From: Argopecten irradians
Lineage: Eukaryota; Mollusca; Bivalvia; Pectinida; Pectinidae
Assembly (NCBI RefSeq): GCF_041381155.1
Contig: NC_091134.1
Coordinates: 62,302,902 to 62,366,901, forward strand
Reading direction: 5' to 3'
Length of the DNA stretch: 64,000 nt
Part shown: positions 1 to 64,000 of the stretch, in pieces
Layout: each line of letters opens with the position of its first letter
Position numbering within the stretch: the stretch's first letter is position 1
Position numbers and translations under genes: made by a program
Notes under the pieces: model-generated
Database searches by the model: none
Told to the model about the DNA's origin: nothing
The model's input: only the letters and a program-made list of their open reading frames with translations

Positions 1-200
1 TTTTTTTCTTTCAAATAAGCATTTTTAGAAAATATCAGTCGGCGAAAATGGGGGGGGGGGGGGCAAAAAGACATGTTTGCCCCCCCGTCCCGGGGAAAAG
101 GGGGGACAGTTGCCCCCCGTCCCGGGGAAAAGGGGGGCAGTTGCCCCCCCTGCCCCCCCCCCCCCCCCCCCCCGCTTCCTACGCCCCTGCCAATTATTCT
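1..200. repeat. G/C homopolymer-rich low-complexity block
   Basis: Runs of G (about 49-63) and of C (about 150-173) alternate with short GTCCCGGGGAAAAGG-type units repeated at least twice. Open frames here are artefacts of homopolymers. It may be the tail of an interspersed repeat, but no family is recognised. Confidence 0.7.
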
Positions 201-384
201 TTCCGATTTGTAACAAATTCCTGCAAATCTATGTGGTTTTGCATTGTAGAAGTATAACGATGCACCACGTGCGTTTGGCTCTATTGGCGTTTATATATAT
301 ATTTATTACATAATTTGTTTACACCAATCTATATATGAAGAAATATAATATTTTCAACTATTACACCGACCGTTCAAAAAAAAC

Positions 385-475
385 TTGTTATATTGCACGG
401 TTCGAAGTTATATTGCACGCTTCCATGGAAACGTTATATTGCACGGTTCGAAATGTTATATTGCACGGCTTTAGG
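385..475. repeat. Short direct repeats of a TTATATTGCACGG motif
   Basis: The motif GTTATATTGCAC(GG) occurs four times between about 385 and 470. It recurs in both arms of the inverted repeat at 870-1043. The two blocks are therefore probably parts of one mobile-element family. Confidence 0.5.
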
Positions 476-637
476 AACACCTCGCTGTTGTTGTCTAGTT
501 TTGTAGAAAACTTCTGAGGAATTGCGAGTAACAGTGAGTTACGTTATTATGACGTCACAAAGGTTCACGCTCAATTTCGCGCTGGATTTATAGAACGTCA
601 TGTAGACGTTTACTGTACCGTGTAAAGGACGGACACG

Positions 638-721
638 ATGAATGTATTAGATCAAAAGGCTGCAAGCAGGTCTAATAATGTGAAAACAGACAATAAGACA
701 TCCAAACCGGAGTTACAACGT
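638..721 (+). other. Weak candidate first coding exon near a CRE-like site
   Basis: An ATG at 638 opens 28 codons (MNVLDQKAAS...) that run to a donor-like site, GAC|GTACGT. A palindromic TGACGTCA (CRE-like) lies about 90 bp upstream at 549-556. No homologue is recognised and no continuation exon was found, and the frame would close soon without splicing. It does not join in frame to the gene at 15.6 kb. It may be chance. Confidence 0.15.
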
Positions 722-869
722 GACGTACGTAGGCTATACGTCAATCTTCAATAGGATATTAAGGTTTTTTTTCCGTACGATACGGTGTTGGTTATTTTGT
801 TAAGTGATTGTCGTATTCGTTTTATAAAAAAAAATATTCAACTGAAAAACTGGTGATTATGTAATAAAA

Positions 870-1043
870 CAAATATTCCATGGTTACTGTGCCCTAGTTC
901 ATAATATTTACCCCTCGGTGATGGTAATCAACAAATGTTATATTGCACTCGGCCTTTTGCCTCGTGCAATATAACATTTGTTGATTACCATCACCTCGGG
1001 TTAAATATTATGAACTAGAGCACAATAACCCATGAAATATTTG
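870..1043. mobile_element. Long near-perfect inverted repeat (foldback/MITE-like)
   Basis: Two arms of about 84 bp flank a TTTTGCC loop centred near 957. The left arm begins CAAATATTCCATGG and the right arm is its complement with few mismatches, including CATGAAATATTTG at the far end. There is no coding capacity. It is best read as a non-autonomous foldback element, with family unknown. Confidence 0.75.
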
Positions 1044-1949
1044 TATAATATATAGTGAGAAACATGCACTCGACATTCAAAGATCTACGGTCGCTGGGAA
1101 CGGACATAGACAAAACGAAATAATTGTACTATTGCTTGGGAACGAAATAGTTCTGTCAAATATTACATTTTGCAATTATTTCATATCCATTTTTTGTTTA
1201 AATAAATCATTAAATTTACCTTTTACAGAACTGTTCAGTGCCTCCCCAATACAGTCTGGATACGTTAGTAGTTGCTTTCTAGACAATTGCACTGTGTCGT
1301 CAAAGACCTACGACGAGAATGTTAAAATATCGAATATAAATACAAACCATATACAATACTTCAGAATTAGTAAGACAAATTACAGGAATTAGCAAAAGCG
1401 AGCAGAAAGTGAAGTTTTGTTTTTAGCCATTTTGTTCTAAAAAATTAGAATGGAGTCAAATGAATTTCCAAAATCAAAATAAATAAACCATTATAAATTT
1501 GTTATTATTGATAATATTTTTTTTTAAATAGTGAACCATCACAGATAGGTGACAAGCTTTGCAATTCCTTCTGAAGTCAGATATTTTTGTTATTTAAAAA
1601 AAGATATTCCTCACAAAACAGATACTGTCATCTAGAAATCTTGCTTAATTCAAGGCTTTGTGTATCTATCAGCAGTCAAATGTCTTTTTGTCGACTTTTG
1701 TATCAATTATTTCAAGAATATTCAACTGCTCACAGAAAATACTTATATGTTTTGTTTGACATTCTTCTTAATTAAAATTCATGACTACATAAAATAAAAA
1801 AAATAAAAAATAAATAAAGCAAAAATCTTATTTTCATTAACAAGAATTTCACAGCGGTTTAAAACATCACAAAAATAATTATTTACAGTTGAAATATCGT
1901 TAATAGTCCAGCGGATTCGTGCAGAAATTTTGTCAAATTGTGCACTTTT
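1044..1949. other. AT-rich non-genic stretch, nothing recognised
   Basis: Short random open frames, A/T runs and no recognisable motif, repeat or splice-framed exon. Confidence 0.6.
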
Positions 1950-2620
1950 TTCATATAACAATTAGAGGAAGTTATCAAGTTCTGTAACTCTTGCAAATAT
2001 TGACGGATTTTGACCGGTGTCAAACCCATCTGAGATCTCATTGACATAAAGCAATATACAACATCTGGTTAAAATCGGATAATAAATATGAAAGTTCTCG
2101 CACGGAAACCAAGAAATTATCAGTTTTGGCGATTTTAAAGTCTGCAACAGTTCCACTATACAAGAAGACACAATACGAACATACCACAGTCTCCCCAAAC
2201 ACGCATTTCGTACTGCACACACGCTACACATTGCATACATGGAAGGCCATCCGTACATTATCCTGGCTGTTAATAGGACGTTAAATAATCAAACAAACAA
2301 ACAATGTTACTCTTGTAAATATTAACAGATTTTGACCAGTATTAACCAATCCAAGATGTCATTGATAGAAAACAATATACCAAATTTGATTGAAATTGGA
2401 CAATAAATACTAAAAAATATTGACGGATTAAGACAAGTATCGAACTCATCCAAGATCTCATTGACATAAACCAATATACCAAATTTTGTTGAAATCGGAC
2501 AATAAATACTGAAGTTATCGCACGGAAACCTTTTTCCGGACGCCGCCGACAACGACGCCGACGCCGACATAGTGATACCTAAGTGTCGCTCTCGCGTTGC
2601 ACACTGTATAAAACCATGCA
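1950..2620 (-). repeat. Internally repetitive element, about 110-bp units, interrupted by a SINE tail
   Basis: Three related units lie at about 1986-2110, 2308-2410 and 2411-2530. They share the phrases GACGGATTTTGACC, ATCTCATTGACATAAA and GGACAATAAATACT. The right end is a GC-rich GACGCCGACGCCGACATAG segment followed by a GTGTCGC...GTTGCACAC hairpin. The same end, in the opposite orientation, is at 31759. Between units one and two (about 2180-2307) lies a SINE-type tail, GGCTGTTAATAGGACGTTAAA, followed by CAAACAAAC. Minus-strand open frames here are not genes. Confidence 0.65.
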
Positions 2621-2945
2621 CACGTGAGGGCAGCCTTATATTGCCTTTACCTCAGATCTTGTTTTTAAACATCATTTAAAAACATTGTTCTAATGTAAAT
2701 ATGTACAGAAAGAAACTCTGATTAATTCACCTTATAACTCTCACATCTATTTAGCCAGAGATATTATCATTGCCAGAGATTATGTAAGTAAGACAGAGAT
2801 GTCACCAGTGTGCATAGATTGTATTGGTAAGGTAGACAGTCTGTGTAGCTACACACATGCTGTGTATTTTACCAATCAGAAGACAGTCTTCCCATGACTG
2901 TCTTACAGTAATGCAGCAATGGAAAGACCATTATGTAATGAATAG

Positions 2946-3584
2946 CATCCTCGATACTCCAGGGGTTCCGATCACTTACGATCTCTACACCCCTGGACTA
3001 TCTCATAGTAAAACTGGAGGCAACAGAACAGAACAGGTACGTTAGTCGTTTGATATACATCAAAAGAGCCGTATAACGGTACACTGTTGTTGACTGTGTG
3101 GCTTTGATGTTAGGCGTCGCCTTCTCTGTAATCTTCAACGGGAATCTTTGCTGGTCCTCGATTGGTCAAATGTTTTCCGCTGAGCTGCCTTCAATTTCAT
3201 TATGAGATAGTCCAGGGCATCCTCGATACTCCAGGGCTTCCGATCACTTACGATCTCTACACCCCTAGACTATCTCATAGTGAAATTGAAGGCAGCTCTG
3301 CGGAAAACATTTGACCAATCACAGGCTAGCAAATATTTCATTTGAAGACTACAGAGAGAGCGACGCCTAACATCAAAGGCACAGAGTCAACCACAAGGTA
3401 CCGTTATACGGCTCTTTTGATGTACATCAAATGACTAAGTTACCTGTTCTATTCTGTTGCCTCCAGTTTCACTATGAGATAGTCCAGGGGTGTAGAGATC
3501 GTAAGTGATCGGAACCCCTGGAATATCGAGGGTCCAGGGGTGTAGAAATCGTAAGTGATCGGAACCCCTGGAGTATCGAGGATG
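2946..3584. mobile_element. MITE-like element with CATCCTCGATACTCC termini (compound copy)
   Basis: The left terminus CATCCTCGATACTCCAGGGG and the complementary right terminus bound an inverted-repeat element of about 640 bp. A second left terminus at about 3219 shows that two copies, or one partially duplicated copy, are fused. The terminal repeats extend about 60 bp and include CTACACCCCTGGACTATCTC. Related copies are at 6875 and 29346 and a remnant ends at 30142. No transposase is present and no target duplication is obvious. Confidence 0.7.
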
Positions 3585-4697
3585 AATGAATAGAGAATTT
3601 ATGAATGGAAGTTTATGAATGAAATGGTTCAAGAGGCCACCACTAGATATACATTTGTAGGTAAAGTCTTACAATATATATAGTATCACAGATAGCAATA
3701 AATATTTCAAGCGACCCACCAAATCACATTTATTCCAAATAAGCATATTTCAAACTATTTATGTTAATTAAAAACATATCGATATTTTGTCAGTGTTACT
3801 TTAATGAGTATTGTTCTGTCATTACCGATGTATTTTAAAGTTTAGCCACAACGAAAAAGTATGGAAGCCTGTTATGTACTAGCGCGATATTGATCAAAAA
3901 TTTCCATTTTACACATACATTTTGTATTTCCGATAAAATTCAATTTTTCATACTTATTCCGAAGAGTGGTTTGGATTTTGTGACCTCATTATTGTTTTTG
4001 TTTTGAACTGTTTGGTATTTTTTATGTACATATTTTTCTTTTATTTTGTAATTATTTTACTTTATTGCATTTCATTTCTTTATACGTGTCATTGCTCTAC
4101 ATTACTAGGTTATTTATTTTCCTGGGGCCAGTTGTTATATGATTAAACTTCATTGAACCGTCCATTAACTGTTGACGTCATTTCAGGAAGAATATGAAGT
4201 TGCTACAAACATAAACGGAGCATAATGCTCTAATTTAGATATAATGGGGCTCCTTAGACAACTTTTTTGGGTTTATAAAAGTGTAACCCAATTTGTCAAT
4301 CAGTGCTATATATATTTGTGGAAATAAATGGAAGAAAGCAGAATAGATACATGTATGGTTCCTAAAAACATTGTACATATTGAAATATGACTTTACTGTG
4401 GAAACAATAAGTTATAGACTTTTAAGCACAATTGTACTACAAGGCAAACGCAACTAAAACCAGTATATCGCAGAGAATAGAAGATCGTGGACACAACGAT
4501 CTTACACATATTGTTGTAGACTGGCGTCAACATCCTTCTAGGACTCGTCAGGGATTGTTTTTTTTTTAAATACTAACCGCAAGAGACTTATACCAAACAG
4601 GCCAAATATAATATTCCAATAATAATTAATACAATGACTTATAAAAAGTACACAGAAAAGATTAATGGGCTCCGAAGAGTTTATGGACGACGCCCAC
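3585..4697. other. Non-genic stretch, nothing recognised
   Basis: AT-rich DNA without a supported exon, RNA gene or clear repeat. Short open frames have no family resemblance and no splice-site framing. Confidence 0.55.
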
Positions 4698-5037
4698 CAT
4701 GAAAGGCCTATTGGGCCTGTATCGCTCACCTGTTTCAGGCCAAGAAGACAAGCTACCAAGGCTTTTGATTTGAACCTAATCCTACAGAAAACGGATTTTG
4801 AAAATATTTGCTACATTTTCCCTTATTGGGCCCACCTCCAGGCCCCTGGGGGACCAGGTCCATAATTTATACAAGATTGGTTCCCATTCACTCAAGTAAG
4901 CTTCGGCCCAAATTTGGTTAAAATTCATTATGCCATTCATGACTTGTAGGTATTTTAATGAAAAGTTGACGGACGACGGACGGATGAGGGAAAGACGACG
5001 GACGCCGCGCCAAGACATACGCTCACCGGCCATTCGA
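4698..5037 (+). mobile_element. Short decayed copy of the GGTGAGCT hairpin-ended element
   Basis: The left end has AGGCCTATTGGGCCTGTATCGCTCACCTG, written here as AGGCCT / TGGGCCTGTATCGCTCACC. It is followed by about one body unit and then a GACGGACGACGGACG-type run. The right end CGCTCACCGGCCATTCG has lost the final hairpin arm. Compare the full copy at 11063-12708. Confidence 0.7.
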
Positions 5038-5768
5038 AAATTGTAGGTCTCAAACGGGTCAGGTCACTGTCACAAAATTTTGAGAGTGGAATGGTAACTA
5101 CCTATGAGACTTAGAACTATAGCTTAAACTATATTAACTTGCATAATACAAGGGGGGGTATTAATTCAATATTATCTTTCTCACAATCTATACAACATTT
5201 TCCCATTATTTTTCGATAAATCATTCAGTTTGGCAAAGATCCAGGTTGGTGCTTATACTTATATATATGATTTCAATATTTCGAGTACTGCTCTAATAAT
5301 TATATCGACAGAACCTTTTGAACTGAAAAAGAAGAAAAACATATATCTACTCAGGTATGTATCACTTCTTGAGTTTCTTGAGGCCCGAGACTTCAGTCGA
5401 GATCAGAGGCCGCTGATGTGTGATGTAATATTTGGGATTAATAATATAATCTTTAGTGCAAATATTGATTCTTTCATTTCTTGTCATGCAATCATTCATA
5501 TATATAGAGGGTAACAGAATAGCAGTTATAAAGAAGATTGTAATAAACAACTGCTCCGTCCATCCTGGACCAGTCGTACTAATTTAACGATAAGGCCCAA
5601 TGTTTTACAAATGGAAGGAAGCATCTTTGGGTGGAACTTAAAATATGCCACACGAAATGTAAAACCACTGTCATAAATACATATTGATAGTTGCTGGTTT
5701 ATATAAATATTTGTCAAACTCTAGATTAAATGTACTTGTAAAAGTACATTAAAGTAAGTTCTACTTAC
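5038..5768. other. Non-genic stretch, nothing recognised
   Basis: AT-rich, with no supported feature. Confidence 0.5.
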
Positions 5769-5830
5769 CCGCAGCACCACCAACATATACTACCTTTAGG
5801 TTTTCTGCGTCGTTTCTGACTGACCATCAT
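5769..5830 (-). CDS. Candidate first coding exon, basic/Cys-rich N-terminus
   Basis: Reading the minus strand, an ATG at 5830 follows an in-frame TAG 15 nt upstream and opens 20 codons (MMVSQKRRRKPKGSICWCCG). The exon ends at a near-consensus donor, GCGG|GTAAGT, in phase 2. A basic cluster followed by a Cys pair is typical of membrane-tethered N-termini and loosely recalls the start of DAAM-type formins. That resemblance is weak and no second exon was found in the 5.7 kb remaining on this strand. It may belong to a gene extending off the left edge, or be coincidence. Confidence 0.3.
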
Positions 5831-6874
5831 CTGACCTCTATTCTATAAATAGCGAATATGTCGTAGTTATTGAAGATGTTGAGGTATCGAAAGCATACAT
5901 GGACAAAGCTTAATTACATGGAAAAGACCTATCGAAAGCAAAATGCTCAGGTGTATCTTTAGAGATTCGGAAATCCCCGACTCCATATAAATGTATCACG
6001 AAAGCGCCGTTCGACTGATACTGGTTTATCTCCCCTTGTTTGAAACTTGGGTTCTGGTCATATATGGAAATCACTCCCGGGAGTCAAAACCAATACATTA
6101 CCACGACTAAGTTGAGTTGAACCAAAAATTACCCCTAGAATTACAAGCTTTAGTGTCTATGTGTGACTATATATTCGAGAAGATGCCTTACTTTGTTCAC
6201 AAGCAAGGGAAATTATGATTTTTTAAATATTTTTGTATTACCTTTGCCGTCAGAAAATGCGAAAAAATGTCCAAATAATTTTAAAACTATGGTTGTTGTC
6301 TCAGTACTAATGAAATATCCATTATGCTAATGTATTCTAAATTAGCATAAACTGGTTACACGATCAGATGTACAAAACTGTTGTTTATTTGTTAATTGTA
6401 CCAATAACCAAATCAGTCCAGAATGGTTTATCATAGTACTTATATTCTGAATAGATATTTTACTATTAGTTGAAGTACTTATTCCTGTCTAGAGTTGATA
6501 TGACCAACATGAAGACTGATCCTATGTTGTTAAGCCAATCAATACTTCGCCATGTTATCTGACCTGTGATATTATTAATTTATTTTACTCTAATAAGTCT
6601 GTCCTCAAGCACCTGTTACCTGTTGCGTGAACCACAGGGATCTGAGAATTAGTTACAAATTATATAATCATGAACCCACCAGAAAAAAAAACTATAAAAA
6701 TCATTCTCTACATGTAGTCATGATAGTGAACCAAATATATATGAAGCAGACGTTTGCGAGGTGAGCCATTCTATATCAGTCACAGGGAAGTTTTTCCTTT
6801 ATGAGCTTGCTTTTTTGTTATATCATTTTGACAAACTTGTAACGACGTACAACATTGTTCGGAATAAGTCAGCG
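5831..6874. other. Non-genic stretch, nothing recognised
   Basis: AT-rich, without repeats or exons that can be supported. Confidence 0.5.
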
Positions 6875-7107
6875 CATCCTCGATACTCCAGGGGTTACTA
6901 TCACAGTCGTTATATCCACCCATGGACTATCTCCTAGTAAAACTGAGCTTGGCAGTTCAGGAGACACCGTGTATCGTCATATGGCTCTTTTGGTGTACAT
7001 CAAAGGACCAAATTACATGTTCTGTTTTGTTGCCGCCAGTTTTACTATGATACAGTCCACAGGTGGATATATCGTCAGCAATAGTAACCCCTTGAGTATC
7101 GAGGATG
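6875..7107. mobile_element. Short copy of the CATCCTCGATACTCC MITE-like family
   Basis: Left end CATCCTCGATACTCCAGGGG and right end CTTGAGTATCGAGGATG form terminal inverted repeats around about 230 bp. The interior matches the longer copies at 2946 and 29346, including TTTGGTGTACATCAAA. Confidence 0.75.
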
Positions 7108-7375
7108 AAGTCAGCGTGTCGTTCGACGCATTGTAGCTCGACTCTCTAAGAAAGCGAGACTTACAATATGGAATCACCCTGGCGTTGGTGTCGGCGTTGG
7201 AAATGTCTAATGTAAGTGTTGAAATACTGAATTTTGAGCATTTCAAGATTTACACCCGTGATTGAGCTTTTTAAAAGTTGTCATATGTTGCATGCGGTGT
7301 ATGCATTTATGTTAGTTAGACCTAGACCACGCATTATATTCGCTTTGTGTCTGGTTTTAATTTTGGGGTTGGGGT

Positions 7376-7597
7376 TTGGTTTGGTTTGTTTAGTTTTACG
7401 TCCTATTAACAACCAGGGTCATGTAAGGACGTGCCAGGTTTGTTGGTGGAGGAAAGCCGGAGTACCCGGAGAAAAACCACCGGTCAGCGGTCAGTACCTG
7501 GCAACTGCCCCACATGGGATTCGAACCCGCATCTCAGAGGTGGAGGGCTTGTGGTAATATGTCGGGACATCTTAACCACTCGGCCACTGCGGCCCCG
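7376..7597 (-). repeat. tRNA-derived SINE
   Basis: On the minus strand the head reads GCAGTGGCCGAGTGGTTAAG (box A-like), and GGGTTCGAATCCC (box B) lies about 50 nt further on. A conserved body with TTTCTCCGGGTACTCCGGC follows, and the tail is TTAATAGGACGTAAAAC. The head resembles a class II (Leu/Ser-type) tRNA but does not fold as a complete tRNA. Truncated relatives are at 52332 and 53446. Confidence 0.8.
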
Positions 7598-7772
7598 ATT
7601 TAATTTTGGGGACAGTTGTTTCCCCTGCTAACTGGTAGAAGAGACATTTGAATACTTTCAAATCTCAAAGCCACGCCATTTTGGAATTATTAGAATTGCT
7701 ATTTTTACTCTTTGTACGAAACTTCACTGCTTAGTAATAAAGGCCAGAAGAGGGTATTGCATGTTGTAGTGA

Positions 7773-8182
7773 TTAAAGGCCCACTACCTTTCCGGAGCAA
7801 AATTTAAAGGTTCCTTAAAAAACATTAATAACAAAAGAAAACATATATCGATGGCTTAAGATGAGGTTACAACACCGAACATACGCAAGATTTCCTGTGT
7901 AATATACGATAACAGTGGAGATTCATTTCGCTGTTTTGCCGTCTGGCGCAGTGATAGTCAACTACCGCGCGGCATTTAGGACGACGGCGGGAAACATAAA
8001 ACGACCCGCGTTATGAAAATTAACATTTTATTTATTCTAATTAAACAGTTCTAAAGGTGATGATAAGTGTGCTAGTAAACGTATAGTTAATAACTTTTTC
8101 GACTCTACGAAATTATTGATCTCGTTTTACATTCCTATTTTAAAAATTAAAAGCCGTTTCGGAAAGGTAGTGGCCCTTTAAA
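7773..8182. mobile_element. MITE with TTAAAGGCCCACTACCTTTCCG termini
   Basis: Terminal inverted repeats of about 22 bp (TTAAAGGCCCACTACC... and its complement ...GGTAGTGGCCCTTTAA) bound 410 bp. The interior shares CGCTGTTTTGCCGTCTGGCG and ACGACCCGCGTTATGAAAAT with the copy at 47932-48298, and a fragment lies near 59220. No coding sequence. Superfamily uncertain. Confidence 0.8.
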
Positions 8183-8250
8183 GGATGAGAACAAGTATAA
8201 GTCGTCAACATTCATTATGACACACAAGACCCTGAAGGCAGAGAAAGTCA

Positions 8251-8388
8251 GACCGGCAGTGGTAGAAGGCGCAGGTGTGTTTGGCTAGGCGATTGGGTGC
8301 CGTAGATCGTGAGTTCGAGGCCCGGATAGGGCACGAGTCAATAAATTGGCATGCTTTGTTAAATTGTGTTTCTTTGATATTTAATATT
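8251..8388 (+). repeat. tRNA-derived SINE, first copy
   Basis: tRNA-like head with GTGGTAGAAGGCGC (box A region) and GTGAGTTCGAGGCCC (box B). The tail is CATGCTTTGTTAAATTGTG. A near-identical copy follows about 270 bp downstream in the same orientation. It is a SINE and not a functional tRNA gene, because the cloverleaf arms do not pair. Confidence 0.7.
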
Positions 8389-8520
8389 TACTTAACACAA
8401 TGTATCATATTCATTATGTGTTGTTGATCCAAAGATTTAATTTGACAATTTCCACAGTGATCATGTCAGCATATCGAACCGACTATCACTTCGTCATTAA
8501 ACATCCTTTTTGGGGATGTG

Positions 8521-8690
8521 GATGTGGCGCAGTGATAGAAGGCGCAGCTATGTTTGGCTAGGCGATTGGGTGCCGTAGATCGTGAGTTCGAGGCCCGGAT
8601 AGGGCATGAGTCAATAAATTGTCATGCTTTGTTAAATTGTGTTTCTTTGATATTTTATAAATATATATATATATATATATTTATTTATAT
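8521..8690 (+). repeat. tRNA-derived SINE, second copy, with AT microsatellite
   Basis: Starts GATGTGGCGCAGTGATAG, with box B GTGAGTTCGAGGCCC and the same tail as the copy at 8251. It ends in an (AT)n run at about 8657-8690. Confidence 0.75.
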
Positions 8691-9032
8691 AAATACTGCT
8701 GGTTAAAAATTCGTGTCAGGTCTGGTGACTACCTCGCCCAACCAGCAAAAGACGATTGATTGTTACAAGACTTCTTCGGATATTCACCTAGGGATACCAT
8801 TCTTATCACTACATGGGATTGCAACACTCTTTTTTCTTATTTTTGGTAGCAACTAATATAATAATAGTATACACGGTTACGCGGTAATACCTCATGATTT
8901 GTATCTGGGCGTCTGATTAGTCAAATACATGTCATATGATGAAAATATCCATATGGCAAAGTGATTAGCGTTTCGACATTTTATCACTTGCCCTTCATTC
9001 TGCTTTCCACTCTTTTTAAGATCCTTCCAACT

Positions 9033-9131
9033 CTTCCATCTGGGCCATTGATCAAGATTTATATAAATCTTCCATCTGGGCCATTGAGTAAGATTTATAT
9101 AACTCTTCCATCTGGGCCATTGCGGAAGATT
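9033..9131. repeat. Three-copy tandem repeat, about 44-bp unit
   Basis: CTTCCATCTGGGCCATTG followed by an AAGATTTATATAA-type segment occurs three times in tandem. No function visible. The flanks (8691-9032 and 9132-9490) hold nothing recognisable. Confidence 0.7.
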
Positions 9132-9490
9132 AAGAAATAAATTGTCAAACTTGTTTCACAATGAAATGGAAATGTATATATTCGAAAATATATTTACTAA
9201 TAATAAGTTAAAATTTAAATAGATTGGTGATTTTACGGTCTGTAATTCCTTTTCTAAATGTAAACTGATAAAATACAAATAAACATGTAGTTATAGGTTT
9301 TCGACATAGCATACAAATGAATTTAGAAATAAAGAAGTAATACCTTAATATGTAGACATCGTTGGGTAATTAGATGCATATCTAACAAAGATCCGCGTGA
9401 TTATAGTTAATTATCGAGTGCATCACACGGTAAGACAAAAATAATGCATATTTTGTTTCGCAGGTAAATAACAAAGTCTTAATAACGTTT

Positions 9491-10403
9491 ATTTATTATA
9501 TACTCCCCGCCAATGTCATTATTTATTATATACTCCCCGCCAATGTCATTATTTATTGTATACTCCCCGCCAATGTCATTATTTCTTGTATACTCCCAGC
9601 CAATGTCATTATTTATTGTATACTCCCCGCCGATGTCATTATTTATTGTATACTCCCAGCCAATGTCATTATTTATTGTATACTCCCCGCCGATGTCCTT
9701 ATTTATTGTATACTCCCCGCCGATGTCATTATTTATTGTATACTCCCAGCCAATGTCATTATTTATTGTATACTCCCCGCCAATGTCCTTATTTATTGTA
9801 TACTCCCCGCCGATGTCCTTATTTATTGTATACTCCCCGCCAATGTCCTTATTTATTATATACTCCCCGCCAATGTCATTATTTATTATATACTCCCCGC
9901 CAATGTCATTATTTATTGTATACTCCCCGCCAATGTCATTATTTATTGTATACTCCCCGCCAATGTCATTATGTATTGTATACTCCCAGCCAATGTCATT
10001 ATTTATTGTATACTCCCAGCCAATGTCATTATTTATTGTATACTCCCCGCCAATGTCCTTATTTATTGTATACTCCCCGCCAATGTCCTTATTTATACAT
10101 ACTCCCCGCCAATATCCTTATTTATTGTATACTCCCCGCCAATGTCCTTATCTATTATATACACCCCCGCCAATGTCCTTATTTATTGCATACTCCCCGC
10201 CAATGTCCTTATTTATACATACTCCCCGCCAATATCCTTATTTATTGTATACTCCCCGCCAATGTCCTTATCTATTATATACACCCCCGCCAATGTCATT
10301 ATTTATTATATACTCCCCGCCAATGTCATTATTTATTATATACTCCCCGCCAATGTTATTATTTATTATATACTCCCCGCCAATGTCATTATTTATTACT
10401 TTC
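9491..10403. repeat. 30-bp minisatellite, about 30 copies
   Basis: The unit is CCCCGCCAATGTCATTATTT plus ATTGTATACT. Common variants are CAGC for CCGC, GATG for AATG and CCTT for CATT. A composite stretch with shortened units (about 10095-10260) is itself duplicated. Because 30 is divisible by three, several plus-strand frames stay open (decapeptides such as MSLFIVYSPP). The long open frames here are therefore a property of the repeat and are not evidence for a protein. Confidence 0.95.
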
Positions 10404-11062
10404 CTTAATACATGTAGGTGCGTGATGTGGTATAAATATGTTTATGAAAATACTTACCAAAGTTTAAATTAATAATAATTGCATGTGATGATTACGTATT
10501 TCATTAATATATCACATGTTGATGTTTTGTATTATCGTCAATTCTCATAGATCGTACCAGGTACAGGTATTATGATTTCTGACTGGTGACATTGATAACA
10601 AATCCCCAATCCTTTAAATTACAATTAATCTGTCAATGACGTCATATCTAGGCTTGCCGGTATACAACACTGCTAATTATGTACATATTTTAGTTTTCTT
10701 GTATATGCTTGTCGTTTGAATATACAATGTAATAGCACATCGATTTATTACTTGTTAAAATAAGCTAAGTGTAAGGCATTAACCCATCGCGGTGTTTTGT
10801 GTGTTTATATATCACTTCTTAGGTGTACTAAACATAACTAAGATGATGTGAATTGGATTGCTGTTAACTCGTATATCCTTGCGTAGAGTTTGTTTTTGGC
10901 AAAATATGCGAAAAGATGTACATTTCAAGAAAAAACCCTCCTTGATTCAGTTCGTATTTCTGTCATTGAATAACCATGTCGATGTGATGTCAGTATGTTA
11001 ATCATCAGCGTCTGATAGGACGCGACTTAACAAATTCAGATATCGAATCATTTTATTCTAAT
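10404..11062. other. Non-genic stretch, nothing recognised
   Basis: AT-rich, with no supported exon or repeat. Confidence 0.5.
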
Positions 11063-12708
11063 ACAAGAGGCCCTGAGGGCCTGTATCGCTCACCTGGTTT
11101 GTAATGTCAAAATTTATACAAGTTCTGTTCCCCTTCCCCCAAGGATATTTGTGGCCAAATTTGGTTACAATCCATGCAGAACTCTAGGTCAAGTAGCGAT
11201 TTATAGGATTTACCTCTATTTCCCCTATTGGCCTTCGCCCCTCCTGCCCCAAGGGTCAGAGCCAAAATTTATACAAGTTCTGTTCCTGTCCCCCCAAGGA
11301 TGTTTGTGGCCAAATTTGGTTACAATCCATGCAGAACTCAAGGACAAGTAGCGATTTATAGGATTTACCTCTATTTCCCCTATTGGGCCCCGCCCCTCCT
11401 GCCCCTGGGGGGTCAGAGCCAAAATTTATACAAGTTCTTTCCCCCTTCCCCCAAGGATGTTTGTGGCCAAATTTGGTTACAATCCATGCAGAACTCTAGG
11501 ACAAGTAGCGTTTTATAGGATTTACCTCTATTTTCCCTATTGGGCCCCGTCCCTCCTGCCCCCAGGGGTTCAGAGCCAAAATTTATACAAGTTCTTTCCC
11601 CCTTCCCCCAAGGATGTTTGTGGCCAAATTTGGTTACAATCCATGCAGAACTCTGGGACAAGTAGCGTTTTATAGGATTTACCTCTATTTCCCCTATTGG
11701 GCCCCGCCCCTCCTGCCCCTAGGGGGTCAGAGCCAAAATTTATACAAGTTCTTTCCCCCTTCCCCCAAGGATGTTTGTGGCCAAATTTGGTTACAATCCA
11801 TGCAGAACTCTAGGACAAGTAGCGTTTTATAGGATTTACCTCTATTTCCCCTATTGGGCAACGCCCCTCCTGCCCCCAGGGGGTCAGAGCCAAAATTTAT
11901 ACAAGTTCTTTCCCCCTTCCCCCAAGGATGTTTGTGGCCAAATTTGGTTACAATCCATGCAGAACTCTGGGACAAGTAGCGATTTATAGAATTTACCTCT
12001 ATTTCCCATATTGGGCCCCGCCCCTCCTGCCCCCGGGGGGTCAAAGCAAAAATTTATACAAGTTCTGTTCCCCTTCCCTCAAGGCTAATTGTGGCCAAAT
12101 TTGGTTACAATCCATGCAGAACTCTAGGACAAGTAGCGTTTTATAGGATTTACCTCTATTTCCCCTATTGGGCCCCGCCCATCCTGCCCCCGGGAGGTCA
12201 GAGCCAAAATTTATACAAGTTCTGTTCCCCTTCCCCCGAGGATGTCTGTGGCCAAATTTGGTTACAATCCATGCAGAACTCTAGGACAAGTAGCGTTTTA
12301 TAGGATTTACCTCTATTTCCCCTATTGGGCCCCGCCCCTCCTGTCCCCGGGGGGTCAGAGCCAAAATTTATACAAGTTCTGTTTCCCTTCCCTCAAGGAT
12401 GTTTCTGGCCAAATTTGGTTACAATCCATGCAGAACTCTAGGACAAGTAGCGTTTTATAGAATTTACCTTTATTTTCCCTATTGGGCCCCGCCCCTCCTG
12501 CCCCCGGGGGTCAGAGCCAAAATTTATACAAGTTCTGTTCCCCCTTCCCTCAAGGATGTTTCTGGCCAAATTTGGTTACACTATCCAGAACTCTAGGACT
12601 AGTAGCGATTTAAAGGAAATGTTGACGGACGGACGCCGGTCCGTCGGACGGACGACGGACGCCGCGCCATGACATAAGCTCACCGGCCCTTCGGGCCAGG
12701 TGAGCTAA
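11063..12708 (+). mobile_element. Hairpin-ended element with about ten 157-bp tandem units (GGTGAGCTAA type)
   Basis: The left end is ACAAGAGGCCC, continuing into the hairpin AGGCCC-TGA-GGGCCT and then GTATCGCTCACC. The body repeats a unit of about 157 bp (GTGGCCAAATTTGGTTACAA ... GCCAAAATTTATACAAGTTC). A GACGGACGACGGACG-type run follows at about 12622-12660. The right end is the hairpin GGCCC-TTC-GGGCC (12685-12697), seven bases (AGGTGAG), then CTAA. The outer arms AGCTCACC and GGTGAGCT also pair. There is no protein-coding sequence. The end structure is reminiscent of Helitron/Helentron-derived non-autonomous elements. Confidence 0.8.
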
Positions 12709-12775
12709 TAAAAACTGTCAAAAAATAGACAAATGACAAAATTTTCATATTCGCTTAATTTGTTTATATTGGTCT

Positions 12776-12851
12776 GGGCTCATATTCATAAGAAATCTGA
12801 AGTTAATACTTATTGTTTTTACTTAGGTAAAATACTTATGAATATGGGCCC
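12776..12851. mobile_element. Small inverted-repeat (MITE-like) element
   Basis: GGGCTCATATTCATAAG at the left is complemented by CTTATGAATATGGGCCC at the right, about 76 bp overall. The rest of 12709-13537 shows nothing recognisable. Confidence 0.65.
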
Positions 12852-13537
12852 TGCTGTTTAACATGTCAACTAAACTTGCAAGATAGAAAATTACAACGGA
12901 ATCAGGGATGTACTAAATGTTTAAGCAACTAACTTATTTAGATAATTGGAGAGAAAAGCCAAAAACGTCCCATACATTAATTAGTTCTTTCTAAATGTAG
13001 CCGTGAAAGATTTATCCAAACATAACTTAACACGGGGTTTGCAATCAGATTTAGTATTGTAAGTAATAAAACGTTTGTGGGCAAATACAGTATTTAGTAT
13101 GTATACTTGAACTTGGGAATAGTTATCAATCAATAATACAAACTGTTATAGATATTCGTTGATCTATACAATGGGTTTTAAAATGGATTATTAGGAGAAT
13201 GAATACACAATGTTTAATAACAATAAAGCAGCTAGTCCTTATAATCATTCGACAAATTCTTGCCTGATGTAAACAGGAAATGACGTCTTCTATCACTATA
13301 ACCCATCCTTTCCTGAATACTAGGACTAAATGAGGAACACAGCTGTTGGTCTGATGCAGGTGCGTTACATTCGTGATAACAAAGATTCCATTTTATTCCA
13401 TTGGTCATTTAGTTAATATAAATCATTTAATATATCCTGCGGATGTCTGACGAGGGTTTCCTCTATAATTTAGTTAGGTGAAATATTCATCTAAATATAT
13501 ATGATAAATTTAAAGAAAAATCCTTACGGACGAAATC

Positions 13538-13677
13538 TATAAGAAATAAAAACAATAACGACTGACTAGTGAGCGCTTTCGCCCCATTCAAGGGAGCTCT
13601 TCAGACTGTTCTGAAGAGCTCCCTTGAATGGGTCGAAAGCGCTCACTAGTCAGTCGTTATTGTTTTTATTTCTTATA
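13538..13677. mobile_element. Near-perfect 140-bp palindrome
   Basis: Arms of about 67 bp differ at one clear position. They start TATAAGAAATAAAAACAATA and include GACTAGTGAGCGCTTTCG. The centre is near 13608, within CTTCAGACTGTTCTGAAG. There is no coding capacity. It is probably a foldback element, and such good arm identity suggests recent insertion or gene conversion between arms. Confidence 0.85.
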
Positions 13678-13783
13678 TTTAATTGTAACGAATCCGTTCA
13701 AACAATACCTAGCTTTATGAAATAAGCAAGTGATATACATGTATCTCTGTCGTATCGCAATAGAGATATCCATATTTATTATT

Positions 13784-14130
13784 AGTCCCCTGTCTGTGAA
13801 ACCGGAGGGGGCTATAAGTGTTTGCCCCCGTTTGCCCGGATTTGGTTTCAAGATGATAACTTGAGAACGAATTTGTGGATTTTGATAAAACTTTATACAA
13901 TGGTAGCATATGAGAAAATACAGTTTGGACTGAATATGGGGTCAAAAGGTTAATTATAAAGGTCACTAAAAATAGATCGTTTCACAAATTTTAGTTTCCG
14001 GACAATAACTTGAGAACATATTAACAGAATGTGTTCAAATTTTACACAATGGTAGCGATATGAGAAAATGCAGCTTATGATTAAATTTGGGGTCAAAATG
14101 TCAACTACAAAGGTCACTTTTACAAAAAAA
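13784..14130. repeat. Interspersed repeat with two degenerate internal units
   Basis: It starts TAGTCCCCTGTCTGTGAAAC and continues into GATAACTTGAGAACGAAT. A second related block (ACAATAACTTGAGAACATAT) lies about 140 bp later. Both contain ACAATGGTAGC(A)TATGAGAAAA and GGGGTCAAA. Family unassigned. Confidence 0.6.
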
Positions 14131-14539
14131 AAAAATAGATAGAATCCGACATTGTTTCAGTAACTTTACTTAACGGGTCACATCCATTTGACCGCAAGTA
14201 CGTACATTTGTAGCTATGTGTTGGTCTTGGAGTACATTGCAGTAGGCCAAGGGTATTTATGTGAACTAACTTGCCTTCCATACCAACAACGGTACAAGGC
14301 CCAATATCAACGCTGTATAGGCTTTCTCTCTTATTTTACTTTCACCAAAATGTACATACTTGCAAAGAATTAAAGTTTCTTGGACGTATTCGAGATTAAA
14401 GACAAATAATCGTACTTTGTCTCCTTCGTTCCGAACGTCTCTCGACAAGACTGTAGCTTTGTCATCGCGGCTAATTATACGGCCAATCAGTTTGGTTCAG
14501 AGCCCAGTTACATCAGCATTCCTGACTCCAAGGAATTCC

Positions 14540-14612
14540 TTAACTTAACATTCTCCATAGAAAAGCATTACAGAAGTTGAGAAAAACATCTTAAGTTAAG
14601 GAGTTCTGTCAT
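14540..14612. repeat. Short inverted repeat
   Basis: AAGGAATTCCTTAACTTAA at the left and TTAAGTTAAGGAGTTC at the right are complementary over about 16 bp. It may be a small MITE. Confidence 0.4.
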
Positions 14613-14769
14613 GATTTCCTATGGAAATTTTACAATTGAAGGAATTATTTTAAGTCAAGTTGATGAAACTAGGCCCAGGCCAAGGTCATCGTGACTGTTG
14701 CAATGAACAATTAAGGTACCGGTATTGTATAGTAGTGACTCTTCAGCAGAAGTTCCAAGTTTATGATAT

Positions 14770-15105
14770 ATTTAACCACTGTGGCCTTAAAACTTAAAAT
14801 TGGTCATCAATTTAAACAAACTTCTTAGCCCTTCATCTCAGTATGCTACAGGCTCTATATAGCAGGTCGCTATATTCTTAGTTACTGACATGATTATTTA
14901 AAGATTTTAGCCTATTTTAACTATTTGATCTCGAATGAAGTTCAAGGTCATTCATTTGAACAAACTGGGTAGTTCTATATCCTAGTATGCTACAGGTCCA
15001 ATATACCCTGGGCCTTTCGGTTATTGAGAAGTTTTTGAATGAAAAGTTACAGACAACCGATGACATCGACTGAAGCACGATAACTGTAGGTCACTCAGAC
15101 CGTTC
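14770..15105. repeat. Diverged copy of the GGTCATCTGA-type tandem-repeat element
   Basis: Recognisable phrases are AGCCCTTCATCTCAGTATGC, GAATGAAGTTCAAGGTCATT and GAGAAG...GAATGAAAAGTT, with a degraded TAGGTCACTCAGACC end. Compare the elements at 19779 and 26787. The hairpin ends are lost. 15106-15579 holds nothing else apart from the likely 5' flank of the next gene. Confidence 0.6.
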
Positions 15106-15597
15106 CTATTGATAAGGTCATGGTAGTCAAGGTCACTGTTGCTATATTTCTTGATAATTCTTGTCAGTACTTTCCTAGCATTTTACCTCGTTCTCGTGGT
15201 TTCATTTCTTAATGGATTGTCTCGAAACTGCACGTGTAATGACATCAATGCCACTATTGCTATTTTCAGATAATCAGTATCAATTTTCTAGTATCGTAAT
15301 TTTTTTTTCATGGACTTCCATCAACTTATTTTGGGGTATATCATTATATTCAAGACAAACTCCAAAAGCAAATGATTACTTATTTTAGAAATACTTCTTC
15401 AAACCCAGAGTTATATATTTGAAAATGATAAATACATGTGCTATGTAAATGTCCTGGGCACCACTATGAAATCAGGATAGGATTTGACAGAATACATATG
15501 GGTAAAACTACGTACATTCCTACCCCATCATCATGTTGTCTAACCGAACATCTCACTTTATTATTATCTTTTATTCCAGGCAAATGAAAGTTAACCT

Positions 15598-16077
15598 ATG
15601 ATGAATAAACAAGCAGAAAAACATACAGCTGAGAAACCTGTTGGTGTGACAGATGATAAGCATGTGGCCATATCTCTGGTGGAAGACCACAACGTGAATA
15701 ATGGACCTGTTGTAGCAACTTACGCTATTAATCCAGCAGATCAAAATACAGTGAAAAATCCACGAAAGGAGACAACAGTTACTCTGCCCCATCTTGTAAG
15801 AAAGGTTCCACAGAAGGATCTGCTTCCCCGCCCGTTTACCTCATTTAACCAGGTGCTCCTCCTGTCCTATATCAGTACTATATTCTGTCTGTTTAGTGGT
15901 CTGTTGGCCAACCAATGGGCCTGGCGGGCCAAGCTTCGAAATGGAAAAGGCTTCTATACTCTGGCTGAGAGGTGGGGGCGTCGAGCTGTTTATGCGAGCT
16001 ATGTTTCCATTGTGATGGGAACAATCATCGCCGTTTCCATAAGTTTGAGTTTAAGCCTAAACTCTAACGCAGATTGA
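15598..16077 (+). CDS. CD225/dispanin-like two-pass membrane protein
   Basis: 159-residue protein in one coding exon. Residues 1-80 are polar and probably disordered. Residues 83-106 and 131-154 are hydrophobic membrane segments. The loop between them (WAWRAKLRNGKGFYTLAERW) matches in length and pattern the loop between the two helices of CD225 proteins (IFITM, SynDIG/PRRT, TRARG1), including a basic stretch, a Gly and a small-residue second helix. The usual Cys cluster near helix one is reduced to a single Cys (residue 97). The exon begins at an acceptor (TTTTATTCCAG, ending 15579), so a non-coding 5' exon lies upstream. A five-codon upstream ORF at 15587 precedes two adjacent ATGs (15598 and 15601). 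The family assignment rests on pattern rather than strong identity, and the role (membrane trafficking or synapse-type functions in relatives) is unknown. Confidence 0.6.
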   Translation: MMNKQAEKHTAEKPVGVTDDKHVAISLVEDHNVNNGPVVATYAINPADQNTVKNPRKETTVTLPHLVRKVPQKDLLPRPFTSFNQVLLLSYISTIFCLFSGLLANQWAWRAKLRNGKGFYTLAERWGRRAVYASYVSIVMGTIIAVSISLSLSLNSNAD

Positions 16078-17110
16078 CTACAGTAATTTTCCTGTATATT
16101 GCCTGCAGTAAGTGTTTGGGCATTTTTTCAATGATTCTGTGAGCTGAATTCCAGATAGGTATACCAACTCTACTATTTACCTGCAATATTGAAAATCACT
16201 TAATCACCTAACAATATTCCTCAACTTTTTCGAATTTGCCTGCTTCAACATAAAGCCCCTATAATTCCCTGGCATCTCAATGTAAAAAAGGTACCCTGAC
16301 AATACAAAGAAGAAGAAAAAGATAATGCTAATGTAATGTTCATGGATATTATACAGTGTATCTAAAATATGATCTGTGTGAAACAAGAACAAGAAGAATG
16401 TTTTAGTGAAAGATAGTTGAATTTCAAATGTAAAAATCAAGACTGAGACTATGGCACAAGAATCACAGAGTCTACCAACAGTGTAATTGAAAGGTTTTGA
16501 TTCGTCTTGTTATGCAGAGAATAGCATTATATTAGTCCCATGTATAATCATTTAATTTGGGACAAATTACAAGTATAATTTTAATTAGATTGAGTGTAAT
16601 TGAATATGGTATAGGGAAACAAGTGTCTGCAAAATGCCCCTGCCTGTATATGATGTCTGGATGGAATACCATATGCCTCCCCTGTAAACAGAGCTGTATC
16701 ATTATAGGTAATAAAATATCATTCTTTTGTATGTTTACATAGTGCTGTTGTTTAGGACTGTATAGACTATATGTCTATTACATTGTCCTGCTGTTGTCTT
16801 CTTTAAAGACCTTTTACATACCGCTGATTTTTTATTCAGTCTAGTCAAGAACTTGTGTTACTTAATCAAAATGTACATGAGCTATTATATTTTAAAATGA
16901 TCATTTTAAAGATATTTGTATTCATTTTCATTCTAGACAGGTCATGAATATGTAATTTACAGAGAATGCAATCTAACTAAATAGAGTTCATTTATAAGAA
17001 ATTGCCTTAAAACTTTCAATCCATGCAAGTGTTGTAGTAATTATTTATATGTTATGGTTGAATGTAAAATATACCTGTAAGTATCAATAAATTGTTATTT
17101 TCCCGTTGTC
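16078..17110 (+). other. Probable 3' UTR of the CD225-like gene
   Basis: AT-rich non-coding sequence downstream of the stop. A canonical AATAAA at 17086-17091 is followed by a GT-rich stretch (GTTGTCTGTATTTTCTCAGTGTG), typical of a cleavage site near 17105-17110. Transcript evidence would be needed to fix the end. 17111-17553 shows only a short GGAGCAGACCACTA duplication (about 17340-17400). Confidence 0.5.
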
Positions 17111-17553
17111 TGTATTTTCTCAGTGTGTAGACAGATGAATATGATGATTCTACATCAGCCCATACATAGTCCTGTTTATCAGTTAGCAACATTTGTACCT
17201 TTGAGAGAGTTATCTACCCTTGGGAGAAGGTGTTGAATTGAACATATTGTTGTGTATAGTAACCAGTTGTTTCTCACAAATTACAAGGTAATAATACTTT
17301 TCTCTGAATTACAATGCAAAAGTCAATCCTTGCAGCCAGGAGCAGACCACTATGCATAGAGACGGTCAATCAATGCACCCAGGAGCAGACCACTACACTT
17401 AGATTCAAGAGTGCAAACTGTTATAAATATTACTTTCTAACATTTTATACAGACTTATAAACAGTGCTGTAAATTAAAGTATCCATTTATTTGACCTGAA
17501 GTTTGTAAAAGACTCAAATTTATCTAACGTAAAACACTGATGTATTCAGAACC

Positions 17554-19066
17554 ATAGAGTACTTACATCTACACCTGGTTACAAGGATAGTTATTTGTAT
17601 ATATCAATAGAGTACTTACATCTACACCTGGTAGCCACGATAGTTATTTGTATATATAAATAGGGTACTTACACCTACACCTGGTAACCACGATAGTTAT
17701 TTGTATATATAAATAGAGTACTTACATCTACACCTGGTAACAACGATAGTTATTTGTATATATAAATAGAGTACTTACATCTACACCTGGTAACAACGAT
17801 AGTTATTTGTATATATAAATAGAGTACTTACATCTACACCTGGTAACAACGATAGTTATTTGTATATATAAATAGAGTACTTACATCTACACCTGGTAAC
17901 AACGATAGTTATTTGTATATATAAATAGAGTACTTACATCTACACCTGGTAACCACGATAGTTATTTGTATATATAAATAAAGTACTTACATCTACACCT
18001 GGTAACAACGATAGTTATTTGTATATATAAATAGAGTACTTACACCTACACCTGGTAACCACGATAGTTATTTGTATATATAAATAGAGTACTTACATCT
18101 ACACCTGGTAACAACGATAGTTATTTGTATATATAAATAGAGTACTTACATCTACACCTGGTAACCACGATAGTTATTTGTATATATAGAGTACTTACAT
18201 CTACACCTGGTAACAACGATAGTTATTTGTATATATCAATAGAGTACTTACATCTACACCTGGTAACCACGATAGTTATTCGTATATATAAATAGAGTAC
18301 TTACATCTACACCTGGTAACCACGATAGTTATTTGTATATATCAATAGAGTACTTACATCTACACTTGGTAACAACGATAGTTATTTGTATATATAAATA
18401 GAGTACTTACACCTACACCTGGTAACCACGATAGTTATTTGTATATATAAATAGAGTACTTACACCTACACCTGGTAACCACGATAGTTATTTGTATATA
18501 TAAATAGAGTACTTACATCTACACCTGGTAACAACGATAGTTATTTGTATATACATATTTGTATATATAACTAGAGTACTTACACCTACACCTGGTAACC
18601 ACGATAGTTATTTGTATATATAAATAGAGTACTGACATCTACACCTGGTAACCACGATAGTTATTTGTATATATAAATAGAGTACTTACACCTTCACCTG
18701 GTAACCACGATAGTTATTTGTATATATAAATAGAGTACTGACATCTACACCTGGTTACAACGATAGTTATTTGTATATATAAATAGAGTACTTACATCTA
18801 CACCTGGTAACCACGATAGTTATTTGTATATATAAATAGAGTACTGACATCTACACCTGGTAACCACGATAGTTATTTGTATATACATATTTGTATATAT
18901 AACTAGAGTACTTACATCTACACCTGGTAACAACGATAGTTATTTGTATATATAAATAGAGTACTTACATCTACACCTGGTAACAACAATAGTTATTTGT
19001 ATATATAAATAGAGTACTTACATCTACACCTGGTAACAACGATAGTTATTTGTATATATAAATAGA
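17554..19066. repeat. 53-bp minisatellite, about 28 copies
   Basis: The unit is AGAGTACTTACATCTACACC plus TGGTAACAACGATAGTTATT plus TGTATATATAAAT. Variants are TTACACC, CTGACATC and AACCACG. Two units contain an extra TGTATATACATAT insertion (near 18548 and 18888). The array ends three bases before the FAAP100 AATAAA (minus strand). On the minus strand each unit carries GATGTAAGTAC, a near-perfect 5' splice-site/U1 match. Confidence 0.95.
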
Positions 19067-19068
19067 TC

Positions 19069-19074
19069 TTTATT
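19069..19074 (-). terminator. Polyadenylation signal of FAAP100
   Basis: AATAAA on the minus strand, 44 nt past the FAAP100 stop codon (19118-19120). It is the first canonical signal downstream and lies directly next to the 53-bp minisatellite. Confidence 0.65.
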
Positions 19075-19117
19075 AACAATTATAAAAAGGATAGCTTTAT
19101 ACAAGCTACTTCATTCA

Positions 19118-21674
19118 TCAACTTGAGGCGTTCTGTAGAATTCCCTTGATCATGGGTGTAGAGCGGAGCGTTTTGTAAATGTCCAACACTTTGTTCCTAC
19201 TTAAATCTTTTGCACAGGAATTCCGAGAATGTAAATCTGACAACTTATCCTACAAAATGAAACAATTCTATCAATGTTATTATTGTTATGATAATGAAAA
19301 CTAGAAATCTTACAATTCCAATTAGGGCTACTATGTTATTTCATTACATGTACAAAACAAATATTAAAGATGATCACTTTTTTCAGCATTATATGTATTA
19401 AGATTGTCACTTCTTACACAGTGCCTACTTGACTCTACTGAACACAATGTATGTTCATTCTGTGACGTTAGAAAATACATTTTTCAAATATCTGCTGGAG
19501 ACTGTTTACATAGACCACTGATTTTAAATAGATCTAAATCAATTCCATTTTTCATCAACCAAACATATTTTTTATCTTTGAGAACTGACATTTACATCAT
19601 TTTTTGTATTGATAAGAATTCACATTTACTTTCAAAATCTGTGAATGTCAATTTATTTGAAACAGCAATCGCAAAATGTAGTAGCCACAAAAGAAAAGTA
19701 ATTTACAGTAGGGCCAGGCCGCAAGATCATAAAACAGTCTAAAGTCTAAAACAATGTTTAGCTTAGACTTAGGAAATAACAAGAGGCCCATCGGCCTTAA
19801 CGGTCATCTGACTATTGGCACAATACAACATAGTCATTTAAAGATTTTAGCCATTTTGACCCCTGTGATCTTGAATGAAGATCAAGGTCATTTTTTTTAA
19901 AACAAATATGGTAGCCCTTCATCCCAGCATGTCACAGGCCCAATATCAGGTCTCTAGGCCTCTTAGATATTCACAAAAAAGTTATTTCAAGATTATAGCT
20001 TTTTTGACCCTTTGACCTTGAATGAAGGTCAAGGTCATTCATTTGAACAGACTTGGTAGTCCTTTATCCCAGCATGTACATGCCCAAAATCAGTAACCTG
20101 GGCCTTCTGGTTCTTGAATAGAAGTCGTTTAAAGGATTTTAGCCTATTTGACCCCTGTGACCTTGAATGAAGGTCAAGGTCATTCATTTGAACAAACTTG
20201 GTAGCCTTTCATCCCAGCATGTTGCGGCTCCACTATGAGAACCCTGAGACTTCCGGTTCTTGAAAAGAAGTCGTTTAAAGGATTTTAGCCTATTTGACCC
20301 CTGTGACCTTGAATGAAGGTCAAGGTCATTCATTTGAACAAACTTGGTAGCCCTTCATTCCAGCATGCTACAGGCCAAATATAAGTACCCTGGGCCTCCG
20401 GTTCTTGAGAAGAAACCGTTTAAAGATTTTAGCCTATTTGACCCCTGTGACCTTGAATGAAGATCAAGGTCATTCATTTGAACAAACTTGGTAGCCCTTC
20501 ATTCCAGCATGTTACATGCCCAATATCACTACCCTGGGCCTTCTGGTTATTGAGAAGAAGTCGTTTAAAGATTTCAGCATTTTTGACCCCTGTGACCTTG
20601 AATGAAGGTCAAGGTCATTGATTTGAACAAACTTGATAGCCCTTCATCCCAGCTTGTCAGGGACCCAATATCAGGTCTCTAGGCCTCTTAGTTATTCACA
20701 AGAACTTGTTTAAAGGATTTTAGCCTGTTTGACGTCTGTGACCTTAGATGAAGGTCATGGTCATTCATTTGAACAAACTTGGTAGCCCTTCATCCCAGCA
20801 TACTACAGGCCCAATATCAATACCCTGGGCTGTCTGGTTCTTGAGAAGAAGTTGTTTGAAGATTTTAGCCTTTTTGACCCATGTGACCTTGAATGAAGGT
20901 CAAGGTCATTCATTTGAACAAACTTGGTAGCCCTTCATCTCAGCATGCTACAGGCCAAATATCAGTACCCTGGGCCTTTCGGTTATTGAGAAGAAGTCGT
21001 TTGAATGAATGGTTTACGCAAGGCGGACGGCGCACGACGACGGACGGTGCATGATGACAATAGGCCTCAGATGACCTAAAAACAGATACATTCTATTACA
21101 AAAATTTAAGTGGAAGATGGCTTCATCACCCTGAAACCAGATCTTGGATTGCACTCCAATACCCTTAGAATACCTTCCAGTATGTTCTGGAATGTAGGGG
21201 GTCGGAGTGAAATCAAAAGATCTGGTTTTAATCAGATTGGTCAAGGACAAGCCATTCATCAAGGAGAGGAGATTTGGATGTAGTTTGACGCTGTATTACC
21301 TGGAGGTGTTGCAGACTGTTCACCAGTTGTGGTTCTCTCCTGTCACCAATGTACTGTACATCTCCTCTACACACCTGTTGATCAAACAAAATATTGAACT
21401 TTAAAAAACTATCATGGAGAATAATATTAAACAAACAAAATATTAAACTCTCAAAAACTGTAACGGAGAATAATATCAAACAAACAAAATATTGAACTCT
21501 TTAAAATGTAACAGTGAATAACATACAATATATGATAGTAAAATATAGCAAACATTACAATATACTGGAGGAAATATCTAAACATATTTGTAGATTGTGA
21601 TGAATACATGTTTATATCATTGTCATAGAAATGATTTATTGTGTGCTATAATCCTACAAATTTCGTATAAAATT

Positions 21675-21718
<44 letters not shown>

Positions 21719-24700
21719 CAACAGTATCTCTGGGAGTATGAATTAAATTTGTTGTGATGAAGAATCTAGCATCAACGTCCAAAGATTACAAATCTATATA
21801 CCTAGCATAGGAAAGATTAAGCAGATGTAGATCAAAACACTGCTAAGAAACAAATCTAATGAAAGTTTTGTAGTACTGATAATTTTTAAAAATATTAATT
21901 ATTGTAAAATTTCAATAAAACATCAAGGTATGAGAGAAAAACACTCTTTCACATGTGGATATGAAGGATAGGGATATTCTATCCTCCGGATTACAAAATC
22001 TTGTAAAACTCTCTACTTATTTTTGTAAACCTTGGGTTTTACAACATTTGATGACCCTTGGGTAGACTATCCCTATCCTTCACATCCACATATGAAAGAG
22101 CCTGATAATTATTTGCCTTTATAATTAAAGATGGTTTTTAAGTTAAGTCAGGAAAGATATGTTACACTTACTTGGAGCCTGTTTTGGATGGCTTGTCTGG
22201 TTGCTATGGCTACATGAGCCCTGTCACTGTGTATTGTCAGTGTATGATCCTCAGCTGCTAGGCGTACCTCATGTCCTCCCACGGTTACCACGGAAACAGA
22301 GTTGTCCTTTTGCACCACTGAGCTAGACCTCAGCAGGAAACTCAACAGAGGACAGGGGTCTATCAACACATAAAGAATATTAACAGTCATGTTTTCAGCA
22401 AGATGGTAAGTTTATAATATCAAAATCAACAGTGCTATATCAATACAATCCACTAACCATTGTACAAAGACTGAATATTTCAGTGAAGACAAGAGATCCC
22501 ATGGGGATCTTGACACTCACCATTGAGTGATCTATGGAAAGCAATATCTTTTCTCTTCTTTACTGTAATTTTCAAAATCCAAGATGGCCATGAGTCAGAC
22601 GTGTCGTCTTTCAAAAGCATTGAGCCAAAAGGAATTCATATGGACTTTACACCAATAAGCAACTATTCATTTGAAGCTAAGGAGTAGCATCATTACAATA
22701 AGAGGATTCAAACTGTACAAATAGTTGGAAAGACCCTGCAATAGGTTATACATACAAACAAATAGGAAGGATTGGTAGGAATTGAAACTTGTACAAATGA
22801 ATAGTTTTTTCTTTAGCAAAGCTTGACACACATGCTCTTTTGCTAGGTGAACTGAAAAATATTGTACAAGGTAGCTAGGCAAAGAAAAAGTAAGGCACAT
22901 AGTACATCAAGCGCAATTAAACTTGTAAAACTAATGTAAAAAGGATGAAAATGCAGGGATTAATCGATATATATAATGAAACCTGCCTTAGTGACCACTT
23001 GCAATTGAGTCCTCTGTATAAAGGCCACTTGCTTATTAGGGTCCCAAATGATTTTATTACCTGACTATAAGTGTAAATGAAATATTTTTAACTATTTTCA
23101 CAAGAAGTTACTTGAAAATCATATATACAAATCCTTGGAAACTAATTTGATTGTTGACCGGCTGGGGATTTCTGCATGTGCTTAATTGTTGACTTCATAA
23201 ACACCGGCACGCCGAACCCAAATATTCTTTTGATGAACATCATTCTCAACATAAGCGACAACTTTGAAATGGCGTTTTGACATTTTGGTTGTTAAAGAAC
23301 ATACGGAAAGTAGAAGCGCTATAAATACGGAACACATAATTCCTGGGAAATACAACTTTGCACGGCGTTGTATGATACAATTATGAATTTTCAAGTTCAT
23401 TTTTTGTTATATCAAAAACAGATTTAATGTTTCTGGACTACTCAGGTAACAAAGCAGTTGTCTCATGCCTTATTAGTCAACAGTCAAAAATCTTTCCCCT
23501 CGGTGTTGGGACCAACCCTAGGAATGGCCTAGGGAAACATCCCTAAGGTTGGCCCAAAATTGAGAGGAAAGAGTTTTGACTGTAAACCCATAAGGCATGA
23601 AACAATTGTATAATAAGGACTATTTGGCTAATGAAACCATTTTCCCCTTGTCCCTTGAGTGGTCTTTATAGAGAGGTTTGACTATAGGTATCTCACCTTT
23701 GCGGTAGATGGCTACTTGGTCGGACTTGAGGACATCATCAGGAATCTGGACAGTGAGAGTTGTTGGTGTGGGAGCTAGGGGCAGCTCATTACACCTGGCT
23801 ATTGGCTGGGTAACTGCTATGTCTTTTACTAACTGTGTTATACTGACCTCTGGAGTTGCGGAGGTCAATGAAATCACATCTTGTGGAGTAACAAGGCCAT
23901 ACAAAATGTCCAAGGTAGTCGAACTGACCGGTACATTTATAACTGGCTGGATCACAGTACTGTTTGTAGAATGAAGCACCAGACTGATTTTCACTATTAA
24001 AGGCAACAGAAGGCTTGAGTCTAGCAGAACCGTTTGGAACTCCATCCCTGTCGCGGCCCCCAGTCCATGGGGAAGTGGGAATGAAGAGCTCACAAATTCC
24101 TGTTTATTATCACTTAACACAATCATAACCATCCAATCACTTGAGAAGTGAATATCACTAGTATTAGTCATGTGACAGTTAAACACCCAGTTACTGTTTT
24201 GTCTTGACTGTCCATCTCGAGGAGAGATAGAGTACGAGAATCGCAGTGGGAAGTCTGGACTCTGTGGGTCTTGTGTGGATAAAAAAGCAGCCATGTTGAT
24301 TTGGGCTAACCTATCTGTCTGGCAAGACTGTTGTTTCTTTAATTCCTCCATCTCCTCACTACAAATATTGATGCTATGTAGCAGGTTTCTGATGGTCTGA
24401 CCGGTGCCTGCAGCTTTTCGTCCTCTCTTATGTCTTCCTTCAGGTTTTATTAACTTCAGTGGGAGTCCATGGGTTCCTAGCAGCAGGTCACACTCACCTC
24501 CTTCAACACAAATATAATTTCTTAAAATCTTGAAGCTGATGAATTTATTTGATCAATTTAAATAAACTAAATCTGTAGTTGGAGTACAGCAACTTTAATA
24601 GAATATTATCATACATTTTCTCTACACTTTACACCTTTTTTTATTCCTTTTTACAGAACATAATTGTGGTTATAAACTTTTAAAAGTTTGTAGAACTTAG

Positions 24701-27700
24701 CATATAAACTCTTAAACTTGCATCTAAATGACCTCACTGACCTTGAGTACAGTTGTTGTCATGGAGACATGCCAGCTCCTGGGCCCCAGCATACATTAGC
24801 CCTGCTATGTGACAGGACAGTCCTGCAGGCTGTGGTTTGGTTTCCAGCACACTTTCATACACATCCATCCCACTAGAATGGTAAATCTTGTTTCCATGGG
24901 AATCTACATCAAGTACTGGGCCAGGTAAAGCAATCTCAACAAACTCAAACTTACCAGCGTTTCCCTCCGATAATGTAGCTAATAATGCTCTGCCGTCCTG
25001 TGATGTTACAACAAGTCCAGTCTGTTTGTCCTGGTGGCCGACCTCTAAATATAGAGGATCTTTTATATCTGCCACTTTCAAATCTAGTTTGCCTACCCCA
25101 ACTACTGGATAGTGTGTATGGCAGAAAAGTCTTACAGTCCCAGCTTCTGTATCAGGAGACTTGATTGGTGCATAATATACAGAGCCCTCTGGTGGACATA
25201 TCAGTAACAAAGGAGAGTTTAACAATGACAACTGAAAACCACACAAAGCTTGAAAGATATCTTTAGAAATTTCCAGAACAGACGAGAAGCTTTCTTTGTA
25301 TACATTGCCATTTCTAGTGGTAACTAAATGCAAGGACACATTTCTGTCCTCAAATTTGACCCCTGCCATGACCTCTGACCTGTCTCTTGACCTCTCCTTT
25401 GACCCATAATGGAATTCTTCCGTATAATTATGATGTGTTCCATAGCTGCCCTGATCGTTATGATGCGTTGGTAATTGTCTCTGTAAAATATAGGTTTGCA
25501 AAGGTAGTTTATTTCTGCCCGAGTGTAGTTCTGTCAGTAGATATAATTGTATTAGATAACTATGCTGATTGCATAATGCTATGGCAAGCACCTCACATCC
25601 CACAGCCAGACTAGTAACTTCCTGATCAAGTTCCAGTAGTGAGTGATCCCCAGTGATATGGAAAACTGCATGGGAAACTTCCTTCATCTCTTTCATCCCA
25701 AATATGGAATCATTTCCAAGGAGATCACTGAAAATCTCCTGGTTTCCTCTTTTTTCCTCATCATGATGTGAACTTGTTTTTGACCTGAATGAAAAGTCCA
25801 TATGCATTCATTATTCATTAAACATAATGCTTGTATGGCAGTATAGGTGTTTACAAGTTTCATTAATAGCTATCTGGTCATACGGTGTATATTTTCCAAT
25901 GGATCAAAGTTCTTATAGTAGATGTACCCATATTCTATCAAAGATCAGTTTCTCTGTGAAAAGCATTGACTACATGACAAGTGCATATTAGGGCTGGGTA
26001 TTGTAAGGTCTCAAATGATACGATACATATTGACAATACATTGAAACAATACACGATACTTATTGACGATACACTGGATACCTTTTTTTCAAATTCAGTT
26101 GACAATTGTGTTTGGAATATTGTGACAATAAAAGACAATTTTGATAAAACATTCTGTAACCTGGCAAAAATCTACCAAACATTTGATTCAGTTTATCATT
26201 TGTGTTGATTAATGTCTGTCAATTTGTATTTTTAGTTATGAAAAGACATTTCTAATCCATCTAGGTGACACACATGCTTTAAACACTTCCTTTTGATTGA
26301 AATGCTCTTACTTGAATAATGTTTTAGAATAAATTTTGTTTGGAATTTTCTCTTTCTATAATGAAAACAGTAGGTTGAGTTGTTATAACCTTACAGCGAT
26401 ATACAGCATGTTTGCGTATCGATATCCGATACGCTTCTGAAAACCGATATGTATCAGTATATCGATATATTGATTCAGCCCTAGTGCATATCTAGTAGTA
26501 ATGAATCTACACTAATGACAGCTGCAATAAAAGAAACTGTTCACAATGATCATTTTGCCATAGTGAAGAAGTAATGCCTGTTACAATCTAATGAGCAATT
26601 ATCAGGTATGGACTGGGGGTCAGTGGATTTACATGGTGCTCTGACTTTCATCAACCACCAAAATAATACATGTCCTAAAATGACCTTACTTGTAAATCAA
26701 ATAGTAAAACCAAATGTTAACTATGCTTTAGAAATTTTACCAAATCTACTGTATAGACTTCAAATTGACCAACTTTTAACTAAACAACAAGAGGCCCAAG
26801 GGCCTTAACGGTCATCTGAATAGTATTGGAAATCAATTAGATATGGTGTCATGGTAACCATCTTCGATTCAGGATCAACCAGAGATGTAACAACACTTTG
26901 TCAAGATCATATCACGGTCATTCCAGGCAAGTTTCAGCCTTTCATTTTCACAACTTTGGTAGCCCTCCATCAAAGCATGCTACAGGCCAAATATGAATAC
27001 CCTTGACCTTTTGGTAAGTTAGAAGAAGTCGTTCAAAGATTTTCGTCTACTTGACCCCCGGTGACCTTGAAAGTAGGTCAAGGTCATTCATTTTCAAAAC
27101 TTTGGTAGCCTTCCATCCCAGCATACCACAGGCCATATATGAGTACACTGGACCTTTCAGTAAGTAAGAAAAAGTTGTTCAAAGATTTTCTTCTACTTGA
27201 CCCCCTGTGACCTTGAAAGCAGGTGAAGGTCATTCATTTTCACAACTTTGGTAGCCCTCCATCTCAGCATGCTACACAGGCCAAATACATATGTATGAGT
27301 ACCCTTGACCTTTTGGTAAGTTAGAAAAAGTCCTTCAAAGATTTTAGTCTACTTGACCCCGCGGTGACCTTGAAAGTAAGTCAAGGTCATTCATTTTCAC
27401 AACTTGTATAGCCATTCATCCCAGCATACCACAGGCTAAATATGAGTATCCTGGACCTTTCGGTTAGTTAGAAGAAGTTGTGCAAAGATTTTAGCCTATT
27501 TGATCACCCTGTGACCTTGACAGTAGGTCAAGGTCATTCATTTTCACAACTTTGGTCACCCTTTATCCCGGCATACCACAGACTAAACATGAGAACCCTG
27601 GACCTTTCGGTAAGTTAAAAGAAGTTGTTCAAAGATTTTAGCCTATTTGACCCCCCTGTGACCTTGAAAGTAGGTCAAGGTAATTCATTTTCACCACTTT

Positions 27701-30283
27701 GGTAGCCCTTCATCCCAGCATACCACAGGCCAAATATGAGTACCCTGGACCTATCAGTAAGTTAGGAGAAGTTGTTCAAAGATTTTCGTCTACTTAACCC
27801 CCTGTGTCCTTGAAAGTAGGTCAAGGTCATTCATTTTCACAACTTTGGTAGCCCTCAATCCCAGCATGCTACAGGCCAAATATGAGTACCCTGGACCTTT
27901 CGGTAAGTTAGAAGAAGTCGTGCAAAGATTTTAGCCTATTTGACCCCTGTGACCTTGAAAGTAGGTCAAGGTCATTCATTTTCACAACTTTGGTCGCCCT
28001 TTATCCCAGCATACCACAGGCCAACTATGAGTACCCTGGACCTTTCGGTTAGTTAGAAGAAGTTATTCAAAGATTTTAGCCTATTTGATCCCTATGACCT
28101 TGAAAATAGGTCAAGGTCATTCATTTTCACAAGTTTGGTAGCCCTCTATCCCAGCATGCTACGACCAAATGTGAGTACTTTAGGCATTACGGTTAATGAG
28201 AAGAAGTTGTTTGAATGAAAAGTTCACGCACGGCGCACAACGACGGACGGTGCATGATGACTATAGGTCATCCTGACCCTTCAGGTCAGATGACCTAAAA
28301 AGTGATCTCTGTCATAATGATAGGTTTTGAGGGCGAATCTGGAGGAGGTTACAAACATACTTATTGTTGATAACTTGATTTTCACCAACAACATAGAGCT
28401 GAGAGCTGGTTAAAATGTACAACACCCATCCCGTGTGGTTTGTGTCACACAATGTATGATGTCCAATACACACGTCCAGGACAGGACATGGGACAGCCAC
28501 AATACTCTGCAAGGAAAAATAATAACACACGTAAAGGTTAGTTTTGAAATATATCATAATTGGCCTGGTATGCCTATATGATATGCTTCTGATGAAAATT
28601 TGAGAGCAATGTCATGGATGTCAGTCATGGTACAGCAACTAAATTCAATGCCAACTAATAGCTAGTAGTGATTTTATGGACTGCTTGGAAAGGATGCAGT
28701 AAGTTGTTAAGATTATAGCCTATTTTGTCCCTGTAACCATTTATAATTTTATCCCAGCATGATACAGGCCTAATATCAGGTCTCAAGGGCTGTTAATTGT
28801 TGACTATAAATTGTTTAAAAGATTGAAGCTTATTTGATCCCTGTGAACTTAAATGAAGGTTAAGGTAATGAACAAACATTGTAGCCCTTCATTCCAGCAT
28901 GCTACATGCCCAATAACATATATGGTTTCTGTGCCTCTTAGTTATTCATAAGAAATTGTTAAAGGATTTTAGCCTATTTGACCGTTGTGAATTTGAATGA
29001 AGGTCAAGATCATTCATTTGAATAAACTTGGTGGTTGTCTTTGAACAGTAAGTTTACACAAAGCCTGACACACGACGACGAATAAAGTATTATGACCCTC
29101 AGACCATGTAACAATTCATACCAACGAACTACCTTGAATAGGAACAACCCAGGGTGAACTAGATTTACGGTTAAATTGTTACCCAGAGCTTGTACGTCAT
29201 CTTGCTACTTTGACCACAGAAGTCTGCTTCAGGTTTTATATTAGGGGTAAGCTATATATATAGCTATACGGTATATTTTTTGCTAAACAAGAAGCAGCCG
29301 TCTGTGTTTGACATTGTCAGATTGTTCCTATAACACTCTTTGCCCTATCCTCGATACTCCTGGGTTTCCGATCAATTAATCATTACGATCTCTACACCCC
29401 TGGACTATCTCATAGTAAAACTGAATTCACCTCAGAGGAAAAAATCTGAACCAATCACAGGCCAGTAAAAATTTCCTTTGAAGACTACTGAGAGAGCGAC
29501 GCCCAACTTCAAAGCCACACAGTCAACCACAGTGTACGTTATACCGCTCTTTTGATGTACATCAAAAGAATAAATTACATGTTCTGTTTTGTTACCTCCA
29601 GTTTTAATATGTGATAGTCCAGGGGTGTAAAGATTGTATGATCAGAACCCCTAGATTATCGAGGATGTCATCCCCCATCCTTGAAGGCAACAAAAACACT
29701 TTTGTACATTTGTAATTTGATCCTTTGATATACACCAATGGAATTTTATAACGGTACACTGACTGTGGTTGACCGTGCTGCTTTGAAGTTGTGTCGCTCT
29801 CTCTGTCTGTATAGATCTTCAAATGAAGTATTTTCTCCTTGACTGCCTCCACTTTTCCTATGGGATCATATAAATAAATTCTAAGTAGGCCTAGTCGATG
29901 ATAGGGTAGTCGTGGATAATCTTCATTTTTAAATACAAATAATAGGCAACTTGAAAGAAAATGACAAATTAAAATTGTCACAGTTATTAGTCAGCACCTT
30001 AATTTTTGTTCAGGGCAGTTATTGTTAGTTTAGATCGTAAACTGAAAATTCTGTATCACGTTCCATTTTGGGTAGTGTTTCAAATTGGGCAGCGTCACGT
30101 TAGGCCTAGTCAGTGAAAGTAACCCTTGGGATATCGAGGATGCCTAACACCATACAATACGGATTTAATTATTCATATGCCTACCAGTAGCTGACACTGT
30201 CTGTAGATGTGTATGCATGTCTTACTCTCGTCTAACGTTACTGAAATTAACTCGTCAGAATCCACATCCCTCACAACTTTCAT
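19118..30283 (-). CDS. FAAP100: FAAP100, Fanconi anaemia core complex subunit (7 coding exons)
   Basis: Exons by transcription order: 30185-30283, 28361-28506, 24742-25784, 23697-24500, 22172-22359, 21300-21374, 19118-19249. All junctions are GT-AG and in phase, giving 828 residues (human about 880). In vertebrates FAAP100 joins FANCB and FANCL in the subcomplex that ubiquitinates FANCD2-FANCI at DNA crosslinks. Matches to human include LPGPVL...YHS (exon 3), the repeated-motif propeller region, the helical stretch IRNLL..I...EEMEELKKQ (exon 4) and the C-terminal helix VQYI...LVNSLQHLQDKLSDL with LSRNKVLDIYKTLRS (exons 6-7). The start ATG follows an in-frame TGA. The last exon, only 132 nt, was found by its match to the human C-terminus. 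Continuing past the exon 6 donor (CTCCAG|GTAATA) reaches a stop at 21228, giving a different, less conserved tail. Introns hold many mobile elements. Confidence 0.9.
19779..21079 (+). mobile_element. Hairpin-ended element with about eight 145-bp units (GGTCATCTGA type)
   Basis: Lies in FAAP100 intron 6. The left end is ACAAGAGGCCCATCGGCCTT followed by AACGGTCATCTGA. The body repeats units of about 145 bp with TGACCTTGAATGAAGGTCAA, GGTCATTCATTTGAACAAAC and GTAGCCCTTCATCCCAGCAT. A GGACGGCGCACGACGACGGACGG run precedes the right end CTCAGATGACCTAA, where the inner hairpin arm is reduced. Non-coding. Confidence 0.8.
21681..21711. repeat. Poly(T) tract
   Basis: About 30 T residues in FAAP100 intron 5. 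It could be an old poly(A) tail on the minus strand, but no adjoining retroposon is recognisable. Confidence 0.8.
21945..22100. mobile_element. Foldback/MITE-like inverted repeat
   Basis: The arms CTTTCACATGTGGATATGAA GGATAGGGAT (shown in two pieces) and their complement ATCCCTATCCTTCACATCC...GAAAG are about 32 bp, flanking about 90 bp. Located in FAAP100 intron 5. Confidence 0.7.
22489..22630 (+). mobile_element. Left end of a further hairpin-ended family (AGATCCC type)
   Basis: ACAAGAGATCCC leads into the hairpin AGATCCC-ATG-GGGATCT (22494-22510) and then TGACACTCACCATTGAGTGA. The leading ACAAGAG and the hairpin position match the GGCC-hairpin elements, but the arms differ. No tandem body or right end is visible, so the copy is truncated. 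Located in FAAP100 intron 4. Confidence 0.5.
23455..23609. mobile_element. Foldback/MITE-like inverted repeat
   Basis: The left arm (TTGTCTCATGCCTTATTAGT, then CAACAGTCAAAA and TTTCCCCTC) is complementary to the right arm (GAGGAAAG...TTTTGACTG...ATAAGGCATGAAACAA). The arms are about 45 bp with a few mismatches. Located in FAAP100 intron 4. Confidence 0.7.
25989..26483. mobile_element. Non-autonomous hAT element with perfect 8-bp target duplication
   Basis: The termini TAGGGCTGGGTATTG and ...GATTCAGCCCTA are flanked by GTGCATAT on both sides (25981-25988 and 26484-26491). An 8-bp duplication with a TAGGGCTG-type end is diagnostic of the hAT superfamily. The 495-bp interior has GATACGATACATATTG- and ATATCGATATAT-type sequence and no transposase. 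Located in FAAP100 intron 2. Confidence 0.85.
26787..28298 (+). mobile_element. Hairpin-ended element with about nine 148-bp units (GGTCATCTGA type)
   Basis: The left end is ACAAGAGGCCCAAGGGCCTT followed by AACGGTCATCTGA. The body units are about 148 bp and contain GTGACCTTGAAAGTAGGTCA, CATTCATTTTCACAACTTTG and CCAGCATACCACAGGCCAAA. A GCGCACAACGACGGACGG run follows. The right end is the hairpin AGGTCATCCTGACC-CTTCA-GGTCAGATGACCT (28265-28296), completed by CTAA. It belongs to the same family as 19779 but a different subfamily (Phe/Lys-like wording of the unit differs). Located in FAAP100 intron 2. Confidence 0.8.
28685..29108 (+). repeat. Diverged copy of the GGTCATCTGA-type element
   Basis: It carries AGATTATAGCCTATTTTG, ATCCCAGCATGATACAGGCC and AATGAAGGTTAAGG in three decayed units, and ends ATTATGACCCTCAGACCATG. 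Located in FAAP100 intron 1. Confidence 0.6.
29346..29667. mobile_element. CATCCTCGATACTCC-family MITE-like copy
   Basis: The left end TATCCTCGATACTCCTGGG and the right end CTAGATTATCGAGGATG bound an interior matching 3219-3584 (ACCAATCACAGGCCAG, GAGAGAGCGACGCC, CTTTTGATGTACATCAAAAG). Located in FAAP100 intron 1. Confidence 0.75.
29690..30142. mobile_element. Rearranged remnant of the same MITE-like family
   Basis: 29690-29860 matches the family interior in opposite orientation (GATATACACC...ATAACGGTACACTG...GTGTCGCTCTCTCTG). A terminal GATATCGAGGATG closes at 30142, only 42 bp from FAAP100 exon 1. The centre (29870-30100) is unassigned. Confidence 0.55.
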
Positions 30284-30657
30284 GTTTCCCGGTTTATTTG
30301 GGACAGTGTACTTTCAGGAAACTGACAGGAATTTTAACGGATCGTTATTACGTTCTTTTACTTTGTAATCAAACAAATCATGATGACATTCAAATAAAAA
30401 AATGAAATTTTGTACGTTTTTTATAGCAATGTAAATTTTGAAACTAAGGCGTAAAAGTAATTATCTGACACTTTTTGTATGCAAGCGTCGACCCTGCTAC
30501 CCGGATCGTCCAGGAGGGGACTGTCCAGGAGCCACGTGTGATATTCACATCCGGTAGCGTTGCATTATGGGAGTTCGCTGAAAGTTGTCGCCATTTTTCA
30601 CCGGCTGCAGAAGACTGCAGCTCATAATTGCAAGTCACAAAGACTGTACCTGCAATT
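30284..30657. promoter_or_regulatory. Bidirectional promoter between FAAP100 and SRRM1
   Basis: 374 bp separate the two divergent start codons. The SRRM1-proximal half is GC-richer and has a CACGTG E-box (30533-30538), GCATTATGGGAG and CGCCATTTTTC. The last is YY1-like on the minus strand and is common near housekeeping starts. No clear TATA box serves either gene. Transcription starts cannot be placed from sequence alone. Confidence 0.65.
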
Positions 30658-33600
30658 ATGACTGACGCAGGATTCTTCAAGGTATAATCTTGAATGTCTT
30701 TTCTGTTTAGGCGCCATGGTAACGACAATTGATTGTCACGGAACGCTGAGGTTTCAGGTTTACCAAGGCATAGACTAGCCTAGCCTACGTGTAAATTCAT
30801 TTCAGTTTCGATTTCGCGTGTCCAGCCGCCTGGCGGTGATTGGGTGTGATTTAGCTCATTTCATGGGAGATATTCATGAAGACTAAGCTCATAAATAATT
30901 TGCTGGGGAAGTAGTATATAGCGTTTAAAAGGATTTTAAGTGCTTTGAAAAATTGAAATAGGCGCTATGACTATGTGAAAAGACGGTCAAAATGACCAGA
31001 CGAATTTCATGACGTGCGGCAATGCATTGGATTCCATGTTCTCTTCCAGTTCATCAGATTCATAAGATTATCCTATAACCGTTTTGACATAATAACCTAC
31101 CCCATACCAGACGTTGCGAAAAGTTAAAAAAAAAATGTTTGGACATGCATTTGGACCGGCAATTATATATGATTAGGACTGTGAGTAATTGCCTGACCAA
31201 ACAAAATTTTGCCGGACCCAATAAAATGTGATTTTTTGAAGTAAACATAACTTCCTGTTGTTAGTGTCCAGACAGCTGCTTTCATGATTATCTTATGCAA
31301 TTAAAATCCTATATTCCCTTTGCCAGATTTGGCACCTACGTAGTACCTCAGAGATGCCATTTCTACCGACTCCCGTTACTCACTCATTTTTTCCAGACAT
31401 GTCAGACTGGCACATTTCTTGGTATTCAATACTTATACTAGTCTAGTCAAGAATAGATATCGGGCACCAAACAAAATCTGAAGAGATTTGTAACAGGAAC
31501 GAAGAAAATGTAACAGCCAGACCTGGATTTGAACCGATAATCGACCCAGTCCAGTGTCGCTACAGATTACTAGATTTTGCAATGTAACACTAAAACGTCC
31601 ATGCACAACAGATGCAAAGAGTGTTTGAAATATCCCACTGTCTTTCATTTTTTGATGGTCATTAAGTTTTCAATCATCAGGTAAATTCTTTCGGGTCAAA
31701 TGCAACATCAATTATGGCACATATATGTAGGGGATCCTAGGTCACAAAAGTCATTTTTTGTGTTGCCTGCAAGCAAAGCAAGGGCGACACTTGGGTATCA
31801 CTATGTCGGTGTCGTCGGCGTCTGGAACACTCTTTGTATGATATCTAGTGTTGGTAGTCGGTTGAAATTTCATGGTTGATCATCAGTTTTATTTAACCAA
31901 TCAATTATTGATTAAAATCAATTATTTTATCAGTGGTTTTTTTTGGCCGAATCTACAGCCGAACTTCGGCTGTTTCCCCTAGCCAAAAAATGCCTTATTT
32001 TCCCAATTTTGAAGTCAAATTTCCCAATAAAAACTGATCAAATTCAATGACATTTGTGTTGATAGTTTGAACCAGATTTTCATTCCTAAAATGTGTAAAT
32101 ATAGACTAGTCTACATTACTTAAAACAAAACATTTTGGATCAGAAACAATTTTTATTTCACAAAATGAAAACAAAACGAAATGAGCATAACTAGGTCGCT
32201 AGGTGCACCTTCAGTTCAGAGACGTTTTACAGACATTCGCGCTAATAAAAACAATAGTTAACTGCTTTTAAGTAATACAACAATGTTTCCAGAGTTAACT
32301 TACATTATTAGTCGTCTATTTTATTTTTTCGACATAAGCAAGGAGTTTTTTGGTGTAAAAACGATCTCTGTTCAAGGTAGGAAGTAGCACTTGGTATCTA
32401 ATAATAGAGCCGGAATCCGGTTTCCGGAATTCAGGAATTTAGAAAAAAAATGATAGAGAAACAAAAAAAAAGTTTTAAAAATGCAAATAGTGTTGCAAAT
32501 TAATTGTTTTATTTTTCTTCTAATAATAGAATTTTGTGAAATAGAATTAGAAACTTTTATTAGATAATTCTAAAGTTTTTGATTTTCAACTTTCTAATAG
32601 TACAGTGATAAGAAAAAATGGTATTTGGGGGGGGGGGGGGGGCAAGTGGGGGTATTTGGGGGGGGGGGGGGGCAAGTGGAATTTAATATTGAATTTAATT
32701 TTGGGCAATTGTAAGTTAATTATTGGGCTCTACCTGCCGGGGGCAAGTGATTTTGAAAATTTTTTACACTCCTGAAATTTTTCCCAATTTCTTCCAAATT
32801 CCGAGTTATTTTCCCAATTGAAAAGGCATGGGCTGTTGAAAATAGTAAGTGGAAAAAACTCTGTTTATTCCTTGATGTATAAACAAGTCTCGCATACAAA
32901 ATTTCTTTCAATGGCTTACAATCGCGAGGCCTCTCTGTGCTGTCATGTATTCATATCTTCTATTTTCTTCACAAATCATACTCATCTACATAGTGCTTAT
33001 GCACACTTCAATTCGCCTAGACGCTTAAAATTTGAAATGATATCAGTGACAACCACATACAAGGAAATGATTTTAACAAGTTAGCTATGATTTTTTTTGC
33101 ATGTTTTACTGATCAGCTAACTTTATATTTTGTTTTACCATGTGCCTTAAAATTCCGCTGAAACTCGATTACAGATTTCTTACTCGATTAATTGATAAAA
33201 CACTTTGAACCAATCATACTCGAAAACTCGATGAATCAGAACACCACTAGCAATGACATTATGTCTTAATTATTTATTGTCTGATTTCGACCAAATTTGG
33301 TATATTGCTTTATATCGATGAGATCTTGCATATTTTTGATAATGGTCAAAAATCCATCTATATTTGCAAGAGTTACTGGACTTTAAATTCGTCAAAACAG
33401 ATAAATCCATGGTTTCCGCTCAGTAACTTATATCTTTATCGTCCAATTTCAACCAAATTTTAAAAATTGTACCAGGTCAAATTATTATATGATTTATAAA
33501 ATGATCAATTTGAGTTTGAAGTTGAGTGTAAGAATCTTATTTTGTTGTCTGTCCGGTCATTGATAACCGAATCAGTGGTAATGGAGTATAGCTATATAGT

Positions 33601-36600
33601 ATGATGATGGTTTCAGTTGCTGACCTGGAGTATATGCCATATCAATGCTATGCTGTAGATGTAACAATCATACAACTAATTTGTCAAGCCCATCTTCACT
33701 TCCAAATTATAATGTGTGGAAAAATTACCCTTTCAATAGAGCAATACAATGTGACTATATATGTTAGTGTTTCCCACAGGAAAAAAAAGGGCATGGTGCT
33801 GGGTTTTGAAAAGGGCACCTTGACCGCGATGAATAACCATCAGAGGGGCACAAAGGTTATATCGACAACTTCCAATACAAGGAAAATTCTTTAAAACTGT
33901 CTTGTTGTTTATGTTATTCTGGTTCAACTTAATATCATTTAAATGCTTTAAACTCTCTGAGTTGCTAAGTAATATCAGGACATCTATTTAATTATTCTGA
34001 GTGAAAAAAATGATTTTGAAAATTGTTATCTGCAGATCATATGATCATGACTATAATTGATTCACAAGAAAGATCTAAATTTCATTTATATTAATTAAAA
34101 GAATGGGAAAATTCAAAATGTATTCCTTTATTTCAATCAAATTACCTTTATTTTAATATATATCTTTATTTAAATATTAAAAATACTCTATTGATTTGAA
34201 TAAGATAACATGTTTCATAATAATGGACAATTAATTAAAACAATGTTCTAAATTTACAAGCACTAAATTAAGAAAATACAGATAAGTGTTAGAGTAGTAT
34301 GCAAAATATTTCAAATTAATCTGATAGAGAAAAAAGTTGATTCCTTTTTAATTTGATTTATTTTAATTACTTTGCTATTAATAATTTTATTGTTATTAAG
34401 ATATCTTTTTCTAAAAATAAATTCACATCGAAATTCTAAAAAAATAATACCGTTTTCATTTTTAAAAACGTGAATATTAGTAAAATCCTGAAATTCAATA
34501 CCTCCGGATCTACTATTACAATACACCCAAAATGGCGGCAATTACGATTGCAAATCTTGTGACATCCATCCGATATAGATATCTAGACAGGCCTATTAAA
34601 CATTAAAAACGTGAGTAAATCATTTACAGTTGTAAGCAGTATTTGTTTTTGAAGTAATGCTCACTAACTGTAGTCATAAAACTTATTGAAAGGCCAGCTG
34701 ATTGTTTACTAGGCTGCCGATCGGCTGCTTGACTTCAGCTTACGTAATACACAGACCTGAAAGTGACACCACAAGCCAAGGTGAAAATAGCCCAAGGCTG
34801 CTAATTAGGGCCACTGGGGTGTTGGTCAGGGAGTGGTCACACTTCTTTTGTTTACTTAATTATCAAGCCACTACCTGGTATTTTGGTAGTTTAGTAGAAG
34901 TGTACTGGGGACAAACAGGGCACGGCGTTAGGTCATAGGGGCATGGCGTCAGGTAAAAAGGGCACGGCGCGGCGCCATGCTAATCGGGGCTGTGGGAAAC
35001 ACTATATGTTTTTAAGTTTTAAGAGCAGTTTTATTTCTGAAAGTCCTGCTTTACACTTAGATCTCTGTAAATGAGGATTTGAAATTAAATATTGTTTGTT
35101 TTTCAAAGACAGTCTTGACTTATAAATTACTGGAGTAGTCGTATCCATTATCCAACATGATTTGTTACGGTAATATTGTTATGTATTTTTTTCTTTCTCC
35201 ATTGTAAGGGCACAAGTGCCGACCAGGACAACAGATTCTCGGACAAAAAGAAGAAGCTGATGAAATCTATGAAGTTTTCAGATGAGTTAGAAAAGAAGGT
35301 ATACCCCGAATTATGATTTAATAAAAAATACGAAATGTTATAGATATTTTCAAAATCAAATTTTGAAAGAAATACCCATGATAATGATGATTTCCAATTC
35401 AAAATACCCCCCTCCCCTTCCCCCCTTTTTTTTTACTTATATTTATGGCTCATTAATTCCTTTTTGAGAAATACATAAATCTGCTTGACTTTTGATATTG
35501 CTAAAGAATGATCATTGACTTATAATGATTGCTATGCCATTTAATGTATGGTATAAAGAGATCACTTAATGTTTTCTAGGTGGACATGTCTAAAGTGAAT
35601 GTTGACATCATCAAGCCGTGGATAGCACAGAAAGTTACAGATTCACTTGGCGGATACGAGGATGATGTCATTGTTGAATTTGTTTACAATCAGTTGGAGG
35701 AAAGGGTAATGAATACTAATTTATATTTCATAAAGCTTTAAACAGAATGTCTTTATTGCAGATTGATCACATGTGATATCAATTTATGAATTATGATTTA
35801 TACATGTACATATATTCGTTTTTGAAATGTTAAAGGCATTGGATGGTATTTTGATGTGATCATCAGTCAACAGTATGTGCACAGATAATCTTTTCTATGC
35901 TAACAGGATCAATTGATGCAGAAAAAATGTGTAATGGAAACAAATTTTGCCACAGATTTAAAGGAAAATGTTTATTTCAGGTTGTTGTCTTTCTAGATTT
36001 GAAACTAAGACTTGGGAAATAACATTGTTTTATTAGTTAATACCTCACGATGTTTTGATTTGTAGAATGTAGGCTTTACCAAATATTTATAAGAGTGAAA
36101 TTATTATTATTGTTGTTACTGCAAGTTGGATAAGAGGGCAGAAAACCAGAAATATACAATATTGTCATTATATTTTTATCTGGTACGTTGTTTTATTTTT
36201 GGGAGGGTATTGTTTTGCTAGATTTATAGTTATGAATTATATGTTAACCATGCAGAAATGATGTCCAATATATATATACAAATACTGTAGTCAACTCAAA
36301 TTGATGAACTCCGTCTTTTGATAACTATATTTACAAAGAAAACAGGAATGTATGTGACATATTTAAGATTTAGTGTTCCATTTGTATTGATGTTATTTCT
36401 GTATGAAGATAAATATATCAGATATCAGCTTCTATATGTATCATATCTATGAAGAGTAATAAAAGGTAAATTGAAGATGAAGTGGTCATGATTTCCATAA
36501 AATTGCCTGTAGACTGTTTTTACATATATTTTTGTTTTATTTTGTATTTCGATAACATGGCTTTATGCTAATTATCTCCACTTGTATTTTGATTTTATTG

Positions 36601-37452
36601 TCAATAAATGGGTTTTTTGTTTGCAACTAATCATAGCATTTACGTGCAAGGGAAATTAGATTGAATTTACTTTGGGTATGAATTAAAAAGACTGGAGGCA
36701 TATTGTAAATCACTGAAGATAGTTTGTTATTTTGTCTTGTTGTTTAGGGATGATTTCATTCTTCACATCAGGGTTTGTAAAATTAATGCATCTTGAAAAG
36801 TTAGGTCTTTAGGGAATTTATAAAGATTTGGGCTCATTTTCATTTGAATTGTCTGTTTCTTTTTGTGATGGAATGTTGAGTTGTGTACGTATGTGCCTTG
36901 TTCCTCAGTAACTTATACATACGATCTGTTTCCTCTCACAATCAGAGAAGATCATTAAAATTCGCCTCCCTGATTGAAATCACTCAAAGAAGGGCTTCCT
37001 AGCAGGGTACACTACCGGTAATAGTAAAATCTTAAATGTCTCGGATGGATCCCAACAACTGGCCCATGAACACAATCTTGAATGATTGCTCACTCTATTG
37101 AGATGGTTTGGTTAGTATATCCATTTTCGTAAAGTTAAGTACTGGTATGTATGCAAGAACAGAAAATTCTATACTGTCACTTTTTTAGTTGTGACCGACT
37201 TAAAATTTTATGGGAAAAGCAAAATTCAAAATAAGTTTATTCTGGCAATTTAATGCTTCTTCATACAAGGTAGCATGCTATTTGTTTTAGAAAATATCCC
37301 CTTTTCGTAATGATAAATATATTAATATCTATGAATTTTGCAGAAAGTTTCAAAACCCATTTTGCACTCAACAGAGTAATAAATTCATTACTTAAAAAAA
37401 AAGAAAAAAAAGATTTTTAGCGTGAAATACAAATACATGTATATTACATATA

Positions 37453-37485
<33 letters not shown>

Positions 37486-40400
37486 TAAAAATGAAAACAA
37501 CTTCCAAGAAATTAAATTCGGATTAAGTATAGGAAACCTTTCAAACTGACAAAACATAAATTGAGACTGATAATCCAATTGTAATTGTGATAAAACATTC
37601 ATAATGAAGTGAAAGTAGTATTTCAAGAAATAAAGGTCTATATGGTAACATGCTGTCACTGTTTGGAGAATATAGTCGTGATATCTGATGGTTACATTTC
37701 TAATTTTACAGCTTTTGTTCATATTGGGAACTTTTCATCGATTCAAGGAGGATTCACCTTCATTGCAGGCAGAGATCTTGCTTCATCGGAAAGGAATAAA
37801 GTTCTAACTGAAAGCCTCAAACAGTGTGTTTTATGCACTAAGTGTATTCTATGTCAGATCCATGGATTTTTACCTGGACTGTTCAAACAGTCCCACTAAC
37901 CTCTCGAAACGCTGGGATTGTTGCCAATTTATCAAATGTCTATCTTTCACAATCTGGTTTTGTTTCTGGCACAAGATGGTGTATACATATGTATACATAG
38001 ATCTCAAGATCTTAGAGGAGATAAATTTGCGACTTCTTCTAAAAATTTGCAGTTGCCCTTTTCTTAAAAAGTTTTTTGAAATTGCATTTTTGTGTGTTTT
38101 TTCCTGTTCAATTTCTCAATGTCTAGAAGTAAATGGAAATGAATAGAAAAACTATATATTTAAATAAAAAAAGAATTAATTCAAAAGTTTTTTGTTTCAT
38201 TTGAAACTATTTGTCTGAACGCATGGCCTTCCCTGTTTGTACACTGCAGTATCCGGATCCAAAAGAGATGCAGATCAACCTGACAGGCTTCCTCAACCCA
38301 AAGAATGCCCGCACGTTCATGCACGAGTTATGGGAGCTTCTTTGCAGCGCTCAGGAGAATATAGGGGGGATTCCAGAAAAGTTCATTGCTCAGAAAAAGG
38401 AGGAGATTAAGAAAAGACAAGTAAGTAAACAGTGTCCACATGCAATGTTTTTTCAAACATATATTGTTTATCAGATGTTAGGCAGACATTTGGAATTGTC
38501 ATAAATAGAAAATTCAACTAGGTCGGTCTTCATACTTCATACAGATCTTCTCCTTGCCAAAATTGCCAGGTCTGAAAGTCAAAAGTTAAGTAACTGTTAT
38601 TGTAATATGATGTGTAACTAACAGGTGTTTTTCCCCTTGCAGTAACTTCCAGGTATCGGCCTACTTCCATATTTGCATTTTCTCATCTCCTCCTGTTATA
38701 TCTCGTCACATCCAATACTGTTGTGTTGTTTCCAAATCCAGTGGGGACATGGGTCATTGATGTCTTGTTGAAACTTTTTAATTAGACTTGTTATCTTACC
38801 ATAGGCTGAAAAAGAAAGAATCCAAGCAAGTCTCAAGAAAAGTGAAGAACAAATTAAAGAGGCGCTGTTGAGGGAAAGAAAGGAGCAAGATAACAAAGAA
38901 AGGTCTCCATCACATAGGTATGTTAAATGAGCTTAACTGTTTTGGAAGCGTTTGTAGGAGCTCACAAAAACAGCAAGAACCAAAAATAATAAACATATTT
39001 GTTTATATCCATATCCAGATTGTGCACCAATTGTTTTCTGTTACTGATAGGCAATATAACATGTTTAATCAACTTCAGTATTAACTATATGTTTAAAATG
39101 GCAACACTTTTCTGATCCACTTTTCTATTGAACTGAGAACAACACACTTTTATCTACCATAAAAACAGCAGTACTAACAATGTTGAAAGTTATGTATTTA
39201 TGTGTTGTGATTTAAACAATCCAAATATTTAGTGTTGAATTGGATTGAAATATTTAACTATGTTGAAATTTTTTGCTAGAAAATCGAGGAGTGCCTCACC
39301 GAAACCAGCTAAAAGTAGTAGTGATATAAAGAACGAACCTGAAACCAAGGATGCTCCAGAGCTACAAGGTGGAAAGGATTCAGAATCGTCAGAAAATAAA
39401 ACACAGGAAAATGGGGAGAAAGCAGAGTGAGTGCCGACAGAAAAATTCACACTCTTTCCTAATGTATTTGTTTTGTGTAATGTTTATCTGAAATGAAAAA
39501 AAAAAAGATAAGGGTTCGGTTAAGTTATTTATAACTGAACATTTGGTTTATCATTGGATCAAAAATCAAATTGTAGTTAAAATCAACTTCGAAAATTGGT
39601 CTTTTTTATGTGTCGGATATGACAATGCTAAGAAGAATATTAAATGAGTTGTTCATGTATATTAAATGAGTTGTTCATGGATATTAAATGAATTATTCAT
39701 GTACTTCAGTAATGATGACAAAGAAAAAGGCACTGAAAATCATAAGAATGCTGAGAAAGATAAAGATGGAATTAAAGAGGAATCCAAGGAGACTGAAAAG
39801 AAAAAGAAATCCCGTAGCCCCAGTCCTAGTCGCAAGAAAAGGTCAAGGTCTAGGTCTGGTGATCGTCACAGACGAAGGAAATCTAGGTCCAGGTAAAAGT
39901 CTTTTAAAGTTGTATTTCTTGTAATTTTCACTGTCAGAAACTGTCATAAAACATATAATGTGTGAATCTGGATGCTTAATATATGATGGTTTAGATCTAT
40001 AAATATAAATCTATATCAATATACTATAAATATAACACGTTTTGAAAGAACTGCCACAGTCAATGCCATGTTTCAAATTTTGGTTTAATATCGCAAAACC
40101 GAGTTGCATCATGTGACCAACATTGACAATTCCCGTATTGATCGTAACCTCCGTAGTCGTATCACATGACCAACATTGCCAATACCCGTACAGATAGGAA
40201 AAAATTGGAACAGTTTGGAGATTTCCAAGCTATTTTAAACGTGTACACATGGAAAGACTGTAATAAAAACCAAAATTGCGAATACAAACTTAACAAAAAC
40301 CGGTAAATATGGGAATTTTTTAATTTAGACGAAAAAAATATATGTAGAACATTTTTTCTATGACAAAATGAGAAGAGGTTATAGACCATACTTTAAGATT

Positions 40401-43400
40401 TTCATGGAATGGTGATTATGACCATGAGCAAAAACCATACAACTCTTAAGATTTTCATGGAATAGTGATTATGACCATTATAATTTTAGATTTTTACATA
40501 TAATACATTTAATTGAATAAAAATTCATCAAAAGAATAGTTTACAAGTTTTAAGTCAAAACTTTAAATAAATTACAGGTCAAAGAGGCGATCACCTGGTA
40601 GAAGAAGGTCTAGATCACGATCCAGACGTAGATCACCTCGACGATCGAGGCCATCTCCTAGGCGTAGATCATCTCCATATCGCAGAAGAGATTCATCCCC
40701 AAGGCGACGCCGCTCACCATCACCAAGACATCGAAGACGGCCTTCTCCACGTAGATCACCTTCACCCAGACGCCGTTCTCCTCGGCGCCGGCCACCATCG
40801 CCCAGGAGGGAAAGGTCACCAATTCGACGACGCCGTTCACCAAGCCCAGGTGGAAGGAAACGTCCCCCAAGGTAAGTTGTACCGTACAAATAGAGATAAA
40901 ATCATAAATCTGAAATTCATGTTTCTTATTGCAGCAACAGTTTTGTGAAATTTCATCTACATAATTAAAACTTAATTTATCTACGATCTTGATTCACATT
41001 CAAGGATTTGTTTATGAACCCTTTTTGGAGGAAGATAAATTTATATAATAAGTCTTGGATGATATTGTATGGTTTCTATGGAAGAAATTGTGATAGGCCT
41101 TCTCAATGATAGTTTCTTTATCTGTTCGCAGTAATAGTTCTGGTTCCTCTAGTGGTTCAGAAGACTCTTCACCTAGGAAACCATCTGGGAGACAATCATC
41201 TTCTGTGAGTATTCCCATAAAAATAATATATTGTGTGCTGATTCTTGAAGACAATTAAAAGTTCTAAGGACAATTTATGCTGTTAAATCAGTATGATGCA
41301 ATGTAAAATCAGTGAATTTCTGTGATTTCAAAACACTATAATAATGTATTGAAATAATATTCAAAATTTTATTGATTTTCACTTGACAGCCAGAAAAAGG
41401 CGATAGTAGTGCTGAAAATGCAGACTCTCCAGGCAAACAGGGTGTCCAGAAAAGGAGAAATTATCGTACTCACGATCCAGATGCAAAATCGGACACTTCT
41501 TCATCTTCAGAGGATTCGTCATCAGAGGATGAAGCACCAGGTGAATTAAAATTCTCTCCAAAAAAATTAAAGCTCCTTTATAATAACAAATAAGGTTTGT
41601 AAGTGTAGCGGGATTGGACTGGATCGATCATCGGTGACCAGGTAGCACAGTCAGTAGAGCACTCGGCTAGTGTTTGGAGGGTCCGGGGTTCGAATCCTGG
41701 TCTGGCCGCTACATTTTCTCCTCTCCTGTTACAAAATTGGCGCCCAACTAAATAACCCACAGTGGTGATGTTTTGAAGGGTCTCATGTGTTTTCTCCTCT
41801 GCTGTCATTGGCGCCCAACTAATTAACCCACGGTGGCTCCACGTTGGGCGCTAATGTAAAAGAACAGGGAAAATACACATTCATGTCGAGTGCCCCAACC
41901 AGGAAGTTGGTTATGATATTTTTGTTCAGGTGATCCTCACAGTTATTCTTTTTGATTTCACCAGCTGCAGCAAGGGGACATGAACGTGACAGACCACCAG
42001 CTTATGGTCGCCCTATGCGTAGATCCATGTCAAGAGAAAGGCGACGACCTTCACCTTATTCCAGGAGGTATATTAAATGATATACTAGTGCATGCTCACA
42101 TGTAAACCATTCTTCTGAATTCTATGGAAATTTTAAATGGAGTGTGTGTTCATTTTGTGAGGAATCTTGTCCCATTGATGATGTGTTACAAATGACTAAT
42201 ACTGCTAGATTAAAGAAATTTTGAAATTGGTAAAATAATTTATGTAAAAGAAAAAATCTTTATTTGGTGATGATACTTATTTAACTTATAGGTATTCTCC
42301 CCCAAGGAGACCCAGTCCAGGTCCGTGGTATGGTGGCAGACGTTCTCCACAGCGCTATTCCCCACCTTGGCGACAGTATCGCCGCTCACCTTCACCACCA
42401 CCTATGAGGTAAACTTTATTCCTTTTTTTTGTTCCATTTCCGTTTCTTTGCGTGTACAGTCCGAACATTTGGATTAATTTATCACCAGTGTATAAACTAT
42501 TCTAACATGGAAGTCAATATTGCCTATGTGATATGACAATGTCTTAAATCATTTGGATATCAAGTATTGAAGAAGGTTTTGTAAAATGTATGACCTAGAT
42601 AAAAAAAAATCTAGCTAATACAAAGGTAATAAGTAAGAAATGGTTGAATAATAATGAAAGCAATATGGATTAAATGGGATGAATGGATACTTTCATTATG
42701 CTTTAGTTCATCCTACCATAATCATGTTCTGATACTGATAAATAGCTACACCTATAAAGTTGATGTTTTTCCCACTTCAACATACAATTAATCTGGAAAA
42801 TTGCCCATTTTAGGATGGATAGGCGCAGAATGGGCCATTCTCCATCTAGATCTCCACCACCATACCAGGGCAGAAGGATGAGGTCACCTCCTGGCAGATT
42901 TAGTGACGAGATGAACCGACGGAGATTATCTCCACCTGATCGGCGGCGTCAGTACTCACCCTCTCCCCCTCAACGTCGAAGGAGGATGTCGCCAGACTCT
43001 CCTCCTCGTCAAAGAAGGATGCCACCAGAGGATTCTCCACCTCGCCGAAGGAGACAAAATGTATCCAATTCCCCAGAGCCCTCCAGGTGGAATGCTGACA
43101 GGGATGATTCTTCTTCTTCACCTCCTAAATTGAAGAAGGATCGATCTCCACCACCAAGAGGAAAGAAGAGGTCACCAGATTCACCCCCACGGAAAAGGAA
43201 AGTTATTCCTAAAAGAGAGAGAGTCTCTGATTCAGAGTCTCCACCACCAGGACAAGAACAGTCAGAGTCAGATTCCGAATCATCTGGATCCCCAGAACCA
43301 CCTCCACCACAGAGGAGGAAAGGCAAACCACCTCGGTCTGTCTCGAGGTCCCCCTCCCCACAGCGTGTTGTGCGAAGGAAGGCATCACCATCCCCACAGA

Positions 43401-46400
43401 GGAGAAAGGTCAGGGAGCAAGGTTCACCACCACCAAGGAGACGTAAACAAGACTCCCCACCACCCAAACTCAGAAAGAAGGACACATCAGAGGAATCTTC
43501 ATCTTCATCAGAGGAAGAGGCCTCTTCAGCAGACTCTCCTCCCTCTCGACAGGCAAAACGCCCCAGGAAGTCACCATCGCCAGGTCCTCGAAAGTCACCT
43601 GTCCCAAAAAGAAAGCAAAGATCTCCTTCTCCTGAAGTACAACAAAGACGTAGACCCTCACCGCAAGCAAAGCAACCTGGTCATGGACAAAAGAAACGTC
43701 AACAAATGTCGCCCAGCCCATCACCATCACCTCCACCAAAGCGTCGTGATTCTCGTATGAGAGACTCTTCTGAGAAAACTAGACACGCAAGGCAGCAATC
43801 GCCTGTTCAAAGAAGGAAGCAGTCAGGATCTCCTGTCCGACAAAGGAGAAGACAATCTGAATCTCCACCTCCTCAAAAGAGGAGACCATCAGATTCTCCT
43901 CCTCCGCAAAGAAGACGTCCATCTGTATCTCCACCACCACAAAGAGGTAGACCATCTGCATCTCCAGCTCAAAGGAGAAAGCAATCTGGCTCGCCACCAA
44001 GACAAAGGAGGAGACAACCTTCTGATTCTTCGCCACCGCCTCGAAGGAAGCAACAGTCTGAATCCCCTTCCCCTAGAAGACAACGGGAATCTGGATCACC
44101 TCTAATGCAGAGAAGGAAGCGTTCAGAATCTCCACCACAGAGAAGAAGAAAGCCTTCAGACTCTCCTCAACGAGGCAGACCATCACCCTCTCCCCCCTAT
44201 CAAAGAAGTAGACAAGCCCGTTCTCCCCCTGCTGCCAGGCGACAGTGGGAATCACCCTCCCCCGACGCTCCACGCCAGAGGAGGGGAAGGCCATCCCCAA
44301 GTCCTGAACCAGTCCCTAGAGGCAGGGGAGAATACAGAGAAGACGATGTTCAAAGGACTATTACAATCAACCAAGGTAAGAGAGGACGGGATGATGTGTC
44401 GCCTGGTTCTCCACCGGGCAGAGGTGGAGGGTTCATGGATGGTGAAGAGAATGTGAAGAGGAGAATGAAGGACAAAAGCCCAGCATCAGGCAGTGACTTT
44501 GAGGTAAATATTGCTGTGATGAACAATCTACTTTCAGTATCTTACATACCACTTAGTTTTTGCTTTTTAAAATTTCTTAGTTGATTTTTTTTGGTAGAGG
44601 TATACAGACTCGTAATGATCTGAATTGCTCTGATATGTGATTGATCGTTTTTTAGGTCACCTGAGACGAAGTCTCAAGTGACCTATTCTAATCGCCTTTT
44701 GTCCGTGCGTCGTATGTCCGTAAACAATTTACATTTTCGACTTCTTCTCCAAAACTGCTGAAGCAATTTCAATGAAATTTTGCACAAACCTTCTAAGGTA
44801 TAAGGCCAATCAAAATTGTGAATTATATGGTCCCCACCCCCCAGGGGAATGTGAGAGGGGCCAAAAGGGGTAAAATTGAGTAAAATTTCAAAAATCTTCT
44901 TCTCTACTCACAGATGTGGTAGAATCAAATACTCTTTATGGATAGACAGGTCTTAAGGTCCTTTACAAAAATTGTGAATTATATGACCCTGGGGTCTCTA
45001 GTTTCCCCCTGGGGAGGGGGTTAAGTTTACTATAAATTTATATTGGGAAAACACATTTTTGCACATTATTTGGTCATTTGTAATAGGAAATGAGTCAAAT
45101 GTTGTCGGAATTATCAGTATGAGATGGCCATTTAATTCTATTAACAAATTTTCTATGACTGACCCCCAGGGGCAAAGGGGCGGGGTCAAAAGGGGTCAAA
45201 TAGGCTAAAAATTCAAAAATCTTCTTCTGAAATTCTGGAAATAGTAGAATCAAATACTTTTCATAAATAGAAAGGTCTTAAGGTCCTTTACAAAAATTGT
45301 GAATTATATGACCCTGGGATCTCACGTTTCCCCCTGGGGAGGGGGTCAAGTTTACTATAGTTTATATAGGGAAAACACATTTATGAGCATTTTTTGCTCC
45401 ATTTTCATTGGAAACGAGTCAAACTTGGTTAGAATTATTAGCCTGAGATAGCATTTTAATATCATATCCACATTGGTCCTGGCCGACCCCTGGGGGCAAA
45501 GGGGCGGGGCTAAAAAAGGGTCAAATAGGCTAAAACTTCAAAAATCTTCTTCTGAAATTCTGGAAATGGTAGAAACAAATACTTTTCATAAATAGAAAGG
45601 TCTTAAGGTCCTTTACAGAAATTGTGAATTATATGACCCTTGGGTCTCGCGTTTCCCCCTGGGGAGGGGGTCAAGTTTACTATAGTTTATATAGGGAAAA
45701 CACATTTATGAGCATTTTTTGCTCAATTTTCTTTGGAAACGAGTCAAACTTGGTTAGAATTATTAGCCTGAGATAGCATTTTAATATCATATCCACATTG
45801 GTCCTGGCCGACCCCCTGGGGGCAGAGGGGCGATGCTGAAAAAGGTCAAATAGGCTAAAACTTCAATCAATTCTGGAAATGGTATAATCAAATACACTTT
45901 ATAGATGAAAAGGTCTTAAAGTTTGTGTATAAAAATTGTAAATTATATGACCCTGGGGTCTCGCATTTCCCCCTGGGGAGGGGGTCAAGTTTACTATAGT
46001 TTATATAGGAAAAATACATTATTGAGGATTTTTTGCTCAATTTTCATAAGAAATGAGTCAAACTTGGTTAGAATTATTAGCCTGAGATAGCATTTTAATA
46101 TCATATCCACATTGGTCCTGGCTGACCCCCTGGGGGCAGAGGGGCTGGGCTAAAAAAGGGTCAAATAGGCTAAAACTTCAAAAATCTTCCAAAATTCTGG
46201 ATATAGGAGAATCAAATAATTATAGATGGAAAGGTCTTAAGGTGTTTTATAAAAATTGTGAATTATATGACCTTGGGGTCTCACGTTACCCCCTGGGGAG
46301 GGGTCAAGTTTACTTTAGTTTCTATAGGAAAAACATATTTGTGAACATTGTTTGCCCAATTTTCGTAGGAAATTAGTCAAACTTGATTAGAATTATTAGC

Positions 46401-49400
46401 CTAAGATATAGCATTTTAACATCCATATCCATCCTCAATGACCCCCTGGGGGACCAGAGGGGCAGGACCAAACAGGGTCAAAATGATTAAAGGAGTAGGT
46501 ACAATAAGGGTCAATTATGGCCCCAGAATGTATAGAAATTCAAACAATGTAAAATCTCACAAACACAGCTTTCCAAAAGAGTTGAGTATCGATATTTTCG
46601 CAATCAAAGATGATTTTCCACTTACAGTATTTGTAGATGGGTTAAAAGACGATATATTTAGGCCATTTCATGCATTTTTATACATTTTCTTGCAAAAATG
46701 GCTTGAAAAAGCGTAGTTTTCACATTGGCCGCAGCTTTGTCCAAACACCATTTTTTGTCAACAGAACCAACATAAAAATTTAAATCTTTATGCAAAATGT
46801 CTAATTTGGACACAAATGCGGCCAATCTGAAAAAAAGAAAATTCTATGAAATTAACGAACCAGAGATCGCAGCGGCGGTAATAATAACATAAAACGGTAT
46901 CGGGCACGGCTATTATTTATCCGGAAAAAATAAATCGGAAGCATATTCAGTGTGCATATATGAAGTGAGGAATAAAAATAATATTAGTGATTATTTTGAT
47001 TAGTTTTATGACGATGTATAAAATTATTACTCTGTGCAGTAAGCGCCTTTCTCAATTTTCTGTAGCGAAAACGTTGCGATAAAAATAGTGTCCGTATTCT
47101 TTTGCCCGGATTACGGTCCCGCCTTTATAATGTACTCGGTGTTTTGACACAGCGTAACTGGCGATGTTTACGCTGATTTTCTATATACATTGTCTTCCCG
47201 GTCGTTTCAACATGGATCGTGATGTTCAATTGAAGAATCAAGTATACTCTTCTCTTCTTGATGTATATAGTCTATAGATTTACTACTATATATCTCACGA
47301 GACGTATTTTGATCATAGATGGGAACCCGTCAATGACCTGACATTTCGGTAGGCCTACGTCACTGAAAATTCGAAGCCATGTATCGTTGGTAGGCCAAGT
47401 ACAGTAACGTTAACGTTCAGTTCAACATAGATCATTCCGTCATACAGTAAATCCTATTCATTGACACCATTTTCATGTATAAGCCTGTGTGTTTTATGTG
47501 AAAAATGTTCATTTTTTAATTTTGAAAATCTGAAAAGTTGGCGATTCTACAGTTAGGCCTACTAGCTAGCTAGGCTAGAGTAGTGCAATACGGTAGGACA
47601 CCGGACATGGGTTTAACTACTGTAGTTATTTTATCTCTATGTTATAGATGTATTTATATCATAAAGGCGTTATATACCTTTATATAATAAAATCTAATCT
47701 AGCAAAAAATTGTTTACATTAGAGTGCTACAGATTATTAAGGATACATATCTTCATTTTTTCAACTAATTACGAAGCATGCGTGGCAGTCGTGACGTTCT
47801 GTCCCCTGTTCCGAAGGTAGTGAGTCCGAATCGACATTTATACATATATATATTTTTTTTTAATTTCTGAACCCCAACTTTTAATGAAATTATCAATTCA
47901 TCCTTTCCTAAAAAATATATATATTTATATATTAAAGACCAATTACCTTTCCGAAATAAAGAATTAATATTATTTCAATAACATTAATTGTATAAGAAAA
48001 TTATATTTATCGATGACCTAACACAAGGCTTCAACACTTAACAAATGCAAGCTTTCCTTCGTAATCTATTTTAACAGTGAAATACACTTCGCTGTTTTGC
48101 TGTCTGGCGCAGTCAGGACGACGGCTAAAACACAATACGACCCGCGTTATGAAAATAGCATTAGGGTTATTTTGAATAAATTGGTCAGAATGTGTTGCCA
48201 ATTGAAGTATTAACAGAACGCTAATAACTCTTATCAATCTCGTTTTACTTTCCAATTTTAAGAATAAAGAGCCCTTTTGGAAAGGTAGCGGGCCTTTCAG
48301 TAATAATATGTTAGGCCTATACCTACATGTGTTATTTTAGTAGGCCTAATATAGTTCCATTTACAATATAAAATATTATATTTAGAAATATTGAACCAGG
48401 AACATTCTTAACCTATATAACCGTATGTGAATATGTTGTTCAATCTATTTTCTCCTTTATTCAAGTTGACATAATTAAAAAATAATAATAATGACACCAT
48501 TACCATAGTCAACATATGTACTATGTACATACTTCCCGGTAGTTATACATGTAACCATTGACTTTACTGTGATCAAATGTTAAAATGCATATACATATAC
48601 ATGTATACTACAACTTGTTGTTCGTGGTCTGAGCGTTGATTATATTTACATCTGTATGGTAGGATGCCTAGACGATTAATTTGATTTGATTGTGAAAAAG
48701 GGACACTTCTTAATGAAAGACTGTATGGTTGCCATGCTACCAGTATTAATACTAAATATTTAGGAATAAACCACTGCAAGGACACTGGCGTTGCTTGTCA
48801 AAAGTATTTTCTTACATTAAAAGATCATGCTTGAAAGTAAATAACATAAAAACAGCTTATTAATTGATAAGAAAGGGTAGATGTGACGTAACGTAATTCC
48901 CAGAACAGGATACAAACCTCTGGAACACATTGAAAAGGTGTAAGTCCGAAGTCACTTGCGCGGTTGAAAAATGCTTGTAAATTAAACATGACCTGTTGTA
49001 CATGTATCTAAATCTATTATCTTTCATTATTGCACTTGGAAATATTTACATGAATTTAAGTATTGTCGATTTTACTTTTGTAAATAGCGAGCGTATACAT
49101 GTAATACAGTACATATCGTAAAGTAGTACCGTAGTGTACATATGTAGTAGTGCCATAAGATTGTGATTATATTACGTTGTTGCTATCCTTTTGGGACTTT
49201 GATATAAAATTCAAGAAATGTGAAGAATACCCTGCTGAAATACAGAAATGGAATGAACAGACGTAAAATTAGATTGATTAAATATCTTTAAAATCTCATT
49301 ATTTTGTGTTTTTAGTGTCTAAAGTGTTGTTGCTATGGAGAGAAAATGGTTGCTATGGTGTAACTATGGGCTATAATATGGTTAAGTGTTATGAAACATG

Positions 49401-50967
49401 ACATGGTTTCGATGATTTCTTATACACATCACAGAGTACTAACTTTCTTAAAGTTTCCACCTTAATCTACGCATTAGAAATTTTTAAAAGCAATTCAAGT
49501 GTCTGTTTTAGCATCAATACTGTATGCTCGTTGCCAGGCCTGTTGCTAGGCAACAACATAACAGAATGTATTGAAAGTGTGCATTTTATAATTCCCATAT
49601 ATTGATGTATATATAGTATCAAAATAAAGGCAATCTCTGTTGGGGCCAAAATTGACCTTTATTGCACCTACTCCTTTCAAAAAATACCTCTAAGTTCACA
49701 GGTTTGATGGAAGCAAATACTCTTCATAGTCTAAAAAGTCAAATATATAAATCACTGACCAACTTCAAGGCCCAGCATATACTAGTGTTTATATGTCTTT
49801 AATTTGTTTTATATATTCTAACTCAGGCGACCGTTAAGGCCATGGGCCTCTTGTTCACGATTGAAGATTAATCATACAACTTTGGTATAATATTGTGGTA
49901 CATTTAACCTAACAAGTTCGTAATATATGTAAGCAAAAGTTATGAAATGATACTTATACTCATATAAAAGAAATGATTTTAAATTTTCAATTCATTGTAT
50001 TCAAATGATAATAATATATGTACAAAATACAACTTTATGTTAATCATTTATGTCTCCTAATTTTATAACCAGTTTTTTCCTTGTGATATATTTTCAGATG
50101 TCAGATGATGCTGCTGGCAAAAAGAAAAAGAAAAAGGAAAAGAAAAAGCACAAGAAACACAAGAAGCACAAAAAACACAAGCACAAGAAAACCAAGGACG
50201 GAGAAGTGGAAGAGGGGGTAAGATTACTGGCTACAGCAAAAACAACTGTTCATGGCATTATAAACAAGAAAAAAGTGAAGTTAAAAGTCATCAGCATTAA
50301 ACAAAAAACATCTGTCTCCTATAAATGAATTTGTAAATTGAAGTATTGATGATCTTTTTTTAAAATTGATTTAGTGTTTATGAGTGAATTGTTGTTCTCT
50401 TAAATATATGATAACAAGGAATCTGGCCAGTGTTCCCATGTAAGAATTGTGGTGTCACAGGTACCTTATGAAGCAGTAATATTTGTCTTGGTAGACAGAT
50501 TTTCCACCCAATCCAGATTTGGCTGGTATTGACTGTTGTTTTAGTGTAGAATGCACCTGTGGTTTTGGTAATATGAACTTTTTAAAAAATTGTTTGTTAG
50601 ATGTAGTAAATCACAGTTTTAACAAACCTCTTGGGACCAAATAAAAACTCCCTGTGTTATAAGCATAATTTGAAATACACATGCCACAGTATTAGACATC
50701 ATATGGGAACCTTGGGAATGAAAATTATTATGTTATAACCATAAATTCATTGTAAACGTGTTTGTTATATATATGCATGTTTTACTGTACATTACATATA
50801 TAATGTGGCTTTCTCATTTGTGATTGATAAAGATAAAAAGTATAAAATCCTTGACTTCTGTTTAACAGGGATCAGACAGTGATGACGACAATGCTGAGCT
50901 AGAGGAGAGGAAGCTGAGGGAGCGAGCTCTACAATCCATGCAGAAAGCCAAGGAAATGTCCAGCTGA
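30658..50967 (+). CDS. SRRM1: SRRM1 / SRm160, PWI-domain splicing coactivator (15 coding exons)
   Basis: Exons: 30658-30681, 35209-35298, 35580-35705, 38250-38420, 38805-38917, 39280-39426, 39710-39892, 40578-40871, 41132-41204, 41390-41540, 41965-42067, 42292-42408, 42814-44503, 50098-50217, 50869-50967. All are GT-AG and in phase, giving 1166 residues (human about 900-920). SRm160 is a nuclear SR-related protein that bridges exonic enhancers, snRNPs and the exon junction complex. The N-terminus MTDAGFFK|GTSADQDNRFSD matches human MDAGFFR|GTSAEQDTRFSN, with the same intron positions. The PWI domain spans about residues 25-127, with KPWI in exon 3 and INLTGFLNPKNAR in exon 4. RS/RP-rich repeats fill about 150-1090. 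The 1.69-kb exon 13 alone encodes about 560 residues of SP-R repeats. The end is a Lys/His-rich block (KKHKKHKKHKKHKHKK) and the conserved tail LRERALQSMQKAK. An in-frame TAA lies 30 nt before the ATG. Confidence 0.96.
31503..31580 (-). repeat. tRNA-SINE-like remnant
   Basis: On the minus strand GGTTCAAATCCAGGTCTGGC is box B-like. There is no convincing box A and the cloverleaf is absent. It is probably a SINE fragment in SRRM1 intron 1. Confidence 0.35.
31759..33590 (+). repeat. Internally repetitive element split by an insertion
   Basis: The end hairpin GTGTTGCC ... GGCGACAC (31759-31791) is followed by TTGGGTATCACTATGTCGGT, the reverse-orientation match of the element end at about 2530-2605. 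Body units resume at about 33250-33590 (TTATTGTCTGATTTCGACCA, ATGAGATCTTGCATATTTTT). The break at about 31849-33248 contains an unrelated inverted-repeat element. Confidence 0.6.
31849..33248. mobile_element. Probable non-autonomous hAT-like insertion
   Basis: The left edge CTAGTGTTGGTAG and the right edge GAACACCACTAG are inverted. Subterminal sequence has AATCAATTATTGATTAAAATC on one side and CTCGATTAATTGATAAAAC on the other, a pattern seen in hAT-derived MITEs. The insertion interrupts the repeat at 31759-33590. Target duplication is not clear. Two G runs (about 32627-32674) lie inside. Confidence 0.5.
33766..35002. mobile_element. Non-autonomous hAT element with 8-bp target duplication
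   Basis: The terminus AGTGTTTCCCACAGG at the left is inverted as CTGTGGGAAACAC at the right. TATATGTT flanks both sides (33758-33765 and 35003-35010). The TGTTTCCCAC-type end and 8-bp duplication fit hAT. The 1.24-kb interior has GGGCACGGCG-type repeats near the right end (34915-34980) and no transposase. It lies in SRRM1 intron 1, ending 206 bp before exon 2. Confidence 0.8.
35706..38249 (+). other. SRRM1 intron 3, nothing further recognised
   Basis: 2.5 kb of AT-rich intron with a poly(A) tract at about 37459-37485. No other supported feature. Confidence 0.7.
41603..41915 (+). repeat. tRNA-derived SINE in SRRM1 intron 10
   Basis: The head GGTAGCACAGTCAGTAGAGC (box A-like) and GGGGTTCGAATCCTGG (box B) are followed by a non-tRNA body with TTGGCGCCCAACTAA repeated at about 41736 and 41809. 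It is not a tRNA gene: the anticodon arm is mispaired and there is no discrete 3' end. Confidence 0.75.
46489..49677. mobile_element. 3.2-kb element with 36-bp terminal inverted repeats, inserted in another element
   Basis: The left end AAAGGAGTAGGTACAATAAG continues GGTCAATTATGGCCCC. The right end is its complement with 3 mismatches in 36. It interrupts the repeat unit of the surrounding element between GGGTCAAAATGATT and CAAAAAATACC, which adjoin in the other units. No transposase or other coding sequence is recognisable. Target duplication is short or absent. Superfamily unknown. Confidence 0.75.
47932..48298. mobile_element. MITE, second copy of the 7773-8182 family, nested
   Basis: The termini TTAAAGACCAATTACCTTTC and GAAAGGTAGCGGGCCTTTCA are inverted repeats. 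The interior shares CGCTGTTTTGCTGTCTGGCG and ACGACCCGCGTTATGAAAAT with the other copy. It is inserted within the 46489-49677 element, making a third nesting level. Confidence 0.8.
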
Positions 50968-51620
50968 TCGCCATATACATGCGACATGGCAACATTCTAG
51001 TGCAATTGATATAAACTTTTAAAATTTTTCCTTGTATTTGATTTCTTTTTTTTTTTTCATAGATTTGAAATATGAATTAATATATATTGATCATTGTGTA
51101 TTTCAAGACCAACAAATAATAAACAGATACTTAAAGTGATATGATATGAATCATTCATAAATTCAGCATGCAGAAATGTCTTAAGCTTGAACCATTAAAT
51201 ATTAATTCATTATCTACGAATAACTGTAGTGCAATGTATATATTAATTTTCCACTTTGAGTGCTCTGGTGAAGCAGATTGCTTTTGACTTAGCCAGCAAT
51301 TAATTGCTATTTGTGAATCGATCACAATTAAAATTCATCTTTAATTGTAAGAAATATTGTACAGTAGACGCGTATTCAGAATTACATCAAATGTAAATCA
51401 TGCTTAATTTTGTACAGAACACTGTGTAAAATAATGATGTACAAAGTACTGTATTGATGAGTTTTGCAGCAAGCATTGAACTAGGAGTGTACGATTAATA
51501 CTGTGCAGCTTATTTTGATCTGTTATTGTCAATGATAACTTTGTTGCTAAACTCATAGTGTGGACTGAATCAGCAGTTGATTGATAACTAAAATAAAGTA
51601 TGTGTGAATGAATTGAGTCC
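50968..51620 (+). other. SRRM1 3' UTR with two polyadenylation signals
   Basis: Non-coding AT-rich sequence after the stop. AATAAA occurs at 51118-51123 and 51592-51597. A GTGTGAATG...GGTTTTGTT stretch follows the second, so two alternative ends near 51140 and 51615 are plausible. Confidence 0.55.
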
Positions 51621-51684
51621 TTGGTTTTGTTAATTACTTTGCTTTCACACAAAAGCATCTGTGAGTTCTGTCATGGTTTAGTTT

Positions 51685-52331
51685 TTAGGTCATCTGACCC
51701 GAAGGGGGGCCTGAGGGGTGGGGTCGAAAGGGATCAATTTGGCTATTTCCATATAAACGACTTCTCTGAAACCAAGCATGGGATAGCACCCATAATGCAA
51801 TGGTAGCATCCTTATAGGCTGGGGATTCAAAATTGTACAAATGATGGGGCTGACCCCCAGGGGGCCTGAGGGGTGGGGTCAAAAGGGGCCAATTTGGCTA
51901 TTTCCTTATGAACAATTTCTTCTCTGAAACTCAGCATGGGATAGCACCCATAATGCAATGGTAGCATCCTTAAAGGGTCGGGATTCAAAATTGTGCAAAT
52001 GATAGGGCTGACCCCCCGGGGGCCTGAGGGGCGGGGTCAAAAGTGGTCAATTTCCATATAAATGACTTTTTCTCTGCAACTTAACATGGGATTACGCTCA
52101 TTATGCAATGGTTACATCCTTATAGGTTTTGGATTCAAAATTTTGCTAATGATGGGGCTAACCCCCGGGGGCCTGAGGGGCGGGGCCAAAAGGGGTCAAT
52201 TTAGCTATTTCCATATAAACGACTTCTTCTCTGCAACTAAGCATGGAAGAGCACTCATAATGCAATGGTAGCATCCATATAGGGTTGGGATTTGAAATTG
52301 TACAAATGATAGGGCTGACCCCCTTGTATTA
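51685..52331 (-). mobile_element. Truncated hairpin-type element with about 157-bp units
   Basis: Read on the minus strand it ends GGGTCAGATGACCTAA, as in the other elements, but the outer hairpin arm is fused directly to the body. Four units of about 157 bp carry CTGAGGGGYGGGGTCAAAAG, ACGACTTCTTCTCTG and ATAATGCAATGGTAGCATCC. The left part is missing where a SINE begins. Confidence 0.7.
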
Positions 52332-52485
52332 TTTTAGCATCCTATTAACAGCCAGGGTCATGTAAGGACGTGCCAGGTTTATTGGTGGAGGAAAGCCTGA
52401 GTACCGGCAGAGAAAAACCACCGACCAGCGGTCAGTACCTGGCAACTGCTCCACGTGGGATTCGAACACGCATCCCAGAGGTGAC
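52332..52485 (-). repeat. SINE fragment
   Basis: The plus strand shows CATCCTATTAACAGCCAGGG (tail) through GTGGGATTCGAACACGCATC (box B region). The box A-bearing head is missing. It directly abuts the truncated element at 51685. Confidence 0.75.
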
Positions 52486-53445
52486 TATTTTAAAATGTTT
52501 CAACATTTAGGCTAGTGAAGTTATATTGTAGTATAGTGACTGTAAGACCAGAGACCTGATATCACTCCAGTCCTGTAGTGTGCTGGGATGACTACCTACG
52601 ATAGTAAGCTCATTCAAATGACGCTTTGGATCAAGTATGAAGGAAATAGGACAGTCTTGTCACTTAGAAGGAGACCTGATAATGGGCCTGTAGTTTACTT
52701 GAATGGAGAAAAAGTTCAAATGAATGGCCTTGATCTTCATTATATTCAGAGGTCCAGTAGTCAAAAATCATCCATAACTTCTTATCAATAGCAAATGGAC
52801 CAGAGATTAGGGCTTTTTTCAATTATACAGTTTGACTGATTGGACCTAGTTGTTAGTTTATGAATTAAAAACAGATCTGGTGGTTTTATATTGTTTTTAG
52901 ACGAGTCTTGACAAAGACCTCACAGGCCTGTATAAAAAAACTGCAGGTCCGTCAGGATTCATACTTGAAATAATGACTTAACAAATAGTCAAACAGCTAG
53001 GTGTTCCAAATGAACAAAAAAGTGATTGTGGGGCTGGGATGAAGGATTACCAAGTCTGTTAAAATGAGAGATGAGTCAGATATTGTAAATACTAAGATTA
53101 GCTTCTTTTCAATGTTGTGACTAAATGGTCTAGACTACTAAGACTAGAGCCTGTAGCATGGTTATTAAGTTTATCCTAATACATGATTATTGGCTAAGAT
53201 AACCTCAAAATAAAAAAATACCCAGATACCTTATATTTTACTGGATACTTGCCTCATTGAAAGGCTACTGACCAGTATCATCATCTTTACCTTCACTTAG
53301 AAAGGCTTTATAATTGGCCTCTAGCATGCACCATTATCACGGACTGTACTAACCAATCTAAAAATAGATAGGTTAAAACAGCAAATGGATGTAGTCAAAC
53401 CTCATTTACATCAAAGTTAGTAGAACGGGACCATGGTAATCTGCG
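52486..53445. other. Non-genic stretch, nothing recognised
   Basis: No supported exon or repeat. Short open frames only. Confidence 0.5.
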
Positions 53446-53652
53446 TTTTATTAGTTTAACATCCTATTAACAGCCAGGGTCATGAAAGTACACGCCAGGT
53501 TTGTTGGTGGAAGAAAGCTGGAGTCCCCTGAGAATAACCAGCAGTCAGTACCTGGCAACTGCCCCACTTCGGATTCGAACTCGTGACCCAGAGGTGGAGG
53601 GCTTGTGGTCATATGTCGAGACATCTAAACCACTCTGCCACCGCTGCTCCTA
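53446..53652 (-). repeat. tRNA-derived SINE
   Basis: On the minus strand: head GCGGTGGCAGAGTGGTTTAG, box B GAGTTCGAATCC, body TTCCACCAACAAACCTGG, and tail CTGTTAATAGGATGTTAAAC. Same family as 7376-7597. Confidence 0.8.
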
Positions 53653-54176
53653 TCTGTGTATTACAGAGAAGATTAATTGAATATAGAGTGAAAAGTTTAG
53701 TCAAGACCGCGCCACTATACACTTTGAAATTAATAGGGTCTTTGATTCATACCAGCCAGAATTAATCAGGTTCAGTTGTATTTTCAGAATAAATTAAAAC
53801 AAGGCATTTTAAACATTTTGCTTTAAATTTAATAATAAACATGCAGATAACATTGCTAATTACAAATTTACATGTAAAACAGCACTTAACTTGGAAAGAT
53901 CAAAAGTTGTTTACATGAGCAAAGGCAAACCTACACATTAACTACATATGAACTAGTAATTAATAGTCTTGTGATGTCTATGGTTACCATAGAAGAATTA
54001 ACTAAGATGAATACAGTTGCTGCTATATAATCTTTATAACCTAAAGATATTTCCATACCTATGGTCTACATAAATATTATGATTTCAGCATTACATATAC
54101 ATGTTATATAAATGCACTAAGACCTGATAAGTCTTCAATTACTGCCTCAACAAATATATAAATTTCTTCTCTTGCT

Positions 54177-54523
54177 TTTAAAGTGAACAGTCGGGCAAGG
54201 ATGGCTAAAGTCGGTAAAAATGGTGTGAATGTATCCAGTATAATTTCTTATGAAATGGAAAAATAAAATCTCTCGTCAAAATCTGTCTGCGTACGAAGAA
54301 ATTAATTTAAAGTATGGGAATTCTAAAACGCCCTCCCGGCTCACTATGTCCGTGGTTACATTTCCAAGCAGCCTCGCTTTCAATGCTTTCAACTTTTCTT
54401 TACTTTAATGGTCAGAACTGGGAAACTAAGCAGAACTTGACCGTCGTATTAATATGTGAGAACTTTTGGAAGGCCAATGAACGCATTTAGACTGGTTTTC
54501 TTTGCCCAACTATTCACTTTAAA
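54177..54523. mobile_element. MITE with TTTAAAGTGAACAGTCGGGC termini
   Basis: The left TTTAAAGTGAACAGTCGGGC and the right complement (TTGCCCAACTATTCACTTTAAA) are about 24-bp terminal repeats with a few mismatches around 350 bp. No coding sequence. 53653-54176 holds nothing recognised. Confidence 0.7.
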
Positions 54524-54811
54524 CCTATCAATTTAGAAAGTAATTGCGATATGGAAATATAATGATAACTTTTAAGGAACACATTTTAATGTGAAATATA
54601 TCCTACATCTTGGAATGTCTACCAGCTCACCAAATAAAACTAACGAATGCATATATTAATCAAGCATTTACTAGGGAAATGGATACTACAATATGCAGTA
54701 TTAACAATTCTTAATGGTTTAATAGTATGAAAATAATTGTGCAAAATTATTTCATTATGATACACTAATGTCAGCTATGAAAGTGAATTCCTATCATCAT
54801 GTAATTAGCTC

Positions 54812-55100
54812 ACGGTAATATGATATTCTGTCTTAGGTAATGAGGTCAAGGTAACGTGATGACCAGTCTTCGGTAACTAGGTCAAGGTAATGTGATATTT
54901 TGTATTTGGTAATAGGGTCAACATACAGGTGCTAATATGATATTCTGTGTTAGGTTATGAAGGTCAAGGTAGCCTGTATTCTGTCATGTACAGAGGTCAA
55001 AGGTAACATGATATCCTGTTTAAGGTAATTTGGTCAAGTGACACAATATCCTGTCTTAGGTAAAGAGGTCAGGTAACATGATATTCTGTATCTGTGACAA
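54812..55100. repeat. Degenerate tandem repeat, about 40-50-bp units
   Basis: GGTAA(TG)AGGTCAAGGTAACATGATATTCTGT-like phrases recur about six times with many changes. The core is GGTCAAGGTAAC followed by GATATTCTG. Confidence 0.6.
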
Positions 55101-56205
55101 GGTAACTTTTTATTATTTCATTTTATCCAATCAGTTATAAATTTATCAAGGAGTAAATAAAGTACATATAACTAAAATTGATTAACGTAAACTGCGCATA
55201 TTTTGTATAAATCAATCCATTACAATTTTAGATATTCCAAACAAAAGTCTCCAATACAATTTCGTCTGGAACCCATCGGAGCACCATATACTCCAAATGT
55301 AAATGATATTAAAGGCACTTTCATCATAATTAATGTTATAACATATGTCATACAATGTTGGTTTATTGATAATCAATATATATGCAACAATAATGCAAAT
55401 GAATACTAATTAAAACAAACAAACACTACATACTTTGTATGTATTCATAACTAATCCTCTTAAATGTGACAGCTGTGAATTATCATATGCTACATATAAA
55501 CACAACCATTCTGTAATATCAAATGTATACCGGTAGATATATGTTGTATGTTAACAACAAGCTATGTACTAAAGAATTTTCATTTGACACAAAGAGACTA
55601 AAGTGTTGTCAACTGTATGGTTAGGGTACAGACAAGCATTATCTAGCAATAATAGTAAAACACTTGATCTGCCTGTCAACCGTATTGAGCTTTTTGGTCA
55701 CAAAGATTCCCGAAAGGAAAGTACACAACACTAATTAACGATCATGCTGAACTTTGCTGAAGTAATACATGTACCCTACTGGTCCCCACAATTACCAAGG
55801 ACTGACATATTGTGTTTACAAAATCAAATTTGATCCAAATCTAATTAAAATTTGAAGTTCATTATCTACTCCATAAACTCTGTACTTCACACAGAGTTTA
55901 CAGAGTAGACGACATACATCAAATTTTAATTAGATTGTTTTGATCTTACCATTTTGAATGGGCCAAAAAAGTACATTTTTTTGCAGTATTTCATTGTTTT
56001 GTACATATAACATCTACTTTTACAGTAAGACAGTTATATTTTTCAGTAAACTAATTTAAAGTTTTTCTATATCGACGATACACACAAGTTAAAACATTTC
56101 TGTTTAAAGAAAGTGGAGTGACTGTTAAAAATCTGAATGACAAACAATGCCGATAAGTTAAAAATATTGTTGATCTGTTTACATTAAAAATTTATTGAAA
56201 CTGGT
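55101..56205. other. Non-genic stretch with one short inverted repeat
   Basis: AT-rich. AATCTAATTAAAATTTGA at 55839 and its complement TCAAATTTTAATTAGATT ending at 55937 form a 99-bp inverted repeat around two ACTCTGT / ACAGAGT inner arms. Nothing else recognised. Confidence 0.6.
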
Positions 56206-57003
56206 ATCACAACGTTCTGTTGGTGTACGACACAGTATGTACATGTATGTATGTAAATGCATGTATCACAACGTTCTGTTGGTGTACGACACAGTATGTA
56301 CATGTATGTATGTAAATGCATGTATCACAACGTTCTGTTGGTGTACGACACAGTATGTACATGTATGTATGTAAATGCATGTATCACAACGTTCTGTTGG
56401 TGTACGACACAGTATGTACATGTATGTATGTAAATGCATGTATCACAACGTTCTGTTGGTGTACGACACAGTATGTACATGTATGTATGTATGTAAATGC
56501 ATGTATCACAACGTTCTGTTGGTGTACGACACAGTATGTACATGTATGTATGTAAATGCATGTATCACAACGTTCTGTTGGTGTACGACACAGTATGTAC
56601 ATGTATGTATGTAAATGCATGTACATGTATGTATGTAAATGCATGTATCACAACGTTCTGTTGGTGTACGACACAGTATGTACATGTATGTAAGTAAATG
56701 CATGTATCACAACGTTCTGTTGGTGTACGACACAGTATGTACATGTATGTATGTAAATGCATGTATCACAACGTTCTGTTGGTGTACGACACAGTATGTA
56801 CATGTATGTATGTATGTAAATGCATGTATCACAACGTTCTGTTGGTGTACGACACAGTATGAACATGTATGTATGTAAATGCATGTATCACAACGTTTTG
56901 TTGGTGTACGACACAGTATGTACATGTATGTATGTAAATGCATGTATCACAACGTTCTGTTGGTGTACGACACAGTATGAACATGTATGTATGTAAATGC
57001 ATC
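56206..57003. repeat. 59-bp minisatellite, about 13.5 copies
   Basis: The unit is ATCACAACGTTCTGTTGGTG plus TACGACACAGTATGTACATG plus TATGTATGTAAATGCATGT. Some units have an extra TATG, and one short partial unit lies at about 56617-56642. The overlapping open frames on both strands are products of the repeat. Confidence 0.95.
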
Positions 57004-58029
57004 AAACCAGCACCAAGTCTAAAATACAACACAACATAGGAACATATCAAACCTTGTCAATAATAAATCTGCTGCAAAATAACAGGATAAATTACCCCCG
57101 TACACTTGTATATAAAATATTTACTTGCCAAAAGAGCAAGAATCAATCGAGTAAAACCAATGACGAAATAAAAAGAGGATTTAAGTACAAGTGTATATGT
57201 AAAGGAGGTTATGTGTAAGGTCAACAGTGGTCTGAGATCATCAACATTTATCTGTCATTGGATCAGTATTCCTGAGTTTTAGGATCAGCTATATTCCGTT
57301 GTCTAAGATCTCTGAGCCATAGAACAACAGCAACCAGCCAATTTCCCTCCTTTTCCAGCACAGATGATGTCCTTACCCGATATCCCCCCCTCAAGGTTAC
57401 TGTCACTTTGTTACACACAGTCTAATACCTGTGTATTCAATCTGAGAATCCGTCTTTAAGGAACAGACTTTCCTCACCTCACTGATCAGCTGTAACCCTT
57501 GTAAGCCAGGCTCTCACCATAGCTCTGTTCAATCCTGTGGAGAACAACTGACTTCAGCATCAGATGCAGCTACCCACAACCCCTGCAATACTCAACTTTT
57601 GGAATAACTCTGAAGAAACACAGAATTATATGTTGTCAGTTGTCAAAAAAGCAACAAAAATATGTAAAAGGAGTGAGTTGGTGTGGATTGTACCTAAAGT
57701 AAAAGTGGTCAAGTGTGATTGGTGTTTAGAGGTATGGTCAGTTGCCATCTGTCCTAAGGTCATACAGCCTTTAAAATACACTAGATTAAGTAGGATATAT
57801 CAAAGTACTGAAAGTACTAAATGGCTCGGTCTCGATGATTGGAGGAATATATTTCTAAAGTCAACACTTTTTTTTGGACAATAAGAAATAAATTTTGCTA
57901 GTGTTCCTTCCAGTTTGGACTTTTGAGGATTTCTTGGACACCAAGGTGTTAAATAAGAAACACATACTAAACTCTTGGGAGCCCATTCTAATATTTCCTA
58001 TGATGTTATATGCCAAATGATTTTATAGC
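57004..58029. other. Unassigned intergenic stretch
   Basis: Moderately complex sequence. The most balanced part is about 57220-57600. No frame resembles a known family. It may include the 3' end of the LINE that follows on the minus strand. Confidence 0.4.
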
Positions 58030-59110
58030 ATCTTTAACCTTTTCCTTGTTAATTTGATGTCAATTAAAATATCCATTCTGAATTGCTATTCTCATCAAGT
58101 TTCTGGGAACACAGTATCAGTTAACATGTATTGTTTTGCAGCAGAGACAGACAAGAGGCATATTTTTCTATGCCAAAATGTCTTAAATGTAGAATATGTC
58201 AGTCCTCTAGAAGACTTATCAATACAATCATACCATTTCTGAATAAATTGGTCAATTGGTCTACTTTTAACAAGTTTTTGTAATTATTCTTTTGTAAAAC
58301 AGCAAGTTGATTGATATAATATCCAAACATGATTTAAACTAGCTCTGGATAAAATATCTTAAACATCTTACAGACATTTATAAAACGTCTAGTCCATTTT
58401 CATGTAAAATATACATTAATTTATAAATATTACTTGATAATTTATTTGATGTTATGTAGTTATGCCAAAAAGTAATCATTCTACATTTTATTTCAATATC
58501 AATTGGTTATCTTGTTAGCTCGCCATAGACCATGAATTGTTTTATACACTTTCCTAACTTGAGGAAATTACAAATGAATTTTTCTACAATATTTGTATTT
58601 TCAAATCCCAATACTTCTGATGAGTATAATAAAACTGGCATTACAAGTGACTAAAATATTTTCAGTTAAAAATAAACAGGAAGAGATACATTCCTTAGTT
58701 TCTTAAAGATAGCAAACACGGATTTAATTGATTGTTCTGCAGTTTTTTTTCCTTTTCTTTAAAAACGCTACCATTAATGTTAAAAATATACCTAGATATG
58801 TATACCCTTCTTATCAAAATAATTATATATCCCATAACGTAAACTGGTGTTGTTGGACCAATTTACGTTTTGAGAATATTACAACTTTTATCTTTCTGAT
58901 ATTGGGTTATAATTTCCATGTAATGCAATGTTGTTCAAATCTGTGTAACATTTGTTGTAGAACAGTGTCATCGGCATATAAAATGATAAAAAGTCTGGGA
59001 TACATTTCAATATTATCTATAAATAATTTGTCAATAGTTGTCAGACAATTAACATTCTTTTTTCCACCAGATAAGATTCCAAGTCATCAAGGTAGATTGA
59101 AAATAGGAAA
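58030..59110 (-). mobile_element. Decayed non-LTR retrotransposon (LINE), reverse transcriptase end
   Basis: Reading the minus strand, RT-like peptides are interrupted by many stops and frame changes. LFIILYADDTVLQQMLHRFE (about 58925-58995) carries the catalytic YADD. Downstream come FAIFKKLRNVSLPVYF, VMPVLLYSSEVLGFEN and FMVYGELTR, typical of the RT thumb and C-terminal part of many invertebrate LINEs. QFIQKWYDCIDKSS is near 58245. The 5' part and the 3' tail are not seen. Old and inactive. Clade not assignable without a search. Confidence 0.75.
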
Positions 59111-59212
59111 GGAGATATAAATAAGGTACCATACTGTGCATGTATATGTTCAAGGTAAATAAACAATATGTAAGCTGATCTCACCACTTTCAGAGTGATC
59201 AGAGAAGATTGA

Positions 59213-59310
59213 TCGTCAAGGAGGGAAAACCACTTGTGTTATGCGAATTAACATTTAATTTATTTTGAATAAATTGTGCCGAAGATGATGATTAGTGTAT
59301 TATTAACGAT
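59213..59310. mobile_element. Fragment of the TTAAAGGCCC MITE family
   Basis: GTGTTATGCGAATTAACATTTAATTTATT and GATGATGATTAGTGT (given in part) resemble the centre-right portion of 7773-8182. The termini are missing. Confidence 0.45.
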
Positions 59311-61411
59311 AATCTAAATATGTTTTCTAAAAATATTAACAAATTATGTCATATAGTGTTATAAATTTAATGTTTTATTTATTCTTTTTATTTCAAGCAT
59401 GTACATGTCATAGAAAATAAACAAATACCAAGTATATGCTTAAATCATATTAAAGTAAAATTCACAAATCACAACACTTATGTGTATTGTATATATGGAA
59501 TGAAGATGTCATGATGATGGTAATTATTTGGATCAAAAATGTTTAAACAACATTAAATGTATTATACAAATGTATGCATGGCATTTGAACATGATGTTAG
59601 TAATTATTTTCAGATCAAAAACTATTACAGTATTAATTAAGCTACCACAGTTGAACATTATTTCTTTCATTTTGTTCACACAATTTTTCTCCTGGACTGG
59701 TTCCAATTGAAATGATACTTGCATGTAGACATTCTGTAAAACATAAGGAAACAATAACTGTATTAACAGAGTAATTACTGAAAAGGCTAATATCATATAA
59801 TTAAACATTTTTTTTTATAAATATCAATACCAGTTTAGAGTAAATATTATTGAAATTTATTTCCCGTTGTTCTTTAGTCCTCCTGTTCTTTAGAGTTTTG
59901 TCCTTCATAAATTGATTGTATTATAGCAGTTGTCATATAATGTATCTGATAATGTGCACAAAGAAGTATAAGTATACGCAGGTGTGCATGGACACGTTGG
60001 TAAGTTATTAAAAAACTGGCGTATGCTGAATATGAAAGGCGTAAAGTCTATTTTGCCGAGTAAAAAAATCAAAGAACATATATTGTTCATACCCAATGAT
60101 GTAATCGCACTAAAAACAGTGATCATGTAGGCTTTTGTGTGAGTGCATTTGTAAGACTGTGTCATGTGGTAGAGATTAGTTTCGCTCGAGTGATCACACA
60201 ATGCAAGTGAGAGTCGGGAGTATGTTTATGTAAGATTTAATTGCTAATCTCTGATGATTGTTGATAAAATATAACTCAGGATAATTGCTAAACATTTAAC
60301 AGTTTTCTCCACGTTTGTTGTAGATTGAAACAGCTTTTTAATGCCGTTCTACGGTAGAATTATGAAAAAGAAATCGGCATTTTCATCGATCTACAAATGT
60401 AGTAGTCCAAAAAAATCTCACTTCGAGTTATACGAACATTTTATGTATGATTTGTGCCATTCGGTTCAAATATTTACTTCGTTAATTACGTAGTTTACTG
60501 AATATGCTACATTGTATATATATATTATCAGAACGTCAAGCTCCTGTAGGCCTACATTTGATGAAAGAGGCTAAAATGTATTTAAAGTATGGTTTAGTGA
60601 CAACCTCTAAATGTGCTTAATATGTATATAATCTGATAATGTATACATGTGCTTATAAAATTATCGATAATTATGGATGTGGTAAATATTCATACCTTAT
60701 TAACTGCCGTAAGTTGGAAGATTACGCCACATTTAGAAAATGTTCATCGTCTGTCACGCGCTATTTGAGCAGTAGACAAAGTTTATCCTAAAGTTTGTTA
60801 GAGTTGTCTTTCTTCCATTGTGGATTTACACGTACATGTGGCATAACGCAGCCGTGATAAACAAATCTCCATTTCGTCCTGAAATTTATTTGCTCCCGCA
60901 CTAATATGATTCAAAGAACAAAAATCATTATTGTAACAATTTTGATGTTTGAGGTGAAATATTGATTTCATTTTTTTCCGTTGCGGGATAATTGTCACTA
61001 GTAGGGACTAAACGCGTGGGGCGAAACGAAGCATTTTCGGGACGAAACGTCTTCATGCGTTGTAAACAACATTTTCGGGACGAAAAGTCTAGATACATTG
61101 TAAACAATTCAAGTGAAAATTTTCCAACCTAAGATCATTTGGATAATGTATATGGTAAGGATATGAAAGCAGTAATCTACTAATCCTATTTCAACATTAC
61201 AGATACGCTTTTTTCAGTAACTTTCATATTCAAAATTTGCTATTTAAAATTCCCGGTAAAATCAAAGTTGTTGAATACATTGCCGTTAGGAGCGCTAGTA
61301 TCTGCGAGCAAACTCTTAGCCAATCATATTGAGGAAATTGACTGAAAGAGAATTTTGCAACCACGATCACAATGGCGAGGTGATTACCTCGCCAACAAGT
61401 GTAACATGTCC
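59311..61411. other. Non-coding stretch, right part probably SLC35F-like 3' UTR
   Basis: AT-rich without supported exons. On the minus strand the first AATAAA beyond the transporter stop is at 60885-60890, so about 60870-61411 may be its 3' UTR. It includes a 20-bp palindrome, GGCGAGGTAATCACCTCGCC, near 61375. Left of that nothing is recognised. Confidence 0.45.
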
Positions 61412-64000
61412 TCAGTCGTCTACACTGGACTCCTCCATTTGCTCGTAGGATTCCCTTGATGGTGTTGGTGGAGATGTAGTGTTACTGATGTCTGCATGTT
61501 GTGATTCTGTTGTCTGGCACGAGTATATTGCTATCCCACTCAGAATCAGTACAAAGGACAGGAAATACAGAATGTGGAACTGCAAAGGAAAGAATGTATT
61601 CGTCATTATTGAAAAATAAAATACAGGAAATACAGAATGTGGAACTGCAAAGGAAAGAATGTATTCGTCATTATTGAAAACCATGAGGCAAGAACGGGAA
61701 ATTTTATCTTGAAGTAGAGGGGAATTCTTACAAGTTACATTACAAGAAAAGAGACTTGTATTCAACACTAAGATAAGAATGTATCCAATGCCTGTTCAAA
61801 GTGTGATTTTTTTAATTCTTTTGTATTTGCTCTTTCAAAATCGTTTTCAATAAAGGAATTACCTTTCAATGAGCTAAAGACAACACAGAACCATTTCTTC
61901 ATGTTCAGTTATATGACTTTCAATAAGGACTTACTTCATATTTAAACAGATAAAGACCAAACAGCAGTGTGTAGAAATCTGCTGACAAGATGGAGATGTT
62001 GACAGCAGTTGCACTGGTCTGTTGTATCACAATGGTCATACAGGTGTAGAGGAGGTACTGAAAGACTGTGAAGCCAATCAGGGGCAGTACTGTAACATAA
62101 AAAAGGCTTCATGTCATATGGTTGGGTTTTTATTGTGTACCATCATGGTCTCAGGATAGTTCAGGGCCCAGCACCATAAAACTTTCTCAGACAGATTTTT
62201 TTTACTCAAGTATATGATTTTCCATAGGCTTGAGTAAAAAATTTGTCTTGAGAAAGTTTTATGGTGCCGGGCCCTGTAATACTCAAGGTATCCCCTTTAT
62301 AGGACATATACACTGGGATCTAGTCTAATAGGACACCAAATCTGGTAACTAAAATTTTCTTGCAAATCAGCTGTAAAACTCGACTATTGCTGAGCACAAA
62401 ATTTAAAGCATACTTACATATTTGGTAAGATGAGAAGTCAATTTCTCCTAGTCTGTTTCGTTCTGTGATAGCACTAAAAAGTTCAATACATAAGTTGAAT
62501 ACTAGCTTGTACTTTGTAGATTCATTGATGAAGATATCATTTCTATAAGTTCAATTAATCAAAATGAATAATGAAATAACAAGAAAAAGTTGTGAAGAAA
62601 ATACAATCTTGAATGTTCTCCTTTTTTGATATAATAATATTTCCAACTATCATTAAAAGAAAACCATATCTGTAGTGATACTTATGTTTATTTATCATTT
62701 TTTGATATAATTAAGGAATCTGTACATCCGTATAAATTGTACTCACAATTGTATGCCATTAACAAAACTCCCAAACAGTCCAACCATGCCTAGAAAGTCG
62801 GCTTTATCGTAGATTTTAACGACATACTCCTCAGCCACATTAGAAACACCATACAGACTGGCACCAGCTATGCATAGCATGTCTCCCAAAACCTTATTGG
62901 GTGCTTAAAAAAAGGTTAAAGATTCAGTCACTAGCTAAATAAGATAAATGAAAGAGGTTATCAGCATGTAAATTAAAACCATCAAGTGATTATACAAAAA
63001 GTGGGCTAGAGCACCAACATTGGGTATCCTGTGAAATGACAGGTTTTATGTGTACCCATTTCTTATAGATATGCTAATTATCCTCAGAAAAATTTAACAT
63101 CAATTACTTAAACAAATCACTTTCGATGGCCCGGATGAAAGCGTGCGAGGGGTCTTAGAGTGGGAGGAAACCAGAGTGCCTGCGGAATACCCAAGTGATC
63201 AAGTAGGTGACCCCTGACCTTTTCATGTCAGTGCCGGGAATCCCAAGCCGGCTAGGTGAAAAGCGAGTGGCTTAACTACCATGTACATCATCCAATCACC
63301 CATTTGTTTTATGTTGATTAGATGGCCATGTCATATTTCTCCTTCAAGTTTTTATATTGTAATATAGCCAAATGATATGGTGACCTTGACTTACCTTTTG
63401 AAACGTCCTTGACATTGACATTGCCAGACAGAAAGTCAGTGAGAACTAATCCACCCATACCCAGGAGACAGACAAGGATTCCTACATAGTTCAGTGGTTT
63501 GTAGCGGGTACGAAGAACGAGGCAAGACAAGAGTAAAACTGTAGGAATGCTGAAACAGTCCAGCAGCTGGAAATGGAAACCATTACACACATATATCTTA
63601 TAGAGGTAGTAATAGTTTTATCCTCAAACTACTGAAGTCACTATGGTTCTGTTTAAGATCACTGACTTTATCATTTCTTTGCATCAATTTACCATTATAA
63701 ATTACTTAAAAGGCAAACAATTCAATTTTCAATCTATAACCAGTGGCTATGCAATGGAATTGACAGGTTATACAGATGACCAACCGGGACTCAGGATCAC
63801 TATTCTCCCCCACCCTCTGATCCCCACCCCCATCCCTCATGGTGTAACCCATCTATTGCCCCTGAACCGTTGACTTGACACCCACTGTGTATATAACTAA
63901 CCTGTACACTGGTCACTGTTGTATACTGATAGGCACTGACCACCAGGAAGTTGGCCTCCACATCAGCAATAGAGATGAGGATGTACTTCCAGCCCCATGT
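61412..64000 (-). CDS. SLC35F1/F2-like solute transporter, 3' six exons (partial)
   Basis: Exons by transcription order: 63902-64000 (continues beyond the window), 63395-63566, 62747-62903, 62418-62473, 61935-62089, 61412-61579. All junctions are GT-AG and in phase. They encode the last 268 residues of a ten-helix drug/metabolite-transporter-fold protein. Family signatures are [71 protein letters not shown] and [20 protein letters not shown], each close to SLC35F1/F2/F6-type proteins (human about 370-410 residues). The C-terminus is a Ser/Thr/Glu-rich cytosolic tail ([13 protein letters not shown]). It cannot be said from this part whether it is F1 or F2. The vertebrate substrates are poorly known. 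A 58-bp duplication repeats the acceptor of the last exon. Confidence 0.9.
61558..61680. repeat. Exact 58-bp tandem duplication over the last-exon splice acceptor
   Basis: 61558-61615 and 61623-61680 are identical (period 65). Each contains the first 22 nt of the final SLC35F-like exon plus its acceptor (TTTCCTTTGCAG on the minus strand) and 36 nt of intron. Only the copy nearer 61579 continues into the conserved reading frame. Confidence 0.95.
62163..62275. mobile_element. Foldback/MITE-like inverted repeat
   Basis: AGGGCCCAGCACCATAAAAC at the left and GTTTTATGGTGCCGGGCCCT at the right, with arms of about 47 bp that include CTTTCTCA and TTTTTACTCAAG. Located in an SLC35F-like intron. Confidence 0.75.
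63128..63300 (-). repeat. SINE with a conserved TTTCCTCCCAC core
   Basis: On the minus strand a degenerate tRNA-like head (TGGTAGTTAAGCCACTCGC, GGATTCCCGGC) precedes GCAGGCACTCTGGTTTCCTC and CCAC. This is the type of central domain shared by several SINE superfamilies. It lies in an intron of the SLC35F-like gene. Confidence 0.6.

Follow-up and report, generated by a model that had tools for sequence, protein, structure and literature searches.

The window analysed here is a stretch of 64,000 nucleotides (C1:62,302,902-62,366,901) in an assembly that totals 845.8 Mb, and it contains four complete elements, E1 to E4, and one incomplete element, E5, together with decayed relatives (Table 1). 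The limits that an initial annotation had assigned to the four complete elements are exact, with the ends correct to the base. The start motif ACAAGAGGCCC that was said to be common to them occurs in the window solely at 11063+, 19779+, 26787+ and 49854-, and the pattern AG[AG]TGA[CG]CTAA stands at all four opposite termini, with an extra occurrence at 51695-. A 3' terminus for E5 was looked for in the window and was not found.

Other repeats are also present in the window. A dispersed repeat with copies at 7384-7599, 52324-52483 and 53445-53653 (81-89%) contains TTCGAATCCC, is tRNA-like and is possibly a SINE; one of its copies adjoins the broken side of E5. Minisatellites at 9489-10397, 17554-19066 and 56204-57002 have units of 30, 53 and 59 bp, and there are no exact HINE ends inside these arrays. 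The segments 2946-3584 and 29347-29667 are related, as direct and inverted copies in a foldback-like arrangement, and a stretch at 47931-48297, in the non-tandem part of E4, is 67% similar to 7772-8179.

Table 1. Features of the window, in window coordinates. The elements are very probably HINEs (non-autonomous Helentrons), and the strand given is that of the Helentron sense.
Feature	Position	Strand	Description
E1, complete HINE	11063..12708	(-)	157-bp x 9.6 body, c-type ends (GCTCACCTG)
E2, complete HINE	19779..21079	(-)	145-bp x 8.1 body, a-type ends (GGTCATCTGA), without 5' hairpin
E3, complete HINE	26787..28298	(-)	147-bp x 8.6 body, a-type ends
E4, complete HINE	44652..49854	(+)	325-bp x 4.9 body and about 3.4 kb of non-tandem DNA; b-type ends (GGTCACCTGA), 3' copy with one mismatch
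E5, incomplete HINE	51692..52323	(+)	a-type 5' terminus and 158-bp x 4 body
E1 Helentron 3' terminus	11063..11097	(-)	CTCTTGT, GGCCC palindrome 11068-11082, subTIR 11088-11097
E1 Helentron 5' terminus	12677..12708	(-)	TTAGCTCACC.. hairpin, subTIR 12696-12705, fold z -6.1
E1 GTCC-type microsatellite	12620..12667	(-)	adjoins 5' terminus
Decayed E1-type copy	4712..5040 (approximate limits)	(-)	4815-5036 against 12472-12693, 75%; both extreme termini missing
Decayed E2/E3-type body fragment	14752..15105	(-)	similarity within window
Decayed E2/E3-type body fragment	28748..29036	(-)	similarity within window
F-type 3' terminus of a further HINE family	22487..22536	(-)	GATCCC palindrome
E3 degenerate unit of the Rep/Helicase element's 3' repeat	26786..26939	(-)	71% to L046:2756-2885, E 5e-17

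The ACAAG hairpin end, written as ACAAGAGGCCCN{0,12}GGCCT, lies far from chance expectation, since it has 12,969 exact copies in the 845.8 Mb and the reversed pattern has 0. The hairpins of this end are short and each is weak on its own (fold z -0.9 to -2.2), and the palindrome GGCCC..GGGCC lies 5 nt from the terminus, as is characteristic of HINEs. At the CTAA end, where a hairpin or its remnant had been described, three of the four elements have strong folds (z -6.1, -6.1 and -7.0) and the end of E2 has no fold (z +0.6), which is consistent with the word “remnant”. The hairpin before CTAA had also been interpreted as the 3' signature (CTRR) of Helitrons, and this orientation has to be inverted. 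Downstream of the coding frame of the Rep/Helicase copies described below, homology breaks off at ..GGCCTCTTGT. In the available portions of a study of mite and Drosophila Helentrons (PMC4067079), the subterminal inverted repeats (subTIRs) lie 2-4 nt inward of the 5' terminus, and the 3' end is the one with a palindrome close by. By this rule of placement, the ACAAGAGGCCC end (..GGGCCTCTTGT) is the Helentron 3' end and the CTAA end (TTAG..) is the Helentron 5' end. The resemblance to CTRR is therefore coincidental and the comparison with canonical Helitrons inapplicable.

Just inside the ACAAG hairpin lies a repeat of 9-10 bases, missed in the initial annotation, which is the reverse complement of the opposite terminus and which covaries with that terminus between elements. 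The pair is GCTCACCTGG/CCAGGTGAGC in E1 (c-type), GGTCATCTGA/TCAGATGACC in E2 and E3 (a-type), and GGTCGCCTGA/TCAGGTGACC, with one mismatch, in E4 (b-type). The extent of the matching was evaluated by a rule chosen to avoid selecting for matches: each exact ACAAG end in which the repeat could be recognised, and no other end, was paired with whichever recognisable terminus came first downstream, regardless of type, over a distance of up to 7 kb. The 22 pair rows so obtained reduce to 15 once seven segmental duplicates (five from L009 and one each from L013 and L028) are removed, and in 14 of these 15 independent pairs the subterminal repeats are complementary and of the same type, as in the subTIRs of HINEs. 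Random pairing gives 14 matches in 6 of 200,000 permutations, a figure to which kinship within families contributes. The sole mismatched pair, at L048, is probably two overlapping elements. The earlier idea of one machinery serving all of these ends is too simple, because at least three matched subterminal end types coexist, of which only one could be linked to a Rep/Helicase element.

The Rep domain PF14214 has 104 matches in the genome and none in the window. Two long frames, in C510 (3115 aa) and C9 (3067 aa), have an end of the E2/E3 type, TCAGATGACCGTTAAGGCCCTTTGGGCCTCTTGT, downstream in sense, which in C510 is separated from the stop codon by about 2.9 kb. A search with the C510 region returned five more copies that match from query base 1. 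In C15 (100%, a rounded figure), C607 (89%) and C9 (88%) the homology stops at base 3015, which is the terminus plus one T; the C14 copy matches in two pieces, with an expanded array before the second, which runs to 3015, and the C126 copy, which is without the 3' terminus, stops at 2383. The search for a Rep/Helicase element with the ends of the window elements, which had been recommended at the outset, thus yielded one lineage that, as judged from sequence over its 3' part, shares the a-type 3' terminus with the HINEs. If this partnership holds, TTAGGTCATCTGA would be expected at the 5' end of the C510, C15, C9, C607 and C14 copies. No Rep/Helicase partner has so far been found for the b-type (E4) and c-type (E1) ends, and one candidate group for the c-type failed.

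The C510 lineage has OTU-like, Herpes_teg_N-like, DUF6570 and Helitron_like_N domains, and a different Rep/Helicase locus has PIF1 and endonuclease (PF03372) domains. The last 51 residues of the C510 frame (..LDLIFTN..WSDHNMV..) have no Pfam match at E 10; by eye, we take this C-terminus to be endonuclease-like. An OTU protease domain and a Herpes_teg_N match (E 1.7e-10) are present in the Rep/Helicase N-terminal part at L031:1298-7000. At the end of the C510 element (L046:2862-3014) there are two 3' termini 130 bp apart, the second of which is preceded by a piece of another unit.

Several candidates for autonomous ends or partners were considered. The “left end” TTAGCCCACC upstream of the Rep/Helicase loci L030, L049 and L050 was first taken as the autonomous 5' end, but in L049 and L050 it belongs to a nested HINE, since the homology goes on upstream and a GATCCC-type 3' end lies downstream in the C510 copy; at L030 the assignment to a nested HINE rather than to an autonomous 5' end is uncertain. 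The candidate at C15:11769096 belongs to a HINE-type copy as its 5' end and may also be that of the Rep/Helicase element, and twelve further upstream windows contained no clear autonomous 5' end. The Rep/Helicase group of C15:14929451 failed as the c-type partner: four copies stop at 1735, two extend beyond the c-type end, C294 matches 1005-2567 only, and the remaining loci match only a nested HINE. A further HINE family, with 155-bp units, the 5' end TTAGCCCACCATC and a 3' end with the GATCCC palindrome, occurs at L031:1-339, L049, L050 and L030:940-1615; in several copies it is nested on the upstream side of the Rep/Helicase frame. The palindrome AAGATGGC..GCCATCTT is common to its units and to the 146-bp units considered below.

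For the tandem bodies, the previously reported unit sizes of 157 and 145 bp are confirmed, and the other two, given as 148 and 320 bp, measure 147 and 325 bp. The accompanying statement that the bodies do not resemble one another is incorrect, since E2 and E3 are about 76% alike and other pairs of bodies have cores in common. In a comparison of 21 unit pairs, with scores tested against 200 shuffles each, the scores of the cores shared in E1-E4, E1-E5, E4-E5, E2-E4, E3-E4 and E3-E5 were reached by 0/200 shuffles, and that of E2-E5 by 1/200; the shared cores among E1, E2/E3, E4 and E5 cover at least 41 aligned columns and lie on the same strand. The direct comparisons of E1 with E2 and with E3 are not significant (96/200 and 106/200 shuffles), so that E1 connects to E2/E3 solely via E4 and E5. 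Selection on a body core is unsupported: within arrays the cores are conserved between units no better than the rest of the unit, and they are therefore read as marks of common descent and not as a constrained site.

A source for one of the bodies is suggested by the 3'-most 430 bases of the Rep/Helicase element (query 2584-3015), which contain units of about 146 bp. Among 40 scored of 3559 candidates, 26 further loci match this stretch and end at 3014-3026, 15 of them exactly at 3015, and the 146-bp unit is also carried by L025 and L014. The 5' end of the family is fixed, in that the 40 scored full-length matches, query included, begin at query 1-4. The C14 Rep/Helicase copy has more units than C510, which implies that arrays can lengthen while still part of the parent element. 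Because this unit adjoins the Rep/Helicase element's 3' end, the body of the 146-bp family looks intrinsic rather than captured. In E3 a degenerate 146-bp unit adjoins the 3' terminus and the main array is made of a different 147-bp unit; this arrangement looks like the replacement or addition of a body.

The insertion sites were evaluated with 18 two-ended elements hand-picked from 68 candidate ends. The element at L021 is inserted in a 46-bp minisatellite, and its empty site is represented, among the matches listed, by nine alignments to neighbouring units (90-97%) with no duplication; the same one-base gap appears in eight of the nine, which suggests that one junction A is shared with the host. 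For L015, 43 rows were obtained, of which 23 are paralogous sites without interruption (71-85% identity), and the other 20 are single flanks at filled sites or a segmental duplicate. For nine of ten insertions, the window's four included, no empty site was found among 40 scored of 1764 candidates. At L021 and L015, comparison with empty sites thus bears out the predicted absence of target duplication, and the fixed-length target-site duplication that is a trait of MITE/TIR elements was found at neither. The expected T-rich target is likewise supported: in the 5+5 flanking bases of 15 elements (3 duplicates being left out) 65% are A, which is T in the Helentron sense, and the landing sites are A/T-rich.

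A 3' end followed by a 5' end in the Helentron sense (TGACCTAAN{0,9}CAAGAGGCC) occurs 101 times in the genome, a count that includes segmental duplicates, and the reversed control occurs 0 times. Among the 100 abutments listed, the spacer is zero bases in 60, one base in 24 and two bases in two. The expectation from the base composition of the window and the 12,969 ends is about 0.8 abutments per spacer, which the shorter end motif of the abutment pattern would raise somewhat. Over the same span, there is one tail-to-tail and there are four head-to-head arrangements, with one in the reversed control of the latter. Head-to-tail abutments are over-represented compared to chance, and this excess suggests that a resident 5' terminus serves as a landing site. 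At C607 a HINE 5' end follows directly after the Rep/Helicase 3' end, with zero bases between them and with matching 146-bp units downstream. At C1:5412600-5442599 (L009-L011) there are at least six head-to-tail 3.35-kb segmental duplicates, each with a complete 832-bp HINE and flank; a rolling-circle concatemer was considered for C1:5414617-5431392 and rejected in favour of a segmental tandem duplication, because the 3.35-kb unit includes non-element flank. The repeated copies at L028 likewise share a non-element 5' flank.

If the elements were canonical Helitrons (Helitron1), with the 3' hairpin and CTRR at the CTAA end, then the strong hairpin before CTAA in three of the four would be accounted for, but this classification is hardly credible given that the Rep/Helicase coding frame runs toward the ACAAG end (CTCTTGT), that a 5' TC is absent and that subterminal inverted repeats are present. 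Just as implausible is a cut-and-paste mode of movement, in which a transposase would mobilise the elements as DNA transposons of MITE or foldback type. The elements are short, they have subterminal inverted repeats, and their bivalve relatives were formerly called MITEs; against this, target duplication is absent at the sites found, the ends are asymmetric, and one terminus also occurs in Rep/Helicase elements. The shared Rep/Helicase terminus and the lack of duplication instead uphold the view that these are non-autonomous rolling-circle elements, of Helentron type. It is highly probable that E1 to E4 are HINEs, that is, non-autonomous Helentrons (Helitron2-like rolling-circle transposons), with matched ends; in one HINE family the body would derive from the Rep/Helicase repeat, and a resident 5' terminus may itself serve as a landing site.

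The proposal that common ends capture different bodies is partly right, in that E3 holds a different array next to a remnant of the Rep/Helicase unit, and the units of E1 and E2/E3 are not directly alike. That all of the tandem bodies were captured from unrelated genomic DNA is nevertheless unlikely, since one family's unit occurs in the Rep/Helicase element and cores are common to the bodies of E1, E2/E3, E4 and E5. Slightly less doubtful, although still improbable, is the explanation of the head-to-tail abutments as rolling-circle concatemers of single elements and not as insertions at a resident terminus. This explanation is favoured by the zero-base fusions, by chains such as C11:23717883/23720200/23722814, by the C607 Rep/Helicase copy that is directly followed by a HINE with the same body unit, and by a match length of 40 at 18 of 43 junctions after a/b-type ends compared to 2 of 100 AAAGGG ends listed (in the 4 cases shown, match length 40 corresponds to the Rep/Helicase lineage's AAAGGG loop, and the Fisher test on these ends used 2/101). 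The end types of the neighbours, assigned by match length, have the opposite bearing. The fully specified zero-base junctions number 43 after a/b-type ends and 36 after c-type ends, and the neighbour is a/b in 29/43 and 28/36 of these (Fisher p 0.33), so that ends have no preference for their own type and single-element concatemers are disfavoured as the general cause. The abutments fit landing at a resident 5' terminus, where the Rep nick would lie. A broader proposal, which we put forward tentatively and regard as falling just short of evenly balanced, is that a resident Helentron 5' terminus may be the preferred landing site for any end type because Rep nicks there, that repeated docking may build head-to-tail chains in which different families are joined to the exact base, and that bodies may start as repeats beside an autonomous 3' end.

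In the mechanism proposed for the HINEs, the Helentron 5' end is composed of TTAG, a subterminal repeat, a hairpin and the GTCC microsatellite, and the 3' end of the matching subterminal repeat, the GGCCC palindrome and CTCTTGT. The Rep/Helicase(+endonuclease) protein of an autonomous relative would nick at the 5' TTAG terminus, one strand would be peeled off until the 3' palindrome stops the process, and the strand would join an A/T-rich site without target duplication. The subterminal repeats would act as matched recognition ends, with at least three types coexisting. In one family the tandem body would have arisen by expansion of the repeat that adjoins the Rep/Helicase element's 3' end; others, such as E3, retain a remnant of the Rep/Helicase unit and carry a different array. 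Zero-base head-to-tail junctions would form where the 5' terminus of a resident element is itself a landing site.

Helraiser, the bat Helitron, is a reconstructed canonical Helitron and not a Helentron. The likeness to it lies in the rolling-circle mechanism, and Helraiser produces circles with precise end-to-end junctions; the introduction of the same paper, as far as its available text goes, cites arrays of head-to-tail copies from plants and bats (PMC5876387). The present elements are filed as HINEs because, in the accessible portion of the report on the Pacific oyster, Cg_HINE elements already have shared flanks, unrelated satellite-like bodies (“Group 2”) and no duplication (PMC7492417). 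Similarities to the oyster elements include the modules (subTIR, IR, GTCC-type microsatellite, tandem body of 140-180 bp, subTIR and palindrome), T-rich sites and the absence of target duplication. A difference is that one family here has its 3' terminus and body unit in common with a Rep/Helicase element, whereas in that portion of the report no relation could be drawn between the oyster HINEs and the autonomous elements detected, and where the repeats came from was left open (PMC7492417).

The excerpted account of the mite and Drosophila elements describes HINEs as deletion derivatives of Rep/Helicase/endonuclease elements, which is counted as a likeness, as are the position of the 5' subTIR, 2-4 nt inside its terminus, and the presence of a palindrome close to the 3' terminus; the present elements differ in that the 3' subTIR starts 22-25 nt inside the terminus, compared to 38-60 in the mite, and in that E1, E2 and E3 consist mostly of tandem bodies (PMC4067079). 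Asymmetric terminal inverted repeats and hairpins are shared with the Helitron2/FoHeli elements of Fusarium, in one group of which the 3' CTCCTGT is counted as a likeness to the CTCTTGT found here. The available part of that work describes single cases of a copy at or near the 5' end of another copy, in contrast to the 101 abutments of one end class in one genome found here, 60 of the 100 listed being zero-base (PMC5148889). The open-access literature on bivalves, in the portions available, contained no precedent for a shared Rep/Helicase terminus and body unit, for shared body cores or for a directional abutment count, and a literature search with the letters of the end motif gave, among the matches listed, titles that are all on unrelated subjects. 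The kind of element is already known; what is new is the source of the body and the bias of the abutments. Added to the earlier work are a Rep/Helicase element with a shared terminus and body unit for one family, the links among body cores, and a genome-wide, base-exact abutment count.

For the oyster, the accessible portion of that report left two questions unanswered, how non-autonomous Helentrons gain satellite-like bodies and what mobilises these elements (PMC7492417); in the present genome, the body of one family is traceable to a Rep/Helicase element. Since the abutments are base-exact and run in one direction, the insertion rule is directly testable. If elements do dock at resident 5' termini, this would provide a route for the exchange of bodies between matched ends, and for the seeding of satellite arrays.
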